DNA of 64,000 bases, taken from contig JAHBXB010000004.1 of assembly GCA_019636655.1 (NCBI GenBank), positions 186,001-250,000 of the forward strand, given 5' to 3'. A model generated the notes under the pieces. It saw only the letters and a list, made by a program, of their open reading frames with translations. It ran no database searches and was not told the origin of the DNA. The stretch's first letter is position 1. Each line of letters begins with the position of its first letter. The stretch is from Phycisphaeraceae bacterium. GTDB taxonomy: Bacteria > Planctomycetota > Phycisphaerae > Phycisphaerales > UBA1924. The position numbers and the translations under genes were made by a program. Positions 1-64,000 of the stretch are shown one piece after another.

Positions 1-1056
1 CAGCATGACGACGCCGACGTGGCCGAGGGCCACACCGATGCCCCCGATGCCGCTCAACGGCCACACCGCCGCCATGGTCCACATCGGATCGCCGGGCGAC
101 CTGAGCGTGATGATGATCGACAGGATCGTCAGCGGCAGGCCGGCGAGGTACCCCGCCGCGGCGAGGGTCACGTAGAAGCGGTTCGAGCGCGACGCGGAGA
201 GAACACCAAGGCGCATGAGGCCCATGCCGATCAGCATCAGGCCGCAGCAGCGCCAGAAGGTGAAGATCGCCATGATGAACGTCTGCATGAAGAGGCTCGA
301 CATAGCGTTGTGCCGCAGGACGTCGAGGTAGGAGCCCCGCAGCGCGGCGACCTCGGCGTGCACCGCGGCGGTATCGGGGTTGGCCCCGTTCTCCCAGCCC
401 GACAGAGACTGGATCATCTGCTGCTGCTGAGATGTGATGGCACGGCCCGCGGCCTCCGCCGCGCGCGCGTCGTCGGCGATGTGCTGGACGTGCCCCAACC
501 CGAGGCCCATCAACACGTTGATCGGGACTGCCACGAGCACGACGAGCACCCCGATGGTGATGAGGATCCAGGGACGGACGCCGCGGAATGTGTACAGCAG
601 CAGCCCGCAGAGCGCGTAGGCGACGAGGATGTCGCCGTACCAGAGCAGGTAGGCGTGCAGCATCCCGATGAGCAGGAGCCACATCAGGCGGCGGTAGTAG
701 AGGCCGGCGAACCGGGCGGCCCGGCGCGGCGTGCCGGGCTCCCGGGCGGCGATCCGATCGTTCATCAGCACCAGCCCGGCGCCGAAGAGCATCGAGAAGA
801 TCGCCATCATCTTCTGGTCGAACACGATGTGGCAGACGAGCCAAACGGCGTAGTTGGCTCCGGTGAACGGTCCGGCGTAGGGGACGAGCGACTCGGCCAG
901 CGGATTGAGGTAGGCCGCCCCGGGGAGGGCGTACGCCACGATGTTCATGGCGAGGATGCCCAGCACCGCCACGCCGCGGAGCGTGTCGACGGCGCCCAGG
1001 CGGGCGCTCTCGCGGACAGGAGCCGGGGGCGGGCGGATCGACGGGTCGTCGTGCAA
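1..1056 (-). CDS. DUF418/YeiB-like multi-pass membrane protein (3' end outside window)
   Basis: The reading frame is open from a TTG at 1056 to the left edge, giving 352 codons of an integral membrane protein without its C-terminus. GGAG lies about 9 bases before the TTG, and no better in-frame ATG precedes it. The first helix contains RGVAVLGILAMN, the typical opening of DUF418/YeiB-family proteins. Further hydrophobic stretches alternate with short charged loops, including WLLLIGMLHAYLLWYGDILVAYA-type helices. Transport or acyl-transfer roles have been suggested for relatives, but none is demonstrated here. It diverges from gltX across a 93-base gap. The family call is from memory of the motif pattern; the membrane nature is directly visible. 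Confidence 0.75.
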   Translation of the reverse strand, partial: MHDDPSIRPPPAPVRESARLGAVDTLRGVAVLGILAMNIVAYALPGAAYLNPLAESLVPYAGPFTGANYAVWLVCHIVFDQKMMAIFSMLFGAGLVLMNDRIAAREPGTPRRAARFAGLYYRRLMWLLLIGMLHAYLLWYGDILVAYALCGLLLYTFRGVRPWILITIGVLVVLVAVPINVLMGLGLGHVQHIADDARAAEAAGRAITSQQQQMIQSLSGWENGANPDTAAVHAEVAALRGSYLDVLRHNAMSSLFMQTFIMAIFTFWRCCGLMLIGMGLMRLGVLSASRSNRFYVTLAAAGYLAGLPLTILSIIITLRSPGDPMWTMAAVWPLSGIGGIGVALGHVGVVML

Positions 1057-1149
1057 GGCGGTGGTCTCCGGGATTCCGCCGCGCCGCCGCGGTGAGCGGC
1101 CGAGTGTACCGGGGAATCGCGGGAAGCCCTTGGCCTAGTCTTGCCTGCC

Positions 1150-2862
1150 ATGACCAATCCGCCCGTTATCACCCGGTTTGCTCCTTCCCCGACCGGCCAC
1201 CTGCACATCGGGGGGGCACGCACGGCGCTCTTCTGCTGGGCGTTCGCGCGCCGGCACGGGGGGCACTTCGTGCTCCGGATCGAGGATACGGATGCGGCGA
1301 GGTCGTCCGACGAGTCTGCCCGCGGCATCATGGAGGATCTGGTCTGGCTGGGCATCGAGTGGGATGAGGGGCCGGAGTTCACCACGCCGGACGGCCGGAA
1401 GATCGGCGGCGATCCGCGCGGGGTCGGGCCGTTCTTCCAGGCGCGGCGCGTGGACCTGTACAACAGTCACCTCGAGCGACTTGTCCGAGCGGGGCTGGCG
1501 TACCCTGCGTTCGAGGGCTCGGAGGAGTTGGAGGCCCGTCGCAAGGCGGTCTTCGCGGCGAAGGGGACCTACCGGTACGAGCGGCCCGCGGATGTGACAC
1601 CCGGGGTCTTCAACGAGGCGAGGTGGGCGCGGGCGCTCGCGGGCGAGACGCACGTGGTGCGGCTGGTCTCGCCGATGACGGCGGTGGTCGTCGACGACCA
1701 GGTGCTGGGGGAAAAGACGTTCCCGGCGGATCATGTGGACGACTTTGTCATCCGCAAGGCGGACGGGCTGCCGACGTACCACTTCGCCGTGGTCGTCGAT
1801 GACGAGACGATGGGGATCACGCACGTCCTGCGGGCGCAGGAGCACTTCAACAACACGCCGCGGCACATCGTGCTGCAGCGGGCGCTGGGGTTCCGCACGC
1901 CGGTGTACGGCCACATGCCGCTGATCTTCAACATGGACGGCACGAAGATGGGCAAGCGCGACAAGGCCAAGGCCGCCCGCGCGGCGGCCAAGACGCTGCT
2001 GCAGAAGAGCCCGGACCTGAACGCCGAGCTGCTCGCCGCGGGGATCGGGCAGGAGCCGGCGGTGGTCGAGCAGTTCCTGGCCGCAGAGAACGACTCGATG
2101 GAGGTGGCGGCGGCGATCGCGGCGAAACTGGGCATCGCGCTGCCGGAGGTGGAGGTCAGCGACTTCCGCGCCAACGGCTACCTGCCGGGCGCCATCGATA
2201 ACTTCGTCTCGCTGCTGGGATGGAATCCGGGGATGAAGGCCGCGGACGGCAAGGATCTGGAGAAGTTCGATACGGCGTTCCTCGCCGGGCACTTCGACAT
2301 GGCCCGCATCGGCAGGACCAACGCGAAGTTCGACCGGGCGAAGCTGCTGTCGTTCGATGGGGACGCGATCGCGGCGATGAGCGACGAGGAGTTCGCTCGG
2401 GCGTGGCGGGCGTGGTGCTCCGAGTACGAGCCGGCGCTGCCGGCGGGGCTCGATGGGCCGCGGTGGACGCTCCTGGCGCGGGCCGTCAAACCCAGGGCCA
2501 AGACGATGCGGGATGGGGTCAAGGCGGCGGGATTCGCGATGCTGACCGATGCCGGCGTGACGTACGACCCCGCGGCGGTCGAGAAGAACCTGCGGGCCAA
2601 GGACGGAGAGGGGCTGGGGCTGCTCCGGGAGTTCCACGGCGCGCTCCAGCAGGCTCGAGACTGGGAGCCGCAGGCGCTCAACGCCATGGTGGAGGCGTTC
2701 GCGAAGGAGCGGGGGGTCGGCATGGGTGCGATCGCCCAGCCCATCCGCGTCGCGCTCGCGGGCACTGGGGTGTCGCCGCCGCTCGGCGAGACCATGGGCG
2801 TGCTGGGCCGGGAATCCACGCTGGCGCGGATCTCGCGGTGCCTGGCGGTACACGCTGCGTAG
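1150..2862 (+). CDS. gltX: Glutamate--tRNA ligase (GluRS)
   Basis: This enzyme charges tRNA-Glu with glutamate in the cytoplasm. The class I nucleotide-binding fold is clear: RFAPSPTGHLHIGG with the HIGH-like motif at residues 19-22, VLRIEDTDAARS, and the KMSKS equivalent KMGKR at 266-270. I chose the ATG at 1150; the frame also has a TTG at 1141, but neither has a clear Shine-Dalgarno. The protein is 570 residues, longer than the usual 460-500. About 65 extra residues (roughly 273-337, rich in Ala and Lys) sit between KMGKR and the YLPGAIDNFVSLLGW block, which normally follows within about 15 residues. A separate glnS (9124-10980) makes discriminating GluRS activity likely, so no misacylation/GatCAB route for Gln need be assumed. 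Confidence 0.96.
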   Translation: MTNPPVITRFAPSPTGHLHIGGARTALFCWAFARRHGGHFVLRIEDTDAARSSDESARGIMEDLVWLGIEWDEGPEFTTPDGRKIGGDPRGVGPFFQARRVDLYNSHLERLVRAGLAYPAFEGSEELEARRKAVFAAKGTYRYERPADVTPGVFNEARWARALAGETHVVRLVSPMTAVVVDDQVLGEKTFPADHVDDFVIRKADGLPTYHFAVVVDDETMGITHVLRAQEHFNNTPRHIVLQRALGFRTPVYGHMPLIFNMDGTKMGKRDKAKAARAAAKTLLQKSPDLNAELLAAGIGQEPAVVEQFLAAENDSMEVAAAIAAKLGIALPEVEVSDFRANGYLPGAIDNFVSLLGWNPGMKAADGKDLEKFDTAFLAGHFDMARIGRTNAKFDRAKLLSFDGDAIAAMSDEEFARAWRAWCSEYEPALPAGLDGPRWTLLARAVKPRAKTMRDGVKAAGFAMLTDAGVTYDPAAVEKNLRAKDGEGLGLLREFHGALQQARDWEPQALNAMVEAFAKERGVGMGAIAQPIRVALAGTGVSPPLGETMGVLGRESTLARISRCLAVHAA

Positions 2863-2935
2863 ACGCCGTTGATCGGGCCATCGGGGTGGTGGTGCGGTCC
2901 ACGAGTACAATCGCGCCGACTTCCCGGAGAACGCC

Positions 2936-4246
2936 ATGTCTATCGCCCGATCAACCCCTTCCGCCGGTTCCAACGCCAACCCCGCCAGCACGGCCGCGGG
3001 ATCCGGCGCCGCGACGGGCTTTGCCGCCCGCACCTCGGCCCTGCTGCAATCGCTGCGAGAAGGGGGGCAGTACAAGCACCTGCAGATGATCGAGGGGCCG
3101 ATGGACGCGACGGTCCGCATCCGCGGCCGGGGCGAGTGCCTGTGCTTCTGCTCGAACAACTACCTGGGGCTGGCGAACCACCCGGAGGTTGTGGAGGCGG
3201 GGCTCCGGGGCCTGAAGGACTTCGGGGCGGGGACCGCGAGCGTGCGGTTCATCTGCGGCACGTTCTCGCCGCACGAGCACCTGGAAACGATGATCGCGCG
3301 CTACATGGGGACGGAGTCCTCGTACACCTTCGTGTCGTGCTGGAACGCGAACGAGGCGGTGTTCCCCACGCTGTGCGATCCGGGCGACATCATCATCTCG
3401 GACGAACTCAACCACGCGAGCATCATCGACGCCATCCGGCTGGCGACCGTCATCAAGAAGGGCCTGCTCAAAAGCGTGTACCGGAACAACACGCTGACGG
3501 GGCCCAACTCGCTCGAGCAGCGGCTCGCCGAGGCCCGGGCGAACAAGGATGTCACGGGGCAGATCTGGGTTGTCACCGACGGCGTGTTCTCGATGGAGGG
3601 CTCCATCGCCGACCTGCCGACGATGCGGCGGTTGTGCGATGAGTACGGCGCGATGCTCGTGGTGGACGACTCGCACGGGCACGGCGTGATGGGGGCCACC
3701 GGTCGCGGGACGCACGAGCACTGGGGGATGATCGACGGCGGCACGGGGGGAGTGGGGGGGCCAATGCCGGGCCGGGTCGACGTCTTCACCGGCACGCTGG
3801 GCAAGGCCCTGGGCGGGGGCGCGGGCGGGTTCATCGCCGGTTCGAGGCTCGTGACCGAACTGACGATCCAGCGCGGCCGCCCGACGCTGTTCTCCAATGC
3901 GCTGCCCGTCACGGTCGCGTGCTCGGCGGCGAAGGCGATCGAGGTCCTGCTGCGCGAGCCGCAGCGGGTGCAGAAACTCAGGGACAACGTCGCGTACGCG
4001 AGGCAGTCGATCAAGGCCGCAGGCTTCGACGTCCTGGAGAGCCCGACGGCGATTTGCCCCATCATCGTGCACGACACCGCGAAGGCGATCGCGATGAGCA
4101 AGCGGCTGCTGGAACTCGGCGTGTTCGTGATCGGGTTCGGCTATCCCGTGGTGCCCGAGGGGCACGCGAGGCTGCGCGTCCAGATCTCCGCGGCCCATGA
4201 GCGGTCGCACATCGACTCGCTGGTGGCGGCGCTGAAGAAACTGTAA
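2936..4246 (+). CDS. kbl: Glycine C-acetyltransferase (2-amino-3-ketobutyrate CoA ligase)
   Basis: A pyridoxal-phosphate enzyme of the alpha-oxoamine synthase family that interconverts glycine plus acetyl-CoA with 2-amino-3-oxobutyrate. The PLP lysine is K290 in TGTLGKALGGG, and the aldimine-binding Asp/His lie in LVVDDSHGHG (241-250). SDELNHASIIDAIRL and FCSNNYLGLA match Kbl better than BioF or HemA. GGAG lies 7 bases before the ATG at 2936. The first 35 or so residues are a Ser/Ala/Gly-rich extension absent from typical Kbl of about 398 residues. The usual partner threonine dehydrogenase (tdh) is not adjacent, so the threonine-catabolic role is inferred only from family. Confidence 0.9.
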   Translation: MSIARSTPSAGSNANPASTAAGSGAATGFAARTSALLQSLREGGQYKHLQMIEGPMDATVRIRGRGECLCFCSNNYLGLANHPEVVEAGLRGLKDFGAGTASVRFICGTFSPHEHLETMIARYMGTESSYTFVSCWNANEAVFPTLCDPGDIIISDELNHASIIDAIRLATVIKKGLLKSVYRNNTLTGPNSLEQRLAEARANKDVTGQIWVVTDGVFSMEGSIADLPTMRRLCDEYGAMLVVDDSHGHGVMGATGRGTHEHWGMIDGGTGGVGGPMPGRVDVFTGTLGKALGGGAGGFIAGSRLVTELTIQRGRPTLFSNALPVTVACSAAKAIEVLLREPQRVQKLRDNVAYARQSIKAAGFDVLESPTAICPIIVHDTAKAIAMSKRLLELGVFVIGFGYPVVPEGHARLRVQISAAHERSHIDSLVAALKKL

Positions 4247-4267
4247 CCAATCTTCTCGGAGGGCGGC

Positions 4268-5077
4268 ATGATGCGATCAGATGCACGCGTCGTAGTGGGG
4301 CGATTGACCCTCGTGGTGGTGCTGGCAATCCAGGCCGGAATCGCCGGGTGCTCGTACGGCCGGCCGCCTCGGAACACCGAGACCATCGTTCCCACACCCG
4401 CCGCGGGGCAACTCGGGGGGCACCCGGTGTTTGGGATGCCCATTCCTATAACTGGTACCACAGCGGTGCTGGTGCCGCTCTCGGTGATGAGCCAGAAGGG
4501 GATATTCCAGGATGACGACCCGTACACGCGCGGCGGCATGGAGTCGGGTTCGGGTGCGATGTACAGGATGAGCAGCGAGACAGCCGCATCCGTCTCGCGA
4601 GACTGGAACTCATCAACCGAGGTGCGGTGGCACAACGCGATCGCGTGCCGCGTGGACGGCGGCCAGAACGCAGTTCTGGATGGGCGGGGCGTCATCGGCC
4701 GGTGGCAGATCTTCGGGGTGTACAACACCGAGGAAAAGGTGTGGAAGCCCGGCGGCCTGGTGTTCGTCGCCGTGATCGCGGACACCAACAACGACAAGGC
4801 GCTGGACAACCTGGATGCGCGAGTGGCGATCGTCACCGATGCCGAGGGTCGGAATCCGCGTGTGATCTCGCCGCGGGACGCGCAGGTCCGCAGCGTGGTG
4901 TTCAACAGCGCCCGCGGCTCCCTGCTCATGGATGTCGTCAAGGACACCAACCGCGACGGCCGGTTCGGCTACGACGATGACCCGGTGCCCTACGAGTGGA
5001 AACTCGGGAGTGATGGGCCGGCGACGCCTTTGCTGTCGGACGAGGTGGTGCAGAAGGCGACGTCGCAACTGAGGTAG
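4268..5077 (+). CDS. Hypothetical lipoprotein
   Basis: The 269-residue product begins with a short basic region and a hydrophobic segment ending in the lipobox IAGC (Cys28), so it should be lipidated and exported. A GGAGG precedes the ATG at 4268. The rest is soluble and contains two Asp-rich stretches (DTNNDKALDNLDAR and DTNRDGRFGYDDDP) that resemble calcium-binding loops. I do not recognise a family. It lies between kbl and dtd, only 5 bases before dtd, so it may be co-transcribed with dtd, but nothing suggests a shared function. Confidence 0.7.
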   Translation: MMRSDARVVVGRLTLVVVLAIQAGIAGCSYGRPPRNTETIVPTPAAGQLGGHPVFGMPIPITGTTAVLVPLSVMSQKGIFQDDDPYTRGGMESGSGAMYRMSSETAASVSRDWNSSTEVRWHNAIACRVDGGQNAVLDGRGVIGRWQIFGVYNTEEKVWKPGGLVFVAVIADTNNDKALDNLDARVAIVTDAEGRNPRVISPRDAQVRSVVFNSARGSLLMDVVKDTNRDGRFGYDDDPVPYEWKLGSDGPATPLLSDEVVQKATSQLR

Positions 5078-5082
5078 CCCCG

Positions 5083-5565
5083 ATGCGCTGCGTGGTGCAA
5101 CGGGTCCTTGGGGCGTCTGTCGAGGTGGGCGGCGAGGTCCGCGCGGAGATCGCGCGTGGCCTGGTTGTCCTCGCCGGGCTCGAAGAGACGGACGTGGACT
5201 GTGATCTGGAGTGGGCCGCCGAGAAGATCGCCGAACTACGGATCTTCGAGGACCCGCAGGGGAAGATGAACCTGTCGGTGAAGGACATCGGCGCGGCGGA
5301 GGGCGGGTTGGGTGCGGGGATCCTGATGGTCCCCAACTTCACCGTTGCGGGTGATGCCCGCAAAGGCCGTCGGCCCTCCTTCGACAAGGCCATGCGCCCC
5401 GAGCGTGCGGAGGGGGAGTTCTCAGTACTCGTCGAACTCGTCCGCTCCCGCATCTCTGCTGCGGGAGTCGATGTTCAACAGGGTGTATTCCGGGCGGACA
5501 TGAAGGTGTCGCTCATCAACGACGGGCCCGTGACGATTGTGCTCGAGTCGCCGCGGCTAGGTTAG
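5083..5565 (+). CDS. dtd: D-aminoacyl-tRNA deacylase
   Basis: Removes D-amino acids (and glycine from tRNA-Ala) mischarged on tRNA, a proofreading function in the cytoplasm. At 160 residues it has the DTD length, begins MRCVVQRV and ends with the signature ADMKVSLINDGPVTI, which holds the Gly-cisPro pocket. KGRRPSF is also present. The other signature, usually SQFTL, reads PNFTV here, so the Ser-Gln pair that helps shape the active site is replaced by Pro-Asn. Its stop overlaps the stop of the convergent glycosylase gene by 4 bases (5562-5565). Confidence 0.93.
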   Translation: MRCVVQRVLGASVEVGGEVRAEIARGLVVLAGLEETDVDCDLEWAAEKIAELRIFEDPQGKMNLSVKDIGAAEGGLGAGILMVPNFTVAGDARKGRRPSFDKAMRPERAEGEFSVLVELVRSRISAAGVDVQQGVFRADMKVSLINDGPVTIVLESPRLG

Positions 5566-6554
5566 AACTGCGCTGCCGTAAACGTCTTCCCCGTCGTCTC
5601 CCGCTCCCACGTCCACGCCGGTCCGCGCTTCGCCTCGTAGAACTCCCACAACTCGAACCAGTACGACCGGAACGCGTGCACCCCGAACGGCGCGTAGTGC
5701 GCGTGCATCCGCTTCATCAGCGCCCGGTCCGTGCCGCTCCACCCCAAAATCGTCTTGGCGTGCCGCAGCGACTCCGTGTCCAGCGGCAGCCTCGCGTACC
5801 GCCCCATCAACTGCATGACGTTCGCCGCGGCGTATGGGCCGATTCCCGGCAACTCCAGCAGCGCCTCGAAGACCGCGTCGTCGGCGGTCGCGGGGTCCTC
5901 GAGCATCGCGAGGTCCAGCCCGCCCGCTCGGCGCGACCGGCTCTTCTCCGCCGCGGCGAAGAGCCGCGCCAACTCGACGATCCGCTGGTCGCGATAGCCC
6001 ACGGAGCAGCGGGCCCGAAGCGTCCCCGGCTTGGTGCGGGCGAGACGCTCGAACGTCGGGAACGCGCGCCCGTGGTCGGCGTGGCCCCGCCCGACGACCT
6101 CACACAGCCGCCGGTTCATGTTCACCGTGCTCGGCCAGGTCACGTTGCAGCTCGTGACGGTCTTGATCACATCCTCGAACAGCGTCGGCGACCGCATCAG
6201 CCGCCCCCGCCCGGATTTTTTCCACCGCGGGTCGAGCCGGTGGAACGCGCGGACCACGCCGTCGTCCTCATCAAGGCGCAGCATCCGTGTGATCAGTCCC
6301 CCTGCCGCGGCCCGCTGGCGGGCGGTCAGGGTTCGCGAGAACTCGGCGGTCAGCGGCGCCCCGGCCCCGGGCCGGCGCGATCCGGTTCCCTGGGTGATCC
6401 GCGCCGTGACCGGCCCGCCGACATCCAGCACGCGTGTAAACGCCTGCTCGGTCGGGGACCAGTTGTTGGGCCACAGCAGGAAGTAGCCGTACGAGCACGC
6501 ATCTCGCTTCAGCACGTAGTCCGCTGGGGGCTTGATGGTGAGCCGGGACGGCAT
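5562..6554 (-). CDS. HhH-GPD family DNA glycosylase
   Basis: Probable base-excision-repair glycosylase of 330 residues. The helix-hairpin-helix lies at about 233-247 (ELPGIGPYAAANV), followed by the Gly-Pro-Asp-like region with the expected catalytic Asp at D259 (RLPLDTESLR). The position that carries the Schiff-base lysine in OGG1- and Nth-type bifunctional enzymes is occupied by Tyr/Ala, so a monofunctional AlkA-like activity is the simpler prediction. The N-terminal 120 residues resemble the beta-sandwich part of AlkA/OGG proteins. No iron-sulfur cysteine cluster is visible at the C-terminus. It ends next to the start of nothing downstream and starts 13 bases after the amidotransferase stop, so both may form a leftward operon. 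Confidence 0.82.
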   Translation of the reverse strand: MPSRLTIKPPADYVLKRDACSYGYFLLWPNNWSPTEQAFTRVLDVGGPVTARITQGTGSRRPGAGAPLTAEFSRTLTARQRAAAGGLITRMLRLDEDDGVVRAFHRLDPRWKKSGRGRLMRSPTLFEDVIKTVTSCNVTWPSTVNMNRRLCEVVGRGHADHGRAFPTFERLARTKPGTLRARCSVGYRDQRIVELARLFAAAEKSRSRRAGGLDLAMLEDPATADDAVFEALLELPGIGPYAAANVMQLMGRYARLPLDTESLRHAKTILGWSGTDRALMKRMHAHYAPFGVHAFRSYWFELWEFYEAKRGPAWTWERETTGKTFTAAQF

Positions 6555-6567
6555 GGGGATCGGCGGC

Positions 6568-7284
6568 CTAGGCCGTCATCCGGCGCGACAGGGGGAAGAC
6601 GTACGCCGCGATGTTGATGCACAGCCGCTCGGCGATCCGCGCGAACACGTCGTAGCGGGCGTCGAGCTGCGACGAGAGGTCCGCCGGCGGCCCGCCCGGC
6701 GCACCCTTCATAAAGACCTCGATCATCGGCCGGTCACACTCGAAGTGGTGCTGGAAGCCGTACGTCCGCAGCCCCGCTTTGAAGACCTGCACCTTGCACG
6801 CGGCGGAGGAGGCAAGGACGGTCGCCCCCGGCGGCGCGGTCGCAACCTCCTGATTGTGCGCCTGGAACATCATCGCGTCCCACGGCACCCCGGCGAGCAT
6901 CGTTTCGGTCTGCCCCGGCTGCTGCACCGTGACGTTGGTGAATCCCCACTCTGGCGTGGCCGCCGGGGCCACCGTCCCGCCCAGCGCGTGGGCGATGAGC
7001 TGGTGTCCCAGGCAGATCCCCAGCACCGGCAACTGCCGTGCGTGGGCGCTCCGGATGAAGTCCGCCTCGGCCTGCATCCAGGGCAGGTCGGCGATGTCGG
7101 TGACGTTCTGCTCGCCGCCGAGGACCACGACCCCCTCGACGTTGTCCAGATCCGCCGGGACACCCGGGGCGCCCGCGATGTGCGGCGTCCGGACATCGAG
7201 CCTGAATCCGTGGTCCCGGAGCGTGAGCCCGAGGCGTCCCGGGCCGACCGCTCTCCCGCCGTGCTGAAAGACGATGATCGCCAT
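6568..7284 (-). CDS. Type 1 glutamine amidotransferase (GATase class I)
   Basis: A 238-residue stand-alone class I amidotransferase domain. The nucleophile elbow is LGICLGHQL with Cys91. The rest of the triad is H180 and E182 in FQHHFE, the equivalent of the usual HPE motif. An oxyanion-type Gly-Gly is visible in VVVLGGEQN. It resembles the GuaA glutaminase half, but no synthetase domain follows, so it may hydrolyse gamma-glutamyl substrates or supply ammonia to an unlinked partner. It starts 34 bases after the methyltransferase gene stop in the same leftward run. No Shine-Dalgarno is obvious before the ATG at 7284. Confidence 0.86.
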   Translation of the reverse strand: MAIIVFQHGGRAVGPGRLGLTLRDHGFRLDVRTPHIAGAPGVPADLDNVEGVVVLGGEQNVTDIADLPWMQAEADFIRSAHARQLPVLGICLGHQLIAHALGGTVAPAATPEWGFTNVTVQQPGQTETMLAGVPWDAMMFQAHNQEVATAPPGATVLASSAACKVQVFKAGLRTYGFQHHFECDRPMIEVFMKGAPGGPPADLSSQLDARYDVFARIAERLCINIAAYVFPLSRRMTA

Positions 7285-7318
7285 AGGGCCGATGGTAGCG
7301 AGCCGGACCGCCGACGGG

Positions 7319-8008
7319 TCAGCGCACCCACATCACGATCGTTCCGTCCTGGCCCATCAGGTAGTCCTGCCGGTAGCGCAGCAGCGGCGTCCGCTCGGCG
7401 GCCCATTCCAGCATGCTCAGAGCATCGAACCGTCTGATGTAGCCGTCCCCGCCGGCCCGCCCGCGGGTGGGCCGGGAGGGCACCCGGAGGAAGTTGAACG
7501 CCAGCGCAAGCGAGCAGCTGTGCCACGCCCGCTCCAGCACCGCCTGCGCCGCATCCTGGTCCAGCGTGTTCAGCGAGCCCGAGAAGACGATCACCTCCGG
7601 GCCCGGCTCGCTGTCGAACGCCCGCGGATCGGCCACGAAGTCTCCGCGGCGGTAGGCCGTCCCGGGGATGCCCCGAGACTCCGCCTCTTCCACCATCTCG
7701 CCGATCGCGTCGAGCCCCGTGTAGCAGCACGGCGTGCCCCGCGCGTGCAGGAACGCCGCGAAGTCGCCCCGCCCGCACCCGGCATCCAGGACTCGCTTGC
7801 CGTCCAGGTCGATCATCTCCGACATCGCCCGGAACCGCGCGGCCTGTGTCTCGCGGCTGGTCCACAGCAGGGCGCCGAAGCTCGGGCCCTCGCGATCAAC
7901 CATCTCGCGGTAGGGGGTCAGGTAGCCGCCCGGGCTGATCGTCGCCGTCTCCGCCGCCGGCGCCTCGGGAAACACCGACCGCCTCGCCCGGGCCATCCAT
8001 GACGACAT
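7319..8008 (-). CDS. Class I SAM-dependent methyltransferase
   Basis: A 229-residue protein with the SAM-binding motif I VLDAGCGRGDF and an acidic residue at the end of beta-2 (YTGLDAIGEM), which identifies a class I methyltransferase. The substrate cannot be told from sequence. I chose the ATG at 8008 because GGGAG lies 6 bases before it; a TTG at 8014 in the same frame would interrupt that spacing. It is in the same orientation as its neighbours, 90 bases after the PfkB stop, and has no recognisable pathway partner. Confidence 0.82.
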   Translation of the reverse strand: MSSWMARARRSVFPEAPAAETATISPGGYLTPYREMVDREGPSFGALLWTSRETQAARFRAMSEMIDLDGKRVLDAGCGRGDFAAFLHARGTPCCYTGLDAIGEMVEEAESRGIPGTAYRRGDFVADPRAFDSEPGPEVIVFSGSLNTLDQDAAQAVLERAWHSCSLALAFNFLRVPSRPTRGRAGGDGYIRRFDALSMLEWAAERTPLLRYRQDYLMGQDGTIVMWVR

Positions 8009-8098
8009 TGGCAACTCCCCGCGGCTCCGCCGCGCGTTCCCTTCGCCCGGCGGAAGCGCCGGGCCAGACTCATTATCGGCGCCCCGGAGCGGCGGCGA

Positions 8099-9040
8099 TC
8101 AGCGGATCCGGACCATCCCGGTGAACTCGTTGTACCGCCGGTCTAGTTCCTCCCGGGTCAGGCTCGACAGCCGGTCCAGGGAGAAGGACTCGATGTTGAA
8201 CGAGGCAACCACCGTGCCGTGGGCCAGGGCGCTCCGGACGACGTCGAACGGCACGCCACGCTTCCCTGGCTCCCCGTGCCCGGGCTTGCCGGCCTCAGCC
8301 GCGATGAACCCCATCATCCCGCCCGCGAACGAATCCCCCGCCCCAGTGGGATCAGTCACCGTCTCGGCCGGGTAGGCCGGGAGAGCCCCGATCCCATCCT
8401 TGTGGACGATCAGGCACCCGTGCTCGCCCTTCTTGACAACCACGAAGGAGGGGCCCATCTCCAGGATGTGCCGCGCCCCGGTGACGGGGTTGGCTTTTCC
8501 GGTCAGCAGTTCGCACTCATCGTAGTTGAGCACCAGCCCGTCGACCTGCTTGAGGAGCTTCTCCAGGTCGGCGCGGGCGGTGTTGATCCACAGGTCCATC
8601 GTGTCCGCCACCGCCAGCCGCCGCTTCGGGAAGTGCGAGAGCAGTCCGAGCTGCACCGCCGGGTGGGTGTTGGCGAGGAAGACGAACTGGCTGTCCTTGA
8701 AGTTCTCGGGCACCCGCGGCGGGTCCTCGACCAGCACGCCCAGCTCCGTAAAGAGCGTCTCCCGCGAGTTCATGTTCTGCAGGTACTTGCCGCCCCACGC
8801 GAACGTCTTGGAGCCGGGCCGCACCTCAAGGCCCGTGGCATCGATGTTCTTGAACTTCCCCAGGGTCGCCTTGTGCGCCGCGGGCCAGTCGCCCCCGACC
8901 GCCGCGACCATCCGCACCGGCCCGTAGAACGAGGCCGCCGCGGCGAAGTAGGTGCACGAGCCGCCGAGAACCTTCTCGACGTGGGTGGTGGGGGTGTAGA
9001 CGGTATCGATGCCGATGGTGCCGGTGACGATGAGTGACAT
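8099..9040 (-). CDS. PfkB-family carbohydrate/nucleoside kinase
   Basis: A 313-residue ATP-dependent kinase of the ribokinase/PfkB fold. The C-terminal signature DPTGAGDSFAGG (230-241) carries the catalytic base D236 and the anion hole. The N-terminal Gly-rich region VLGGSCTYFAAAAS binds the substrate. Sequence alone does not separate sugar kinases from adenosine kinase-like members; this subgroup is often annotated simply as PfkB family sugar kinase. It lies between glnS and the methyltransferase, with an 83-base gap from the glnS stop. Confidence 0.9.
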   Translation of the reverse strand: MSLIVTGTIGIDTVYTPTTHVEKVLGGSCTYFAAAASFYGPVRMVAAVGGDWPAAHKATLGKFKNIDATGLEVRPGSKTFAWGGKYLQNMNSRETLFTELGVLVEDPPRVPENFKDSQFVFLANTHPAVQLGLLSHFPKRRLAVADTMDLWINTARADLEKLLKQVDGLVLNYDECELLTGKANPVTGARHILEMGPSFVVVKKGEHGCLIVHKDGIGALPAYPAETVTDPTGAGDSFAGGMMGFIAAEAGKPGHGEPGKRGVPFDVVRSALAHGTVVASFNIESFSLDRLSSLTREELDRRYNEFTGMVRIR

Positions 9041-9123
9041 GGGACGGGAGTTTACGCCGCACCAGCGGACGGGGCGGGCCGCTCGACCCCGCCTCGGTTC
9101 TCACCTGTCCGCCGCCGGCACCG

Positions 9124-10980
<1,857 letters not shown>

Positions 10981-11023
10981 GGGGCCAATGGTAGTGGCTC
11001 GGGAATCCCAGCCGCCGCGTGCC

Positions 11024-11776
11024 TTACCGCCGTCGTCTCAACGCGATCGTCGCCGCGCCGGCGATCACCCACGCTGCCCCCGGGGCCGGCACCGGCGTGT
11101 ACTCGACGATGATCCGAGGCCGCGAGGAGACATCCGCATTCTCTCGCGAGTTGAACCGCTTCGCGGTCGATGGAGTCCCCTGCTCGTCGCCCACCAGCAC
11201 CCAGCCGAAGTTCCCGGAAGGTGCATCCAGCCAGCCCTGCACGTCGGCGACGGTCAGGGCCGTCGAGGCCCATTCGTAATCCCCGATTCCCCCGATGATC
11301 GCCATCGCGCTCAGGGTGTCGACGAAGTCCCCGCCGCGGTTCGTCCACGTCTGAGTCGCGTAGAACCGGTAGTCCCAGGTCGCGTCCCCCTCCTGCGCCG
11401 CCGCGCCGTTCCCCTCTTCGTCGAGCGCATCGGAACCCCCCTCGCCCCAGTCCGCCAGCACCCGGTGCAGCGTCACGGCCGACGCATCCGAGATGCCGCG
11501 CGACATCGTCATCCGCAGCGTGACCCCGGTGATCGTCGAGCCCGCCGGCACCGCCGCGGCCACGTCAAACCTCACCAGCGCCCGCCGAAGCGAGTTCTTC
11601 GACTGCAGCGTCCGCCCCGAAAAGAGGTACTCCCCCTGGCCGTTGCTCAGCGTCCCGAAGAAATCCTCGTACAGCGTGTTGTCGCGCGAGGCCGTGATCG
11701 AGACCACGTCCGCAAGCGCCCCGGCCGCGCTCGCGCCCACCGCCGCCGCCAGAATCAGCACCCGCGCTGCACGCAT
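11024..11776 (-). CDS. Exported DNRLRE-type protein with PEP-CTERM-like tail (third of three)
   Basis: The 250-residue product starts at the ATG at 11776 (GGAGG, 7-base spacing) with a signal peptide ending near ALA. The body has the DNRLRE-type beta-sandwich features: DNTLYE near the start, a run RRALVRFDVAAAVPAG, then WGEG, YRFYATQTW and KRFNSRE. The C-terminus is PAPGAAWVIAGAATIAL followed by four Arg, a PEP-CTERM-like surface-sorting tail. It is a paralogue of the next two upstream genes and lies 38 bases after the middle one, so the three likely form one operon. Role at the surface is unknown; DNRLRE domains occur in bacterial surface and matrix proteins. Confidence 0.82.
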   Translation of the reverse strand: MRAARVLILAAAVGASAAGALADVVSITASRDNTLYEDFFGTLSNGQGEYLFSGRTLQSKNSLRRALVRFDVAAAVPAGSTITGVTLRMTMSRGISDASAVTLHRVLADWGEGGSDALDEEGNGAAAQEGDATWDYRFYATQTWTNRGGDFVDTLSAMAIIGGIGDYEWASTALTVADVQGWLDAPSGNFGWVLVGDEQGTPSTAKRFNSRENADVSSRPRIIVEYTPVPAPGAAWVIAGAATIALRRRR

Positions 11777-11814
11777 GGTTCGCCCTCCGGCCGCGGATCC
11801 CGCGGCGGTCCCAC

Positions 11815-12540
11815 TCACCTCCGGCGACGCAGCGAGACCGCCCCCGCCGCGACCAGCCCGAGCCCCGCCGCCGTCGGCGCCGGCACCGTGTACGTGATCG
11901 ACAGCGCCGGCCTCACCTCGGTCACCGCGCTCTCCCGCGAATCGAACCGCATCGCCGAGGTGTTGACGGTCTCATCCCCCCGCACCATCAGCCCGAAGTT
12001 CCCAGTCGGGAGATCCAGCCACGACTGCACGAGCGAGGTCAGCAAGGGTGACGACCACGTGTACACGCCGGTCTCCGTGATGGTCGTGCTCGCGAGGGCC
12101 CCCGCCGCGAAATCCCCGCCCGGCGTGGACCAGGTCGACGTGTTGTAGAACCGGTGGAGCCACGTCGCGTCCCCGGTTGTCGCCGGCGCCCCGCTCCCCG
12201 AACCGTTGCTCGTCCCCTCGCCCCAGGAGTTCAGCACCTGGTGCAGTGTCACCTCGGCCGAGGTCGCGTTGGTCTGCGTCATGCTCAGCGTCAGCGTCGC
12301 TCCGGTGATGGTCGATCCGCTCGGGATCCCCATCCCCGGCCCCACCGGGAACAGCAGCAGCCCGCGCCGGATCGACCCCTGGCTGTTTCGCCCCGCGAAG
12401 AAGCTCGTCCCCGCGCCGTTGCTGACCGAGCCCGCGGCGTCCTGGTAGAGGGTGTTGTCCGCCAGCGGCGCCGTCACGACGACATCCGCATAGGCCGACA
12501 TCGCCGCCGCCAGAACCACGCCCGCACAGATCGTCTTCAT
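11815..12540 (-). CDS. Exported DNRLRE-type protein with PEP-CTERM-like tail (second of three)
   Basis: This 241-residue paralogue of the flanking genes starts at the ATG at 12540, with GGGAG 5 bases upstream and a signal peptide cut near SAYA. It repeats the family pattern: DNTLYQD, RRGLLLFPV, WGEG, WLHRFYNTSTW and MRFDSRES. The tail is VPAPTAAGLGLVAAGAV plus four Arg, the same PEP-CTERM-like class as its downstream neighbour. Shared motifs and adjacent placement indicate tandem duplication followed by divergence. Confidence 0.82.
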   Translation of the reverse strand: MKTICAGVVLAAAMSAYADVVVTAPLADNTLYQDAAGSVSNGAGTSFFAGRNSQGSIRRGLLLFPVGPGMGIPSGSTITGATLTLSMTQTNATSAEVTLHQVLNSWGEGTSNGSGSGAPATTGDATWLHRFYNTSTWSTPGGDFAAGALASTTITETGVYTWSSPLLTSLVQSWLDLPTGNFGLMVRGDETVNTSAMRFDSRESAVTEVRPALSITYTVPAPTAAGLGLVAAGAVSLRRRR

Positions 12541-12590
12541 GGCCGCTCCCTTCGAACACAACGGAAACGCAAGCCGGATACCTGCCTCCC

Positions 12591-13469
12591 CTAGCACCCC
12601 CCGCTCAGCGCTGCCAGCCACGTCGTCACGAACACCGCGATATCCGCCGGTTGCACCGCTCCGTTACCGTCAAAGTCGGCGGCAAGGTTCCCCGCGATCA
12701 GGCTGTTGTTCCAGTCCGTCACAAACACCGACACATCCGCCGGCTCGATCAGCCCGTTGCCGTCGCGGTCCGCCGGACACGGCGGCGCGGGCGGGGTGTA
12801 CACCACGATCAACTGCGGCCGGAACGACTCGGTCGGGTTCTCCCGCGAGTCGAACCGCTTGGCCGTGTGCGTCGTGGCCTCGTTGCCGATGAGCACCCAC
12901 CCGAAGTTCGTCGCCGGGTTTGCGAGCCACCCCTGCACATCCGCCACCAGCATCGCCGTCGAACTCCAGGTGTACGACGCGATCGTCGAAGCGATCGACC
13001 GGCTCGCGCTCGCGGTCACGACCTTGTCCGACCCAGGCGTGGTCCACATGACACTCGGCCAGAACTTCGTCTCCCATGTCGCTTCCCCCGGGGTCGCGTT
13101 CGCCCCGGCCCCCTCGTTGCCGTCGGGGTTCGAGGTCCCCTCGCCCCAGTCCGACGTCAGGCGGTACACCGAGATCGTCTGGTTCCCCGTGCTCGTCCGC
13201 GACAGGTGCAGCTTCAACTGCACGCTCGTCACCGTCGACCCCGCCGGGATCGCCGAGGCGACGTCGAACATCAGCAGCGCCCGCCGCCGCTCGCCGCCGC
13301 TGCTGTTGCGACCCACGAAGAAGAACTCGCCCGCCCCGTTCGCCACCCCAGGCGTCTCGTGGATCGTGACGTCCCGCTTGCACGAGATCGTCGCCGTGTC
13401 CGCCGCCGCCGCGGCCGCCATCCCCGCCGCCGCCGTCATCCCCACGATCGCGAATCGCACTGGAACCAT
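12591..13469 (-). CDS. Exported DNRLRE-type protein with C-terminal two-loop dockerin (first of three)
   Basis: The 292-residue first gene of the tandem set starts at the ATG at 13469, with a strong AAGGAGG 8 bases upstream. It has the same DNRLRE body as its neighbours (RRALLMFDVASAIPAG, WGEG, KRFDSREN). In place of the Arg-rich sorting tail it ends in two calcium-loop repeats, DRDGNGLIEPADVSVF and DFDGNGAVQPADIAVF, each followed by a Trp. A Cys just before the first loop (PPCPAD) and a terminal Gly-Gly-Cys could form a staple. This C-terminus matches what is sometimes called a GC-type dockerin anchor in Phycisphaerae. Confidence 0.85.
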   Translation of the reverse strand: MVPVRFAIVGMTAAAGMAAAAAADTATISCKRDVTIHETPGVANGAGEFFFVGRNSSGGERRRALLMFDVASAIPAGSTVTSVQLKLHLSRTSTGNQTISVYRLTSDWGEGTSNPDGNEGAGANATPGEATWETKFWPSVMWTTPGSDKVVTASASRSIASTIASYTWSSTAMLVADVQGWLANPATNFGWVLIGNEATTHTAKRFDSRENPTESFRPQLIVVYTPPAPPCPADRDGNGLIEPADVSVFVTDWNNSLIAGNLAADFDGNGAVQPADIAVFVTTWLAALSGGC

Positions 13470-13818
13470 CGCCGTCGCCTCCTTGGGCCGGGCTGGCGAG
13501 TCGATCGCCTCCGGCATCGCCCCGCCGCGCGATCGCGCCGGGTCGACCTCGTCTCTCTACCCCGGATACACATGGACGCGTGGTGGCCGAAGAATGGCCA
13601 GAAAGCAGGCCGCCACGCCCAGAATCTACACTCTACGTGGAAACCGGCCGGAAACCAGCCGCCCCCTCTATCCGAGCCCCCGAACCACGGGGTTCCACGC
13701 ACCCGGTGGCCGAAACTTCCCCATTTCCCCCCCCAAGGCCCCGCGCCCGGCGCCCGCACCCACCTGCCGCCCCGTCCCACCTCCCAAACCCCGCCCCTGC
13801 CTCCCCAAAGCCCCCAAA
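13470..13818. other. Intergenic region upstream of the DNRLRE operon
   Basis: No supported gene lies in these 349 bases. The left part should carry the promoter and leader of the leftward DNRLRE operon. The right part, from about 13720, is very C-rich with runs of seven or more C's next to the tRNA-Arg 3' end. Reading frames across it are low-complexity Pro/Ala/Arg and do not look coding. I see no convincing terminator hairpin or promoter hexamers. Confidence 0.5.
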
Positions 13819-13892
13819 CGCGCCCGGAGGGATTCGAACCCCCAACCCTCGGTTCCGAAGACCGATGCTCTATCCAGTTGAGCTACGGGCGC
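13819..13892 (-). tRNA. tRNA-Arg (anticodon TCG)
   Basis: Reads leftwards with 5' end at 13892. The acceptor stem GCGCCCG pairs perfectly with CGGGCGC. The D arm has GCTC/GAGC, the anticodon stem TCGGT/ACCGA encloses the loop CTTCGGA with anticodon TCG (codon CGA), and the T arm carries GGTTCGAAT. The discriminator is G and no CCA is encoded. It stands alone between the DNRLRE operon and the unknown gene at 14045. Confidence 0.95.
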
Positions 13893-14044
13893 AACCACAA
13901 GACCGGGACAGCCAGCTCCGCCACCCAGCCGGATGCTAAGACCGACACCTAGCCGATGTCAGGCTTTGAGGCTGGAGCGTGGCGAAGCTTAGCGCCATAG
14001 CGCCGCGTTTGAAACTCGCCAGGCGACGTCGTGATCGATGGCTT

Positions 14045-15838
14045 CTACTTTTTCTTCGGTCGCTTCCTGCCGCCCCCGGTACTGCGGGCCTGCCGGGTCG
14101 TACGAGCGCGTAGTGGCTTGACGCGGAGATACTGCTCGGCGGTGATCTCCTGCGTCAACGTCGGTTGGGCACGTCGAATCCACTCGCCGGATTGTGTGAG
14201 CGACTTCCGATAAGCGTCAACCAAGGCACGTCCACCCGTCTGGCTGCCGCGGAGCATCGTCTTTACCACCAGTTCATCCGACATCTGCTCGTTCGGTGAT
14301 GACGGGCCATCTTGAACCTTGTACGCGAGTTCAAGAAGCGTGCGGGTGATGCCCCCGAGGACATAGATCTCGACCAGGTCCCACGGCGGGCACGTGAGGC
14401 ACGGGTTTGGGGGCGGGTCTGGAATGAGGTCCGGCAGTTCGAATAACTGATGCAAATCGGGCACAAGGAAGTCGCGGATCCAGGAACTGATGAGACACTG
14501 TCCCGCATTGCGGCCGATCGCATCCTTTGCCGTCTGGCCGAGTTCCCAGATCGGCATGCGGGAGCTGAGTCGCTCCACCGCCGGGTAGCGCAGTATCCAT
14601 TTCCACATCGACCGGGCCAGCATGCACTTCTGTCGTTGCGGTGGCGCCAGCCACAACGCCACGTTCACGAAGTAGTCGTCGAGTCGTCTAAGCGATTGCT
14701 GCCCAGCGGGCGTATCCAGGAAGCCCCTGCTCTTCGGGTTGTTCGCGGGAAGCCCCGGCCGTCCGATGAGATTCACATCGAACCAGTGGTGCCATGTCGA
14801 GTCCACGACGACGCGTCCGATGCCCGCGGCCTGACCGTCGTACGCACCGATGACGCCGAACTCTTTGCCGTTCGCGGCGCCCTTGTTCGTGTCACTTGAG
14901 TTGGTATGGTCGCTTTGAACTCTCGCCCACGCGATGATCTGCGGCTTGATCTGACTTGGTCCGGAACCCGGGTACTCCGGCGCATGGAACGTTCCGACGT
15001 CGAACGGGGCATTGAGGTTGATGAGGGATGCGTCGATCACATCCCCCTCGTGCGGATGGTCTGGCAAGATATCGATCACGCCCGTGCGACCGCAGAGAAC
15101 CGGGTGCGGCATCGCCCGCCATTGCCAGGGAACAAACGACCGCAGCCCGTACTTCCGAACGCGGAGCGGCATCGGGATGTCGTCGGATTCGTCGTCGAAG
15201 GTATAGGTGCTGTCATGACCCTTTAGCAACGTATCGTGCCGGCTAGAGCCCGTGGGAGGAGGTACTCCCTGGGCTGCGGTCCAGCGACGCATAGAGCGAA
15301 CTCGGGGGATCCGCGAGCACAGACTTGCACCAAGATCCGCGTGGTCGCCGGTGGCAAAGACCCCTCCACCCTGATCCATCCACCGCGCGAGCACCTCCAA
15401 CTCGGCGTCGCTGAGTTGCTGCAACCCTGCCTCTTCAGAGCGGGCTCCGAAAAGCCACACCTGGTCGTAGTCGTTGATGTTGAATCCGTCCTGACTGAAC
15501 CGGAAGTTCTCATAGTGCGGGCCATACCGCGACCATGCCACCGGTTCCGTCGCGGCATTGGGCTTGGCGGTATCAGTCTGGCGGTGGGCCCGGGTGACCT
15601 GAAACCGCACCCAGCCTCGCTCATCGTTCCGAAGTGCATCAAGAACGTGGCTCAGGCCAAAGTACGAGTGGTTGAAGGAGACGTTGAGGGTGCTTCCTGG
15701 ATAGCCGTCAACGACCATCAGGATCCGTACCGTGCATGGGCGCAGCCAGGGAAACGGAAAGAGTTCGGCGAGCTCGATCTTCTCGATATGCAGCTTCTCT
15801 CGGCCAAAGTCCCACAGGACGTCTCGTTCGAATGGCAT
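14045..15838 (-). CDS. Large protein of unknown function, possible GATase/ThuA-like N-terminal fold
   Basis: A 597-residue product that I cannot assign. I chose the ATG at 15838 because CGGAG lies 7 bases upstream; an ATG at 15865 lacks one. Residues from about 40 to 330 alternate hydrophobic strands and helices, with YDQVWLFGARS, ARWMDQGGGVFATGDHADLG and later GRVVVDSTWHHWFDVNL. That pattern resembles flavodoxin-like GATase1/ThuA-type proteins, but no Cys-His-Glu triad is obvious. The C-terminal third has a Cys pair (CLTCPPWD) and ends in a very basic tail. There is no signal peptide. The gene is less GC-rich than its neighbours and stands alone after an AT-rich promoter region, so horizontal acquisition is plausible. 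Confidence 0.72.
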   Translation of the reverse strand: MPFERDVLWDFGREKLHIEKIELAELFPFPWLRPCTVRILMVVDGYPGSTLNVSFNHSYFGLSHVLDALRNDERGWVRFQVTRAHRQTDTAKPNAATEPVAWSRYGPHYENFRFSQDGFNINDYDQVWLFGARSEEAGLQQLSDAELEVLARWMDQGGGVFATGDHADLGASLCSRIPRVRSMRRWTAAQGVPPPTGSSRHDTLLKGHDSTYTFDDESDDIPMPLRVRKYGLRSFVPWQWRAMPHPVLCGRTGVIDILPDHPHEGDVIDASLINLNAPFDVGTFHAPEYPGSGPSQIKPQIIAWARVQSDHTNSSDTNKGAANGKEFGVIGAYDGQAAGIGRVVVDSTWHHWFDVNLIGRPGLPANNPKSRGFLDTPAGQQSLRRLDDYFVNVALWLAPPQRQKCMLARSMWKWILRYPAVERLSSRMPIWELGQTAKDAIGRNAGQCLISSWIRDFLVPDLHQLFELPDLIPDPPPNPCLTCPPWDLVEIYVLGGITRTLLELAYKVQDGPSSPNEQMSDELVVKTMLRGSQTGGRALVDAYRKSLTQSGEWIRRAQPTLTQEITAEQYLRVKPLRARTTRQARSTGGGRKRPKKK

Positions 15839-15883
15839 GCTGTGTCTCCGAAGAATGCGCAGCATACTTCTACGGTTCTCATG

Positions 15884-15911
15884 ATTATAAAGTTCGTTTT
15901 AGTATTGTATC
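15884..15911 (-). promoter_or_regulatory. Candidate sigma-70-type promoter for the unknown gene at 14045
   Basis: On the minus strand a perfect TATAAT (15889-15884) follows a weak -35 hexamer GATACA (15911-15906) with a 16-base spacer. The -10 is about 45 bases before the chosen start at 15838. The surrounding 60 bases are only about one-third G+C in a window near 70%, which makes chance TATAAT more likely here but also fits a strong promoter. Inference only. Confidence 0.4.
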
Positions 15912-16095
15912 TGATGCAAAATTGATATAGATAGAGTTGCAGTCGATACTTATAGCAACTGCCCGCCAATGGTTCGCATTGTGTACGCCAGATTGGTGGG
16001 TCTGGGAACTGCGTAGGCACTGCGTGATTGGAGCGATTGCCCAAGCACCTCGATCGGTGCTCCCGTGAGAAAAAGAGATTGGGCTTGAAGACGCC

Positions 16096-17199
16096 CTACA
16101 CGTTGAACAGGAAGTGGCACACGTCCGCATCGCGCATCACGTACGCCTTCCCCTCCACCCGCAGCCGCCCCGCATCCTTCACCGCCTTCTCGTTCTTGTG
16201 CTCCACCAGGTCGCTCACCGAGTAGATCTCCGCGCGGATAAAGCCACGCTCAAAGTCCGTGTGGATCACGCCCGCCGCCTGCGGCGCCGTCGCGCCGATC
16301 GGCACCGTCCACGCCCGGATCTCCTTCGGCCCCGCGGTGTAGAACGACTGCAGCCCCAGCAGGTGATACGCCGCGCGCGCCAGCCGGTTGAGCGCCGGCT
16401 CCTTCATCCCCATCGATTGCAGCATCTCCAGCCGGTCCGCGTCCCCCAGTTCCGCCAGCTCGCTCTCGATCTTCGCGCACACCGGCACGCACTCGCTCGA
16501 CTCCTTCGCCGTGTGCTCCCGCACGCGCTGCGCGAGCTCCCCCTCGCCGTTCACGTCCTCCTCATCGACGTTGAGCACGTACAGCACCCGCTTGGCCGAC
16601 ATCAGCTGCAGCCCCTTGAGCGCCCGGGCCTGCTCCGGGTCCTCGATCTTCAGCGTCCGCGCCGGCGTCCCCGCCTCCAGCACCGGCTGCACCTTCTTCA
16701 GCATCTCGAACCGCGCGACCTGCTCCTTGTCCCCGCTCTTGGCCGCCCGCTCGGCCTTGGAGAGCCCCGAGTTCACGGTCTCCAGGTCCGCCAGCACCAG
16801 CTCGGTGTTGATGATCTCGATGTCCCGCAGCGGGTCCACGGTCCCCTCGACGTGCGTGATGTCCTCGCCCCCCGGCGCCTTCGTGAAGCACCGCACCACC
16901 TGCACGATCGCGTCCACCTCGCGGATGTGCGACAGGAACTTGTTCCCCAGCCCCGCCCCCTCGCTCGCTCCCTTCACGATCCCCGCGATGTCCACCAGCC
17001 GGAGCATCGCCGGAACCACCTTCTGGCTCTCGATGTGCGACCGGATGATCTCCAGCCGCTCATCCGGGATCGGCACCACCCCGACGTTCGGCTCGATCGT
17101 CGCGAACGGGTAGTTCGCCGCCAGCGCCCCCGCCTTCGTGAGCGCGTTGAACAGCGTGCTTTTGCCGACATTGGGCAGCCCGACAATCCCGGCTTCCAT
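16096..17199 (-). CDS. ychF: Ribosome-binding GTPase/ATPase YchF (Obg family)
   Basis: A 367-residue P-loop protein of the Obg-HflX group, related to human OLA1, that binds ribosomes and hydrolyses ATP in preference to GTP. G1 is GLPNVGKST, switch II is [17 protein letters not shown], and the C-terminal TGS domain runs from about [15 protein letters not shown] to the end ([20 protein letters not shown] region). I chose the ATG at 17199, with AGAGGA 7 bases upstream, because homology starts exactly there ([14 protein letters not shown]). It diverges from the FAD oxidoreductase across 107 bases. Confidence 0.97.
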
Positions 17200-17306
17200 C
17201 GCGCATTCCTCTCGCAGTGACCACCGACCAAAAACGGGGCCAATGGTAGCGCCAACCCCATGGTCCACATACCATCGCCCCCGACCGCGACACCCCGGAG
17301 ACCCCA

Positions 17307-18389
17307 GTGCCCACCGAACCCGCACCCCGTGTCGCCGTCATCGGCGCCGGCATCGCCGGCCTCACCGCCGCCCGCGCCCTCGCCATCGCCGGCGTCCCCT
17401 CGCGCGTCTTCGACAAGGGCCGCGCCCCCGGCGGCCGCGCTTCCACGCGCCGCCACCCGCCCTTCCAGTTCGACCACGGCGCCCAGTACTTCACCGTCCG
17501 CGATGACCGCTTCATGTCCGCGGCGACCTCATGGCTCTCCGACCGTGTCATCGCCCCCTGGACCGCCCGAATGGCCACCATCGAGGGCGGTCAATCGCAT
17601 CCCTTCACCGATGCCGCCACCCGCTACGTCGGCGTCCCCGGCATGAGCGCCGTCGCCGCGCGCCTCGCCCGTGATCTCTCCGTCCGCTGCGGCGAGGGCT
17701 CGGGGCCCGCCGCGGGGCAGGTCTGGCGGGTCTCCCGTGACGGCCCGTCGTGGCGACTCTTCGATCAGTCCGGAGCGGCGATGGGCGAGCCGGCCTACGA
17801 CGCCTGCATCGTCTCCGTCCCCGCGCCGCAGGCTGTCCCCCTCCTGGCCGGCGCCAAGGACCTCGCCGCGCAGGTCGCCGCTATCCGCATGCTCCCCACC
17901 TGGGCCGTCATGGCCGCGTTCGACCGCACGATCGAAGCCCCCTTCGACGCCGCGATGGTCCGCAACTCGCCCCTCGCCTGGGTCGCGCGCGATTCTTCCA
18001 AGCCCGGCCGCGCGTCGGCCCCCGATGCCGATGCGCAGCCCGCCGAATGCTGGGTGCTGCACGCCTCGCACGAATGGTCCCAGCAGCACCTTGAAGACTC
18101 CCCCGAGTCCGTCGCCCCCGCCCTCCTCACTCACTTCGCCGAGGCCACCGGCCTCGGCCTCCCCGTGCCCATCTTCGCCATCGCTCACCGCTGGCGCTAC
18201 GCGGCGGTCGCCAACCCAATCCCCGCGCCCAGCCTCGCCGATCCCGCCCGCCGGATCGTTGCCTGCGGAGACTGGTGCTACCCCGCTCCCGCTCCAGGCT
18301 CCGCGGCGGGCCGCATCGAAGCCGCGTTTGTCAGCGGACTTGCCGCCGCGAGCCACGTGCAGGCGTTTCTCGCCGATGCCGCGCAGTGA
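17307..18389 (+). CDS. FAD-dependent oxidoreductase, renalase-like
   Basis: A 360-residue flavoprotein with the N-terminal dinucleotide-binding motif [17 protein letters not shown], an FAD ribose-binding acidic residue in [15 protein letters not shown], and the early motif [11 protein letters not shown] typical of renalase-like amine-oxidase relatives. A C-terminal FAD-contact region reads [20 protein letters not shown]. It starts with GTG at 17307, with GGAG 6 bases upstream. The substrate is unknown; NAD(P)H-isomer oxidation has been shown for some renalases. It is monocistronic, followed by tRNA-His on the other strand. Confidence 0.87.
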
Positions 18390-18463
18390 CAGCCGCTGCC
18401 TATTGCGACATACCAATCAAACTACGATCAAGTTCCAGCCGCTGCCCCCCCAACCTCTTCAAG

Positions 18464-18538
18464 GGTGGTCGACGGGACTCGAACCCGCGACCCCAGGGAT
18501 CACAACCCTGTGCTCTAACCAACTGAGCTACGACCACC
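18464..18538 (-). tRNA. tRNA-His (anticodon GTG)
   Basis: Reads leftwards from 18538. It carries the extra G(-1) opposite C73, the identity element of tRNA-His. The acceptor GTGGTCG pairs with CGACCAC, the anticodon stem CAGGG/CCCTG encloses the loop TTGTGAT with anticodon GTG, and the T arm has GGTTCGAGT. No CCA is encoded. It sits between the convergent-side end of the FAD oxidoreductase gene and pckA. Confidence 0.96.
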
Positions 18539-18720
18539 ATCCGCCCGGCCCCGATTCCCAGCCCGAACGATAAGGTGACCCCCCCCCAGGGTCAACGCGT
18601 GCCCGGCCTTCAAGCCCGTTGCCTCAAACTACCGAGGTTTGGCCCAAGCCTATTGTCCAGACCGCCCTCCGCTCGAACGGCGTGAGCCGCCCGGGCCCTT
18701 GGGCTATTCGGAGCCGTTTC

Positions 18721-20316
18721 ATGTCCAGCCGTTCGATCGCCGACCTCGTCCTCTCGCCCTCCCGCACCCATTCCAACCTCTCCCCCGCGCGACTCGTCGA
18801 ACTCGCGATCGCTCGCGGCGAGGGCATCCTCGCCTCCAACGGCGCCCTCGTCTGCAAGACCGGCGACCGCACCGGCCGCAGCCCCAAGGACAAGTACCTC
18901 GAGGACGAGCCTTCCTCCTCCGCCAAGATCGGCTGGGGCGGCTTCAACGCCAAGATCACGCCGCCCAACTTCGACCTCGCCCACAAGATCGCCGTCGAGC
19001 ACCTCAACGCCCAAAAGGATCTCTTTGTCTTCGATGGCTTCGTCGGCGCTGATCCGACCCACCGCCTCGGCGTCAAGGTCGTCGCCGAGCAGGCGTGGCA
19101 CATCCTCTTCGCCCGCACCCTCTTCATCCCCCAGGGCTCTCCCGCCGCGGGCCCCAACGCCGCATGGAAGCACGACTGGACCGTCATCAACGCCGGCCGC
19201 CGCCGCCTCACCTCGGACGAGCAGGCCAAGTTCGGCGTCAAGAGTCCCGTCCTCATCGCCCAGTCCCTCGCCCGCAAGACCGTCGTCATCCTCGGCACCG
19301 AGTACGCCGGCGAGATCAAGAAGTCCCTCTTCTACGCCATGAACTACGACATGCCCGAGGCCGGCGTGTTCCCCATGCACTGCTCTGCCAACGTCGACAA
19401 ACGCGACCCGGCCAACGTTGCCCTCTTCTTCGGCCTCTCCGGCACCGGCAAGACCACCCTCTCCGCCGATCCCAACCGCGCGCTCATCGGCGACGACGAG
19501 CACGGCTGGTCCGATCGCGGCGTCTTCAACTTCGAAGGCGGCTGCTACGCCAAGTGCATCAAACTCTCGAAGGAGGGCGAACCCCAGATCTGGAACGCCA
19601 TCCGCTTCGGCTCCGTCCTCGAGAACACCGTCGTCGACGAGACCACCCGCGTCCCCGACTACGACTCGGCCAAGATGACCGAGAACACCCGCGCCACCTA
19701 CCCCATCGACTTCATCGAGGGCGCCGTCATCCCCTCCCTCGGCGGCCACCCCAAGAACGTCATCTTCCTCACCGCCGATGCCTACGGCGTCCTCCCGCCG
19801 GTCTCCAGGCTCTCGCGAGAGCAGGCGATGTACTACTTCATCAACGGGTACACCTCCAAGCTCGCCGGCACCGAGGCCGGCGTCACCGAGCCCCAGCCCA
19901 ACTTCTCCGCCTGCTTCGGCTCCCCCTTCCTCCCGCGCCCGCCCCGCGTCTACGCCGACATGCTCGCCAGCCGCGTCTCCAAGCACAGCGCCGACGTCTG
20001 GCTGCTCAATACCGGCTGGACCGGCGGCGCCTACGGCGTCGGCTCCCGCTTCAAACTCGCCTACACCCGTGCGATGGTCACGGCCATCCTCAACGGCGCC
20101 CTCGCCAAGGCCGAGTTCACCCCGGACCCCGTCTTTGGCCTTCCCCTCCCCTCCGCGGTCCCCGGCGTCCCCGCCGAGGTCCTCAACCCGCGCAACGCGT
20201 GGAAGGACGGCGCCGCCTACGACGCCCAGGCCAGGAAACTCGCCACCCTCTTCCGCGAGAACGACAAGAAGTACGACATGCCCGACGCCGTCCGCGCCGC
20301 CGGCCCGCGCGCCTGA
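18721..20316 (+). CDS. pckA: Phosphoenolpyruvate carboxykinase (ATP)
   Basis: Converts oxaloacetate and ATP to PEP, CO2 and ADP, the first step of gluconeogenesis. The 531-residue protein has the kinase-1a P-loop GLSGTGKTTLSAD, the metal/ATP region NFEGGCYAKCIKLS, and the HCSANVDKRD motif of ATP-type PEPCK. I chose the ATG at 18721 (GGAG 8 bases upstream); the frame opens further upstream but the first 34 codons do not resemble the family. It is the main gluconeogenic gene in the window, with tpiA and gnd elsewhere in central carbon metabolism. Confidence 0.96.
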   Translation: MSSRSIADLVLSPSRTHSNLSPARLVELAIARGEGILASNGALVCKTGDRTGRSPKDKYLEDEPSSSAKIGWGGFNAKITPPNFDLAHKIAVEHLNAQKDLFVFDGFVGADPTHRLGVKVVAEQAWHILFARTLFIPQGSPAAGPNAAWKHDWTVINAGRRRLTSDEQAKFGVKSPVLIAQSLARKTVVILGTEYAGEIKKSLFYAMNYDMPEAGVFPMHCSANVDKRDPANVALFFGLSGTGKTTLSADPNRALIGDDEHGWSDRGVFNFEGGCYAKCIKLSKEGEPQIWNAIRFGSVLENTVVDETTRVPDYDSAKMTENTRATYPIDFIEGAVIPSLGGHPKNVIFLTADAYGVLPPVSRLSREQAMYYFINGYTSKLAGTEAGVTEPQPNFSACFGSPFLPRPPRVYADMLASRVSKHSADVWLLNTGWTGGAYGVGSRFKLAYTRAMVTAILNGALAKAEFTPDPVFGLPLPSAVPGVPAEVLNPRNAWKDGAAYDAQARKLATLFRENDKKYDMPDAVRAAGPRA

Positions 20317-20364
20317 TCACCCCCCGATTCTCCAACCCCAGCCCCCGCCAGCCGCCTCGCGCCG

Positions 20365-21228
20365 ATGGCACAGCACCGGACCACGTTCTCCGACGACTTC
20401 CGCCGCTTCTTCAGCCGCGGGCTCGCCATCGTTCTGCCCACCATCCTCACCCTCTGGCTCCTCTTCCAGGCCTACGCCTTCGTCGACGCCCAGGTCGCCC
20501 AGCCCATCAACCGCGGCCTGCAATCGATCGTCCTGTTGGTCGTCCGCCAGGGCTCGGCCTCCCGCGCCCTCCCCGATTGGTTCCAGGTCACCAAGGAAGA
20601 GTTGGACCAGTACCGCGACGCCGTCTCCCGCCAGGGGCCCGCGGCGGTCATGGCCCTCGCCGCACGCTCCGAGTCCCAGGTCCGCGAGGACGTCCGCGCC
20701 CTGCACCTCCAGGAGTACTGGAACTCCCGCTGGTATTTCCGCCTCATCGGCCTCTGCTTCGCCGTCGTCCTGATCTACCTCACCGGCGTCCTCCTCGGCG
20801 GCCTCGTCGGCCGGCGCATCTACGCCGCCATCGAGCACTGGTTCTCTCGCCTCCCCATCGTCCGGTCCGTCTACCCGCACGTGAAGCAACTCGTCGACCT
20901 CATCTTCGGCGCCAAGCACGCCGCCTTCCGCCAGGTCGTGCTCGTCGAGTTCCCTGGCCCCGGCCTCTGGTCGCTCGCCTTCGTCACCGCCCCGGGCCTC
21001 AAGACCGTGAGCGACAACGCCGACGACGACCTGCTCACCATCTTCGTTCCCACAACCCCCACCCCGTTCACCGGCTTCACCATTGTCGTCCGCCGCGCCC
21101 AGACCCGCGATGCCGGCATGACCGTCGACGAGGCCATCCGCTTCATGCTCACCGCCGGCGTGCTGCTCCCCACCACCTCGCCCGAACTCGTCCCCCGGTC
21201 CACGCTTCCCTCGACAACCCCCCGGTGA
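20365..21228 (+). CDS. DUF502 family membrane protein
   Basis: A 287-residue protein with an N-terminal transmembrane helix (GLAIVLPTILTLWLLFQAYAF), a second around residues 125-150 (FAVVLIYLTGVLLGGLVG), and the conserved block LPIVRSVYPHVKQLVDLIFG characteristic of DUF502. A C-terminal cytoplasmic domain includes PTTPTPFTGFTIVV, also typical. The family is widespread and its function is unknown. It begins 48 bases after pckA; no clear Shine-Dalgarno precedes the ATG. Confidence 0.9.
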   Translation: MAQHRTTFSDDFRRFFSRGLAIVLPTILTLWLLFQAYAFVDAQVAQPINRGLQSIVLLVVRQGSASRALPDWFQVTKEELDQYRDAVSRQGPAAVMALAARSESQVREDVRALHLQEYWNSRWYFRLIGLCFAVVLIYLTGVLLGGLVGRRIYAAIEHWFSRLPIVRSVYPHVKQLVDLIFGAKHAAFRQVVLVEFPGPGLWSLAFVTAPGLKTVSDNADDDLLTIFVPTTPTPFTGFTIVVRRAQTRDAGMTVDEAIRFMLTAGVLLPTTSPELVPRSTLPSTTPR

Positions 21229-21380
21229 ATCCACCGGGAGATGCCCATCCACATGCCTAGCAGCGCTCGCAGACGCCCGAGGCGCGGCCTACTCTCGCTC
21301 CCGGCGGTCCACGCACCGGGTGCGTTCGATCACCTTCTGTTCGTCATCGTTCTCGCAAGGAAGCGCTGAAAGGAAGTCGC

Positions 21381-21680
21381 ATGCGCATCGACGTTATCGG
21401 AAAGCATCTCGAGGTCACCGATGCCATCTCCGCCTACGCCCAGTCCAAGGCCGCCAAGCTCACCAAGTTCCTCGACCTCACCCAACTCGTGACCGTCTAC
21501 GTCGAGCAGAACAAGCACGGCGAGTTCCACGTCGAAGTCGTCGTTGACGTCGAGAAGCACGACGACCTCGTCGCCAACGCCGCCGCCGAGGACCTCTACG
21601 CGGCGATCGACCTCTGCGTCGACAAGGCCGCCCGCCAGGTGACCGATTTCAAGGAACGCCTCAAGCAGGGCAAACGCTGA
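21381..21680 (+). CDS. hpf: Ribosome hibernation-promoting factor / RaiA family
   Basis: A 99-residue short-form HPF/RaiA protein that binds the 30S decoding region and stabilises inactive ribosomes. It opens with MRIDVIGKHLEVTDAI, continues with beta strands typical of S30AE, and has the helix DLYAAIDLCVDKAARQV. AAGGAAG lies 6 bases before the ATG. Being short form, it should need a partner or act like E. coli HPF/YfiA. It heads hpf-ptsN-ptsH, part of the arrangement found downstream of rpoN in many bacteria, but rpoN is not here. Confidence 0.93.
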   Translation: MRIDVIGKHLEVTDAISAYAQSKAAKLTKFLDLTQLVTVYVEQNKHGEFHVEVVVDVEKHDDLVANAAAEDLYAAIDLCVDKAARQVTDFKERLKQGKR

Positions 21681-21775
21681 CTGACGGGCGCCTCCAGTCC
21701 GGGGCGCCACAGGCTGTGTCTGGTATGAACCGGGCGGGGGCTCGTTCGGGGTCGGGGCAGCGGAGCATCGCGTCG

Positions 21776-22252
21776 ATGAAACTCAGCACGATCGTCACGC
21801 CCACCGCCATCGTTCCCCGCCTCTCCTCCGGTGATCGCGACACCGTCATCGCCGAACTCCTCGACGCCCTCATCAACGGCGGCGCCGCCGACCCCGCTCT
21901 GCGCGCCGAACTGCTCACCCGCGTCCTCCGCCGCGAACAACTCGGCTCCACAGGCTTCGGCAAGGGCGTCGCCGTCCCCCACGTCAAGCACAAGGCCGTC
22001 AAGTCCATGACCGCCGCCATCGGCCTCTCGCCCACCGGCGTCGACTTCAACGCCCTCGACCGCCAGCCCGTCTACTCCGTCTTCCTCCTGCTGAGCCCCG
22101 AGGACCACCCGGAGGAGCACCTCCAGGCCATGGAGGTCATCTTCAAGAACCTCAGCAAAGAGACCTTCCGCCGCTTCCTCCGCCAGGCCGCCACCGTCGA
22201 CGAGGTCGTCGCCTTGCTCGACGAGGCCGACGGGCAGCAGCTCACCGCCTGA
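21776..22252 (+). CDS. ptsN: PTS IIA component, nitrogen-regulatory/fructose type
   Basis: A 158-residue EIIA domain of the fructose/mannitol-Ntr class. The phosphorylatable His is in GFGKGVAVPHVKHK. The start at 21776 (MKLSTIV) has GGAG 10 bases upstream; a longer frame from 21716 is not supported. It sits 95 bases after hpf and 75 before ptsH, and no PTS permease (IIB/IIC) is visible in the window, so a regulatory role as in PTS-Ntr is more likely than sugar uptake. Confidence 0.9.
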   Translation: MKLSTIVTPTAIVPRLSSGDRDTVIAELLDALINGGAADPALRAELLTRVLRREQLGSTGFGKGVAVPHVKHKAVKSMTAAIGLSPTGVDFNALDRQPVYSVFLLLSPEDHPEEHLQAMEVIFKNLSKETFRRFLRQAATVDEVVALLDEADGQQLTA

Positions 22253-22327
22253 AGTCCCCGCACCAACCCGCGGCCGCCACGGCCGCGCGGGGTCCCCCGC
22301 CGCACCGGGCACGGAGCAGATTGGCAG

Positions 22328-22609
22328 ATGGCAGCCTTGAGCGTCAAAGTCACGATCGTGAACCGCCTGGGCCTCCACGCCCGGCCCGCGATGTGCTTCG
22401 TCGACGCCGCCAGCGCCTTCACCTGCTCCGTCACCGTCTCCCGCCCCGGCCCCGGCGGGACCACCGTCGACGGCAAGTCCATCATGCAGATGATGATGCT
22501 CGCCGCCACCAAGGGCACCGAGCTCGACATCACCTGCGACGGCGACGACGCTCAGGCCGCCTGCGAACTGCTCAAGAAACTCGTCGAGAGCGGCTTCGAG
22601 GAGGAGTAG
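22328..22609 (+). CDS. ptsH: Phosphocarrier HPr/NPr family protein
   Basis: A 93-residue HPr domain. The active-site His is in NRLGLHARPAMCFV and the regulatory Ser is in DGKSIMQMMML. It would pass phosphate from enzyme I to the adjacent PTS IIA. Whether it acts as HPr or NPr cannot be decided; association with ptsN favours NPr. Its last 38 bases overlap the 3' end of the convergent DUF3052 gene. Confidence 0.93.
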   Translation: MAALSVKVTIVNRLGLHARPAMCFVDAASAFTCSVTVSRPGPGGTTVDGKSIMQMMMLAATKGTELDITCDGDDAQAACELLKKLVESGFEEE

Positions 22610-23021
22610 CCGGCCGGTCTTTCACCCGCCGAACCACCCTCAGCCCCGACCACGTCTCATTGATCGCGCACACTTTGTTGTCCACCAGCCCCGCCCTCAG
22701 CGCGACGCCCCTCACCACATCCTCCGTCATATCCGTCGCCACTCCTGACGCCTTCTTCGGCCACGCGATCCACAGCCCGCCCGCCGTCTCCAGCCGCTCC
22801 ACCGCACCCCCGAACCGCCGCTCCAGGTCCGCCCGCGACCGCACGAACACCACGATCACGTCGAACGGCCCCTTCCCCCGCGGCTCGCGCACCACCCTCG
22901 CATCCGCCGGCATCCCCTCCAGCAGCCCCTCGAACCCCTCGAACGCCGACACCAGCGCCACGCTCGCCCCCTCCTTGATCCCCAGTTTCTTCGCCAGCGG
23001 TGTCCCCGAATACCCCGCCAT
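22572..23021 (-). CDS. DUF3052 family protein
   Basis: A 149-residue protein starting at ATG 23021, which overlaps the HIT gene stop by one base (TGATG), so translation is probably coupled. MAGYSGTPLAKKLGIKEGASVAL and GPFDVIVVFVRSRADLERRF match DUF3052, a family of unknown function. The motif WIAWPKKASGVATDMTED is also typical. The last 13 codons lie antisense over ptsH and form a basic tail. Confidence 0.85.
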   Translation of the reverse strand: MAGYSGTPLAKKLGIKEGASVALVSAFEGFEGLLEGMPADARVVREPRGKGPFDVIVVFVRSRADLERRFGGAVERLETAGGLWIAWPKKASGVATDMTEDVVRGVALRAGLVDNKVCAINETWSGLRVVRRVKDRPATPPRSRSRRVS

Positions 23022-23446
23022 CACAGCGTCTCCCGGATCCGCGCGATCAGGTCGTCCCGCCGCTTCGGATCCACCCCGCACTCAAGCTCCGCCGCCGGCC
23101 TTGCCCACACTGCCCCCTTCGGGTCTGGGTCCGTGCTGTGCCGCGGGATCAGGTGCCAGTGCACATGCGCCACCGCGTTCCCCAGGCACGCGTAGTTGAT
23201 CCGCGTCGGCATCACCGCCCGCTTCAGGCTCGCCGCGAGCCGCGCCGCATCCTCCCAGATCCGCACCTGCCGGCTCACCGCCAGGTCGCTCAGGTGCTCC
23301 GCGTGGTCCTTCAGCCACAGCACGCTCCACCCCTCGTACCCCTGGTGCTCGTGCAGCACCGCCACCGTCTCGCCTAACTCGGCGATGAACAACGGCTCCG
23401 ACCCGGACCGCACCGCCGCCAGCCGATTGCAGATCGAGCACTCCAT
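23021..23446 (-). CDS. HIT family protein
   Basis: A 141-residue histidine-triad protein; the motif AHVHWHLIPRH (HxHxH) marks the nucleotide-binding and catalytic site. N-terminal Cys pair CSIC could bind zinc as in other HIT proteins. The family hydrolyses or transfers nucleoside monophosphates, but the substrate is not predictable here. It is coupled to the DUF3052 gene. Confidence 0.92.
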   Translation of the reverse strand: MECSICNRLAAVRSGSEPLFIAELGETVAVLHEHQGYEGWSVLWLKDHAEHLSDLAVSRQVRIWEDAARLAASLKRAVMPTRINYACLGNAVAHVHWHLIPRHSTDPDPKGAVWARPAAELECGVDPKRRDDLIARIRETL

Positions 23447-23507
23447 CGGCCCATGCTACCGCGTACGGCCCGCGCCGTCCCCCGCGAAAGCGCCCGCCAC
23501 CCCCGCG

Positions 23508-24884
23508 CTACGCCGCGGATTCCGCCGACACCGCCGCCTCGCTCTTCGTGCTCACCCGCTCGATCTCCGCCCCCAGCAGCCGCAGCCGGTCCTCCATCCG
23601 CTCGTACCCGCGGTCCAGGTGATACACGCGGCTGATCGTCGTCGTCCCCTGCGCCGCCAGCCCCGCCAGCACCAGGCACGCCGACGCCCGCAGGTCGCTC
23701 GCCATCACCGGCGCCCCCACCAGACGCTTCACGCCCGACACCACCACCGTCGGCCCCTGCCGAAGCAGTTTCGCCCCCATCCGCGACAACTCCGCCACGT
23801 GCAGGAACCGCTCTGGATAGATCCGCTCCGTGATCACCGAGTTCCCGTCCGCGATCGTCAGCAGCGCCATCAACTGCGCCTGCACGTCCGTCGGGAACCC
23901 CGGGTGCGGCTGCGTCGTCACCTCCACCGGTTGCAGCACCCGCGACGAGGTCACCCGTGCCGTCGCGCGCATCGGATCCTTCGAGATGTCCGCCGACACC
24001 GTCACCCCCACCCGCTCCAACCGGTCCATCACCGCCAGCAGCGCATCCACCGGGCAGTTCTCGATCGTCAGATCCCCGTTCGTGATCGCCGCCGCGCACA
24101 GGTACGTCCCCGCCTCGATCCGGTCCGGGATCACTCGGTGCCCGGTGCCGGGCGTCCCGCCCAGCGCCTCCACGCCCTCCACGATGATCCGCGGCGACCC
24201 CGCCCCCGACACCTTCGCCCCCATCGAGTTCAGCAGGTTCGCCAGGTCCACCACCTCCGGCTCGCACGCCGCCGACTCGATGATGGTCGTCCCCTCCGCC
24301 AGCGTCGCCGCCGACATCACGTTCGCCGTCCCCAGCACCGTCGAGCCGAACGGACCGCCCAGGAAGATCCGGTTCCCCCGCAGCCGCCCCGACCCCGCGC
24401 CGGCCCGCGCCCCGGGGATCCGCGCCACGATGTCCCCCTGGTCCAGCCCGATCTCCGCCCCCAGCGCCTCAAGCCCCCGCAGGTGCAGGTCTACCGGCCG
24501 GTCCCCGATCGCGCACCCGCCCGGCATCGACACCCGCGCGATCCCCCGGCGCGCCAGCATCGGCCCCAGCGCGCAGATGCTCGCACGCATCGTCTTCACG
24601 ATGTCGTACCGCGCGTGGCTCATCGATTCGTCGACCGAGTGCAGCCGCAGCACGCCACCGGGCGAGTTCAACTCCTCCGCCGGCGTGTACGTCGCCTCGC
24701 ACCCAAGCTCACCCAGCAGCCGCTGCATGTTCATGATGTCCGCCAGGGCCGGAACATCGCGCAGCACCACGGGCCGGTCGGTCAGCAGCGCCGCCGCCAT
24801 CAGCGGCAGCGTCGCGTTCTTCGAGCCCTTGATCGAAACCCGGCCGGTGAGTCTCCGGCCGCCGGTAATGACAAACTGATCCAT
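23508..24884 (-). CDS. murA: UDP-N-acetylglucosamine 1-carboxyvinyltransferase
   Basis: First committed step of peptidoglycan synthesis: transfer of enolpyruvate from PEP to UDP-GlcNAc. The 458-residue protein has the EPSP synthase-like twin repeats, K22 in KGSKNATLP, and the catalytic Cys124 in MPGGCAIGDRPVDLHL. Cys rather than Asp predicts fosfomycin sensitivity at this position. It supports a peptidoglycan-containing envelope, as now accepted for Planctomycetota. It is transcribed leftwards, ending 61 bases before the HIT gene start. Confidence 0.96.
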   Translation of the reverse strand: MDQFVITGGRRLTGRVSIKGSKNATLPLMAAALLTDRPVVLRDVPALADIMNMQRLLGELGCEATYTPAEELNSPGGVLRLHSVDESMSHARYDIVKTMRASICALGPMLARRGIARVSMPGGCAIGDRPVDLHLRGLEALGAEIGLDQGDIVARIPGARAGAGSGRLRGNRIFLGGPFGSTVLGTANVMSAATLAEGTTIIESAACEPEVVDLANLLNSMGAKVSGAGSPRIIVEGVEALGGTPGTGHRVIPDRIEAGTYLCAAAITNGDLTIENCPVDALLAVMDRLERVGVTVSADISKDPMRATARVTSSRVLQPVEVTTQPHPGFPTDVQAQLMALLTIADGNSVITERIYPERFLHVAELSRMGAKLLRQGPTVVVSGVKRLVGAPVMASDLRASACLVLAGLAAQGTTTISRVYHLDRGYERMEDRLRLLGAEIERVSTKSEAAVSAESAA

Positions 24885-25242
24885 GTCCGCTCCGAGCGCA
24901 GTCCGTTGTGCCCGCGCGGGGTGCGATCCCCGCGGCTCTCTTGGACGCGACTATACATCGACTCGCGACGACCGAGAACCGCAAAGGCCGACCCCCCGCC
25001 ACGCACCCGCCAACAGTGGAAATCCGGGGGACAAGGTGTCGGCTCACTTCTTCCCCAGTCCGGCGCCCGCGCCACCCCTCCAGACGGAACAGCTTCCGCC
25101 CTTTCTCGCCCCCGTGGTGCTGAGAACTCGCCCGCCCGCTCCCGGGGGTCGATGACGACCACAACAGGCGGCCCGCGAGAGGCCCCCCGACCGATTGGCC
25201 GCGCCCCCCGGCGCGCTCTCACTGTGCTCCAAGGAGCAGACT
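24885..25242. other. Divergent intergenic region, murA / fibro-slime gene
   Basis: No gene is supported in these 358 bases. It should hold divergent promoters. On the minus strand, TATAGT (24955-24950) with a weak TTCTCG 17 bases upstream is a possible murA promoter. Other frames here are short and antisense-like. I see nothing else recognisable. Confidence 0.4.
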
Positions 25243-26172
25243 ATGAACCCCCAGCGAACCCTCCTGGTCTCCGCCGCCGTTGCCGCCGTCCTCGCCGCCA
25301 CCGGCACCGCACGGCCGGCCGCGCAGCCCGAGTCCCAGCAACTCTCCGCCCCCGCCGCGCCCGCGGCCGACAAGGACCTCCCGCCGATGATCTCCCTCAC
25401 CGGGGTCGTCCGCGACTTCAAAGCGTACGACGTCGCCGGCGGACACCCCGACTTCGGTCGCTACAACTCCGGCCACCGCGTCGGCATGATCGACGACCAC
25501 CTCGATGCCAACCTCAAGCCCTCCTTCGTCGGCCTCGGCCAGACCGTCACCACCCAGTTCCGCGACCGCGACGGCCGCAACATCAACCCCGCCTCCTTCG
25601 ACGCGGCCCAGGGCGACGTCGCCGGCCAGCTCACCCAGACCAGCGCCGTCTGCATCACCAGCGCCGCCTCCTTCTCCCAGTGGTACCGCGACATCCCCGG
25701 CCTCAACGCCTCGAAGTCCCTCTCCATCACCCTGGTCCGCCAGCCCGGCACCAACCTCTACGTCTTCCAGGCCCAGGACGACCCCGCGACCCCGGAGATC
25801 GAGGGCTTCTTCCCCGCCGACGGCGACCTGCTCCGCGACGATGAGCCCGGCGGCCACAACTACAGCTTCACCTTCGAACTCAACGCCTCGTTCGTCTACA
25901 ACCGCGGCTCCGGTCAGGTCTTCACCTTCGCCGGCGACGACGACGTCTGGGTCTTCATCAACAACACCCTCGTCATCGACGTCGGCGGCGTCCACGGCCC
26001 CGTCTCCCAGACCATCGACCTCGACCGCATCCCCGGCCTTGTCGACGGCCAGTCCTACCCCCTGCACTTCTTCTTCGCCGAGCGGCACCGCACCGGCGCC
26101 AACTGCCGCATCGAGACCTCCCTCACCCTCCACTCGGCGCCCCTCCCCGCCACCACCGCCCTCTACGACTGA
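25243..26172 (+). CDS. Exported fibro-slime domain protein
   Basis: A 309-residue secreted protein. AAGGAG lies 6 bases before the ATG at 25243, followed by a signal peptide. The core contains FTFAGDDDVWVFINN, LVIDVGGVHG and a C-terminal HFFFAERHRTGANCRIETSL, the signature of the fibro-slime (TIGR02148-type) domain, related to PA14. Similar domains occur in Dictyostelium slime proteins and in fibrobacter and myxobacterial surface proteins, where a carbohydrate-binding role is suspected. An upstream NxF... region reads GRDGRNINP-like. No anchoring tail is present, so it may be released. Confidence 0.87.
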   Translation: MNPQRTLLVSAAVAAVLAATGTARPAAQPESQQLSAPAAPAADKDLPPMISLTGVVRDFKAYDVAGGHPDFGRYNSGHRVGMIDDHLDANLKPSFVGLGQTVTTQFRDRDGRNINPASFDAAQGDVAGQLTQTSAVCITSAASFSQWYRDIPGLNASKSLSITLVRQPGTNLYVFQAQDDPATPEIEGFFPADGDLLRDDEPGGHNYSFTFELNASFVYNRGSGQVFTFAGDDDVWVFINNTLVIDVGGVHGPVSQTIDLDRIPGLVDGQSYPLHFFFAERHRTGANCRIETSLTLHSAPLPATTALYD

Positions 26173-26804
26173 GCCGCCCCGCCCGCTCCCCCGCGCCGCA
26201 TCATCCCCTCCAGCCGCGCCTTCACGCCGGGCCACTCCCCCGCAATCACGCTGTAGTACACCGTGTCCCGCACGAACCCGTCGTGCAGGATGCGGCTCTT
26301 CCGCAGCACCCCCTCCCGCACCGCCCCGATCCGCTCGATCGCCCGCTGGCTCCGCTCGTTCCGCGCATCGGTCTTGAGCTGCACCCGCACCGCCCCCAGC
26401 ACCTCGAACGCGTGCCGCAGCAGCAGGTACTTGCACTCGGTGTTCACCGCCGACCGCTGCCACGTCCCGCCGATCCACGTCGCGCCGATCTCCAGCGCCC
26501 GGTGCTCCGGCATGATCTCCATGTACCGTGTCGACCCGATCGCGGTATCCCGCGCGCCACGCTCCCCCTTCAGCACGATCGCGAACGGCTCCTCCCGCCC
26601 CGCGGCTTGCGCCGCCGCCGCCCGTCCGAGGTACCCGCGCATCAACTCCGGCGTCGTCGGTCCGGGGAACGGCATCCACCGCCAGATCGACTCCTCCCGC
26701 GCCGCCTCCATCAGGTCCGGCCCGTGCTCCTCCGCCAGCGGCTCCAGCCGCGCCACGCCGCCATCAAGCTCCAGCGTCACCGGACTCACACGCATCTCGC
26801 CCAC
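26163..26804 (-). CDS. GNAT family N-acetyltransferase (RimJ/RimL-like)
   Basis: A 213-residue GNAT protein. I chose the GTG at 26804 because AAGGAGG lies 8 bases upstream; an ATG three codons later has no such site. It shows LEPLAEEHGPDL, a coenzyme-A region ending EIGATWIGGTWQRSAVNTE and a C-terminal motif KTDARNERSQRAIERIGAVREG, typical of proteins acetylating ribosomal or related amines. It is convergent with the fibro-slime gene, overlapping its 3' end by 10 bases. Confidence 0.85.
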   Translation of the reverse strand: MGEMRVSPVTLELDGGVARLEPLAEEHGPDLMEAAREESIWRWMPFPGPTTPELMRGYLGRAAAAQAAGREEPFAIVLKGERGARDTAIGSTRYMEIMPEHRALEIGATWIGGTWQRSAVNTECKYLLLRHAFEVLGAVRVQLKTDARNERSQRAIERIGAVREGVLRKSRILHDGFVRDTVYYSVIAGEWPGVKARLEGMMRRGGAGGAAQS

Positions 26805-26989
26805 GTTGCAGCCCTCCTTTGTCGCGGGGCATTCTTGCCCCAATCGGCGCGGAGTGATCACTCCTGTGCGCTGAATCGCGATGATGCACCGCTTTCCCCT
26901 TGCCGCCGCGAGCCCCGGCGTTATGGTCCTCACGTCAGCGCTGCAGCGCACGATGGGTGCGCTGCACGCCGCCGTACAGGGGGATCCTC

Positions 26990-27439
26990 ATGACGCCAAC
27001 CGCCGCCGAAACGCTCCCGGTAACCCATCCCGCGCCGCCGCCGCCCGACCCACGCGCCGCCGCCCTCAGCCTCCTCTACCGCATCGCCGCCGCGGCGGAG
27101 TCCAAGGGCGACTTCCACCAGGCCCGCCTCGCGGCCGTCGCCGTCCTCGACGCGATCCCCGCCGCCGAGACCACCTCGCCGTCTCTCCCGCCCTCGTCCA
27201 CAACCAGCACCCCGACGGCCCCAAACCCGCAACCCCGCACTGCCCCGCCACCACGCGCGGCCGCCACTCCGTACTCGATCTCCGATCTCCTTGATGGATT
27301 CGGGGACGGCCTCGGGCCCCGTCTCGCCGGCCCCGACACAAGTCCCGTGTCCTCACCTCAAGCCATCGCCACGGCCGTCTGCCAGGCGGTCGCGCGCGCT
27401 GCCCGAGGGTCCGCCGCTGGCCGCGCCCCACCCCGCTAG
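26990..27439 (+). CDS. Hypothetical protein, Ala/Pro-rich
   Basis: A 149-residue frame beginning ATG at 26990, with AGGGGG 7 bases upstream. Residues about 24-57 form a plausible amphipathic helical hairpin ([17 protein letters not shown] and [12 protein letters not shown]), while the rest is low-complexity Pro/Thr/Ser. Third codon positions are C-rich like the adjacent gnd gene, which is the main argument that it is translated. No family is recognised, and it could be a chance frame. Confidence 0.45.
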
Positions 27440-27563
27440 TGGTCAGATCCCTCCCCGCATCCGGGGCTCGACATGCCCGATAATGTCATCCGGGCGGTCG
27501 CCCGGTCGCGATTCCACGCGCCCACCGCCCCAAGGACCGATATCCCCCATCCCGGAGCCCGCC

Positions 27564-29114
<1,551 letters not shown>

Positions 29115-29132
29115 CCGCACGCCCGACCCACA

Positions 29133-29990
29133 ATGCCCCCAACTCGCTCCATCGCTGACCTCGATCGCCTCGGCCTCGCCGCGAGCCTCGCCCGCGCGCA
29201 CACGCCGCCGCTCCGCCCCCCGGGGCAAGGACCCATCCGCTCACTCTTCGCCACCCGCGTGCCGGTTCAGCCCCGCACCCTCGCCGACCGAGCGGTAATC
29301 ACGACCGACCGGATGATCCTCCGCCCCCTGCTCAGCGGCGACTGCGTCGAGTTCCTCCGTGTCGTCCGCCTCAACCACCGCCCCCTCGCCCGGTTCTTCC
29401 CCATCGTCGGCGACGGCGAATCCAGCCTCCGCGTCTTCACACGTCAGATGCGGCTCACCACCCCGATCCCCCACGGGCCCAACTTCCGGCGCGCCGCCTT
29501 CGCCCACGACGGCCGCATGGTCGGTGCCTTCAACCTCAACACCATCAGCCGCGGCCTCGAGTTCCGCGCCGAGCTCACCTTCTGGGTCAGCGTCGAGTTC
29601 CAGAACCAGGGCTACGCCACCGAGGGCGTTGCCGCCATCACCCGCTTCGCCTTCACCGACTTGCGTGCCACCGGACATGACCCCGGCGGCCTCGGCCTGC
29701 ACCGCCTCGACGCCCTCGTCTGCCCCGAGAACTCCGCCTCGCGCCGGATCCTTACCTGCGCCGGCTTTGCCCCACGTTCCCCCGCCCTGCGCCTCCCGCT
29801 CGACATCCGCGGCCGCCCCGTAGACCACGACCTCTACTCCCTCTTTGCCCCCCTCGAGCCCGCCGCGCCCGAGCCGCTGCTGGAGTTCAAACTCCTCCCG
29901 ATCCACCAGCGACTGCTCATGGCCGAGCAGATCGGCCACATCCGCCGGGCCGACCCGGTCGACGCCGTGCACTCGCTCAGCGACCGATGA
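29133..29990 (+). CDS. GNAT family N-acetyltransferase
   Basis: A 285-residue acetyltransferase. The GNAT core runs from about residue 60 (RMILRPLLSGDCVEFL), through GAFNLNTI and EFQNQGYATEGVAAITRFAF (acetyl-CoA site), to CPENSASRRILTCAGF. It starts 18 bases after gnd and its stop overlaps the next ATG (ATGA at 29987-29990), so the two GNAT genes are translationally coupled. Confidence 0.85.
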   Translation: MPPTRSIADLDRLGLAASLARAHTPPLRPPGQGPIRSLFATRVPVQPRTLADRAVITTDRMILRPLLSGDCVEFLRVVRLNHRPLARFFPIVGDGESSLRVFTRQMRLTTPIPHGPNFRRAAFAHDGRMVGAFNLNTISRGLEFRAELTFWVSVEFQNQGYATEGVAAITRFAFTDLRATGHDPGGLGLHRLDALVCPENSASRRILTCAGFAPRSPALRLPLDIRGRPVDHDLYSLFAPLEPAAPEPLLEFKLLPIHQRLLMAEQIGHIRRADPVDAVHSLSDR

Positions 29991-30589
29991 ACCCCTCCGC
30001 CCTGCCCCTCTTCACCGAGCGACTCGTCCTGCGCCCCCTCGGGCCGGACGACCGCGCCGAGTTCATCCGCACCGTCTCCACGCTCCGGACCCGCGAGGCC
30101 CGGTGGCTCCCCGCCCGCCCGCCCGGTGAAACCCCGGACGACTTCTTCGACCTGGAACTCGACCGCAGCGCCGAGGCCGCCGCCGACGGCACCGGCTTCC
30201 GCCTCGTCGCCGCCCCGCGCGAATCCCCCGACCGCATTGCCGGCTTCTTCAATCTCAATAACATCGTCCGCGGCGTCTTCCAGAACGCCGACGCCGGCTG
30301 GTCGCTCTCCCCCGACTCGACCGGCCGGGGCCTCGCGACCGAGGCCCTCACCGCGCTGCTCGACCTCGCCTTCGCCCCCGAGCCCGTCGGCCTGGCCCTG
30401 CACCGCGTGCAGGCGAACATCCGCCCGGAGAACACTCGCTCGATCGCGCTCGCCGCGAGGGTCGGGCTCCGGCACGAGGGGCTGGCCCGCGAGATGCTGA
30501 AGATTAACGGCGACTGGCGCGACCACGAGATGTACGCCAAACTCGCCCGCGAGCACCGGCCGGTGTACCTCGCCCTGCTCCGGGCCTAG
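29987..30589 (+). CDS. GNAT family N-acetyltransferase
   Basis: A 200-residue acetyltransferase with TERLVLRPLGPDDRAEF, GFFNLNNIVRGVFQNADAGW, STGRGLATEALTALLDLAF (acetyl-CoA loop) and RPENTRSIALAARVGLRHEG. Coupled to the preceding gene by a 4-base overlap; the two are probably distant paralogues. Its stop overlaps the TolC-like gene stop in a shared CTAG (30586-30589). Confidence 0.87.
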   Translation: MNPSALPLFTERLVLRPLGPDDRAEFIRTVSTLRTREARWLPARPPGETPDDFFDLELDRSAEAAADGTGFRLVAAPRESPDRIAGFFNLNNIVRGVFQNADAGWSLSPDSTGRGLATEALTALLDLAFAPEPVGLALHRVQANIRPENTRSIALAARVGLRHEGLAREMLKINGDWRDHEMYAKLAREHRPVYLALLRA

Positions 30590-32412
30590 GGCGCGCCGGC
30601 AGGGGCCGTGCCCGGCGGGTCGGCCGGCTGGTCCGGGCCCGTCGGCAGCACCATCCCGGCGAGGGGCTTGAACGTCCCGTCGCGGGCCACGCGCAACTGG
30701 CCGGTGTCCAGCAGGTAGTTGAGCACCGCAAGCCGCAGGTCCGTCGCGGCCTGGTCCCGCGCATCGCGGGCCGACTGCAGCGAGTTCTCCGTGTCCACGA
30801 TCTGCTGCGAGGTGGTCTCGATCGGCTTGAGGTCCTGCTCCTGCTTGCGGCGTTCGTTGGTCTTGACCGAGTCCTCGGCCAGCAGCAGCGCGTACTTGGC
30901 CCGCTCGATTTCGCGGACGTCCGATCGCACGCCCACGATCAGGTCGTCGCGGAAGCGCTCGAACTCGCGCTTGGCCTGCTCGAAGGAGATGATCGACTGC
31001 CGCAGCGCCAGCCGCTCGCGTTCCCGGTCCAGCGGCATGCTGAAGGTCAGGCCGGCGAAGTACGCCGAGTTCTCAGGGCTGAAGTAGATCCCGCCCACGT
31101 CGTCCCCCGGGTCGGTGGGGATCGTCACGCTGGCGACGGCGTTGAGTTCCGGCAGGATCAGGTTGCGCGCGTTGGCGACCTGACGCTGCGAGTCGTCGAT
31201 CTGGTCGCGGCGGTTCTGCAGGTCGAGCCGGTAGGTCAGGGCCCGCTCCACGGCCTGCACCATCGTCGTCTCGGGGAGCGGGAGGTCCAGGGCCGCGAGG
31301 GCGCTGTCGCTCACCGCGATCCGCTCGTTCACGCCGAGCCCGAGGCGGATCTTGAACCGGTCCAGCGCCAGGATGTACGACTCGCGCTGCGCCGCGACGC
31401 TCGACGCCGCCTGCAGCACGTCGCTCTTGGCGATCGCCACTTCGGTCTGAGCGACTCGCCCGGCCTCGTACAGGGCCTCCTTGCGGCGCTGCTCGCGCTG
31501 CAGGGAGAGGTACCGCTTCTCGGTGTTGCCGATCGACTGCTTCAACTGGGCGAGGCCGAAGAAGTCGCGGCAGATGTCCACCAGGAACCGGCGGCGGAAG
31601 GTCTCGAAGTCCCTCGCCGCGTAGATCAGGTTGCGCTCCGACTGGATCAGCCCCTCCTGCGCGATCATGCCGGCGCCGCGCATCAGCGGGACGTTGGCGT
31701 CCACGACGATGCTCGAGGCCTGGGTGTAGGAGCCGGTGGCGGTTTCGCGCAGGTTCTCGGTGGCGTTCCACAGCCAGCGGGCGGCGACCTGGCCGCCGAA
31801 GGGGAGGCGCTGCGCCAGCCGCAGTTCGTTGAGAACGTTGAACGCCGACGCGGGCTGGCCCTGTTCCCACGATCCGGAGACGGAGGCCGTGGTTTCGTTG
31901 GTCAGGATCGGGTCCCAGAGGTGGCGCTCGCTCAGCAGGCGGATCGCGGAGAGGATGTAGTCCTCCTCGGCGGTGATGAACTCCCGGGCGGTCAGCTGGG
32001 CCTGCTGGAGGGCGCCCTCGAGGCTGAGTTCGCGGGCGCCCTGCGAGACGGCCTCCTGCATGGTGGTGAGGCGCCGGTCGACGGCGTCGGCTTCGAAGTT
32101 GGGCTGCTGAGCCTGGAAGGGGAGGTCCGCGGCGTCCGGGTTGGTGGTGGGGAGCGACTTGGCGACGTTGGCGGGGTTGTTCTCCCCGGGGAGGGAGTTT
32201 GGGGAGGTGATCCGCGGCGAGATGGTGTCCTTCCCCAGGGCGGCCATCCGGGAGCGCAGGAGGCTGTCGGTTCGGGAGTCGATGTCACTCAGGTCGGCAC
32301 AACCAGAACACAATACTATCAAAAATACACTGGTTGCCGACGCCCGACGACATGCCCCCTTGAGCCGGTCAATGTTGTCCAAACAATTATCGAATATCAA
32401 TCGTCTATGCAT
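30586..32412 (-). CDS. TolC-family outer-membrane efflux lipoprotein
   Basis: A 608-residue protein (start at ATG 32412) with a lipobox VLCSGC, implying lipid attachment, followed by the TolC/OEP pattern of long alpha-hairpins: REFITAEEDYILSAIRLLSERHLW, RFLVDICRDFFGLAQLKQSIGNTEKRY and RRKEALYEAGRVAQTEVA. A GTG at 32499 would extend the frame; neither start has a clear ribosome site. It is likely the outer-membrane exit duct of an efflux or secretion system. The RND pump in this window (55533-59924) lies 23 kb away and lacks its own TolC, so they could pair, but this is conjecture. Confidence 0.82.
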   Translation of the reverse strand: MHRRLIFDNCLDNIDRLKGACRRASATSVFLIVLCSGCADLSDIDSRTDSLLRSRMAALGKDTISPRITSPNSLPGENNPANVAKSLPTTNPDAADLPFQAQQPNFEADAVDRRLTTMQEAVSQGARELSLEGALQQAQLTAREFITAEEDYILSAIRLLSERHLWDPILTNETTASVSGSWEQGQPASAFNVLNELRLAQRLPFGGQVAARWLWNATENLRETATGSYTQASSIVVDANVPLMRGAGMIAQEGLIQSERNLIYAARDFETFRRRFLVDICRDFFGLAQLKQSIGNTEKRYLSLQREQRRKEALYEAGRVAQTEVAIAKSDVLQAASSVAAQRESYILALDRFKIRLGLGVNERIAVSDSALAALDLPLPETTMVQAVERALTYRLDLQNRRDQIDDSQRQVANARNLILPELNAVASVTIPTDPGDDVGGIYFSPENSAYFAGLTFSMPLDRERERLALRQSIISFEQAKREFERFRDDLIVGVRSDVREIERAKYALLLAEDSVKTNERRKQEQDLKPIETTSQQIVDTENSLQSARDARDQAATDLRLAVLNYLLDTGQLRVARDGTFKPLAGMVLPTGPDQPADPPGTAPAGAP

Positions 32413-32648
32413 GCGTTTCTCGCGGGATGCTACCGACCGAACGCCTTGTTTGTTGCGAGTGCGTTTGCACAGCCATATCCTTCCGCCGACTCCCGACACC
32501 GGTACGGATGCCCTTACAGTATACGAATAATCGAGCCGAGGCGAGTGACCAAATGACCCGCCACGGCAGATATTTTCTCGACCGCCTTCCGCCGCAGTGA
32601 CCGTGTCGCAGGGTTCCAGGGGGCCCGAACAAGGAGCGATCTTCGCTT

Positions 32649-35594
32649 ATGGCTTCCATCACCTACGACGGTCAGTCCTTCATGATCGATGGGCGTCGGA
32701 TCTGGGTCGTCAGCGGCTCTGTGCCCTTTGCGCGGATTCCCCGGGACCAGTGGGCGGCGCGGATCCGTGCCGCCAAGCTGGCGGGGCTGAACGCGGTCGA
32801 GACACACGTGATCTGGTCGCGGCACGAGGCGCGGCAGGGTCAGTTCAACTTCACCGGCGAGAACGACCTGCGGCACTTCGTCCAACTGGTGCAGCAGGCG
32901 GGGATGTACTGCATCCTGCGGCCGGGGCCGTACGTGGGTGCGGCGTGGGACATGGGCGGGCTGCCGTCGTGGCTGCTCGCGCTGCCGGACATCCGCCTGC
33001 GGGTCGCGGGCCCGGCGTTTCTCGAGGCCTGCTCGCGGTACATCACTGCGGTGGCGCAGCAGGTCCGGGATCTTCAGGTGACCTCGCCCGGCGAGGGTGG
33101 GCCGGTGCTGCTGGTGCAGAACGAGTCGGGGTGGACTTGCGGGCACGACGAGGCGGCGCACGCCTACCTCGGCGAACTGAACCGCTACTACCGCGAGGCG
33201 GGGCTGACGGTGCCGACGATCAACGCGAACCAGCTCTGGCAGGGGATCGAGGGGCAGATCGACTGCTGGACGGGGTACGGGGATTTGCTGGCGACGCTCC
33301 GGCAACTGGCTGAGGTGCGCCCGGACCAGCCGCGGATCGTGATCGACTTCAAACTTGGCGAGCCGCTGCAGTGGGGGCGCTCGGCGTCGGCGCCGCCTGA
33401 GCCGGGGCAGGTGGTGCGGCGGCTGGCGGAGGTGGTGGCGGCGGGGGGGCAGTTCAACCTGACGCCGTTCGCCGGGGGCGCGAACCCCGGGTTCGCCGCG
33501 GGCCGGGAGGGGCTTGTTCCCGACGGGTTCTACGCGACGACGACGGAGCACGGGGCGCTGATCGATGCGCTGGGGCGGCCGACGCCGGCGCACGCGACGA
33601 CGCGCCGGCTGTGCATGTTCGCATCGCGGTTTGCGCGCGTGCTGGCGAACCTGGAGACGCGGCGTCACCAGGTGGTGCAGCACCCGTCGCCGGAGCCGTC
33701 GGCGCCGAAGGCCAAGGCATCGGCGTCGCTGCCGAGCGTGGTGTACGCGACGGGCATTCACGGATCGGTCGCGTTCGTGTTCGCGGACGAGGCGGGCCGC
33801 AACGAGCCGGACTCGACGACGCTGCTCCTGCCCGACGGCACGACGCTGCCGGTGCCGCTGGGTGACTTGTCGGTGGTGTGGTGCCTCTTCGACGCGAGGC
33901 TGACGGGGCGCACGAACCTGGACTACTGCAACCTCTCGGCGTTCGCCGTGCTGGGGCGCGTGTTCGTGTGCTTCGGCCCGGCGGGGACGCGGGGGGTGCT
34001 GTCGATCAACGGCTCGCGGCTGGAGGTCGACGTGCCGACGGGGCTGACGCCGGCGATCGTCGAGCACGAGGGGATCGTCGTGGTCGTCTGCTCCTCCGAG
34101 CAGATCGATGCGGCGTACGTGGACGACGACACGCTGTACCTGGGTGTATCGGGGCTCGCGTCGGTGGATGCGGCGGGCGCTTCGTCGCACCCGATCCCGC
34201 ATGGCACATACAAGACGTACACGCGCGTGACGGGGACGGGCGCGGTGACGACGCACAAGGCGTCGCCGCCGCCGCCGGTGGAGCGAGCGCCGGAACCGGC
34301 GGCGCCCGCGCCGAAGGCCAAGGGGAAGGGGAAGGCCTCGGCGAAGAAGGGGACGGCGCCCGAGCCGGTCCGCAAGATCGATCCGGGTCCGCGGCTGGTG
34401 CTCAACCACTGGTCGGGTGCTTCGGCGAAGGAGTACGCGGACGGGGTTTCGGCGCGGTTCGCGTCGATCGCGGGTCCGGCGGACCTGGACTCGCTCGGTG
34501 CGCCGGTCGGGTACGGGTGGTACCGGATCAAGTTCCGCTCCTCGAGCCCGGGGAAGCGGCGGATCCTGTTCCCGGGCGCGGCGGACCGGCTGCACCTGAC
34601 GCTCGACGGCGAGATCGTCGGCGTGGTAGGGCACGGCCCGGGCGCGGTCCCGGATGTCTCCTTGTCGCTGAAGAAAGGGGAGCACACGCTGGTGGTCCTG
34701 GCGGAGAACCTCGGACGGTTCTCAGGTGGTTTGCGGCTGGGGAGCCGCGTCGGGCTGTACGACCACCTGTGGGCGGTATCGCCGCTGAAGGCGGGGGCGC
34801 CGAAGCTGGTGACGGGCGAACCGATCGAGCCGCTGGGGTCGTTCGTGCCGCTCTGGAATGTTCACCGCTCGGATGCGACGGACCCGATGCGGCCGACGTG
34901 GACGTTCCAGCACCGGTCGAAGGGTCCTGTGTTCGTGCGGATGGGCCCGATGCCGGTTCGCGGGGTGCTGGTGCTCAATGATGTGCCTCTCAAGCCATTC
35001 GACGAAGCAGGGCTCGGGGTGTACACGATTCCCGCCGAGTCGCTCTCTCGCGGCAACAACTCGCTGCAGCTGGCGCTGCTGGGTGGGCACGGCGTGGCCG
35101 AAGCGAACCTGAAGCACGTGACCGAGGCGGTGGAGTTGTTTGATGGGGACGAGTGCCTGACGCTGCCGGACCCCAAGTCGCTGCCGAGCCGCGGCAAGGG
35201 CAAGGGGGCGGTCAAGGACATCGGCCCCACCGGGACGGCCGAGTGGGCGTTTGCGAAGTGGGAGCCCCCGACGCGCGATGCGTACGAGCCGGGGACCAAG
35301 TCGCCGGGGAAGGGATCGCACCAGCCGAAGTGGTGGCGCTGCCCGTTCAATCCGGATGATTCGGCGCTGCCGCTGCTGCTTGATCTCACGGGAATGACCA
35401 AGGGGCAGATCTACGTGAACGGTCAGCACCTCGGGCGGTACTTCGTGGCGGATCCGAACGGCAAGACGCTCGGGACACAGAGCGTGTACCACATCCCGCG
35501 GTCGATGCTGGGACGGACCGGGCCGAGCGAACTCATGCTGTTCGAGGAGCATGGGGCGGCGCCGACGAAGGTGAAGATTTCGGCGCCGGAGTGA
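32649..35594 (+). CDS. GH35-type beta-galactosidase-like protein with altered nucleophile
   Basis: A 981-residue cytoplasmic-looking protein with a GH35 TIM-barrel start (RIPRDQWAARIRAAKLAGLNAVETHVIW, RPGPYVGAAWDMGGLPSWLL) and the acid/base Glu159 in VQNESG. The block that normally reads TEFW...GWFDxWG here reads IDFKLGEPLQWG, putting Asp233 where the nucleophile Glu is expected. The following FNLTPFAGGANPGF aligns with FNLYMFHGGTNFGF. Two jelly-roll-like regions and a charged low-complexity linker (about 540-575) follow. There is no signal peptide. It is probably catalytically altered, or hydrolyses an unusual substrate. Confidence 0.85.
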   Translation: MASITYDGQSFMIDGRRIWVVSGSVPFARIPRDQWAARIRAAKLAGLNAVETHVIWSRHEARQGQFNFTGENDLRHFVQLVQQAGMYCILRPGPYVGAAWDMGGLPSWLLALPDIRLRVAGPAFLEACSRYITAVAQQVRDLQVTSPGEGGPVLLVQNESGWTCGHDEAAHAYLGELNRYYREAGLTVPTINANQLWQGIEGQIDCWTGYGDLLATLRQLAEVRPDQPRIVIDFKLGEPLQWGRSASAPPEPGQVVRRLAEVVAAGGQFNLTPFAGGANPGFAAGREGLVPDGFYATTTEHGALIDALGRPTPAHATTRRLCMFASRFARVLANLETRRHQVVQHPSPEPSAPKAKASASLPSVVYATGIHGSVAFVFADEAGRNEPDSTTLLLPDGTTLPVPLGDLSVVWCLFDARLTGRTNLDYCNLSAFAVLGRVFVCFGPAGTRGVLSINGSRLEVDVPTGLTPAIVEHEGIVVVVCSSEQIDAAYVDDDTLYLGVSGLASVDAAGASSHPIPHGTYKTYTRVTGTGAVTTHKASPPPPVERAPEPAAPAPKAKGKGKASAKKGTAPEPVRKIDPGPRLVLNHWSGASAKEYADGVSARFASIAGPADLDSLGAPVGYGWYRIKFRSSSPGKRRILFPGAADRLHLTLDGEIVGVVGHGPGAVPDVSLSLKKGEHTLVVLAENLGRFSGGLRLGSRVGLYDHLWAVSPLKAGAPKLVTGEPIEPLGSFVPLWNVHRSDATDPMRPTWTFQHRSKGPVFVRMGPMPVRGVLVLNDVPLKPFDEAGLGVYTIPAESLSRGNNSLQLALLGGHGVAEANLKHVTEAVELFDGDECLTLPDPKSLPSRGKGKGAVKDIGPTGTAEWAFAKWEPPTRDAYEPGTKSPGKGSHQPKWWRCPFNPDDSALPLLLDLTGMTKGQIYVNGQHLGRYFVADPNGKTLGTQSVYHIPRSMLGRTGPSELMLFEEHGAAPTKVKISAPE

Positions 35595-35852
35595 CCGCGG
35601 ACGGTCGCGATTGCTAACGCGAGCCGAAGTCAGCGGTTACATTCATCTCATGATTCGGATGCGGTACGGCTGCTGCTCTATTTGCAACTTTGGGCTTGCA
35701 GAACCATCGGCCGCGGGTAATTTGGGGGTGACGTCCCGCGCTGTATCGGACGTCGGCGTACCGGCGCGCCACGACGCGAAGCCATCAGAATGGTTCTTCA
35801 GGTCAGCGAGGCGACACGCCCCGGCGGCGTCGATTAACGCGGAGTGAGAGAG

Positions 35853-36533
35853 ATGAAGCGAGTAATGCTGTCGTGCGCGGCGGTGGTGGCTGTTGCGGCT
35901 GGTGCGGCCGTTGGCGATACCGTTGAGATGGTGCGCGTCGGCGAGGGGCTGGGGCGAACGTTGAAGTTGTATGGTTCGCAGGTCGGCAGTTCGTACACGT
36001 TCCTGGTGGGTCAGTTGACCCATGATTTCCGCAATGGAACGGGGGAAGGCGCGGGCCTGAACGGCATCCTGCCGGTATTCTGCACCGATCTGGAGCAGGA
36101 GTCGTCGTACAACTGGGAGACGTACGAGATCGTTCCGCTGATGGCGGCGCCGCTGCCGGGGCCGGCGATGGGGCCGCTCAAGGCGCAGGCGATCGCGGAT
36201 ATCTGGTACGGCGCGGCGGGGCAGCAGTTCACGTCGAACGAGTACGCGGCGGCGGTGCAGATGCTCATCTGGGACATCGTGTACGACTACAACGGCTCGG
36301 CCGCGAGCGTTGATGTGAACACGGGCACGGTGCTGTTCGCGGCGCCGGCCGATGTGGTGCTGGTCTTCGATACGCTGCGCGGGTTCATTGGGACCAATAC
36401 ACCGATCGGCAACCTGCGCGGGCTGACGCACCCGGACTTCCAGGATCAGGTCATCATCGTGCCGGCGCCGGCGGCGGGCGCGATGCTGGCCGGCGGGATG
36501 CTGCTGGCGGGCGCGCGTCGGCGCCGTCGGTAG
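35853..36533 (+). CDS. Exported PEP-CTERM-like protein with possible Cys-Gln thioester
   Basis: A 226-residue exported protein (ATG 35853, GGAG 8 bases upstream). It has a signal peptide, then FCTDLEQES with Cys77 and AAAVQMLIWDIVYD with Gln136, the arrangement seen in thioester/TQXA-like domains. The C-terminus is VPAPAAGAMLAGGMLLAGA plus an Arg-rich run, a PEP-CTERM-like sorting tail. It is likely surface anchored. It is convergent with the PDZ protein gene; function unknown. Confidence 0.8.
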   Translation: MKRVMLSCAAVVAVAAGAAVGDTVEMVRVGEGLGRTLKLYGSQVGSSYTFLVGQLTHDFRNGTGEGAGLNGILPVFCTDLEQESSYNWETYEIVPLMAAPLPGPAMGPLKAQAIADIWYGAAGQQFTSNEYAAAVQMLIWDIVYDYNGSAASVDVNTGTVLFAAPADVVLVFDTLRGFIGTNTPIGNLRGLTHPDFQDQVIIVPAPAAGAMLAGGMLLAGARRRRR

Positions 36534-36574
36534 TCAATCCGGGCTGCTGGCTTGTTTGATGGTTTCGAAAGGAG

Positions 36575-37744
36575 CTACTGCTGCTGGGGCGCCTCGGCGT
36601 CCGACTGCAGAGCGTGCGCCTTGATCGCCTCGGAGAGTTTCTGGGCGATGCGGATCTGGCGGGCGGCGCCGACCTCGCCGGCGACCAACTCGTTGCCCGC
36701 TCGCTTGAGGTTCACCGGATCGGCGCCGGCGGCCCGGTTCTTATCGAGCTGGCTTTTCATGACCTCGATGTAGGCCTGGAGTTCGGCGAGTTCCTCTTCG
36801 GGGGTCATCGTCGGGAAAAAACCCTCGGCGTTGACGACCCCGTTGAACATGACCGCCCGCTGGGGGCCGCCGAGGAAGGCCTGCTGCTGGTTGATGTTCC
36901 AGCGGGCCATCGCGGCCTCTTCACTGATGACGGCACGCGGCTTGCCGCCGCTCTCCACAAGCGAACGGGGCGACTTTCCGGTGACCCGGTCGGCCATCAT
37001 CTGGGCCTGGCGGCTGCGGACAAGTGCGTCGGTCTCCCGCCAGTCTGCTGCTGTAATGCCGGAGCGGATCGGGGGCTCGGACCGGGTAAGCAGCCGGGAG
37101 GCCCGCAGGTTCCAGGCGCGAGGGATCGAACGGGCATCGACGCCGCCGCCCTCAAGATCGGCGTAGCGACCGAGGGGGATATCGAGAGCGAGACGATCCT
37201 TGCCGCGGAGCACGACGACGCTGAGGACTTCGCCGGGCTCGTGGGCGATGATAAGGGCGCGGAGCAGCTCCCAGGCTTCGGGGCCGACGAGGCGAGCGCC
37301 ATCGGCAGATTCGAGGATATCGCCTTCCTCGAGGAGGCGAGCGCAGGGGAAGTTCGGAACGGTCTGGTCGATGATAATGCGGTCGCGGAGGAGCCCGGTG
37401 AGGATGGGGCGGATACCCATGGCGCCGCGAGGCGATCGCTCGAAGCGGGTGCGGCCCGCGGAGATGAGGCGTTCGCGCTGTTCGGGGGAGAGAGAGGCTG
37501 CGTTGGCGAGGGTCGCCTCGATCATCGGGAGCGTGATGTCGGTGCTGGCGACGAGCTGGGCGCTGGCGTCCTGGCGGACCTGGTAGCTGGGATCGTCGAG
37601 GAGGGCGACGAGGCGGGGCATGGGGCCGTCGGCGGGGGAAGCGGCGACCGGGGAGGGCTGGCCCTGGGCGTGAGATGTCGTGACGGTGACGAAACCGAGT
37701 GCCGTGCCGAGGACGATGGCAAGGACAGGATGTTTCGCGCTCAT
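36575..37744 (-). CDS. Exported PDZ-domain protein of unknown function
   Basis: A 389-residue protein starting at ATG 37744 with a signal peptide ending SHAQG. A HEAT-like helical region (VALLDDPSYQVRQDASAQLV) is followed by a PDZ-like fold, EEGDILESADGARLVGPEAWELLRALI with LSVVVLRG. The C-terminal third is helical and polar. PDZ plus HEAT-like segment suggests protein-protein interaction in the periplasm. It is the last gene of the leftward run from the BI-1-like gene; the APH gene is just upstream. Confidence 0.75.
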   Translation of the reverse strand: MSAKHPVLAIVLGTALGFVTVTTSHAQGQPSPVAASPADGPMPRLVALLDDPSYQVRQDASAQLVASTDITLPMIEATLANAASLSPEQRERLISAGRTRFERSPRGAMGIRPILTGLLRDRIIIDQTVPNFPCARLLEEGDILESADGARLVGPEAWELLRALIIAHEPGEVLSVVVLRGKDRLALDIPLGRYADLEGGGVDARSIPRAWNLRASRLLTRSEPPIRSGITAADWRETDALVRSRQAQMMADRVTGKSPRSLVESGGKPRAVISEEAAMARWNINQQQAFLGGPQRAVMFNGVVNAEGFFPTMTPEEELAELQAYIEVMKSQLDKNRAAGADPVNLKRAGNELVAGEVGAARQIRIAQKLSEAIKAHALQSDAEAPQQQ

Positions 37745-37841
37745 GGTGACCACCGCCCTTACTGAACCGCGGTCCGTCGCGTTGTATTCACCCCGGCGAA
37801 GGGGCAGATGCCCGGCGCCATCGGCGGGCAAACGGGACCTC

Positions 37842-38921
37842 TCACGATAGCCCGGAGACGCGCCGGGCGTTGTCACGGAGCCAGACGGCCTTGCCCATGA
37901 CCATGGCGAGGAGGCCGGCCGGATCGAGCAGGTGCGAGCGTCCGAGCCCGCGTACGGCGGCGACGGCTTCGACGACCAGGGCCTCGATCATGAGCCAGGC
38001 GAGGGCATCGGACTCCGCCGCGCTCAGGGTTCTACCGGAACCGGCGGTCCAGCCATGCACAAAAGCGGACAATCTGGCTTCATCGGGCTGGACGGGCCAT
38101 GCGTCGGGGGTGGAGGGGAGGGGGGGAGCGGGGGCCGGGGTGTCGGTCGAGGGCGGGGATTGTTCGCCGGCGCGGCGCATGGAGAACTGGAGGGCGCCGT
38201 TGGCGACATCGAGGATGGGCCAGGAGAGGCAGACGGTCTCGAGATCGACGACACCGGCGACGGTGTGGCCGCGGAAGACGAGGTTACCGGGGTGCCAGTC
38301 GGCGTGGATGACCTGCTCGGGCAGGGAGCGGATGCCGATGGCATCGGCCTTGGCGGCGGCGCGCTGGTACTCGTCGGCGAGGTCCTTGGCGAGGCGGCGG
38401 GCGACGCGGCCGGCATCGCGGGATTCGCACTCGCGGACGAGTCGGGCGCCGACGTCCTTGAGGGCGTGGTAGCCGCCGGTGTGGGTCTGGATGGTGGGGT
38501 GGAAGTCGGCCAGGAGGCGGTGGAAGACGCCGAGGATTCGGCCGGCTTCGAGGGTGGAGGTGACGGAGCGGTCGTAGCCGGCGCCGGGGACGACCTCGTA
38601 GACCTCGTAGACGCGGTCGCCGAGTTCGACCATGGAGCGGTTGCCGGCCCTGGTGCTGAGGAGGCGGGGGACGGGGAAGCCGGCGCGGGCGAGGAAGGTC
38701 TGGGTCTCGTGGCTGAGGGCGACGCGCCGGGCGTCGGTGCGGGCACCGGGCCCGCCGCGGCGCTTGAGGAGGAAGAGGCCCTGCGTGGTGCGGAGGATGA
38801 CCTTGGGGGTGTGCCTGGAGCCGCGGGAGAGGCGGCGGACTTCTTCGACGACGCCGAGGTCGTAATGGGAGCAGACGACGGCGGCCTCGCCGGCCGCGAT
38901 GCGCTCGGAGCGGTTGGTCAT
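37842..38921 (-). CDS. Aminoglycoside phosphotransferase-like kinase
   Basis: A 359-residue APH/choline-kinase fold protein. The Brenner-type motif VIHADWHPGNLVF has D208 with H206 and N213, followed by the metal Asp D226 in VVDLETV. Lys53 in LFLLKRR is a candidate ATP-binding residue. CGGAG lies 9 bases upstream of the ATG. Substrate unknown (antibiotic, homoserine and cytidine-type kinases share this fold). It is 18 bases downstream of yicC and probably co-transcribed; a resistance role is not implied. Confidence 0.83.
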   Translation of the reverse strand: MTNRSERIAAGEAAVVCSHYDLGVVEEVRRLSRGSRHTPKVILRTTQGLFLLKRRGGPGARTDARRVALSHETQTFLARAGFPVPRLLSTRAGNRSMVELGDRVYEVYEVVPGAGYDRSVTSTLEAGRILGVFHRLLADFHPTIQTHTGGYHALKDVGARLVRECESRDAGRVARRLAKDLADEYQRAAAKADAIGIRSLPEQVIHADWHPGNLVFRGHTVAGVVDLETVCLSWPILDVANGALQFSMRRAGEQSPPSTDTPAPAPPLPSTPDAWPVQPDEARLSAFVHGWTAGSGRTLSAAESDALAWLMIEALVVEAVAAVRGLGRSHLLDPAGLLAMVMGKAVWLRDNARRVSGLS

Positions 38922-38939
38922 CGGCGCCGGCTCCGGGGG

Positions 38940-39854
38940 CTACTCGACGTTCTGGACCTGCTCTTTGATGCGGTCGATCTCGCCCTTGACCTCGACGATG
39001 TGGCGGGAGATCTCGGAGTCGGCGCACTTGGAGGCGATGGTGTTGGCCTCGCGGAGCATTTCCTGGGAGAGGAAATCGAGGGTTCGGCCGACGGGCTTGC
39101 CGTCGTCGCGTTCGAGGAGCTGGGTGAACTGCTCGATGTGGCCGGAGAGGCGGGTGATCTCTTCGGTGATGTCGGTGCGTTCGGCGTAGACGGCGATCTC
39201 GCGGACGACGTCGGCGGGCTCGACCTTGAGGCCGGCCTCGTTAATCATGGTGTCGATGCGGAGCTTGAGGCGGCGCTCGTATTCGAGGAGGGTATCGGGG
39301 GCGCGGGCGGAGATGTGCCGGAGGCGGTCGGCGATGGCGTCGCGGCGCTGGAGGAGGTCGGTGCGGAGGGCGGCGCCCTCGCGGCCGCGCATGGCGATGA
39401 GGCGGTCGCAGGCCTGGGCGAGGAGCTTGGTGAGGGCCTGGCGGGCGCGTTCGAGTCGTTCTTCCTCGTTGGCCGGGGGGAGGAGGACGCCGGGGAGAGC
39501 GAGGAGCGGGCCGAGATCGACCTTGACCTGGCCGGACTGGACCTGGGGGAGGCGCTTGAGCTGTTCGATGTAGGCGCTCAGGGCCTTGTCGTTGATGGTG
39601 TAGCCGGTCTCGCCGGAGGAATCGGAGCACTGGGCGGAGAGGAAGACGCTGCCGCGGCCGAGGCGGCGGCGGAGTTCGCTCTCGATCTCGGCCTCGAGGG
39701 CCTGGAACTGCTCGGGGAGGCGGATGATGGCCTTGAAGTACTTGCTGTTGAGGGAGCGGACTTCTATGAAGTAGTGGACGCCGCCGGGGGAACCCTGGGG
39801 GCCGGACCCAACGGTCATGGACGCGTCGCCGAACCCGGTCATGCTGCGGATCAC
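38940..39854 (-). CDS. yicC: YicC/YloC family endoribonuclease
   Basis: A 304-residue protein with the family start MIRSMTGFGDA and C-terminal block TLDFLSQEMLREANTIASKCADSEI, and REIAVYAERTDITEEITRLSGH. AAGGAG lies 9 bases upstream. Members are endoribonucleases that promote RNA decay of some small RNAs. It precedes the APH-like gene in the leftward run. Confidence 0.94.
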   Translation of the reverse strand: MIRSMTGFGDASMTVGSGPQGSPGGVHYFIEVRSLNSKYFKAIIRLPEQFQALEAEIESELRRRLGRGSVFLSAQCSDSSGETGYTINDKALSAYIEQLKRLPQVQSGQVKVDLGPLLALPGVLLPPANEEERLERARQALTKLLAQACDRLIAMRGREGAALRTDLLQRRDAIADRLRHISARAPDTLLEYERRLKLRIDTMINEAGLKVEPADVVREIAVYAERTDITEEITRLSGHIEQFTQLLERDDGKPVGRTLDFLSQEMLREANTIASKCADSEISRHIVEVKGEIDRIKEQVQNVE

Positions 39855-39936
39855 GCGCGGCTCCTTGTGCGCCGGCCGGTGATGCGGTCGGGATCAGGAT
39901 GATGGATTGTTGTACCTGATGCAGGGAAGGGACGCA

Positions 39937-40440
39937 TCAGTGGCCCTGCGGGGTGTCGCCGGCGCCGGGCGCGCGGTTGGGCGCGGGCTCTTCGGGCTGC
40001 GGCTCGGGCTGGGGCTGAGGATCGGCGGGCGGGGTGGCTGGAGGAGGGGAGGTGGAGGGGGGAGTGGTGGAAGGAGCGCTCACCGGCGGGGTGGAGTCGG
40101 GGGTTGAGCCGGTGGGGGCGGGGGCCGGGGTTTCGGCGGGGGTGGCAACCGCGGGCTGCTCGGCGGCGAAGCCGGGGCGGATCATGTAGTTGAGGGCGAT
40201 GGCGGCGAGGAGCCAGAGGACGAAGATGAGGATGGAGGCGACGGTGAGGGCGTCGCCGGTCTTGGCGCCGAAGGCGGTCTGACCGGAGCCGGCACCGGAG
40301 CCGAAGGCGCCGGAGAGCCCGCCGCCCTGTGGGCGCTGGATGAGGACGACGAGGATCATCAGGACGCTCAGGAGCAGGAACGCCAGGGTGGCGATCACGG
40401 TCCAGATGAGTCCCCAGTTGGCGGCGAGGGTCATGAACAT
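39937..40440 (-). CDS. secG: Preprotein translocase subunit SecG with long Pro-rich tail
   Basis: A 167-residue SecG. Two helices (LIWTVIATLAFLLLSVLMILVVLIQ and ALTVASILIFVLWLLAAIALNY) flank RPQGGGLSGAFGSG, the family signature. I chose ATG 40440 (GGAG 10 bases upstream). The last 75 residues are Pro/Ala/Thr-rich, longer than typical SecG; function of the extension is unknown. It follows tpiA as in many bacteria. Confidence 0.92.
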   Translation of the reverse strand: MFMTLAANWGLIWTVIATLAFLLLSVLMILVVLIQRPQGGGLSGAFGSGAGSGQTAFGAKTGDALTVASILIFVLWLLAAIALNYMIRPGFAAEQPAVATPAETPAPAPTGSTPDSTPPVSAPSTTPPSTSPPPATPPADPQPQPEPQPEEPAPNRAPGAGDTPQGH

Positions 40441-40566
40441 CCGTCGGTAGCTCCAGGAGCGTTCGGAGGGCCTCCCGATCATGGCCCTAATGGGTGAGAG
40501 GGAGCCGGGGCGAAGTCTAGCCCTGGGGTTGTTGTGTTTCGTGCCGGGGCATTTTCTGCGGTGAAG

Positions 40567-41334
40567 TTACGACCCGCAGGCGCGGACGATCTGGGCGAAC
40601 TCGTCGGCCTTGAGGGAGGCGCCGCCGACGAGGGCACCGTCGATGTCGGGCATGGCCATGAGGTCGCGGGCGTTGGAGGCCTTGACGGAGCCGCCGTACT
40701 GGATGCGGGTGGCGTCGGCGATCGGGGCACCGAAAAGGGTGCGGAGCAGGGCGCGGATCTTGTGGTGGGCGTCCTGAGCGTCGTCGGGGGTGGCGTTCTT
40801 GCCGGTGCCTATGGCCCAGACGGGCTCGTAGGCGATGACGAGGCGGGAGAGGTGGTCGGTGGGGACGCCGGCGAGGGCGGCGGTGAGCTGGGCGGCGTTG
40901 ATCGAATCGGTCTCGCCGCGTTCGCGCTGGTTGAGGGTCTCGCCGATGCAGAGGACGCAGGTGAGGCCCTTGGCGAGGACGGCGAGGGTCTTGGCGTTGA
41001 CGATGTCGTCGGACTCGCCGATGACGTGGCGTCGCTCGCTGTGCCCGGTGAGGACGGCGCGGACGCCGCAATCGATGAGCATGTCGACGCTGACCTCGCC
41101 GGTGAAGGCGCCGTTGGGGGAGAAGAAGGCGTCCTGGGCGCCGAGGAGGACGGGGCTGGCCGCGTCGCCGATGACGCCGGCGACGGGGAGGAGGTAGGGG
41201 AAGGGCGGGAAGAGGTGGACCTGGGTTGGGGAGTCGCGCAGGGCCTCGCAGACGGCACGGGAGAGATCCTTCGCCGCGGCGAGGTTGGTGTTCATCTTCC
41301 AGTTGCCGCCGACGACTTTGTGTCGCTGGGCCAC
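40567..41334 (-). CDS. tpiA: Triosephosphate isomerase
   Basis: Interconverts dihydroxyacetone phosphate and glyceraldehyde 3-phosphate. The 255-residue TIM barrel has the N-terminal VVGGNWKMN, the catalytic His in LTGHSERR, the Glu in AYEPVWAIGTG, and the phosphate loop IQYGGSVK. It starts with GTG at 41334, with GGAGG 5 bases upstream. It begins 2 bases after the stop of the BI-1-like gene, suggesting translational coupling, and is followed by secG. Confidence 0.96.
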   Translation of the reverse strand: MAQRHKVVGGNWKMNTNLAAAKDLSRAVCEALRDSPTQVHLFPPFPYLLPVAGVIGDAASPVLLGAQDAFFSPNGAFTGEVSVDMLIDCGVRAVLTGHSERRHVIGESDDIVNAKTLAVLAKGLTCVLCIGETLNQRERGETDSINAAQLTAALAGVPTDHLSRLVIAYEPVWAIGTGKNATPDDAQDAHHKIRALLRTLFGAPIADATRIQYGGSVKASNARDLMAMPDIDGALVGGASLKADEFAQIVRACGS

Positions 41335-41336
41335 GA

Positions 41337-42146
41337 CTACCTCCGGTCCTGGAGGAGGGCGAGGAGGCGGAGCAGGGAGATATAGAGCCAGACGAGGGTG
41401 ACGAGGATGGCGAACCCGCCGTACCACTCGAAGTAGCGCGGCGCGCCGTTGCGGGCGCCAACGGCGACAAGGTCGAAGTCGAGGACGAGGTTGGCGGAGG
41501 CAAGGACGACGATGAACGCGGCGATGCCGATGCCCAGGGGGCCCGAGCTCCAGAGGGAGGGGAAGTTGATGCCGAAGAGGCTCAGGAGCATGGTGCCGAC
41601 GAAGAACAGGCACACACCGCCGGTGGCGGCTATCACCCCGGTGCGGAAGAGGCGGCCGGGCCTGTAGAGGCCGGTGGCGTAAACCACCAGGAGGGCGGCG
41701 GCGATGCCGAAGGTGAGCAGGGCGCTCTGGAAGACGATGCCGGTTCCGGTGAGCGTTGACCATCCACGCTGGACGGAGAGAGAGGCGTAGAGCGCGGAGA
41801 TGGCGCCGACGAAGACCCCCTCGGCGATGGCGTACACCGGTGCGATGTACGGGGAGGATTGGGGCTTGAACACGATGACGAGCGAAAGACCAAGGCCGAT
41901 CAACATGCCGCCCCATAACGAGGGGCTCAGCATGGCGGGGTTCTTGTCGATAAGAGTCCAGGCGCCGACCGCTGCCACGATGCAGAGAAGCAGGAGGACC
42001 CCGGTTGCTCTGGCCGTCCCGGCGACGGTCATCGTGTTCGGACGGGCGGCGGCGGGGGCGACGGCCTGGGAACCCATAAAGGAGTCCCAGGTCGCGGGCT
42101 TGGCGAAGACATCGGATCGCAGGGCGGGATTGTTGGTTCTGAACAT
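41337..42146 (-). CDS. Bax inhibitor-1/YccA-like membrane protein
   Basis: A 269-residue multi-pass membrane protein (ATG 42146; AGGA 7 bases upstream) with an unstructured N-terminal 60 residues and about seven hydrophobic helices, beginning VLLLLCIVAAVGAWTL. YIAPVYAIAEGVFVGAISALY and the C-terminal YFEWYGGFAILVTLVWLYISLLRLL match the Bax inhibitor-1-like YccA family. These are suspected ion channels or protease-associated proteins. Divergent from the antiporter gene across 123 bases. Confidence 0.88.
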   Translation of the reverse strand: MFRTNNPALRSDVFAKPATWDSFMGSQAVAPAAARPNTMTVAGTARATGVLLLLCIVAAVGAWTLIDKNPAMLSPSLWGGMLIGLGLSLVIVFKPQSSPYIAPVYAIAEGVFVGAISALYASLSVQRGWSTLTGTGIVFQSALLTFGIAAALLVVYATGLYRPGRLFRTGVIAATGGVCLFFVGTMLLSLFGINFPSLWSSGPLGIGIAAFIVVLASANLVLDFDLVAVGARNGAPRYFEWYGGFAILVTLVWLYISLLRLLALLQDRR

Positions 42147-42269
42147 GGGTGTTCCTGGGTGAGAAGGCCGGTGCTGGTGAGGTCTTAATTCGGCCAGAAG
42201 AGTGTACCGGGACCAGCGAGGGGCCGGCAGGGTTTCGGTAGACTGCGGCCCCAATCAACGGGTTGTCGG

Positions 42270-43568
42270 ATGCACCTGCTCGCCACTACGAATCACGAGT
42301 CCGCGACGCTCTTCCTGCTGCAGGCGGCGGTGATCCTGCTGGCGTGCCGGGTGGTGGGTTTCGCAGCGCGGTGGCTGGGGCAGCCGCAGGTGGTCGGCGA
42401 GATGATTGCGGGGGTGGTGCTCGGGCCGTCGCTGCTCGGGGCGGTGGCGCCCGGAGCGTTCTCGGCGCTGTTCCCGCCGGAGGGGATGCGGCTGGTCTAC
42501 GTGGTGGCGCAGGTGGGGCTGTCGCTGTACATGTTCCTGATCGGGCTGGAGTTCAACATCGGGCTGATCGCTGGGCGGTGGCGGAGCGCGGCGGCGGTCT
42601 CGATCTCGGGGATCGCGGCGCCGTTCCTGCTGGGCGGGGTGATGGCGCTGGCACTGTACCGGAACGAGGCGCTGTTCGCGCCGCAGATCCGTGTGTGGGA
42701 GGCGGTGCTGTTCATGGGTGCGGCGATGTCGATCACCGCGTTTCCGATGCTGGCGCGGATCCTGTACGAGCGCGGGCTGTCGGGGACGCCGCTGGGGACG
42801 CTGGCGCTCGCCGCGGGATCGTCGGACGATGCGGCGGCGTGGTGCCTGCTGGCGATCGTGCTGGCGAGTTTCGGGGGGAGCGCGGGGGCGGCGGCGCTGA
42901 CGATCGGCGGGGGCGTGGCGTATGCGGTGGTGTGCATTGCCGCGGCGAGGCCGGCGCTCCGGGGTCTGGGGCTGCGGGCGGAGCGGGACGGGGATGTGCG
43001 GGCGTGGATGCTGGCGCTGGTGCTCGCGATGGTGATGCTGGTGAGCTGGTTCGCGGACGCCATCGGGATCTACTCGGTCTTCGGGGCGTTCATACTCGGG
43101 GTGGCGATGCCGCGGGGCGTGTTCGCGGATCGGGTGACGCGGTACGTGGAGCCGCTGACGACGACGCTGCTGCTGCCGATGTTCTTCGTGTACTCGGGGC
43201 TGAACACGCGGATCGGGCTGGTGGACACGCCGGCGATGTGGGGGGTGGCGGCGCTGGTGCTGGTGATGGCGTGCGCGGGGAAGGGGCTGGCGTGCTGGGG
43301 GGCGGCGCGGCTGTGCGGGGTGCCGGGGCGGGAGGCGATGGCGATCGGGGCGCTGATGAACGCGCGGGGGCTGATGGAGTTGATCCTGCTTAACATCGCT
43401 TACGAGCGGGGCCTGATCACGCAGGGGCTGTTCAGCGTCATGGTGATCATGGCGATCGTGACGACACTGATGGCGACACCGGTGTTCGAGCTGGTGTACG
43501 GGCGGCATCAGCGGAAGAGCGGGCGGCTGCCCGCCGCGGGCGTGGATGTGCCGGCGATCGGCGGCTGA
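42270..43568 (+). CDS. KefB-type cation:proton antiporter (CPA2)
   Basis: A 432-residue membrane protein with the CPA2 pattern: GQPQVVGEMIAGVVLGPSLLG, an Asp pair SSDDAAAW (ion-coupling region), AFILGVAMPRGVFADRV and NARGLMELILLNIAYE. It lacks a cytoplasmic TrkA-N domain, so it is a stand-alone transporter domain, perhaps Na+ or K+/H+ exchanging. It begins at ATG 42270 and is followed 11 bases later by the halogenase-like gene on the same strand. Confidence 0.88.
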   Translation: MHLLATTNHESATLFLLQAAVILLACRVVGFAARWLGQPQVVGEMIAGVVLGPSLLGAVAPGAFSALFPPEGMRLVYVVAQVGLSLYMFLIGLEFNIGLIAGRWRSAAAVSISGIAAPFLLGGVMALALYRNEALFAPQIRVWEAVLFMGAAMSITAFPMLARILYERGLSGTPLGTLALAAGSSDDAAAWCLLAIVLASFGGSAGAAALTIGGGVAYAVVCIAAARPALRGLGLRAERDGDVRAWMLALVLAMVMLVSWFADAIGIYSVFGAFILGVAMPRGVFADRVTRYVEPLTTTLLLPMFFVYSGLNTRIGLVDTPAMWGVAALVLVMACAGKGLACWGAARLCGVPGREAMAIGALMNARGLMELILLNIAYERGLITQGLFSVMVIMAIVTTLMATPVFELVYGRHQRKSGRLPAAGVDVPAIGG

Positions 43569-43579
43569 GGGAGAAGCGG

Positions 43580-45337
43580 ATGACGAACCAGAGCGAGCCG
43601 GCGTACGACGTGGCGATCATCGGCGGCGGCCCCGGGGGCTCGACGACGGGGATGCTGCTGAAGAAGTACGCGCCGGGGCTGCGGGTGCTGATCGTGGAGC
43701 GGGAGCAGTTCCCGCGGGAGCACATCGGGGAGAGCCTGCTGCCGCCGGTGAGCCGGGTGTTGGACGAGGCGGGGGTGTGGGACAAGGTGGAATCGGCGGG
43801 GTTCCCGATCAAGTTCGGCGCGACCTACACGTGGGGGAAGACGACCGAGCCGTGGACGTTCGGGTTCATCCCGGTGGAGGAGATCCCGAAGGACTACGTG
43901 CGGCCGGGGAAGTACGAGGGGTGGCGGACGCGGGTGGCCCTGCAGGTGGAGCGGTCGGAGTACGACAAGGTGCTGCTGGACCACGCGGCGTCGGTCGGGT
44001 GCGAGGTGCGGGAGCGGACGAGGGTGGCGCAGGTCGAGCGGGAGGGGGACACGGTGACGGGGCTGGTGCTGGGGGACGGCACGAGGGTGACGGCGCGGTA
44101 CTACGTGGACGCATCGGGGAACGCGGCGGTGCTGCGGCGGGCGATGGGGGTGAAGGTCGAGGTGCCGACGCTGCTGAAGAACGTGGCGTTCTGGGATTAC
44201 TGGTCGGCGGAGGGGATGAACGGGCCGATCTGGGAGGGCGGGGCGACGCGGATTCACATCCGGAGCACGGCGTACGGGTGGATCTGGTACATCGCGCTGG
44301 GGATGGACCGGACGAGCGTGGGGCTGGTGTGCAACGCGGACTACTACAAGGCTTCGGGGAAGAGGCCGGAGGAGTTGTACCGCGAGGCGATCGCGTCCGA
44401 TCCGCTGGTGCTGAAACTCATCGGCGAGGGGCGGGCTCGCGGGCAGGTGGAGAGCACGACGGACTGGTCGTTCATCGCGGACCGGGCGTACGGGGCCAAC
44501 TGGTTTCTGTGCGGCGAGTCGCTGGGGTTCGCGGACCCGATCCTGTCGGCGGGGCTGGCGCTGACGCACACGTGCGCGAGGCAGCTGGCGTACACGATCA
44601 TCGAACTGGACCGCGGGGAGCACGACCGGGCGTGGCTGCTGGGGCAGTACGACACGATCCAGCGCAAGCGCGTGGGGCAGCACATCAAGTTTGCGGATTA
44701 CTGGTACTCGGGGAACGGGCTGTTCTCGGCGATCCAGGAGAACTGCACGAAGATCGCGAAGGAGGCTGGGCTGACGCTGAACCCGGCGGATGCCTTCCGG
44801 TGGCTGAGCAACGGCGGGATCGATGACATGTTGGGGCAGTTCGCGATCGGCGGGCTGGACTTGGCGGGGATCAAGCAGGTGCAGTGGCGGCTGAGCCAGG
44901 GGACGGGCAAGGCGGCGGACGCGGCGGTGACGTACCTGATCGACGGGAAGACGACGTTCCGGCTGAACCTGGCGGGGGCGAGCAAGGTGATGATCGCGGA
45001 CCTGCGCGGCGGGCGGATCGTTCCGCTGCCGGCGTACGTGCGGGGGGACCGGACGCTGGCGCTGGCGGGCGGGTACGGCGTGGTGTTCGACGTGCTGCGG
45101 ACGGCGTCGGATGCGGAGAAGGTGACGCAGAGGCTGCTGGCGGTGGCGCAGCAGGGGCCGGCGGAACTGACGGGGAATACCTACCAGCAGTGCCTGATGT
45201 GCCTGGAGGTGATGGCGACCAATGGGTGGGTGACGTGCGAGTCGAAGCGGGGGCGGCCGGCGCTGCAACTGGAGACGCCGAAGGAGGGGCGGCAGATCTA
45301 CACGGCGACGTGGGGGCCGTACAAGAAGGACGCGTAG
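43580..45337 (+). CDS. Flavin-dependent halogenase-like oxidoreductase
   Basis: A 585-residue FAD protein with GGGPGGSTT (15-23) and the halogenase-type features HIGESLLPPVS, Lys78 in FPIKFGATYTWG (the expected catalytic Lys position) and WIWYIA (234-239), where the canonical motif is WxWxIP. A C-terminal extension of about 180 residues follows SLGFADPILSAGL. Pro to Ala in the second motif and no obvious biosynthetic neighbours leave the reaction open: it may be a monooxygenase of the same fold. GGGAG lies 7 bases before ATG. Confidence 0.82.
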   Translation: MTNQSEPAYDVAIIGGGPGGSTTGMLLKKYAPGLRVLIVEREQFPREHIGESLLPPVSRVLDEAGVWDKVESAGFPIKFGATYTWGKTTEPWTFGFIPVEEIPKDYVRPGKYEGWRTRVALQVERSEYDKVLLDHAASVGCEVRERTRVAQVEREGDTVTGLVLGDGTRVTARYYVDASGNAAVLRRAMGVKVEVPTLLKNVAFWDYWSAEGMNGPIWEGGATRIHIRSTAYGWIWYIALGMDRTSVGLVCNADYYKASGKRPEELYREAIASDPLVLKLIGEGRARGQVESTTDWSFIADRAYGANWFLCGESLGFADPILSAGLALTHTCARQLAYTIIELDRGEHDRAWLLGQYDTIQRKRVGQHIKFADYWYSGNGLFSAIQENCTKIAKEAGLTLNPADAFRWLSNGGIDDMLGQFAIGGLDLAGIKQVQWRLSQGTGKAADAAVTYLIDGKTTFRLNLAGASKVMIADLRGGRIVPLPAYVRGDRTLALAGGYGVVFDVLRTASDAEKVTQRLLAVAQQGPAELTGNTYQQCLMCLEVMATNGWVTCESKRGRPALQLETPKEGRQIYTATWGPYKKDA

Positions 45338-45340
45338 GGG

Positions 45341-46972
45341 CTATTCGCCCTTGGTCTCGACGGTGTAGTTCGGCGCCTCGCGGGTGATGCGGATGTCGTG
45401 GGGGTGGCTCTCGACGATGGCGGCGGCGGTGACGCGGCAGAAGCGGGTTCGCTCGCGGAAGTCGGCGATGGTGCGGCAGCCGCAGTAGCCCATGGAGGCG
45501 CGCAGGCCGCCGACGAGTTGGTAGAGGAACTCGGCGAGCGGGCCGCGGTAGGGGACGAGTCCCTCGACGCCCTCGGGGACGAACTTCAGGGACTTCTTGC
45601 CGTCGAGGCCCTGGCCGTAGCGGTCGGCGGAGCCGGCGTTCATGGCGCCCTCGGACCCCATGCCGCGGTACGACTTGTAGCGGCGGCCGTGGGAGATGAC
45701 CAGTTCGCCGGGCGATTCGTCGAGCCCGGCGAAGAGGGAGCCGAGCATGACACTCTCGGCGCCGGCGGCGATGGCCTTGGCGATGTCGCCGGACTGGCGG
45801 ATCCCGCCGTCGGCGATGACGGGGATGCCGCGGCGGGAGAGGTGGACGCCGCGGACGGCGTTGAAGACGGCGGTGATCTGGGGGACGCCGACGCCGGTGA
45901 CGATGCGGGTGGTGCAGATGGAGCCGGGGCCGATTCCGGCCTTGACGCCGTCGGCGCCGGCCTCGGCGAGGGCGCGGGCGGCCTCGGCGGTGGCGACGTT
46001 GCCGGCGACGACCTCGACCTTGGAGCCGTCCTTGCCGCCGTAGCGCTTCTTGATCTCGCGGACGGTGCGGATGACGTTCTCGGAGTGGCCGTGGGAGGTG
46101 TCGATGACGATGACGTCGGCCTCGGCGGCGAGGAGGGCCTCGACGCGGTCGTACTGGTCGACGCCGCAGGCGCCGCCGCAGACGAGCCGGCCGCGGGAAT
46201 CGAGGTTGGCACGGGGGAACTGGCTGAGGCGGTCGATGTCTCGCTGGGTGATCATGCCGGCGAGGTTGCCGTGCCTGTCGACGAGGAGGAGTTTCTCGAC
46301 CTTGTTCTTGTAGAGGATGCGCTCGGCCTCTTCGAGGGTGGTGCCGGGGGGCGCGGTGATGAGGTCGGAGGAGGTCAGGACCTTGCCGATGGGGGTCTTC
46401 TCATCCTCGACGAACTTGAGGTCGCGGCGGGTGAGGATGCCGATGACCCGGCCCTTGGAGCGGAGGGTCTGGTGGCCGTCGGCGGTGACGGGGAAGCCGG
46501 AGACGTTGAACTGGCGCATCAGTTCGCGGGCGCGGCCGACGGTGTCGTCGGGGCCGAGGGTGATGGGATCGAGGATCACGCCGTTGGCGGAACGCTTGAC
46601 CTTGGAGACCTCGCGGGCCTGGGCCTCGACGGGGAGGTTGCGGTGGATGATGCCGATGCCGCCCTCCTGGGCTAGGGCGATGGCGAGGGCGGACTCGGTG
46701 ACGGTGTCCATCGGCGCGGAGACGACGGGGATGTTGATGCGGATGTTGCGGCTGAAGCGGGTGGAGAGGTCGGCGTCGGCGGGCATGACGCTGCTGGCCA
46801 TGGGGAGGAGGAGGACGTCGTCAAAGGTGACGCCCTCGGCGACGATCTTGGAGGTCTCGGGGTCGCCCCAGTTGGTCGGCGAGGCGTCCTGGGCGGTGGA
46901 GCCCTGAGGCCGCGTGGTTCCGTTGGAAGATCCGCCCCGCCTGGCCCGTGTCGTTTTCGGCTTGCCGTCCAT
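45341..46972 (-). CDS. guaB: Inosine-5'-monophosphate dehydrogenase
   Basis: Oxidises IMP to XMP with NAD, the committed step of guanine nucleotide synthesis. The 543-residue protein has a non-homologous N-terminal 40 residues, then the barrel start [12 protein letters not shown], tandem CBS domains (about 140-265), the catalytic Cys in [11 protein letters not shown], and the flap-loop [11 protein letters not shown]. Ending 3 bases from the convergent halogenase-like gene. No Shine-Dalgarno is evident. Confidence 0.96.
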
Positions 46973-47064
46973 GGATATGAGTAGACAGACCGGGACGGGG
47001 AGTCAACAACGACCCCGCGCGGGCGGGGTGGGCGGCGGGTTGCGGCGGGAACCGGGCAGGCGGC

Positions 47065-47343
47065 TCAGGCGCTGCGGCAGGAGCCCGGGCGTTCCCAGGA
47101 GGGGCTGCCGGCGTAGAGGATGCGTTCGGCGTCCTCGGCGGACATAGAGCCCTCGGCGACGTAGGCGGCGATCTCGCGCCGGGACTGCTCGCGGGCGCGG
47201 GTGCGGGCGATCGAGCGGATGGTGGAGCCGACGATCCAGAGGCCGGCGATGAACAGGCCGCCGGAGATCGCGGTGAAGCGGATCCAGTCGTCGTTGATGG
47301 GCGAGTTCAGCAGCTCGGAGAGGGAGCAGGCGAGGGCCAGCAT
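47065..47343 (-). CDS. Small membrane protein with SHOCT-like tail (third of three paralogues)
   Basis: A 92-residue protein (AGGAG 7 bases before the ATG). One helix (FTAISGGLFIAGLWIVGS) is followed by REQSRREIAAYVAEGSMS, then a helix AEDAERILYAG. The RREIAAYxAEGS motif is shared with the next two genes upstream. The C-terminal half looks like a SHOCT/zinc-less helix hairpin. Function unknown. Confidence 0.72.
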   Translation of the reverse strand: MLALACSLSELLNSPINDDWIRFTAISGGLFIAGLWIVGSTIRSIARTRAREQSRREIAAYVAEGSMSAEDAERILYAGSPSWERPGSCRSA

Positions 47344-47353
47344 GGTGGTGCTC

Positions 47354-47605
47354 CTATGACTTGACGCCGAGTTTGTCCTTGATCGATTCGCCGGCGGAGA
47401 GGAGTTTGGCGCCCTCGTCGGCGGAGATGCTGCCCTCGGCGACGTAGGCGGCGATCTCGCGCCGGGACTCTTCGCGGGTGCGTGTGCGGGTGACCTTGGT
47501 GATCGCGTCGGTGATGATGCCGACCAGGACGACGGCGACGACGCCTCCGATCATCATCGCGAAGACCCAGGAATCCAAGGCGCCGAGTGTGAGGATGCCG
47601 CTCAT
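47354..47605 (-). CDS. Small membrane protein with SHOCT-like tail (second of three)
   Basis: An 83-residue paralogue with one helix (WVFAMMIGGVVAVVLVGIIT) then RTREESRREIAAYVAEGS and ISADEGAKLLSAG. It starts 10 bases after the next paralogue's stop region, with AAGGG upstream. Part of a three-gene array with near-identical motifs. Confidence 0.72.
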   Translation of the reverse strand: MSGILTLGALDSWVFAMMIGGVVAVVLVGIITDAITKVTRTRTREESRREIAAYVAEGSISADEGAKLLSAGESIKDKLGVKS

Positions 47606-47666
47606 AAGTCGCCCTTTGTCGGTGCGGGGGTGGTGCAGCCGCGCGCCGGCCGCGCTGCCAGAAGAA

Positions 47667-47906
47667 TCAGGAGCAGGACTCCGGCGGCTTGGCGCCGGCG
47701 CGAAGGAGCCGCTCGCCCTGCTCGGAGGACATAGAGCCCTCGGCGATGTAGGCGGCGATCTCGCGGCGGGTCCGCTCCTGGGCTACGGACTTGATGGTGG
47801 AGCCGACGGTCTTGATGAGGATGGAGAGAACGATCGCCCCGGCGATGAGGGCGGGGATGAGGATGTCCTCGCGGAGGACGCGTTCGGCGAGAATGCTGAC
47901 GTCCAT
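47667..47906 (-). CDS. Small membrane protein with SHOCT-like tail (first of three)
   Basis: A 79-residue paralogue (ATG 47906, GGGAG 6 bases upstream). Helix DILIPALIAGAIVLSILIKTVG, then QERTRREIAAYIAEGS and MSSEQGERLLRAG. The longer frame from 48254 is antisense to aat and not coding. It is divergent from aat across 192 bases. Confidence 0.75.
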   Translation of the reverse strand: MDVSILAERVLREDILIPALIAGAIVLSILIKTVGSTIKSVAQERTRREIAAYIAEGSMSSEQGERLLRAGAKPPESCS

Positions 47907-48098
47907 CGGCGGCTCCCGTGTAGGGGGCTCGGGAGAGGGGCGCGGGGCCGTGTTCTCCCGACCCCCGTCGTGGAAGGTGGTTGGGATCTCGGGACGGCGG
48001 GTTTCATTGGGCCCGCGTGGAATTCTACCGGGGACCGGGAGGTTGGGCGGCGGGTGCGGATAATTGGGGGGCTGGAGGGATTGGGGAGTTGTGCGGCG

Positions 48099-48770
48099 AT
48101 GAGCACCGCGGAACGGGGAGTGGTGTCGGCCCTGCTGGAGGCGTACCGGTCGGGGTACTTCCCGATGGCGGACCCGGACGATCCCGAGGGCGAGGTGCCG
48201 TGGTACAACCCGGTGAAGCGGGCGATCCTGCCATTGGAGGCCGGGGGATTTCACTGCCCGCGCTCGCTGGAGAAGAAGTTGCGGCGGACCGGGCTCCGGG
48301 TTTCGACCGATGAGGCGTTCGAGGAGGTGACGCGCCGGTGCGCGACGACGGGGTCACGCCGGAACGAGACGTGGATCAACGAGACGATCCTGGGGTACTA
48401 CGGGGCGCTGCATCGGGCGGGGTGCGCGCACTCGATCGAGGCGTGGGCGCCGACGCGGCGGCGCACGCTGGTGGGGGGGATCTACGGCATCGCGATCGGG
48501 CGGGCGTTCATCGCCGAGTCAATGTTCTCGCGGCCGGAGGAGGGGGGGACGGATGCGTCAAAGGTGTGTCTGGCGCACCTGGTGTCGCACCTGCGACATC
48601 GCGGGTACACGCTGCTGGATGTACAGATCGTGAATCCGCATACGGCGCGGTTCGGGGTGGTGGAGGTCAGCCGCGGGAAGTTCATGGAGTTGCTGGCGGG
48701 GGCCGCGGCTGGGGGTGCGGAGTGGTTGCCGTTTGAGCCGGGGCGAGTGTTGGAGCGGCTGGTGGGGTAA
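48099..48770 (+). CDS. aat: Leucyl/phenylalanyl-tRNA--protein transferase
   Basis: Adds Leu or Phe to N-terminal Lys/Arg residues, creating N-degrons for ClpS/ClpAP. The 223-residue protein starts GYFPM(ADPD) and has FIAESMFSRPEEGGTDASKVCL and LLDVQIVNPHTARFGVVEVSR. Canonical WWSP is PWYNP here, one Trp replaced by Tyr. I chose ATG 48099; GGGGAG lies about 11 bases upstream. A longer open frame upstream is not supported. Confidence 0.93.
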   Translation: MSTAERGVVSALLEAYRSGYFPMADPDDPEGEVPWYNPVKRAILPLEAGGFHCPRSLEKKLRRTGLRVSTDEAFEEVTRRCATTGSRRNETWINETILGYYGALHRAGCAHSIEAWAPTRRRTLVGGIYGIAIGRAFIAESMFSRPEEGGTDASKVCLAHLVSHLRHRGYTLLDVQIVNPHTARFGVVEVSRGKFMELLAGAAAGGAEWLPFEPGRVLERLVG

Positions 48771-48952
48771 GCGTGGTTCGTAAAACCTGGACAAGTCGGC
48801 GAGGGGCGTTGGATCGGGGGCGCGAGATCTGGTAGGCTCCCCGGATCCCGGGGTGGCGGCCCTGGGATGGATGCACTGTGGGGTCGTGTGCGAGCGCCAC
48901 GGCGCGCCGCGGGGCTGCTATCCACAACTCCTTGTCTCAGGGCTTTTTACCG

Positions 48953-50434
48953 ATGCGCATCTCTGTGCTGGGACCAGTGATTCTGTTGAGTGGGGGGGCC
49001 ATTCTGACCAGCTCCCCTGCGTTCGCGCAGTTGTCTGGAAAGCCCATGTTCGCACCGCTGGGATCGCCTCGGGTGCTGGGGATGGACCGCCGGGGGCCGA
49101 TTGCGGTGCTGGCGGACTTCAATACGGATGGGCGGGCGGATCTGCTGGTCTCGGACACGACCACGGTCAACGGCGCGGATCGGCACCAGTTCAGCGTGTA
49201 CCTGAACCGGTCAGGGGGGGAGTTTGCGCCGGCGTTCAAGTCGTCGCCGGTGGGGTCGCGGGGGCTGGACTACGCGGCGCTGGCGGTGGGGGACTTCAAC
49301 GAGGACGGGACGGCGGACGTGGTGACCTCGCGGGCGTTCCCGGAGGGGGGTGGGGCGTACGAGAACATGACGATTCTGATCGGCACGCCGGAGGGGCGGC
49401 TGGTGCGCGAGACGCCGTGGGCGAACTGCATCAATCCGCCGGCGACGACGATGGCGCTCAAGGGTCGTGCGGTGGCGGCGGCGGATGTCAACGGTGACGG
49501 GCACCTGGACATCATCTCGACGACGACTTCGGCTCAGATCAGCGTGGTGCTCGGGGACGGACACGGTGGGTTCGGGGCGCCGATTCTGTCGGGGATCGGG
49601 ATGACGTACGGGGCGTTGCTGGTGGGGGACCTGAACTTCGACGGGGCGGTGGATGTGGTGACGATCTCGGACTCGGGGATGTCGACGGTCGCCGAGACGA
49701 CGATCGACGTGAACGTGGGGCGCGGGGATGGGACGTTCGGGTACGCATCGACGCGGCACGTGGACATGCGGTTTGCGGATGTGGATGGTGTCCGGGCGGG
49801 GGCGTTCCTGGTGCCGATGACCGAGAGCGGGGCGCCGGACCTGGTGCTGTTCGGGGAATCGGGGGCCGACGAGGACAACGGCGGGCTGTACGTGCTGAGC
49901 GCGACGGGCGGGTACCGGTTCGACGTGGTGTTCCACGAGACGCGGTCGGAGGACTCGTCGCGGACGCAGTCGATCGTGGTGATGGATGTGGATGGGGATC
50001 GCGACCTGGACATCGTCAAGATCCCGGCGCCCGGGATGGGGAACGGGGAGGTGATGATCAACGAGGGGCTGTGGCGGTTCGCGGTTCGGCTGCCGTTTCC
50101 GGCGACGGATCAGCGGATCGCGGCGGCGGTGAGCACGGATCTGGCGGGGTCGAGTTTCGCTGACCTGGCGTTGCTGGCGTATCCGGTGGGCCGATCCGGG
50201 GAAGCGGTGCTGAGCGTCTGGCGGAACGACAGCGCGACACCGTGTGAGGCGGATGTCGATCGCGATGGGGCGGTGACGCCGGCGGACCTCGCGGCGTTTA
50301 CGCAGCGATGGGTGGAGGAGATCCAGAGCAACGAGCGGCGGTTCGAGGATCTCAACGGCGACGGGGTGGTGGATGGAGCGGATGTCGCCGCGTACGTGCG
50401 GCTGTGGTTCGAGGCGTTGAGCGAGGGGTGCTGA
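48953..50434 (+). CDS. Exported FG-GAP/VCBS-repeat protein with dockerin tail
   Basis: A 493-residue exported protein (ATG 48953, signal peptide ending AFAQ). Several FG-GAP/VCBS-type loops follow: VLADFNTDGRADLL, VGDFNEDGTADVV, AADVNGDGHLDII, VGDLNFDGAVDVV and MDVDGDRDLDIV. These fold as beta-propeller blades. The C-terminal two dockerin loops, DVDRDGAVTPADLAAF and DLNGDGVVDGADVAAY, follow a Cys (TPCEAD) and end in Glu-Gly-Cys, the same layout as 12591-13469. It probably is surface linked; ligand unknown. Followed by a symporter gene 37 bases later. Confidence 0.87.
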   Translation: MRISVLGPVILLSGGAILTSSPAFAQLSGKPMFAPLGSPRVLGMDRRGPIAVLADFNTDGRADLLVSDTTTVNGADRHQFSVYLNRSGGEFAPAFKSSPVGSRGLDYAALAVGDFNEDGTADVVTSRAFPEGGGAYENMTILIGTPEGRLVRETPWANCINPPATTMALKGRAVAAADVNGDGHLDIISTTTSAQISVVLGDGHGGFGAPILSGIGMTYGALLVGDLNFDGAVDVVTISDSGMSTVAETTIDVNVGRGDGTFGYASTRHVDMRFADVDGVRAGAFLVPMTESGAPDLVLFGESGADEDNGGLYVLSATGGYRFDVVFHETRSEDSSRTQSIVVMDVDGDRDLDIVKIPAPGMGNGEVMINEGLWRFAVRLPFPATDQRIAAAVSTDLAGSSFADLALLAYPVGRSGEAVLSVWRNDSATPCEADVDRDGAVTPADLAAFTQRWVEEIQSNERRFEDLNGDGVVDGADVAAYVRLWFEALSEGC

Positions 50435-50471
50435 GGGGTGGAGTGGGAGGGGGGCGTGTCTATCGTGATCA

Positions 50472-52379
50472 ATGATCGACCTGGCGATCCTCGCGGTGTT
50501 TGTCGTCGTCTCGGTGGGGGCGGGGTTGTGGATGCGGCGGAGTGCGTCGCGCAACCTCGGCGAGTTCTTCCTTGCCGGGCGGACGATGCGCGGGTGGCAG
50601 GCGGGCACGAGCATGGCGGCGACGCAGTTCGCCGCGGACACGCCGCTTGTGGTCACGGGGCTGGTGGCCACGGCGGGCATCTTCGCGCTCTGGCAGTTGT
50701 GGATCTACGGGATAGCGTTCCTGTTGCTGGCGTTTGTGTTCGGCGCTCGGTGGCAACGGGCGGGTGTGCTGACCGATGCGGAACTGGTCGAGGCCCGCTA
50801 CGACGGGCGCGGGGTGCTGGCGCTGCGGACGATCAAGGCGATCTACTACGGGACGGTGATCAACTGCGTGGTGCTGGCGATGGTGCTCAAGGCGACCGTC
50901 GCCATCACGGAGGTGTTCCTGCCGTGGAACGAGTGGCTGCCGGCGGGGATGCATGGGTGGCTGGTGCGGATGGTGAGCGCGAGTGGGGTGGTGGTCGCGT
51001 CGGGGCTGACGGATCTTGATCCGGAGGTCGCGTCGGCGAACAACCTGCTCAGCGTGGTCGCGATCATGGCGTTTGTCGCGATGTACTCGATGACGGGCGG
51101 GCTCCGCGGCGTGGTGTTCACCGATGTGTTCCAGTTCGCGCTGTCGATCGCCGGCACGCTCATCTATGCGTTCGTCGCGGTGCGGGCGGCGGGTGGACTC
51201 GACGGGCTGGTTGGGCGCGTGAGCGAGGCTTGGGGCGCGGAGCGGGCGTCCGCGCTGCTGGGGTTTGCGCCCCCGGTCGGGGCTGCGATGGCGCCGTTCC
51301 TGGTGATCATCAGCCTGCAATGGGTGTTTCAGGTCAGCAGCGACGGGACGGGGTATTTGGCGCAGCGCACGATGAGTTGCCGCGACGAGCGGGAGGCGAG
51401 GTCGGCCGGGGTGACGTTCGCGTGGCTGCAGATCCTGCTGCGGAGCCTGCCGTGGCTGCTGATCGCGGTGGCGCTGCTGGTGGTGTACCCGCGGGGGTCG
51501 CTCGCGCGGGACGGGGCGACGTTCCAGGCGGTCCGGGAGTTCTCGTTCATCACGGGGATCAACGATCTGCTCCCGGCGGGTGCTCGCGGGCTGATGCTCG
51601 TCGGCATGCTCGCGGCTCTGGCGTCGACGCTGGACACACACATGAACTGGGGCGCGGGGTACTGGGCGAACGATCTCTACAAGCGGCTGCTGTGCGGGGC
51701 GTGGCTCGGTCGCCGGTCGGGCCCGCGGGAACTGGTGTTGGTGGCGCGGATGTCGAACCTGCTGCTGATCGCGATGGCGCTCGCGCTGGTGCCGGCGCTC
51801 GACTCGATCCAGCAGGCGTGGAAGATCTCGCTGCTGTTCGGCGCCGGTGTGGGCTCGGTGCTGGTGCTGCGGTGGCTGTGGGAGCGGATCAACCTGTGGT
51901 CCGAGTTCGCGGCGATGGCGGTGTCGCTGGTGCTGGCGCCGGTGCTGCTGATGGTCGCGGGGGATCCGAGCCAGGAGTGGCTGCGGCTGGGTGTGATGGC
52001 CGCGGTGTCGACGGCCGCGGCCATCGGCGTGACGTGGGTGACGCCGCGGACGGGGGATAAGACGCTGGCGGGGTTCTACGAGCGGGTGCGGCCGGTGGGA
52101 TTCTGGGGGCGTGCATCGAGGCTGGCTGGGGAGTCGGCGGGCCGATCGCGCGAGGGGCTGAGGACGGCGCTGGTGACGACGGCGGTGTGCGCGGTGTCGC
52201 TGTACGCGTGCCTGTACGGCGCTGGGCGGCTGCTGGTGCCTCATCCGGATCGGTCGTGGTGGGTGCCGGCTGCGGTGCTGGGTGTTGGCCTGGCGCTGGT
52301 GCCTGTGTGGTGGAGGCGGGGGCTGGGCCGGGCGGCTACTGGGACGGAGCGCCTCCACCGAGCGACTTCATCGATGTGA
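50472..52379 (+). CDS. Sodium:solute symporter family protein
   Basis: A 635-residue membrane transporter of the SSS family (LeuT-like fold). About 13 hydrophobic segments, with GEFFLAGRTMRGWQAGTSMAATQFAADTPL at the start and SMTGGLRGVVFTDVFQF in the middle, typical of SSS. The solute is unpredicted. Its 3' end overlaps the convergent DUF4239 gene by 44 bases. Confidence 0.9.
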   Translation: MIDLAILAVFVVVSVGAGLWMRRSASRNLGEFFLAGRTMRGWQAGTSMAATQFAADTPLVVTGLVATAGIFALWQLWIYGIAFLLLAFVFGARWQRAGVLTDAELVEARYDGRGVLALRTIKAIYYGTVINCVVLAMVLKATVAITEVFLPWNEWLPAGMHGWLVRMVSASGVVVASGLTDLDPEVASANNLLSVVAIMAFVAMYSMTGGLRGVVFTDVFQFALSIAGTLIYAFVAVRAAGGLDGLVGRVSEAWGAERASALLGFAPPVGAAMAPFLVIISLQWVFQVSSDGTGYLAQRTMSCRDEREARSAGVTFAWLQILLRSLPWLLIAVALLVVYPRGSLARDGATFQAVREFSFITGINDLLPAGARGLMLVGMLAALASTLDTHMNWGAGYWANDLYKRLLCGAWLGRRSGPRELVLVARMSNLLLIAMALALVPALDSIQQAWKISLLFGAGVGSVLVLRWLWERINLWSEFAAMAVSLVLAPVLLMVAGDPSQEWLRLGVMAAVSTAAAIGVTWVTPRTGDKTLAGFYERVRPVGFWGRASRLAGESAGRSREGLRTALVTTAVCAVSLYACLYGAGRLLVPHPDRSWWVPAAVLGVGLALVPVWWRRGLGRAATGTERLHRATSSM

Positions 52380-53118
52380 GCGGTGTCGCGTCGAGGCGGA
52401 TCAGGCCGTGGCGCGGGTAGTCCAGGTCGATGATGACCCAGAGGGTGCCGGCGATAAGCAGTGCAAAGGCCCAGTGCGCGAGACGGTGCCGTCCGCCTTG
52501 GGCGGAGTCGGAGTAGCCGACGATCGCGAGGCAGATCACGGCGCTCGTCACCAGCAGCGTGAGCACGGGGATGGGCAGGTGGCGGATCGCCGCGGCGTTG
52601 CGGGCGGCGTGGAGATCGATGATCTCGTTGATCGCGGGGAGGACGGCCATGGTTACGCTGGGCTTGCGCTCGACGCCATCGATCGCAGCGGCCCACATGC
52701 GGTTGTGGAGGCGCTCCATTTCGTCCATCACCGGGGGCGCCTGGGAGATGGGGGTGGTGAGGAGGGTTGTCCGGTTGCGCCAGTATTCCCTGAGGGAGTT
52801 CTGCAGTTCGGCGCGGTTCAGCGGATCCAGAACATCGGCCCGCAGGTACGCCGTGCCGATCGCGTTGGCTTCGCGGGTGATGTAGTCCTGACGATCGATG
52901 AAGCGGGAGGCCGAGCCAGCGAAACTGAAGCCCAGAAGAAGCCCGAGCAGGCCGAGCAGGGCTCCCTGGACGGCGCCGAACTGGGAACCGGCCCGGCCCA
53001 CGGCGTCCCCCTCTCGGTCGTAACGGAGTCGTCCGAGCCAGAGGCCGAGTTCGACCGAGCCGAAGAGGCCAAAGAGCAGGAGGGCGCTGATGGCGAGTTC
53101 GGAGGAGATGTCGTTCAT
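52336..53118 (-). CDS. DUF4239-like membrane protein
   Basis: A 260-residue membrane protein starting at ATG 53118, with GAGG 7 bases upstream. Two N-terminal helices (ALLLFGLFGSVELGLWLG and GALLGLLGLLLGFSFAGSASRF), a central soluble helical part with REANAIGTAYLRADVL, and two C-terminal helices follow. This matches DUF4239 bestrophin-like proteins from memory. Function unknown. Confidence 0.8.
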   Translation of the reverse strand: MNDISSELAISALLLFGLFGSVELGLWLGRLRYDREGDAVGRAGSQFGAVQGALLGLLGLLLGFSFAGSASRFIDRQDYITREANAIGTAYLRADVLDPLNRAELQNSLREYWRNRTTLLTTPISQAPPVMDEMERLHNRMWAAAIDGVERKPSVTMAVLPAINEIIDLHAARNAAAIRHLPIPVLTLLVTSAVICLAIVGYSDSAQGGRHRLAHWAFALLIAGTLWVIIDLDYPRHGLIRLDATPLTSMKSLGGGAPSQ

Positions 53119-53388
53119 CGTGGTGCCTCGGGCGGGTACGTGACTGTACACGACAGCCGCGAAGCGGGGTTGCGGGTGATTACTGGGTGTGAGCAGTAGG
53201 CTGCGACGAGTCCATATGCGGCTGGCGCCAGGTTGGTTGCGGGGGTTATGCCAGGCGACCTCGGCGGCGGCACTGACATCAACCGCGCCTTGGCGGTGCA
53301 ACAATGCGGAGTACGATGGACGCGTCCGAATACATGGAAGAGTCCTGGAGACCGGGGGACACTCGGTGTCTGTTGGAAGAGCCAGGCG

Positions 53389-53823
53389 ATGCACAACAAG
53401 ACGTCTGGAATGTGCGGTCGATGCGGGTATGACCTGTCCGGCATTCGATCCGGACGGTGTCCAGAGTGCGATTGGAGCATCGTCGATAGCACTGAGTACG
53501 AAAAGGAAAAGCCTGTTCAAGACACTGGCATCTATGGCGAGCCATTCGGCGCAGACCTGGATGCGTTCGACACGCTGTTCGCCGCGGTTCCGGCTGCTGC
53601 TCTGGCCGCTCTCGTGTACATAACCCGGGCGCCGAGCGGCGCGTCGGTTGTGCTTGGAACACTTGTGTCGGTCTGTGTGGCGACGGCAGCGTGCGGCGTC
53701 GCCCTGATCATGATGGGGGACAAGCTCGAGGGCGGCTGGCGCCTTCTCGGCGAGGTCGCGGCGGGGATCGTCGCCGGGGTGGCGTTCTTGCTGCTGCTTT
53801 GTAGCGCAATGTGGGGACTTTAG
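53389..53823 (+). CDS. Small zinc-ribbon membrane protein
   Basis: A 144-residue protein beginning MHNKTSGMCGRCGYDLSG, with a second Cys pair CPEC, forming a four-Cys zinc ribbon at about residues 9-29, followed by two hydrophobic helices (about 62-80 and 85-105). The CGYDL-type ribbon is common in Planctomycetota. GGAAGAG lies upstream of the ATG at 53389. Function unknown. An upstream-extended frame from 53233 is not supported. Confidence 0.65.
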   Translation: MHNKTSGMCGRCGYDLSGIRSGRCPECDWSIVDSTEYEKEKPVQDTGIYGEPFGADLDAFDTLFAAVPAAALAALVYITRAPSGASVVLGTLVSVCVATAACGVALIMMGDKLEGGWRLLGEVAAGIVAGVAFLLLLCSAMWGL

Positions 53824-53883
53824 TGCGCTATGCGGCGTGCACTGATAGTGTGAGGGGGTAAGACTCATCACCGATCCCGGTCG

Positions 53884-53912
53884 CCTCCTTCGGGAGTACT
53901 GGAGGTTTTCTT
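53884..53912 (+). terminator. Candidate terminator after the zinc-ribbon gene
   Basis: CCTCC pairs with GGAGG across a 12-base loop, followed by TTTTCTT. An alternative small hairpin CTCC-TTCG-GGAG lies inside. The stem is only 5 bp, so this is a weak call. Confidence 0.3.
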
Positions 53913-53993
53913 GGTGGCGGCAGACGGCTCCGTGCTCTAGCCCGTCGAGTGGCTACCGTTCTCCACTCGTGGGCACTTTATAAAGGAACACCC

Positions 53994-54767
53994 ATGAAGA
54001 TCGTCGTCATTGGCGGGAGTGGGCTCATCGGCGCCAATCTGGTTGGGAAGCTCCGCCGACTGGGCCACGATGTAGTCGCGGCGTCGCCGTCCTCGGGGGT
54101 GAACGCGGTTACCGGCGTGGGTCTGGCGGGTGCCCTGGCGGGGGCTCGGGTCGTCGTTGATGTGACGAACTCGCCGTCGTTCGAGGACTCGGCGGTGATG
54201 GAGTTTTTTACGGTCTCAGCCCGCAATCTCGCGGCGGCTGAGCGGCAGGCTGGCGTGGGGCACCACGTGGCGCTCTCGGTTGTAGGGGCCGACCGCGCGC
54301 CGGACAGCGGGTACATGCGCGCCAAGGTGGCTCAGGAGGACCTGATCAAGGCGTCCGGCGTGCCCTACACGATCCTCCGGGCCACGCAGTTCTTCGAGTT
54401 CCTGGGGAGCATCGCGGATTCGAGCACCGAGGGTGCCGTGGTGCGGCTGCCACCCGCCCTGGTGCAGCCGATTGCCGCGGAGGACGTCGCCGCGGCGCTG
54501 GCCGATGTGGCCTTAGCCGACCCGCAGAATGGTACCGTCGAACTGGGGGGCCCGGAGGCGGTTGGCATGGATGAGATCGTCCGTCGGTACCTGGCTGCGA
54601 AGAAGGACGTTCGAAGGGTGACGACGGACGCGGCGGCTCGTTATTTTGGTACCAAGCTGGATGATCACACCATCACCCCGGGAAAAGGCGCTCGCCATGG
54701 GGCGACGACGTTCGACGAGTGGTTCAGGAGCAGCGGCACGAAACCGGCGGGCAAGTCCCATGGGTAG
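53994..54767 (+). CDS. NmrA/atypical SDR-type NAD(P)-binding protein
   Basis: A 257-residue Rossmann protein starting MKIVVIGGSGLIGANLV, with GxxGxxG-type motif, and AAAAERQAGVGHHVALSVVG typical of NmrA/YtfG-like atypical SDRs. AAAGGA lies 6 bases before the ATG at 53994. Later PYTILRATQFFEFLG is the family motif. It is monocistronic; substrate or partner unknown. Similar genes are often annotated as NAD(P)H-binding protein. Confidence 0.86.
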   Translation: MKIVVIGGSGLIGANLVGKLRRLGHDVVAASPSSGVNAVTGVGLAGALAGARVVVDVTNSPSFEDSAVMEFFTVSARNLAAAERQAGVGHHVALSVVGADRAPDSGYMRAKVAQEDLIKASGVPYTILRATQFFEFLGSIADSSTEGAVVRLPPALVQPIAAEDVAAALADVALADPQNGTVELGGPEAVGMDEIVRRYLAAKKDVRRVTTDAAARYFGTKLDDHTITPGKGARHGATTFDEWFRSSGTKPAGKSHG

Positions 54768-54858
54768 CGAGCGTGCGGTTCGCACAAGCCGTTGTGCGGC
54801 AGCCTAGACCATGAGGTGTCGCTGCGAGGCGTCGGCGATCGTGCCAGGAGTATGAGAC

Positions 54859-55401
54859 GTGAAGCGACGAGGTGTTCGACGCCCGCCTGCGGAGGAGGGC
54901 ACGGTCGTTGCGGTGCCGCTTCCGTCGTCCGGCGGGTATGGCATTGCCGTCGTGTCGAGGTGGGCGACGAAGGTGTTGTATGGCAGCCGCCGGATTCTGG
55001 GTTACGGTTTCGGGCCGCGGCTGCCCGAGCTCCCCCTTGCCGTGGAGATTGGCAGATTAGATCCGAGACATGCGAACATAGTCCTTGTAACCTATGATGA
55101 TGAGATAGCCTCTGGCAGCTGGAAGATCGTAGGCAAGGTGCAGGAGTTCAGCCGCGGCGAGTGGCCGATGCCGAGGTTTTCGTATTACCATGACACCCTC
55201 CGTCGGTGGCTGGAGATCCGACACGTCGAGGACACGTTAGACGAAGAGTTTGGAGAACGAAACACGATCACTATCGAAGATGCGCGATCGTGTGCCGATT
55301 ACGGCTTCAATACTCCCGGTGCGTTTGCCGGCAAGCTCGACCGAGCGATTTGCGAGGGCTGGCAGGGGAGACCGCCGGTGATGCTCTCGCAGGGACGATG
55401 A
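54859..55401 (+). CDS. Imm26-like immunity protein (copy 1)
   Basis: A 180-residue protein starting GTG 54859 (AGGAG 9 bases upstream). EEGTVVAVPLPSSGGYGIAVV and GKVQEFSRGEWPMPRFSYYH resemble immunity protein 26 of polymorphic toxin systems. It is a clear paralogue of 61733-62269: the shared skeleton includes YGFGPR, EIASG.W, GEWP.P.FSYYH, RRWL, CADY and GW.GRPP. No toxin gene is adjacent. It precedes the RND operon but shares nothing with it functionally that I can see. Confidence 0.7.
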   Translation: MKRRGVRRPPAEEGTVVAVPLPSSGGYGIAVVSRWATKVLYGSRRILGYGFGPRLPELPLAVEIGRLDPRHANIVLVTYDDEIASGSWKIVGKVQEFSRGEWPMPRFSYYHDTLRRWLEIRHVEDTLDEEFGERNTITIEDARSCADYGFNTPGAFAGKLDRAICEGWQGRPPVMLSQGR

Positions 55402-55532
55402 TGTGGGGTCGTGGCTCCCTGCGCCGCCCCAGGATCGCCGTGGGCCGCGGTCCGAGCGGCGGCGCTACCCTTGCCGGCATCGGCTCGCGGCACTCGATGG
55501 ATCAGAGTTGTTCCGGACGTGGAAGTCTGCCC

Positions 55533-56756
55533 ATGAGGAAGACATCAACAGGATCCGTTGTCAGGTCGGGCCTCGCCAGCGAATCGATGTGGCTCGCGGC
55601 AGTCCTGATCGCGCTCTCCGGGGTCACGGGCTGCAAGCCGCGGATGAACGAGTACAAGCCGCCGCCGCCGCCCGAGGTCACCGTGGCGCATCCCGTGCGA
55701 AAAACGGTCACCCGCTATCTGGACTACACCGGCACGACCGAGGCGTACGAGGTTGTCGAACTGCGGGCCCGTGTGCCGGGGTTCCTGGAAAAGGTGAGCT
55801 TCAAGCCCGGAGCGGAGGTCAAGAAGGGCGATTTGCTCTTCGTCATTGATCCCCGTGAGTACGAGGCCGAGGCCAGGAAGGCGGAGGCCGATGTCGCGGA
55901 CCGCGAGGCGGCGCTGCGCCTGGCCGAAGTCACGCTACATCGTGTCAACGTGGTGGACAAGGCGGCGGCGGGAACGCCGCAGGAGACCGACCAGGCTGTC
56001 GCCGACCGCGACAAGGCGAAGGCGCAGCTGGAGCTGGCCCGCGCGGCGCTGGCGAAGGCGCACCTGAACGTGGAGTTCACGCAGGTTCGGGCGCCCATCG
56101 ATGGCCGCATCACGAAGAACCTTGTCGATGTCGGGAACCTTGTCGGGGCCGGCGGGCAGCCGACGGCCCTCGCGGTGATCGAGAGCAACCGGCCGCTGTA
56201 CGTGTCGGTCGACGTCGGCGAGAGCGACGTCCTGCTCATCCGGCGGGCGCGGATGGCCCAGCAGCCGGATGCGGAGCCGGGCCAGGTCACCCCCGGCGAG
56301 TGGCGCCGCGTCGAGCTGGCAACAGCGGATTCGACGGAGTACAACGTTCACGGCCGCATCGACTATGTGGACCCTGCACTCAACGCGCAGTCGGGCACGC
56401 TCAGGGTGCGCTGCCGCTTCGAGAACGAGGACGGCGTCCTGCTGCCGGGTCTGTTCGTGCGGATGAGGCTGCTGCTGGATGAGGCCGAGCAGACGGTCGT
56501 TCCGGACATCGCCCTCCTGACCGACCAGTCCGGGCGATTCGCGTTCGTGGTCAACGACCAAGGCGTTGTCGAGGTTCGTCGGGTGAAGATCGGATCGCTC
56601 GATGGGGCGCTGCGCGTCGTCACGGAGGGGCTGAGCCCGACTGACCGGGTCATCGTCAACGGGCTGCAGCGGGCCCGCCCGGGGATCACCGTGACCGCGA
56701 AGGAACAGGACGCGGCAGCGCAAGACGCGCCGGCGGCCGACGCCGCGAACAAGTAG
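55533..56756 (+). CDS. RND efflux periplasmic adaptor (MexA/AcrA-like lipoprotein)
   Basis: A 407-residue membrane-fusion protein. Start ATG 55533 (GGAAG 7 bases upstream) and lipobox SGVTGC at Cys34. The lipoyl half-motif VELRARVPGFLEKVSFKPGAEVKKGDLLFVID and the second half with VRAPIDGRITKNLVDVGNLV bracket a helical hairpin; a beta-barrel domain follows. It bridges the inner-membrane pump at 56772 to an outer-membrane TolC. Operon with the pump (15-base gap). Confidence 0.94.
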   Translation: MRKTSTGSVVRSGLASESMWLAAVLIALSGVTGCKPRMNEYKPPPPPEVTVAHPVRKTVTRYLDYTGTTEAYEVVELRARVPGFLEKVSFKPGAEVKKGDLLFVIDPREYEAEARKAEADVADREAALRLAEVTLHRVNVVDKAAAGTPQETDQAVADRDKAKAQLELARAALAKAHLNVEFTQVRAPIDGRITKNLVDVGNLVGAGGQPTALAVIESNRPLYVSVDVGESDVLLIRRARMAQQPDAEPGQVTPGEWRRVELATADSTEYNVHGRIDYVDPALNAQSGTLRVRCRFENEDGVLLPGLFVRMRLLLDEAEQTVVPDIALLTDQSGRFAFVVNDQGVVEVRRVKIGSLDGALRVVTEGLSPTDRVIVNGLQRARPGITVTAKEQDAAAQDAPAADAANK

Positions 56757-56771
56757 AAAAGCACCCGACGC

Positions 56772-59700
56772 ATGTTCAGCCAGTTCTTCATCCGCCGGCC
56801 CATCGTCGCGTGCGTGATCGCGATTCTGATCATGATCGCCGGCGCGGTCTCGTTCCCGACGCTGCCGGTCGCCCAATATCCCGAGATTGCGCCCCCGATC
56901 ATCCGGGTGACGACGGTGTATCCCGGCGCGAGCGCCCAGGTCGTCGCCGACACGGTTGCCGCCCCGATCGAGCAGCAGGTCAACGGCGTTGACCGCATGA
57001 TCTACATGGAGAGCACGTCGGCCAGCGACGGCTCCTACACGCTTAACGTTTCGTTCGAGGTCGGCACGGACGTCGACATCGCCTCTGTGCTCGTGCAGAA
57101 CCGTGTGTCCATCGCCCTGGCGCAGCTGCCCGATGAGGTGCGCCGCCAGGGGGTGACGACGACCAAGGTCTCCACGAGCATCGTGTCGGTGCTCGCCCTG
57201 ACGCCGGTCGACCCGGCGGCCACTCCCGAGTACACCGACCTGTACCTTGCCAACTACCTGCTCATCAGCGTCAACGACCAGGTGAAACGCATCCCGGGCG
57301 TGGGCGATACGCTGATCCGTCCCGGCAAGGACTACGGCATGCGCATCTGGCTGGACCCGGACAAACTCCGGGGTCGTGCCCTGACCACCACGGATGTGCT
57401 GGGCGCCCTGCGGGAGCAGAACGTCCAGGTCGCCGCGGGCAACATCGGGCAGCCGCCGGTTCCGGAGGGGCAGGGATTCCAGTATTCCATCACGACCCTC
57501 GGCCGGCTGCAGACGCCCGAGCAGTTCGAGGACATCATCATCCGTGCCGACGGGAACCGCATCGTCAGGGTCAGGGACGTGGCCCGCGTGGAACTGGGCG
57601 CGAAGTCCTACGACACGCTCGGACGCGTCGATGGCGTCCCGTCGGCACTCATGGTGGTCTACCAGTCGCCGGGCGGCAACTCCGTGCAGGTCGCGGCGAG
57701 CCTGCGCGACCTGCTCGACCGCCTGTCGAAGGACCTTCCCAAGGGACTCGAGTTCCGCACGATCTACGACACTTCAGAGTTCGTGGCCTCGGCGATCGAC
57801 GAGGTGTACCGCACGATCTTCGAGGCCTCGGGCCTGGTCATCCTCGTGGTGCTCGTCTTCCTGGGGAGCGTCCGCTCCACGATCATTCCGATTGCAGCGA
57901 TTCCTGTGTCGCTCGTGGGGACCTTCTTCGCGATGAAGGTGTTCGGGTTCTCGCTCAATCTCCCGACGCTGTTTGGGCTGATCCTCGCCATCGGGATTGT
58001 CGTCGATGACGCCATCGTCGTCGTTGAGAACGTCGAGCGGAACCTCTCCGAGCATCACCTGCCGCCAAAGGAGGCGACGTCCCGTGCCATGCTTGAGGTG
58101 TTCGGCCCTGTCGTCGGCATCTCGCTCGTGCTCATGGCCGTGTTTCTGCCTACCGCCGCGCTGCCTGGCATCAGCGGTCAGCTCTACCGGCAGTTTGCGC
58201 TCACGATCGCGGCCAGCACGTTCTTCAGCGCCCTGTGCGCTCTCACGCTCAGCCCCGCGCTCTCCGGGGTGATCCTGCGGGAGCACCGGGCGGGGCAGAA
58301 GCACAACATCTTCAAGCGAACATTCGACCGCGTGTTCGACGTTGTGGCCGACCGGTACGCCAGGGCTATCCGGTTTGTCGTGCGCCCCTCCATGATCGGT
58401 GTATCGCTCGCGGCGTTCGCAGCGCTGGGTGCGCTCATCCTCTGGAGCCTGGCGCGCGTGCCCACGGGCTTCGTTCCCGACGAGGACAAGGGCCTCCTGA
58501 TCGCCGAAATCTGGATGCCCGACAGCGCCAGCCAGGAGCGCACCCTGAACGTCCTGAAGCGAGTCGAGCAGATCTTCGGGGAAACCGACGGTGTGGCCCA
58601 CCGCGGCGGGTTCCAGGGCTTTTCCCTCATCGCGGGCAACGGCTCCAACTACGGAGTTGTCTTCGCCGGCCTGAAGCCTTGGTCCTACCGCGTCCCCCGC
58701 CACCGCGACATGTACACGATGCTCGCCGAGGTGCGGCAGAAGTTCGCCCAGATCCAGGAGGGCACCGTCATCGCGTTCTACCGGCCCGCCGTCGACGGGA
58801 TCGGCAACGCTTCGGGGTTTGACCTGCGCCTGGAAGACCGCGCGGGCGTCGGGCGCCAGCAGATGCAGCAGTTCGTGCAGGAGTTCGTCAACGACGCCAA
58901 CACGCAGTCGAAACTGCGGCGGGTCTCCTCCCCGTACAAGGCCGCCGTCCCGCAGCTCATGGCCGACATCGACCGCGAGAAGTGCAAGAAGCTCGGCCTC
59001 TCGCTGGCCGATGTGTTCAGCACGCTGAGCGTCAACCTCGGCTCCGCGTATGTCAACGACTTCAACAAGTTCGGACGCACCTGGCAGGTGGACGTGCAGG
59101 CCGACAGCGCCTTCCGCTACCGGGCGGATCAGGTCAAGCTCCTCCAGGTGCGCAACGCCTCGGGTCAGATGATCCCTCTGAGCTCGCTCCTCAAGATCGA
59201 TGAATCGATGGGACCGGATCGGGTCATCCGGTACAACCTCTATCCCGCGGCGGCCGTCAATGGCGCTGGGGCCCCGGGCGTGAGCACGGGCGAGACCATG
59301 GCCGTAGTCGAGGACATGATCCGCCAGAAGGCGCCGCAGGGCATCGATTACGAATGGACGGCCCTGTCCTTCCAGGAGAGCCGCGCCGCTGGCACCGCGG
59401 GGCTGGTCTTTGTGCTTGCCCTGACGGTCGTGTACCTCATCCTCGCCGCGCTCTATGAGAGCTGGACGATTCCTCTGGCGGTCATCCTGTCCATTCCGCT
59501 GGCCGTCCTGGGCGCGATGCTGGGCTTGCTCTGGCGTGGCATGGACAACAACATCTACACGCAGGTCGGCCTCGTGCTCCTCGTCGGCCTGGGCGCCAAG
59601 AACGCGATCCTCATCGTCGAGTTCGCCAAGACCAACCGCGCCAACGGTCAGCCGATCATCGATTCGGTCGTCGAGGCGGCTCGGCAGCGGCTCCGGCCCA

Positions 59701-59924
59701 TCCTGATGACGGCCCTGGCGTTCATCCTGGGCGTGCTCCCGCTGGTGAACGCGACCGGCGCCGGCGCCGCCAGCCGCCAGGCCATCGGCACCGCCGTGTT
59801 CTTCGGCATGATCGGCAACACGTTCCTGGGCCTCGTCTTCACGCCGGTTCTGTACGTAGCAATCACCGCGGCATCCGAGTGGCTGTCCCGCCGGTTCCGC
59901 CGCGTGCAGCCCGTACCGGCCTAG
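56772..59924 (+). CDS. RND multidrug efflux permease (AcrB/HAE1-like)
   Basis: A 1050-residue inner-membrane RND pump. It starts MFSQFFIRRPIVACVIAILIMIAG, has the TM4 Asp pair in GIVVDDAIVVVENVERN, the pore-domain repeats and the late helix block QVGLVLLVGLGAKNAILIVEFAKT. Length is typical of HAE1 RND proteins. It should export hydrophobic or amphiphilic compounds by proton antiport. No TolC or regulator gene follows; the outer-membrane partner may be 30586-32412 or unlinked. Confidence 0.95.
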   Translation: MFSQFFIRRPIVACVIAILIMIAGAVSFPTLPVAQYPEIAPPIIRVTTVYPGASAQVVADTVAAPIEQQVNGVDRMIYMESTSASDGSYTLNVSFEVGTDVDIASVLVQNRVSIALAQLPDEVRRQGVTTTKVSTSIVSVLALTPVDPAATPEYTDLYLANYLLISVNDQVKRIPGVGDTLIRPGKDYGMRIWLDPDKLRGRALTTTDVLGALREQNVQVAAGNIGQPPVPEGQGFQYSITTLGRLQTPEQFEDIIIRADGNRIVRVRDVARVELGAKSYDTLGRVDGVPSALMVVYQSPGGNSVQVAASLRDLLDRLSKDLPKGLEFRTIYDTSEFVASAIDEVYRTIFEASGLVILVVLVFLGSVRSTIIPIAAIPVSLVGTFFAMKVFGFSLNLPTLFGLILAIGIVVDDAIVVVENVERNLSEHHLPPKEATSRAMLEVFGPVVGISLVLMAVFLPTAALPGISGQLYRQFALTIAASTFFSALCALTLSPALSGVILREHRAGQKHNIFKRTFDRVFDVVADRYARAIRFVVRPSMIGVSLAAFAALGALILWSLARVPTGFVPDEDKGLLIAEIWMPDSASQERTLNVLKRVEQIFGETDGVAHRGGFQGFSLIAGNGSNYGVVFAGLKPWSYRVPRHRDMYTMLAEVRQKFAQIQEGTVIAFYRPAVDGIGNASGFDLRLEDRAGVGRQQMQQFVQEFVNDANTQSKLRRVSSPYKAAVPQLMADIDREKCKKLGLSLADVFSTLSVNLGSAYVNDFNKFGRTWQVDVQADSAFRYRADQVKLLQVRNASGQMIPLSSLLKIDESMGPDRVIRYNLYPAAAVNGAGAPGVSTGETMAVVEDMIRQKAPQGIDYEWTALSFQESRAAGTAGLVFVLALTVVYLILAALYESWTIPLAVILSIPLAVLGAMLGLLWRGMDNNIYTQVGLVLLVGLGAKNAILIVEFAKTNRANGQPIIDSVVEAARQRLRPILMTALAFILGVLPLVNATGAGAASRQAIGTAVFFGMIGNTFLGLVFTPVLYVAITAASEWLSRRFRRVQPVPA

Positions 59925-60136
59925 TCCAGCCGCGCGGCGGCATGCCGACTGATCTGTAGGACCCCTGACAATGACTGTTGGCCCGCCCACATGGGTGGCG
60001 CCGGTCCCGGGAGAGGCACACAGCCAAACAGCGGCATCCCTACTGTGGCTGGCAGTGGTACTCTCAGGGTTGGTCTCAGCGGGCTCTTCCGAGGAGACCC
60101 GAAAGCTACAGTGGCTTTTCTTCGGCAGGTGACGGC

Positions 60137-60571
60137 ATGAATTCGATTGAATGGAGGGCAAGAACCGGTGGTATTCGGCAAACATGCATCGTTGCAGCCT
60201 TCTTGTGGACTATCGCATTTGCCCTAGGAATCACAGAATACGGTCGACGGTGGCCGAATCTGTATGTTCAGGCGGCGTATCAAGTACTGGCGGCATCAAT
60301 AGTGCTGGCATTGATGTATTTGTCATGGCGCATGCTGATCAGAAGAATAACGTTCGTGAGTATCTGTGGTAATCAAATGATTGTTCGTTCTATGATAAAC
60401 GAATACGTGCGGCTACGCACGGAGTGCGCACGGATTCAGCGCGATGGCAAGGGAGCTCTGCTGCTAGAGTGGCGGGATGGAAGGAGGCTCTTGGTTCGAG
60501 AGCACGAATTCAGCGGCGGTGGGCATTTGTGCGACGCAATCAAGCAATGGGCAGCGGGTGACGATTGGTAG
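60137..60571 (+). CDS. Hypothetical two-helix membrane protein
   Basis: A 144-residue product from ATG 60137. Two helices (CIVAAFLWTIAFALGI and AYQVLAASIVLALMYLSW) are followed by a soluble stretch with alternating strands, RRITFVSICGNQMIVRS and LLLEWRDGRRLLVREH, resembling a PH-like domain. Base composition is much lower in G+C (about 45% in a sampled line) than the rest. No family is recognised; by position it may belong to the neighbouring toxin-immunity locus. Confidence 0.55.
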   Translation: MNSIEWRARTGGIRQTCIVAAFLWTIAFALGITEYGRRWPNLYVQAAYQVLAASIVLALMYLSWRMLIRRITFVSICGNQMIVRSMINEYVRLRTECARIQRDGKGALLLEWRDGRRLLVREHEFSGGGHLCDAIKQWAAGDDW

Positions 60572-60950
60572 GGGCGGTCTCGCCCGGGTCACGGAATGTG
60601 GAGCGACGCGGGCCTCGCCTCCGCCGCCGATTCGCGCGTCCCCGCCACAGGCCAGCCAGTTTCCTGGAATCTGACAATAGAGTACTGGCAATGAACACAG
60701 CGCATTATTCATTATATGTTCCCGTTCCGGGATCTGGGCACCGGGGCTGCGAGCGCAATCTATACGCAAGCAACGGAGTGGTTGTCGACCGGGCGATCCG
60801 TAATCTGTTTCGGGGCGACAACAGATATGGTATTCTGCCTCAATGGATCGCTGCAACGCCTCGGCTTCCTGTTATTCAATGCGGCGAGGGCTTGCAACTA
60901 TCCGACACCCCATTGCCACCGGGGTACAAATCTCCGGAGAGAGGGTCGTG
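60572..60950. other. Intergenic, possible decayed coding region
   Basis: No gene is supported in these 379 bases. Short frames starting at 60691 and 60716 are open but lack ribosome sites and do not resemble any family. The G+C content varies sharply. I read it as non-coding or decayed sequence upstream of the immunity-like gene at 60951, whose ribosome site lies at the right edge. Confidence 0.4.
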
Positions 60951-61316
60951 ATGCGCGCTCGCCCTTGGCCCCCCATCGACGACCTCATGTTTCTTATTGG
61001 GTATCAGCTCACCGCGGTCCGTGTGTCGTCATGGCCCGTAGACTTGTACTTGTCCAAACCGCCAGATGTGGTAATCAGCCTGCGATCGCGCGTTCGCGTC
61101 ACGCTTGCGGATGGTAGCGTTCTCGAACCAACACACTTGCCAGATGCCGGGATAGCACTCATCGGATTCATTGGCGGCACGATCATCGCGGTGGAGCAGT
61201 TCAATCCGTACGGCATCACGATAACACTCGACGTCGGAGCGATAACAATGGAATGCACAAACGAGCAGTTCGAGTCGTTTGGCATCGTTGGAGATGGCCG
61301 CGAGATATATGTATAG
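60951..61316 (+). CDS. DUF6188-like / immunity-like protein
   Basis: A 121-residue protein (GGAGAG upstream of ATG 60951). It starts with LIGYQLTAVRVSSWPVDLYLS and ends with FIGGTIIAVEQFNPYGITITLDV and FESFGIVGDGREIYV, a pattern I associate with DUF6188-type immunity proteins of polymorphic toxin loci (two similar beta-rich halves). The assignment is from memory. It lies 416 bases before the second Imm26-like gene. Confidence 0.5.
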   Translation: MRARPWPPIDDLMFLIGYQLTAVRVSSWPVDLYLSKPPDVVISLRSRVRVTLADGSVLEPTHLPDAGIALIGFIGGTIIAVEQFNPYGITITLDVGAITMECTNEQFESFGIVGDGREIYV

Positions 61317-61732
61317 AACCGCGTCCTGATTCCATGAGGAAGCCTGACCCGAGGCGGGTACGCTGCTCGCCGGAGGCCGAGGGCCAACAAGGAGGTGCCT
61401 CATGCGGCATGTCGGCATCGCCTTAGCGTTGCTTCCAAGTCGCTCCATCGCGTACAATCTGCGCTGGCGTGATCGGAGCGTTTGGGCGAATATCGCGTAC
61501 GGTGCGCGATTTGTCACCAACAAACCGGCGGACAAAGTCGCTTTGTCGGCGAGCTGCTATCACCTACCGGACGGGAGCACGGCGTAGGAGGGAAGAGGGT
61601 GCGCATGCTGCAGGTGGAGATGCGACCGGTCGGGTCTTTGCGGCGTTGGTGTCGCAGGTAACGCTTGTCTCAAATTATATGAATGATGCCAGGGATGTCT
61701 TGAGAAAGAAGAAATAGACAACAGGTGCAGAC
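61317..61732. other. Intergenic with a perfect hairpin
   Basis: No supported gene in 416 bases; a 61-codon frame at 61402 has no homology or ribosome site. A perfect 7-bp hairpin, GACAAAG-TCG-CTTTGTC, lies at 61531-61547, with no T-tract, so it is not a classical terminator. The last 60 bases are AT-rich (about 42% G+C in a sampled line) and may hold the promoter for the Imm26-like gene. Confidence 0.4.
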
Positions 61733-62269
61733 TTGAGAGTTAGAAAAAAGGCGTGCCATGACGCAGAGCCGGGTGCAATTGTCGCCATTCCGTTGCCCGT
61801 TGGTGGCGGGTATGGTTTGGGGGTTGTTGCAAGGAGAATGCCGAGGGTTCGGCCTGGGAATCGAACTACGCTCTTGTACGGATTCGGCCCGCGGTATCTT
61901 GAGATGCCTCGTAACGATCAGATCGCCACATTGAGTGCCAATAATGCGACGCTCGTAGTGCTTACTGGCGACAATCAAATCGCATCTGGGGATTGGCCGC
62001 TGGCGGGTAGTATTAAGGAGTTTTTGCCTGGTGAGTGGCCGGTGCCGTTGTTCTCGTACTACCACCCCACTTTTCGTCGATGGCTACTCGTTCCGCATGA
62101 CGAGCACACCTTGCAGGAAGATTGTTATCGAGAGAGGATCAGGATCACAGCTGAAGAGGCGTCTCAGTGTGCTGATTATTCTTTGTATGGAACGGAGGCA
62201 TTCGCAATTAGATTAGAACAGGGCATTATTGAGGGGTGGCATGGGCGCCCGCCCATTGTAGATGAATAG
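61733..62269 (+). CDS. Imm26-like immunity protein (copy 2)
   Basis: A 178-residue paralogue of 54859-55401. It starts at TTG 61733 (AGG 8 bases upstream), aligned with the start of copy 1. The shared skeleton includes PLPxxGGYG, YGFGPR, QIASGDWPLAG, GEWPVPLFSYYH, RRWL, CADYSLYGTEAF and EGWHGRPP. Around 45-50% identity by eye. G+C content is much lower than copy 1, suggesting separate arrival or different ages of residence. It precedes the RHS fragment by about 20 bases. Confidence 0.7.
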   Translation: MRVRKKACHDAEPGAIVAIPLPVGGGYGLGVVARRMPRVRPGNRTTLLYGFGPRYLEMPRNDQIATLSANNATLVVLTGDNQIASGDWPLAGSIKEFLPGEWPVPLFSYYHPTFRRWLLVPHDEHTLQEDCYRERIRITAEEASQCADYSLYGTEAFAIRLEQGIIEGWHGRPPIVDE

Positions 62270-62289
62270 GACGTTTGTTTGAGTTGTGA

Positions 62290-62720
62290 CAGCTGACGTT
62301 CGACTCCGACGGCAAGGTGGATAGCGGGACACCTGGCGTGTGGGTGCTGCACCACACGTACGACGCGCTGGGCCGGTTGATCCTCTCGCAGAAGCCGTGG
62401 GACGATGAGGGCAAGATCGTCCACGTCGAGCACTACTACTACGACGGGGTCCGCCGGGTCCAGGAGATCGTGCTGGCGCCGGTGCCGGGCCTGAGCCCGA
62501 AGGAGATCACCGACCCCGAACTGGTGCTGCAGCAGCAGCGGACAGAGCGGGAGTACGTCTGGTCGGCCGCGGCGGACGGCGCCGGCGAGGCCGGGGTGGA
62601 CGACCTGGTCTGCCAGATCACCGGGCCGGCGTCGCCGGGCGGGGGGATGAGCGGAGGCGGCGGGGGCGTGGGGACGCCGCTGGCGAACAACCACCCGGTG
62701 TGGACGGTGACGGACCCGGC
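62290..62720 (+). pseudogene. RHS/YD-repeat protein fragment
   Basis: An open stretch of about 143 codons with no plausible start. LHHTYDALGRLILSQ and HYYYDGVRRVQEIV are RHS/YD repeats; the following QQQRTEREYVWS and NHPVWTVTDPATG also match the RHS C-terminal repeat region. It ends where the tRNA-Ile gene begins, without the conserved core terminus or any toxin tip. It is therefore a remnant truncated at both ends of a large polymorphic toxin gene. Confidence 0.75.
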
Positions 62721-62728
62721 CACAGGAA

Positions 62729-62802
62729 TGGGCCTGGCTGGACTCGAACCAGCGACCTCACGCTTATCAAGCGTGCGCTCTAACCAACTGAGCTACAAGC
62801 CC
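62729..62802 (-). tRNA. tRNA-Ile (anticodon GAT)
   Basis: Reads leftwards with 5' end at 62802. The acceptor GGGCTTG pairs with CAGGCCC (one G-T pair). The D arm is GCTC/GAGC, the anticodon stem CACGC/GCGTG encloses TTGATAA with anticodon GAT, and the T arm has GGTTCGAGT. Discriminator A; no CCA encoded. Its 3' end faces the RHS fragment, consistent with use as an integration site. Confidence 0.95.
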
Positions 62803-63119
62803 GCGTCCGGCGGGAAGCCACCGGCTTTGGGTCGGAAGTATACGCCACACAGGCCACAAGTGAACTGCCACGACGCTCTAGTACAGGGCTGCGGAGGACC
62901 GGTTGGGTCCGTGGGAGGTGGGGCGGGTCAAGGAGGTGCCAGGGAGGGGGGGTACGACCAGACGGCGGGGTGGTCCGATACCCCCGGCCGACGCTGCACA
63001 AGTCTGTGGACCCGCCGGAACAGGGAGTCCCGCCGTGCCGATAAATGGTGACGAGACCGGATCGGTGGAAGACGCCACAACGAGACCGGGGCCGCGGCCG
63101 GACGCGGGCGGAGTGGTTG
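62803..63119. other. Intergenic upstream of the HD-GYP gene
   Basis: No gene is supported in these 317 bases. The middle is G-rich (runs of seven G's near 62947) and the right end carries the ribosome site GGAG of the HD-GYP gene. Candidate promoter hexamers are not obvious. Confidence 0.45.
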
Positions 63120-64000
63120 ATGCTCAGAGTGCTCACTGCGAATGCTCGCCCGGGAATGGCGCTGGCCCAGCCGGTGCTCCACCCGAAGCAGCTCGGGCAT
63201 GTTCTGCTCAAGCCCAACGCGGTGCTGGACCAGGCGGCGCTGGACAAGCTGCGCGAATACCGAGTTCCGGTGCTTTGGATCCGGTATCCGGCTCTGGACT
63301 TTCTGGCACGGTACGTGAGCCCGCAGATCGCCGCGGAGCACGCCAAACTGACGTCGACGCTGGCAACCGGGTTCGAGGAAGCGGTGAAGGAGTCGCACGG
63401 CCCGATGGACTTTGCGCCCTTTGCGGATGCGGTGCACGGGATGCTGCAGAAACTGATCGAGTCTCCCGGCGCGGCGCTGTTCCTGCAGGACATGATCGAC
63501 CACGACCGGCCGCTGCTGGCCCACAGCAGCAACGTCTGCTTCATTTCGCTGCTGCTGGGTCTGCGGCTGGATGGGTACCTCGTCGACCAGCGCACGCTGA
63601 TCTCACCGGCGCGGGCGAAGCGGACCGAGAGCCTGGGTCTTGGGGCGCTGCTGCACGATGTGGGCATGCTCAGGCTGTCGCCCGAGGCGCAGGCGAGGTG
63701 GATCGCAACGCAGGACCTGTCGGATCCGGACGTGCGCAAGCACGTGACGCTGGGGTTCGACCTGCTGCGGGGGCAGGTGCCGCCGACGGCGGCTGCGGTG
63801 GCGTTGCACCACCACCAGCGGTACGACGGGACGGGGTTCCCGCAGATCCGCCGGTTGGATGGGACGGCGGCGCCGCTCGCGGGACGGCAGATTCACGTCT
63901 TTGCGAGGATCGTGGCCGTGGCGGAGACATTCAGCCGCCTGCGCTCGCCACCGGGGGCGGCGATGCTGTCGGTACCTGCCGTGCGGGTGCTGCGGCGGAT
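63120..64000 (+). CDS. HD-GYP domain protein (3' end outside window)
   Basis: The frame runs from ATG 63120 (GGAG 7 bases upstream) to the right edge, 293 codons. HD residues sit at 179-180 in GALLHDVGML, followed by HHHQRYDGTGFPQI at about 230-243 carrying the GYP-equivalent motif. These are cyclic di-GMP phosphodiesterase features. The later motif usually containing ADxYDA reads VAETFSRL, with Glu in place of a metal-region Asp, so activity may be changed. An N-terminal domain of about 170 residues precedes. Function: probable c-di-GMP hydrolysis or sensing. Confidence 0.82.
   Translation, partial: MLRVLTANARPGMALAQPVLHPKQLGHVLLKPNAVLDQAALDKLREYRVPVLWIRYPALDFLARYVSPQIAAEHAKLTSTLATGFEEAVKESHGPMDFAPFADAVHGMLQKLIESPGAALFLQDMIDHDRPLLAHSSNVCFISLLLGLRLDGYLVDQRTLISPARAKRTESLGLGALLHDVGMLRLSPEAQARWIATQDLSDPDVRKHVTLGFDLLRGQVPPTAAAVALHHHQRYDGTGFPQIRRLDGTAAPLAGRQIHVFARIVAVAETFSRLRSPPGAAMLSVPAVRVLRR

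Follow-up and report, generated by a model that had tools for sequence, protein, structure and literature searches.

Probable Rhs remnant abutting the 3' end of tRNA-Ile(GAT), a tyrosine-integrase site in relatives, in a Phycisphaeraceae genome

Orphan rhs-CT fragments accompanied by immunity genes have been described for Salmonella Rhs in the portion of Koskiniemi et al. (2014, PMC3967940) on which we draw here, and the relevant part of Zhang et al. (2012, PMC3482391) lists Imm26 for planctomycetes and describes poly-immunity loci. The locus analyzed in the present study resembles the orphan rhs-CT/rhsI modules, as presented in that portion of the former source, in that a displaced Rhs core fragment lies near an immunity gene, but it differs from them in that the locus lacks both a toxin tip and a main rhs gene, the immunity gene is located before the fragment, and the arrangement is known from sequence alone. 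Similarly, it shares with the poly-immunity or immunity-array loci, as treated in the corresponding part of the latter source, the placement of an Imm26 gene next to other small genes on the same strand, whereas here an RND efflux operon is situated between the Imm26 genes and the other genes are without a known immunity family. A further comparison is provided by the integrative elements of two relatives, G034 and G037, which involve the same tRNA and the same 3' end and resemble our locus in the position of its likely junction, at most 5 bp from the att core; in contrast to these elements, the genome under study harbors neither an integrase nor an island-side att copy at this locus, the only copy found being located on the opposite side.

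The genome under study (G000) comprises 3.66 Mb in 8 contigs, and the stretch that was analyzed, referred to as the window, spans 64,000 nt (C4:186001-250000). The comparison set consisted of 41 genomes including G000, which is the sole member of its genus in that set. The tRNA-Ile loci of 38 of the 40 relatives were examined (G011 gave no match at the limit used and G039 was left out), and several of these loci, such as those of G001, G038 and G040, are shortened by contig ends. A literature search by title found no paper on this Rhs/tRNA-Ile locus. The assignments DUF502, Imm26, HD, integrase, VgrG-type domains, SUKH, Imm11, Tox-REase-9, DAC and RND were made by family search, and AsmA, LOG, CaCA, PEPCK, HPF, PtsIIA and HPr are names which we presume from the look of the sequences. 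The features on which the analysis relies are the following, in window coordinates.

20365 to 22609, forward strand: DUF502, HPF, PtsIIA and HPr genes (PF04367 for DUF502; the other names are presumed from sequence appearance)
54859 to 55401, forward strand: second Imm26 gene (PF15428, E = 4.2e-7; 50% identity to the first by BLASTP)
55206 to 59924, forward strand: RND efflux pair by NCBIfam, consisting of an adaptor (frame 55206 to 56756, with the family match starting near residue 130) and a permease (56772 to 59924)
60137 to 60571, forward strand: ORF of unknown family in the low-GC stretch, starting at an ATG inside a longer frame (59978 to 60571); sub-threshold NCBIfam match only, no Pfam match
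60843 to 61316, forward strand: ORF within the low-GC stretch, unassigned by Pfam and NCBIfam
61733 to 62269, forward strand: Imm26 immunity-type gene (PF15428, E = 2.6e-9)
62290 to 62721, forward strand: Rhs core fragment of 144 codons, broken at both ends (homology, codon composition and tail motif)
62722 to 62728: junction, 7 bp between the likely Rhs end and the tRNA
62726 to 62748, reverse strand: att-like core made up of TTC and the last 20 nt of the tRNA; C4:280659-280681 matches it at 22 of 23 nt
62729 to 62802, reverse strand: intact tRNA-Ile(GAT) (ARAGORN and Rfam)
63045 to 64000, forward strand: HD-domain gene (PF13487), across the tRNA from the Rhs fragment and kept with the next genes in relatives

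The Rhs nature of the stretch from 62290 to 62727, as proposed in the preliminary description, was borne out by its matches to long Rhs-type frames. Rhs-type genes that match it are present in 7 of the 41 genomes, G000 included. The match within G000, which is the only other protein match in that genome, is a 2930-aa open frame on contig C6 (E = 9e-11), and the matches elsewhere reside in G002 (E = 2.2e-12), G026 (E = 2.6e-12), G017, G006 and G004, in addition to a weak match in G011 (E = 8.6e-4) which carries one internal stop. Searches of Pfam and NCBIfam returned no family match for the fragment, tblastn of the plasmid collection with the fragment as the query returned no match, and no relative was found among viral contigs.

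Gapped alignment with seven other Rhs-type frames begins between about residues 2 and 19 of the fragment and continues through residue 110 (..VDDLVCQI, position 62619), past which a glycine-rich insert follows and automatic alignments disagree on the tail. Rhs coding was carried on to position 62721 because of the prevalence of codons with G or C at the third position (33 of the 34 codons up to 62721, versus 104 of the 110 preceding codons) and because of the tail motif HPVWTVTDPA, the final 34 codons being assigned from codon composition and this short motif only. The motif was compared with the WxxxD site that is conserved among intact Rhs proteins, a site which was first chosen by eye and then ranked against 240 windows; the motif came top of the 240 windows in three of six proteins and ranked 3, 4 and 29 in the remaining three, and whole-fragment automatic alignments fail to put it at this site. 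From 62722 the codons read ACA GGA ATG, after which the tRNA starts, and the 3 bp adjoining the tRNA, which read TTC on its strand, form part of the shared att-like core. The likely Rhs end at 62721 corresponds to tRNA position +8 and lies at most 5 bp from the outer edge of that core.

The abutment of the Rhs fragment and the tRNA-Ile 3' end is real, being evident from ARAGORN, Rfam and the matches to Rhs frames. The position of the Rhs end, which had been put at a distance of about 8 bases from the tRNA, is likely rather than firm, since the codon composition and the motif reach 62721 while the gapped alignments stop at 62619. The accompanying statement that the frame is lost at this point proved wrong, as the frame continues across the antisense strand of the tRNA and meets its first stop, a TGA, at 63049 to 63051. 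At gathering thresholds, Rfam detected three tRNAs in the window and nothing else. The possibility that tRNA-Ile is located within a broken rRNA operon was rejected, as Rfam detected only tRNAs in 20 tRNA-Ile loci (approximately 3 kb each, that of G000 included); the sole 23S match of the genome is on C6.

Immediately upstream of the fragment, the stop codon of the first Imm26 gene (62269) is positioned at a distance of 20 bp, the immunity gene preceding the fragment instead of standing behind it. Both Imm26 genes pass the Pfam gathering cut-off (37.8 and 30.6 bits versus 23.3) and are predicted, by this family match, to encode immunity proteins. The ORF at 60843 to 61316 may be a further immunity gene, judging only from its position and GC content, and the same may apply to the ORF at 60137 to 60571, whose product looks membrane-spanning by eye. 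GC content is 0.52 to 0.59 in 10 of 11 windows at 60.0 to 62.4 kb, and 0.60 to 0.74 in nearly all others between 50 and 64 kb. GC content at third codon positions is 0.54 to 0.64 in the immunity-like genes (0.54 in the Imm26 gene at 61733), versus 0.95 in the Rhs fragment, 0.90 in the RND genes and 0.86 in the HD gene; such composition mosaics are typical of Rhs arrays. The RND efflux pair, which is of host-like GC content, separates the two 50%-identical Imm26 paralogues.

Two further Rhs scraps lie apart from any tRNA. On contig C6 of G000, the main rhs gene (6682 to 15315) is followed by two ORFs without a Pfam family and then by a second Rhs scrap of this genome (C6:16955-17236), for which a 295-nt alignment is 92% identical to the core of the main rhs gene; no tRNA is present in C6:1-30000. 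Contig 30 of G017 (7556 to 11137 of the locus) carries SUKH and Imm11 genes, an Rhs scrap with an unassigned tip, an Imm26 gene and a Tox-REase-9 ORF, and no tRNA was found in 19 kb of this contig. Because Rhs scraps behind immunity-type genes occur without a tRNA in both cases, integration is unnecessary to explain the Rhs end, and the similarity of these tRNA-free layouts to the locus under study suggests that the fragment is best read as part of a decayed orphan-Rhs array. The fragment is without the N-terminal part of an Rhs protein, as is characteristic of orphan modules. No toxin tip is present behind the Rhs core, where coding stops by 62721 and is followed by antisense-tRNA and intergenic sequence, and no main rhs gene was found in the locus, 98 kb of C4 containing only this Rhs piece. 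In the absence of both from the stretch of C4 that was searched, the fragment represents a remnant at best.

We consider it probable that the Rhs fragment is a dead, displaced core piece in which a decayed orphan-Rhs array ends, and that it came to abut tRNA-Ile by rearrangement. The remains of the array that are still visible would be the Imm26 gene and the other low-GC genes at approximately 60.1 to 62.27 kb. Growth of such arrays, as described for Salmonella Rhs and as we infer for this locus, would involve the recombination of new core-tip-immunity cassettes into the main rhs gene, with old cassettes staying downstream. The unit behind Imm26 would have lost both the N-terminal side and the toxin tip, and a chromosomal rearrangement at the tRNA 3' end is presumed to have brought the truncated Rhs end against tRNA-Ile. 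Counting against the orphan-array reading are the two presumed immunity genes and the two C6 ORFs that are without a family, the identity of only 37 to 44% between the fragment and the other Rhs gene of G000, on C6, and the lack of a close relative, the closest identity of the HD gene being 51% among the searched genomes and at most 46% in a wider scan of contigs, in which the nearest records were Phycisphaerales and other Planctomycetota MAGs.

Comparison with the relatives revealed that G000 differs from many of them both upstream and downstream of tRNA-Ile. In 11 of the 38 relatives, at least two of the DUF502-HPF-PtsIIA-HPr genes are located within 3 kb after tRNA-Ile and on the same strand (DUF502 itself in 9); the set is inverted in G010 and is located 5.5 kb from tRNA-Ile in G016. 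The corresponding operon of G000 is found 40 kb from tRNA-Ile, in the opposite relative orientation and behind a PEPCK-like gene. On the other side, the HD gene and its next gene are kept together in 8 of 13 relatives' loci (L043 to L055 and L100, with the short L047 left out). Some HD-domain match is present in all 41 genomes, many of these being to other HD genes. A tRNA-Ile gene was absent from the flanks of the relatives' HD gene in every locus searched, that is, in 19 loci, in 13 longer loci and in 27 named loci (27 of 33 were used, L147 to L152 being left out as partial matches from outside Planctomycetota). In 7 of 14 loci of relatives, the HD gene is preceded by a block which in G000 resides on contig C2 (73% identity). 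A conserved arrangement with intact synteny, which the preliminary description had named as the outcome that would speak against an integration junction, was absent from the relatives' loci examined. The nearest approach is that of G035, in which a 28%-identical HD-domain gene is located 1.5 to 2.7 kb upstream of tRNA-Ile on the strand of the tRNA; in G007, an HD-domain gene is located 3.8 kb downstream of tRNA-Ile. The Rhs/tRNA juncture most likely marks the breakpoint of a rearrangement, next to a tRNA end which integrases use in relatives.

With regard to the recombination that produced the juncture, a non-site-specific inversion, deletion or translocation beside tRNA-Ile is a serious candidate which, in our estimation, falls somewhat short of being probable; its breakpoint would have fallen just outside the tRNA by chance or because breaks within the tRNA are not tolerated. 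Such an event is consistent with synteny that differs on both sides (the HD upstream block being on C2 and the DUF502/HPF operon being displaced and inverted), with the C6 scrap, which is likewise truncated without a tRNA, and with the lack of an att repeat on the island side. It sits less well with a likely break only a few base pairs from the edge of an att core that is proven in relatives, and with the copy of that core at C4:280661, detailed below, which suggests that core recombination has touched G000. Its simplest form, a single inversion between tRNA-Ile and the DUF502 operon, was rejected, as the remaining part of the Rhs gene would be expected beside the PEPCK-like gene, where it is absent and only 48 bp separate the genes.

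The alternative put forward in the preliminary description is that of an integration junction. In such a case, an element bearing Rhs and immunity genes would have been inserted at the tRNA-Ile 3' end via a tyrosine integrase, the integrase and the far att site being lost or moved at a later point. The premise that integrases insert at the 3' ends of tRNA genes holds for tRNA-Ile in G009, G034 and G037 (3 of the 38 relatives), which represent three families of the order, and in two of these att repeats are present; the tRNA-Ile(GAT) 3' end is, therefore, a genuine and recurrent tyrosine-integrase site in this order. The integrase of G009 (PF00589) is encoded immediately downstream of tRNA-Ile and reads towards it, and its homologues at the same tRNA end share 49% identity in G034 and 45% in G037; antisense-tRNA matches of the G009 query at the tRNA itself (16 of 38 loci) were excluded from this count. 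In G034 (core from -21 to +1), the tRNA 3' end recurs as a 22/22-nt copy 6.6 kb downstream, and a 22/23-nt copy is located 39.2 kb downstream in G037 (core from -20 to +3), with a shorter copy at 41.4 kb. The same scan found no att repeat in G009, whose contig ends after 3.4 kb. The att-like core of G000 has the extent of the G037 core and deviates by at most 2 nt from that of G034. In the island DNA searched (at least 41 kb in G037 and G034, and 3.4 kb in G009), the sole sign of Rhs or Imm26 was a weak Rhs match in G034 (25%), which lies 53 to 55 kb from the tRNA and beyond the att repeat.

Two further relatives carry other genes of note near tRNA-Ile. In G023 (contig C8), a VgrG-like gene with Phage_GPD, Gp5_trimer_C and Phage_base_V domains begins 1.65 kb downstream of tRNA-Ile and is followed by an ORF which we take, from its look, to encode a PAAR-type effector; no att repeat was found within 8.9 kb of the tRNA in this genome. 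In G015 (contig C125), a Terminase-like ORF (Terminase_6C, just under the cut-off) is located 2.2 to 3.6 kb downstream. A terminator-like hairpin within 120 nt of the tRNA is present in 16 of the 38 relatives, versus 14 of 760 random stretches. No such hairpin was found within 600 nt in G000, nor within 120 nt in the three integrase-bearing genomes. As the hairpin is missing in twenty-two relatives, its absence from G000 is weak evidence when taken alone.

Within G000, no PF00589 match was found on contig C4, the six matches of the genome being located on C1 and C3, and the integrase frames of the relatives matched 98 kb of C4 at the tRNA itself only. One of the genome's own tyrosine integrases (C3:253801-254678) adjoins the 3' end of tRNA-Met; this pair proved of no use as a control, as no direct repeat of at least 22 nt was found in 10.7 kb. 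No att copy was detected on the island side in 94 kb of C4, where the best other matches were tRNA-His and chance-level words, and the exact-match control over the same 94 kb gave a longest other match to the tRNA end of 11 nt, below the random median of 12. A single match with three mismatches at 63151, on the 5' side, is at chance level (1.09 expected). The scan that revealed the repeats of G034 and G037 likewise gave none on the G000 island side. Within the window, the island side thus indeed lacks the direct repeat that had not been seen by eye.

Across the genome, the 25-nt tRNA 3' end (including 1 flanking nt) has no second match with up to 3 mismatches. The scan with a 22-nt pattern at the same tolerance detected tRNA-Ile, tRNA-Leu, tRNA-Tyr and a non-tRNA site at C4:280661, and the reversed control pattern had no match. 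This lone 22/23-nt core copy (C4:280659-280681; window coordinate 94659, outside the window), which is not a tRNA gene, spans tRNA positions -20 to +3, as in G037, with 1.1e-5 such copies expected per genome from base composition. Oriented like the tRNA, it lies on the 5' side at a distance of 31.9 kb and is 3.7 kb from the contig end. Its surroundings include a DDE transposase piece, an alpha/beta hydrolase gene and a somewhat lower GC content (0.57 to 0.65), and the conserved HD operon lies between it and tRNA-Ile, as does a DAC-domain gene. A simple insertion would place the copy on the other side. The anticipated repeat of the tRNA end was, accordingly, not detected on the island side, and the one partial non-tRNA copy lies on the opposite side.

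Taken together, integration at the tRNA-Ile end appears possible but doubtful. In its favor are the use of this end by integrases in relatives, the displacement of the DUF502/HPF operon, the proximity of the likely Rhs end to the core edge, the C4:280661 copy and the missing hairpin, a trait shared with the three integrase-bearing genomes; opposed to it are the lack of an integrase on C4, the lack of an island-side core copy, the position of the single copy on the tRNA 5' side with intervening genes, and the islands of the relatives, which, the weak G034 match aside, are without Rhs or Imm26. It is unlikely, in our view, that the tRNA-Ile(GAT) 3' end serves as a shared exchange point of the order at which tyrosine-integrase elements bring and drop toxin and immunity cargo, with the C4:280661 copy as a leftover; the cargo that could be cited comprises the Rhs/Imm26 remains of G000, the VgrG-type gene of G023 and the integrase islands of G009, G034 and G037. 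That the frame from 62317 to 63051 is a living gene, translated through the tRNA antisense as an Rhs-derived protein, is highly improbable. Although the frame is open for 244 codons, its tRNA portion is an antisense-tRNA reading (GLEPATS..), of a kind similar to that which falsely lengthened the integrase matches at 16 of 38 loci, and no Pfam or NCBIfam family matches.

The preferred reading, that of a decayed orphan-Rhs array whose tail was brought against tRNA-Ile by rearrangement, amounts to ordinary debris at a recombining site and involves no new system. The locus shows that, in a group of environmental planctomycetes, immunity-type genes can be followed by Rhs debris. In addition, att repeats document that one tRNA-Ile end has repeatedly served as a landing site, in no fewer than three families of the order. 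This tRNA-Ile end is, therefore, a concrete place in which to seek mobile elements in these genomes.
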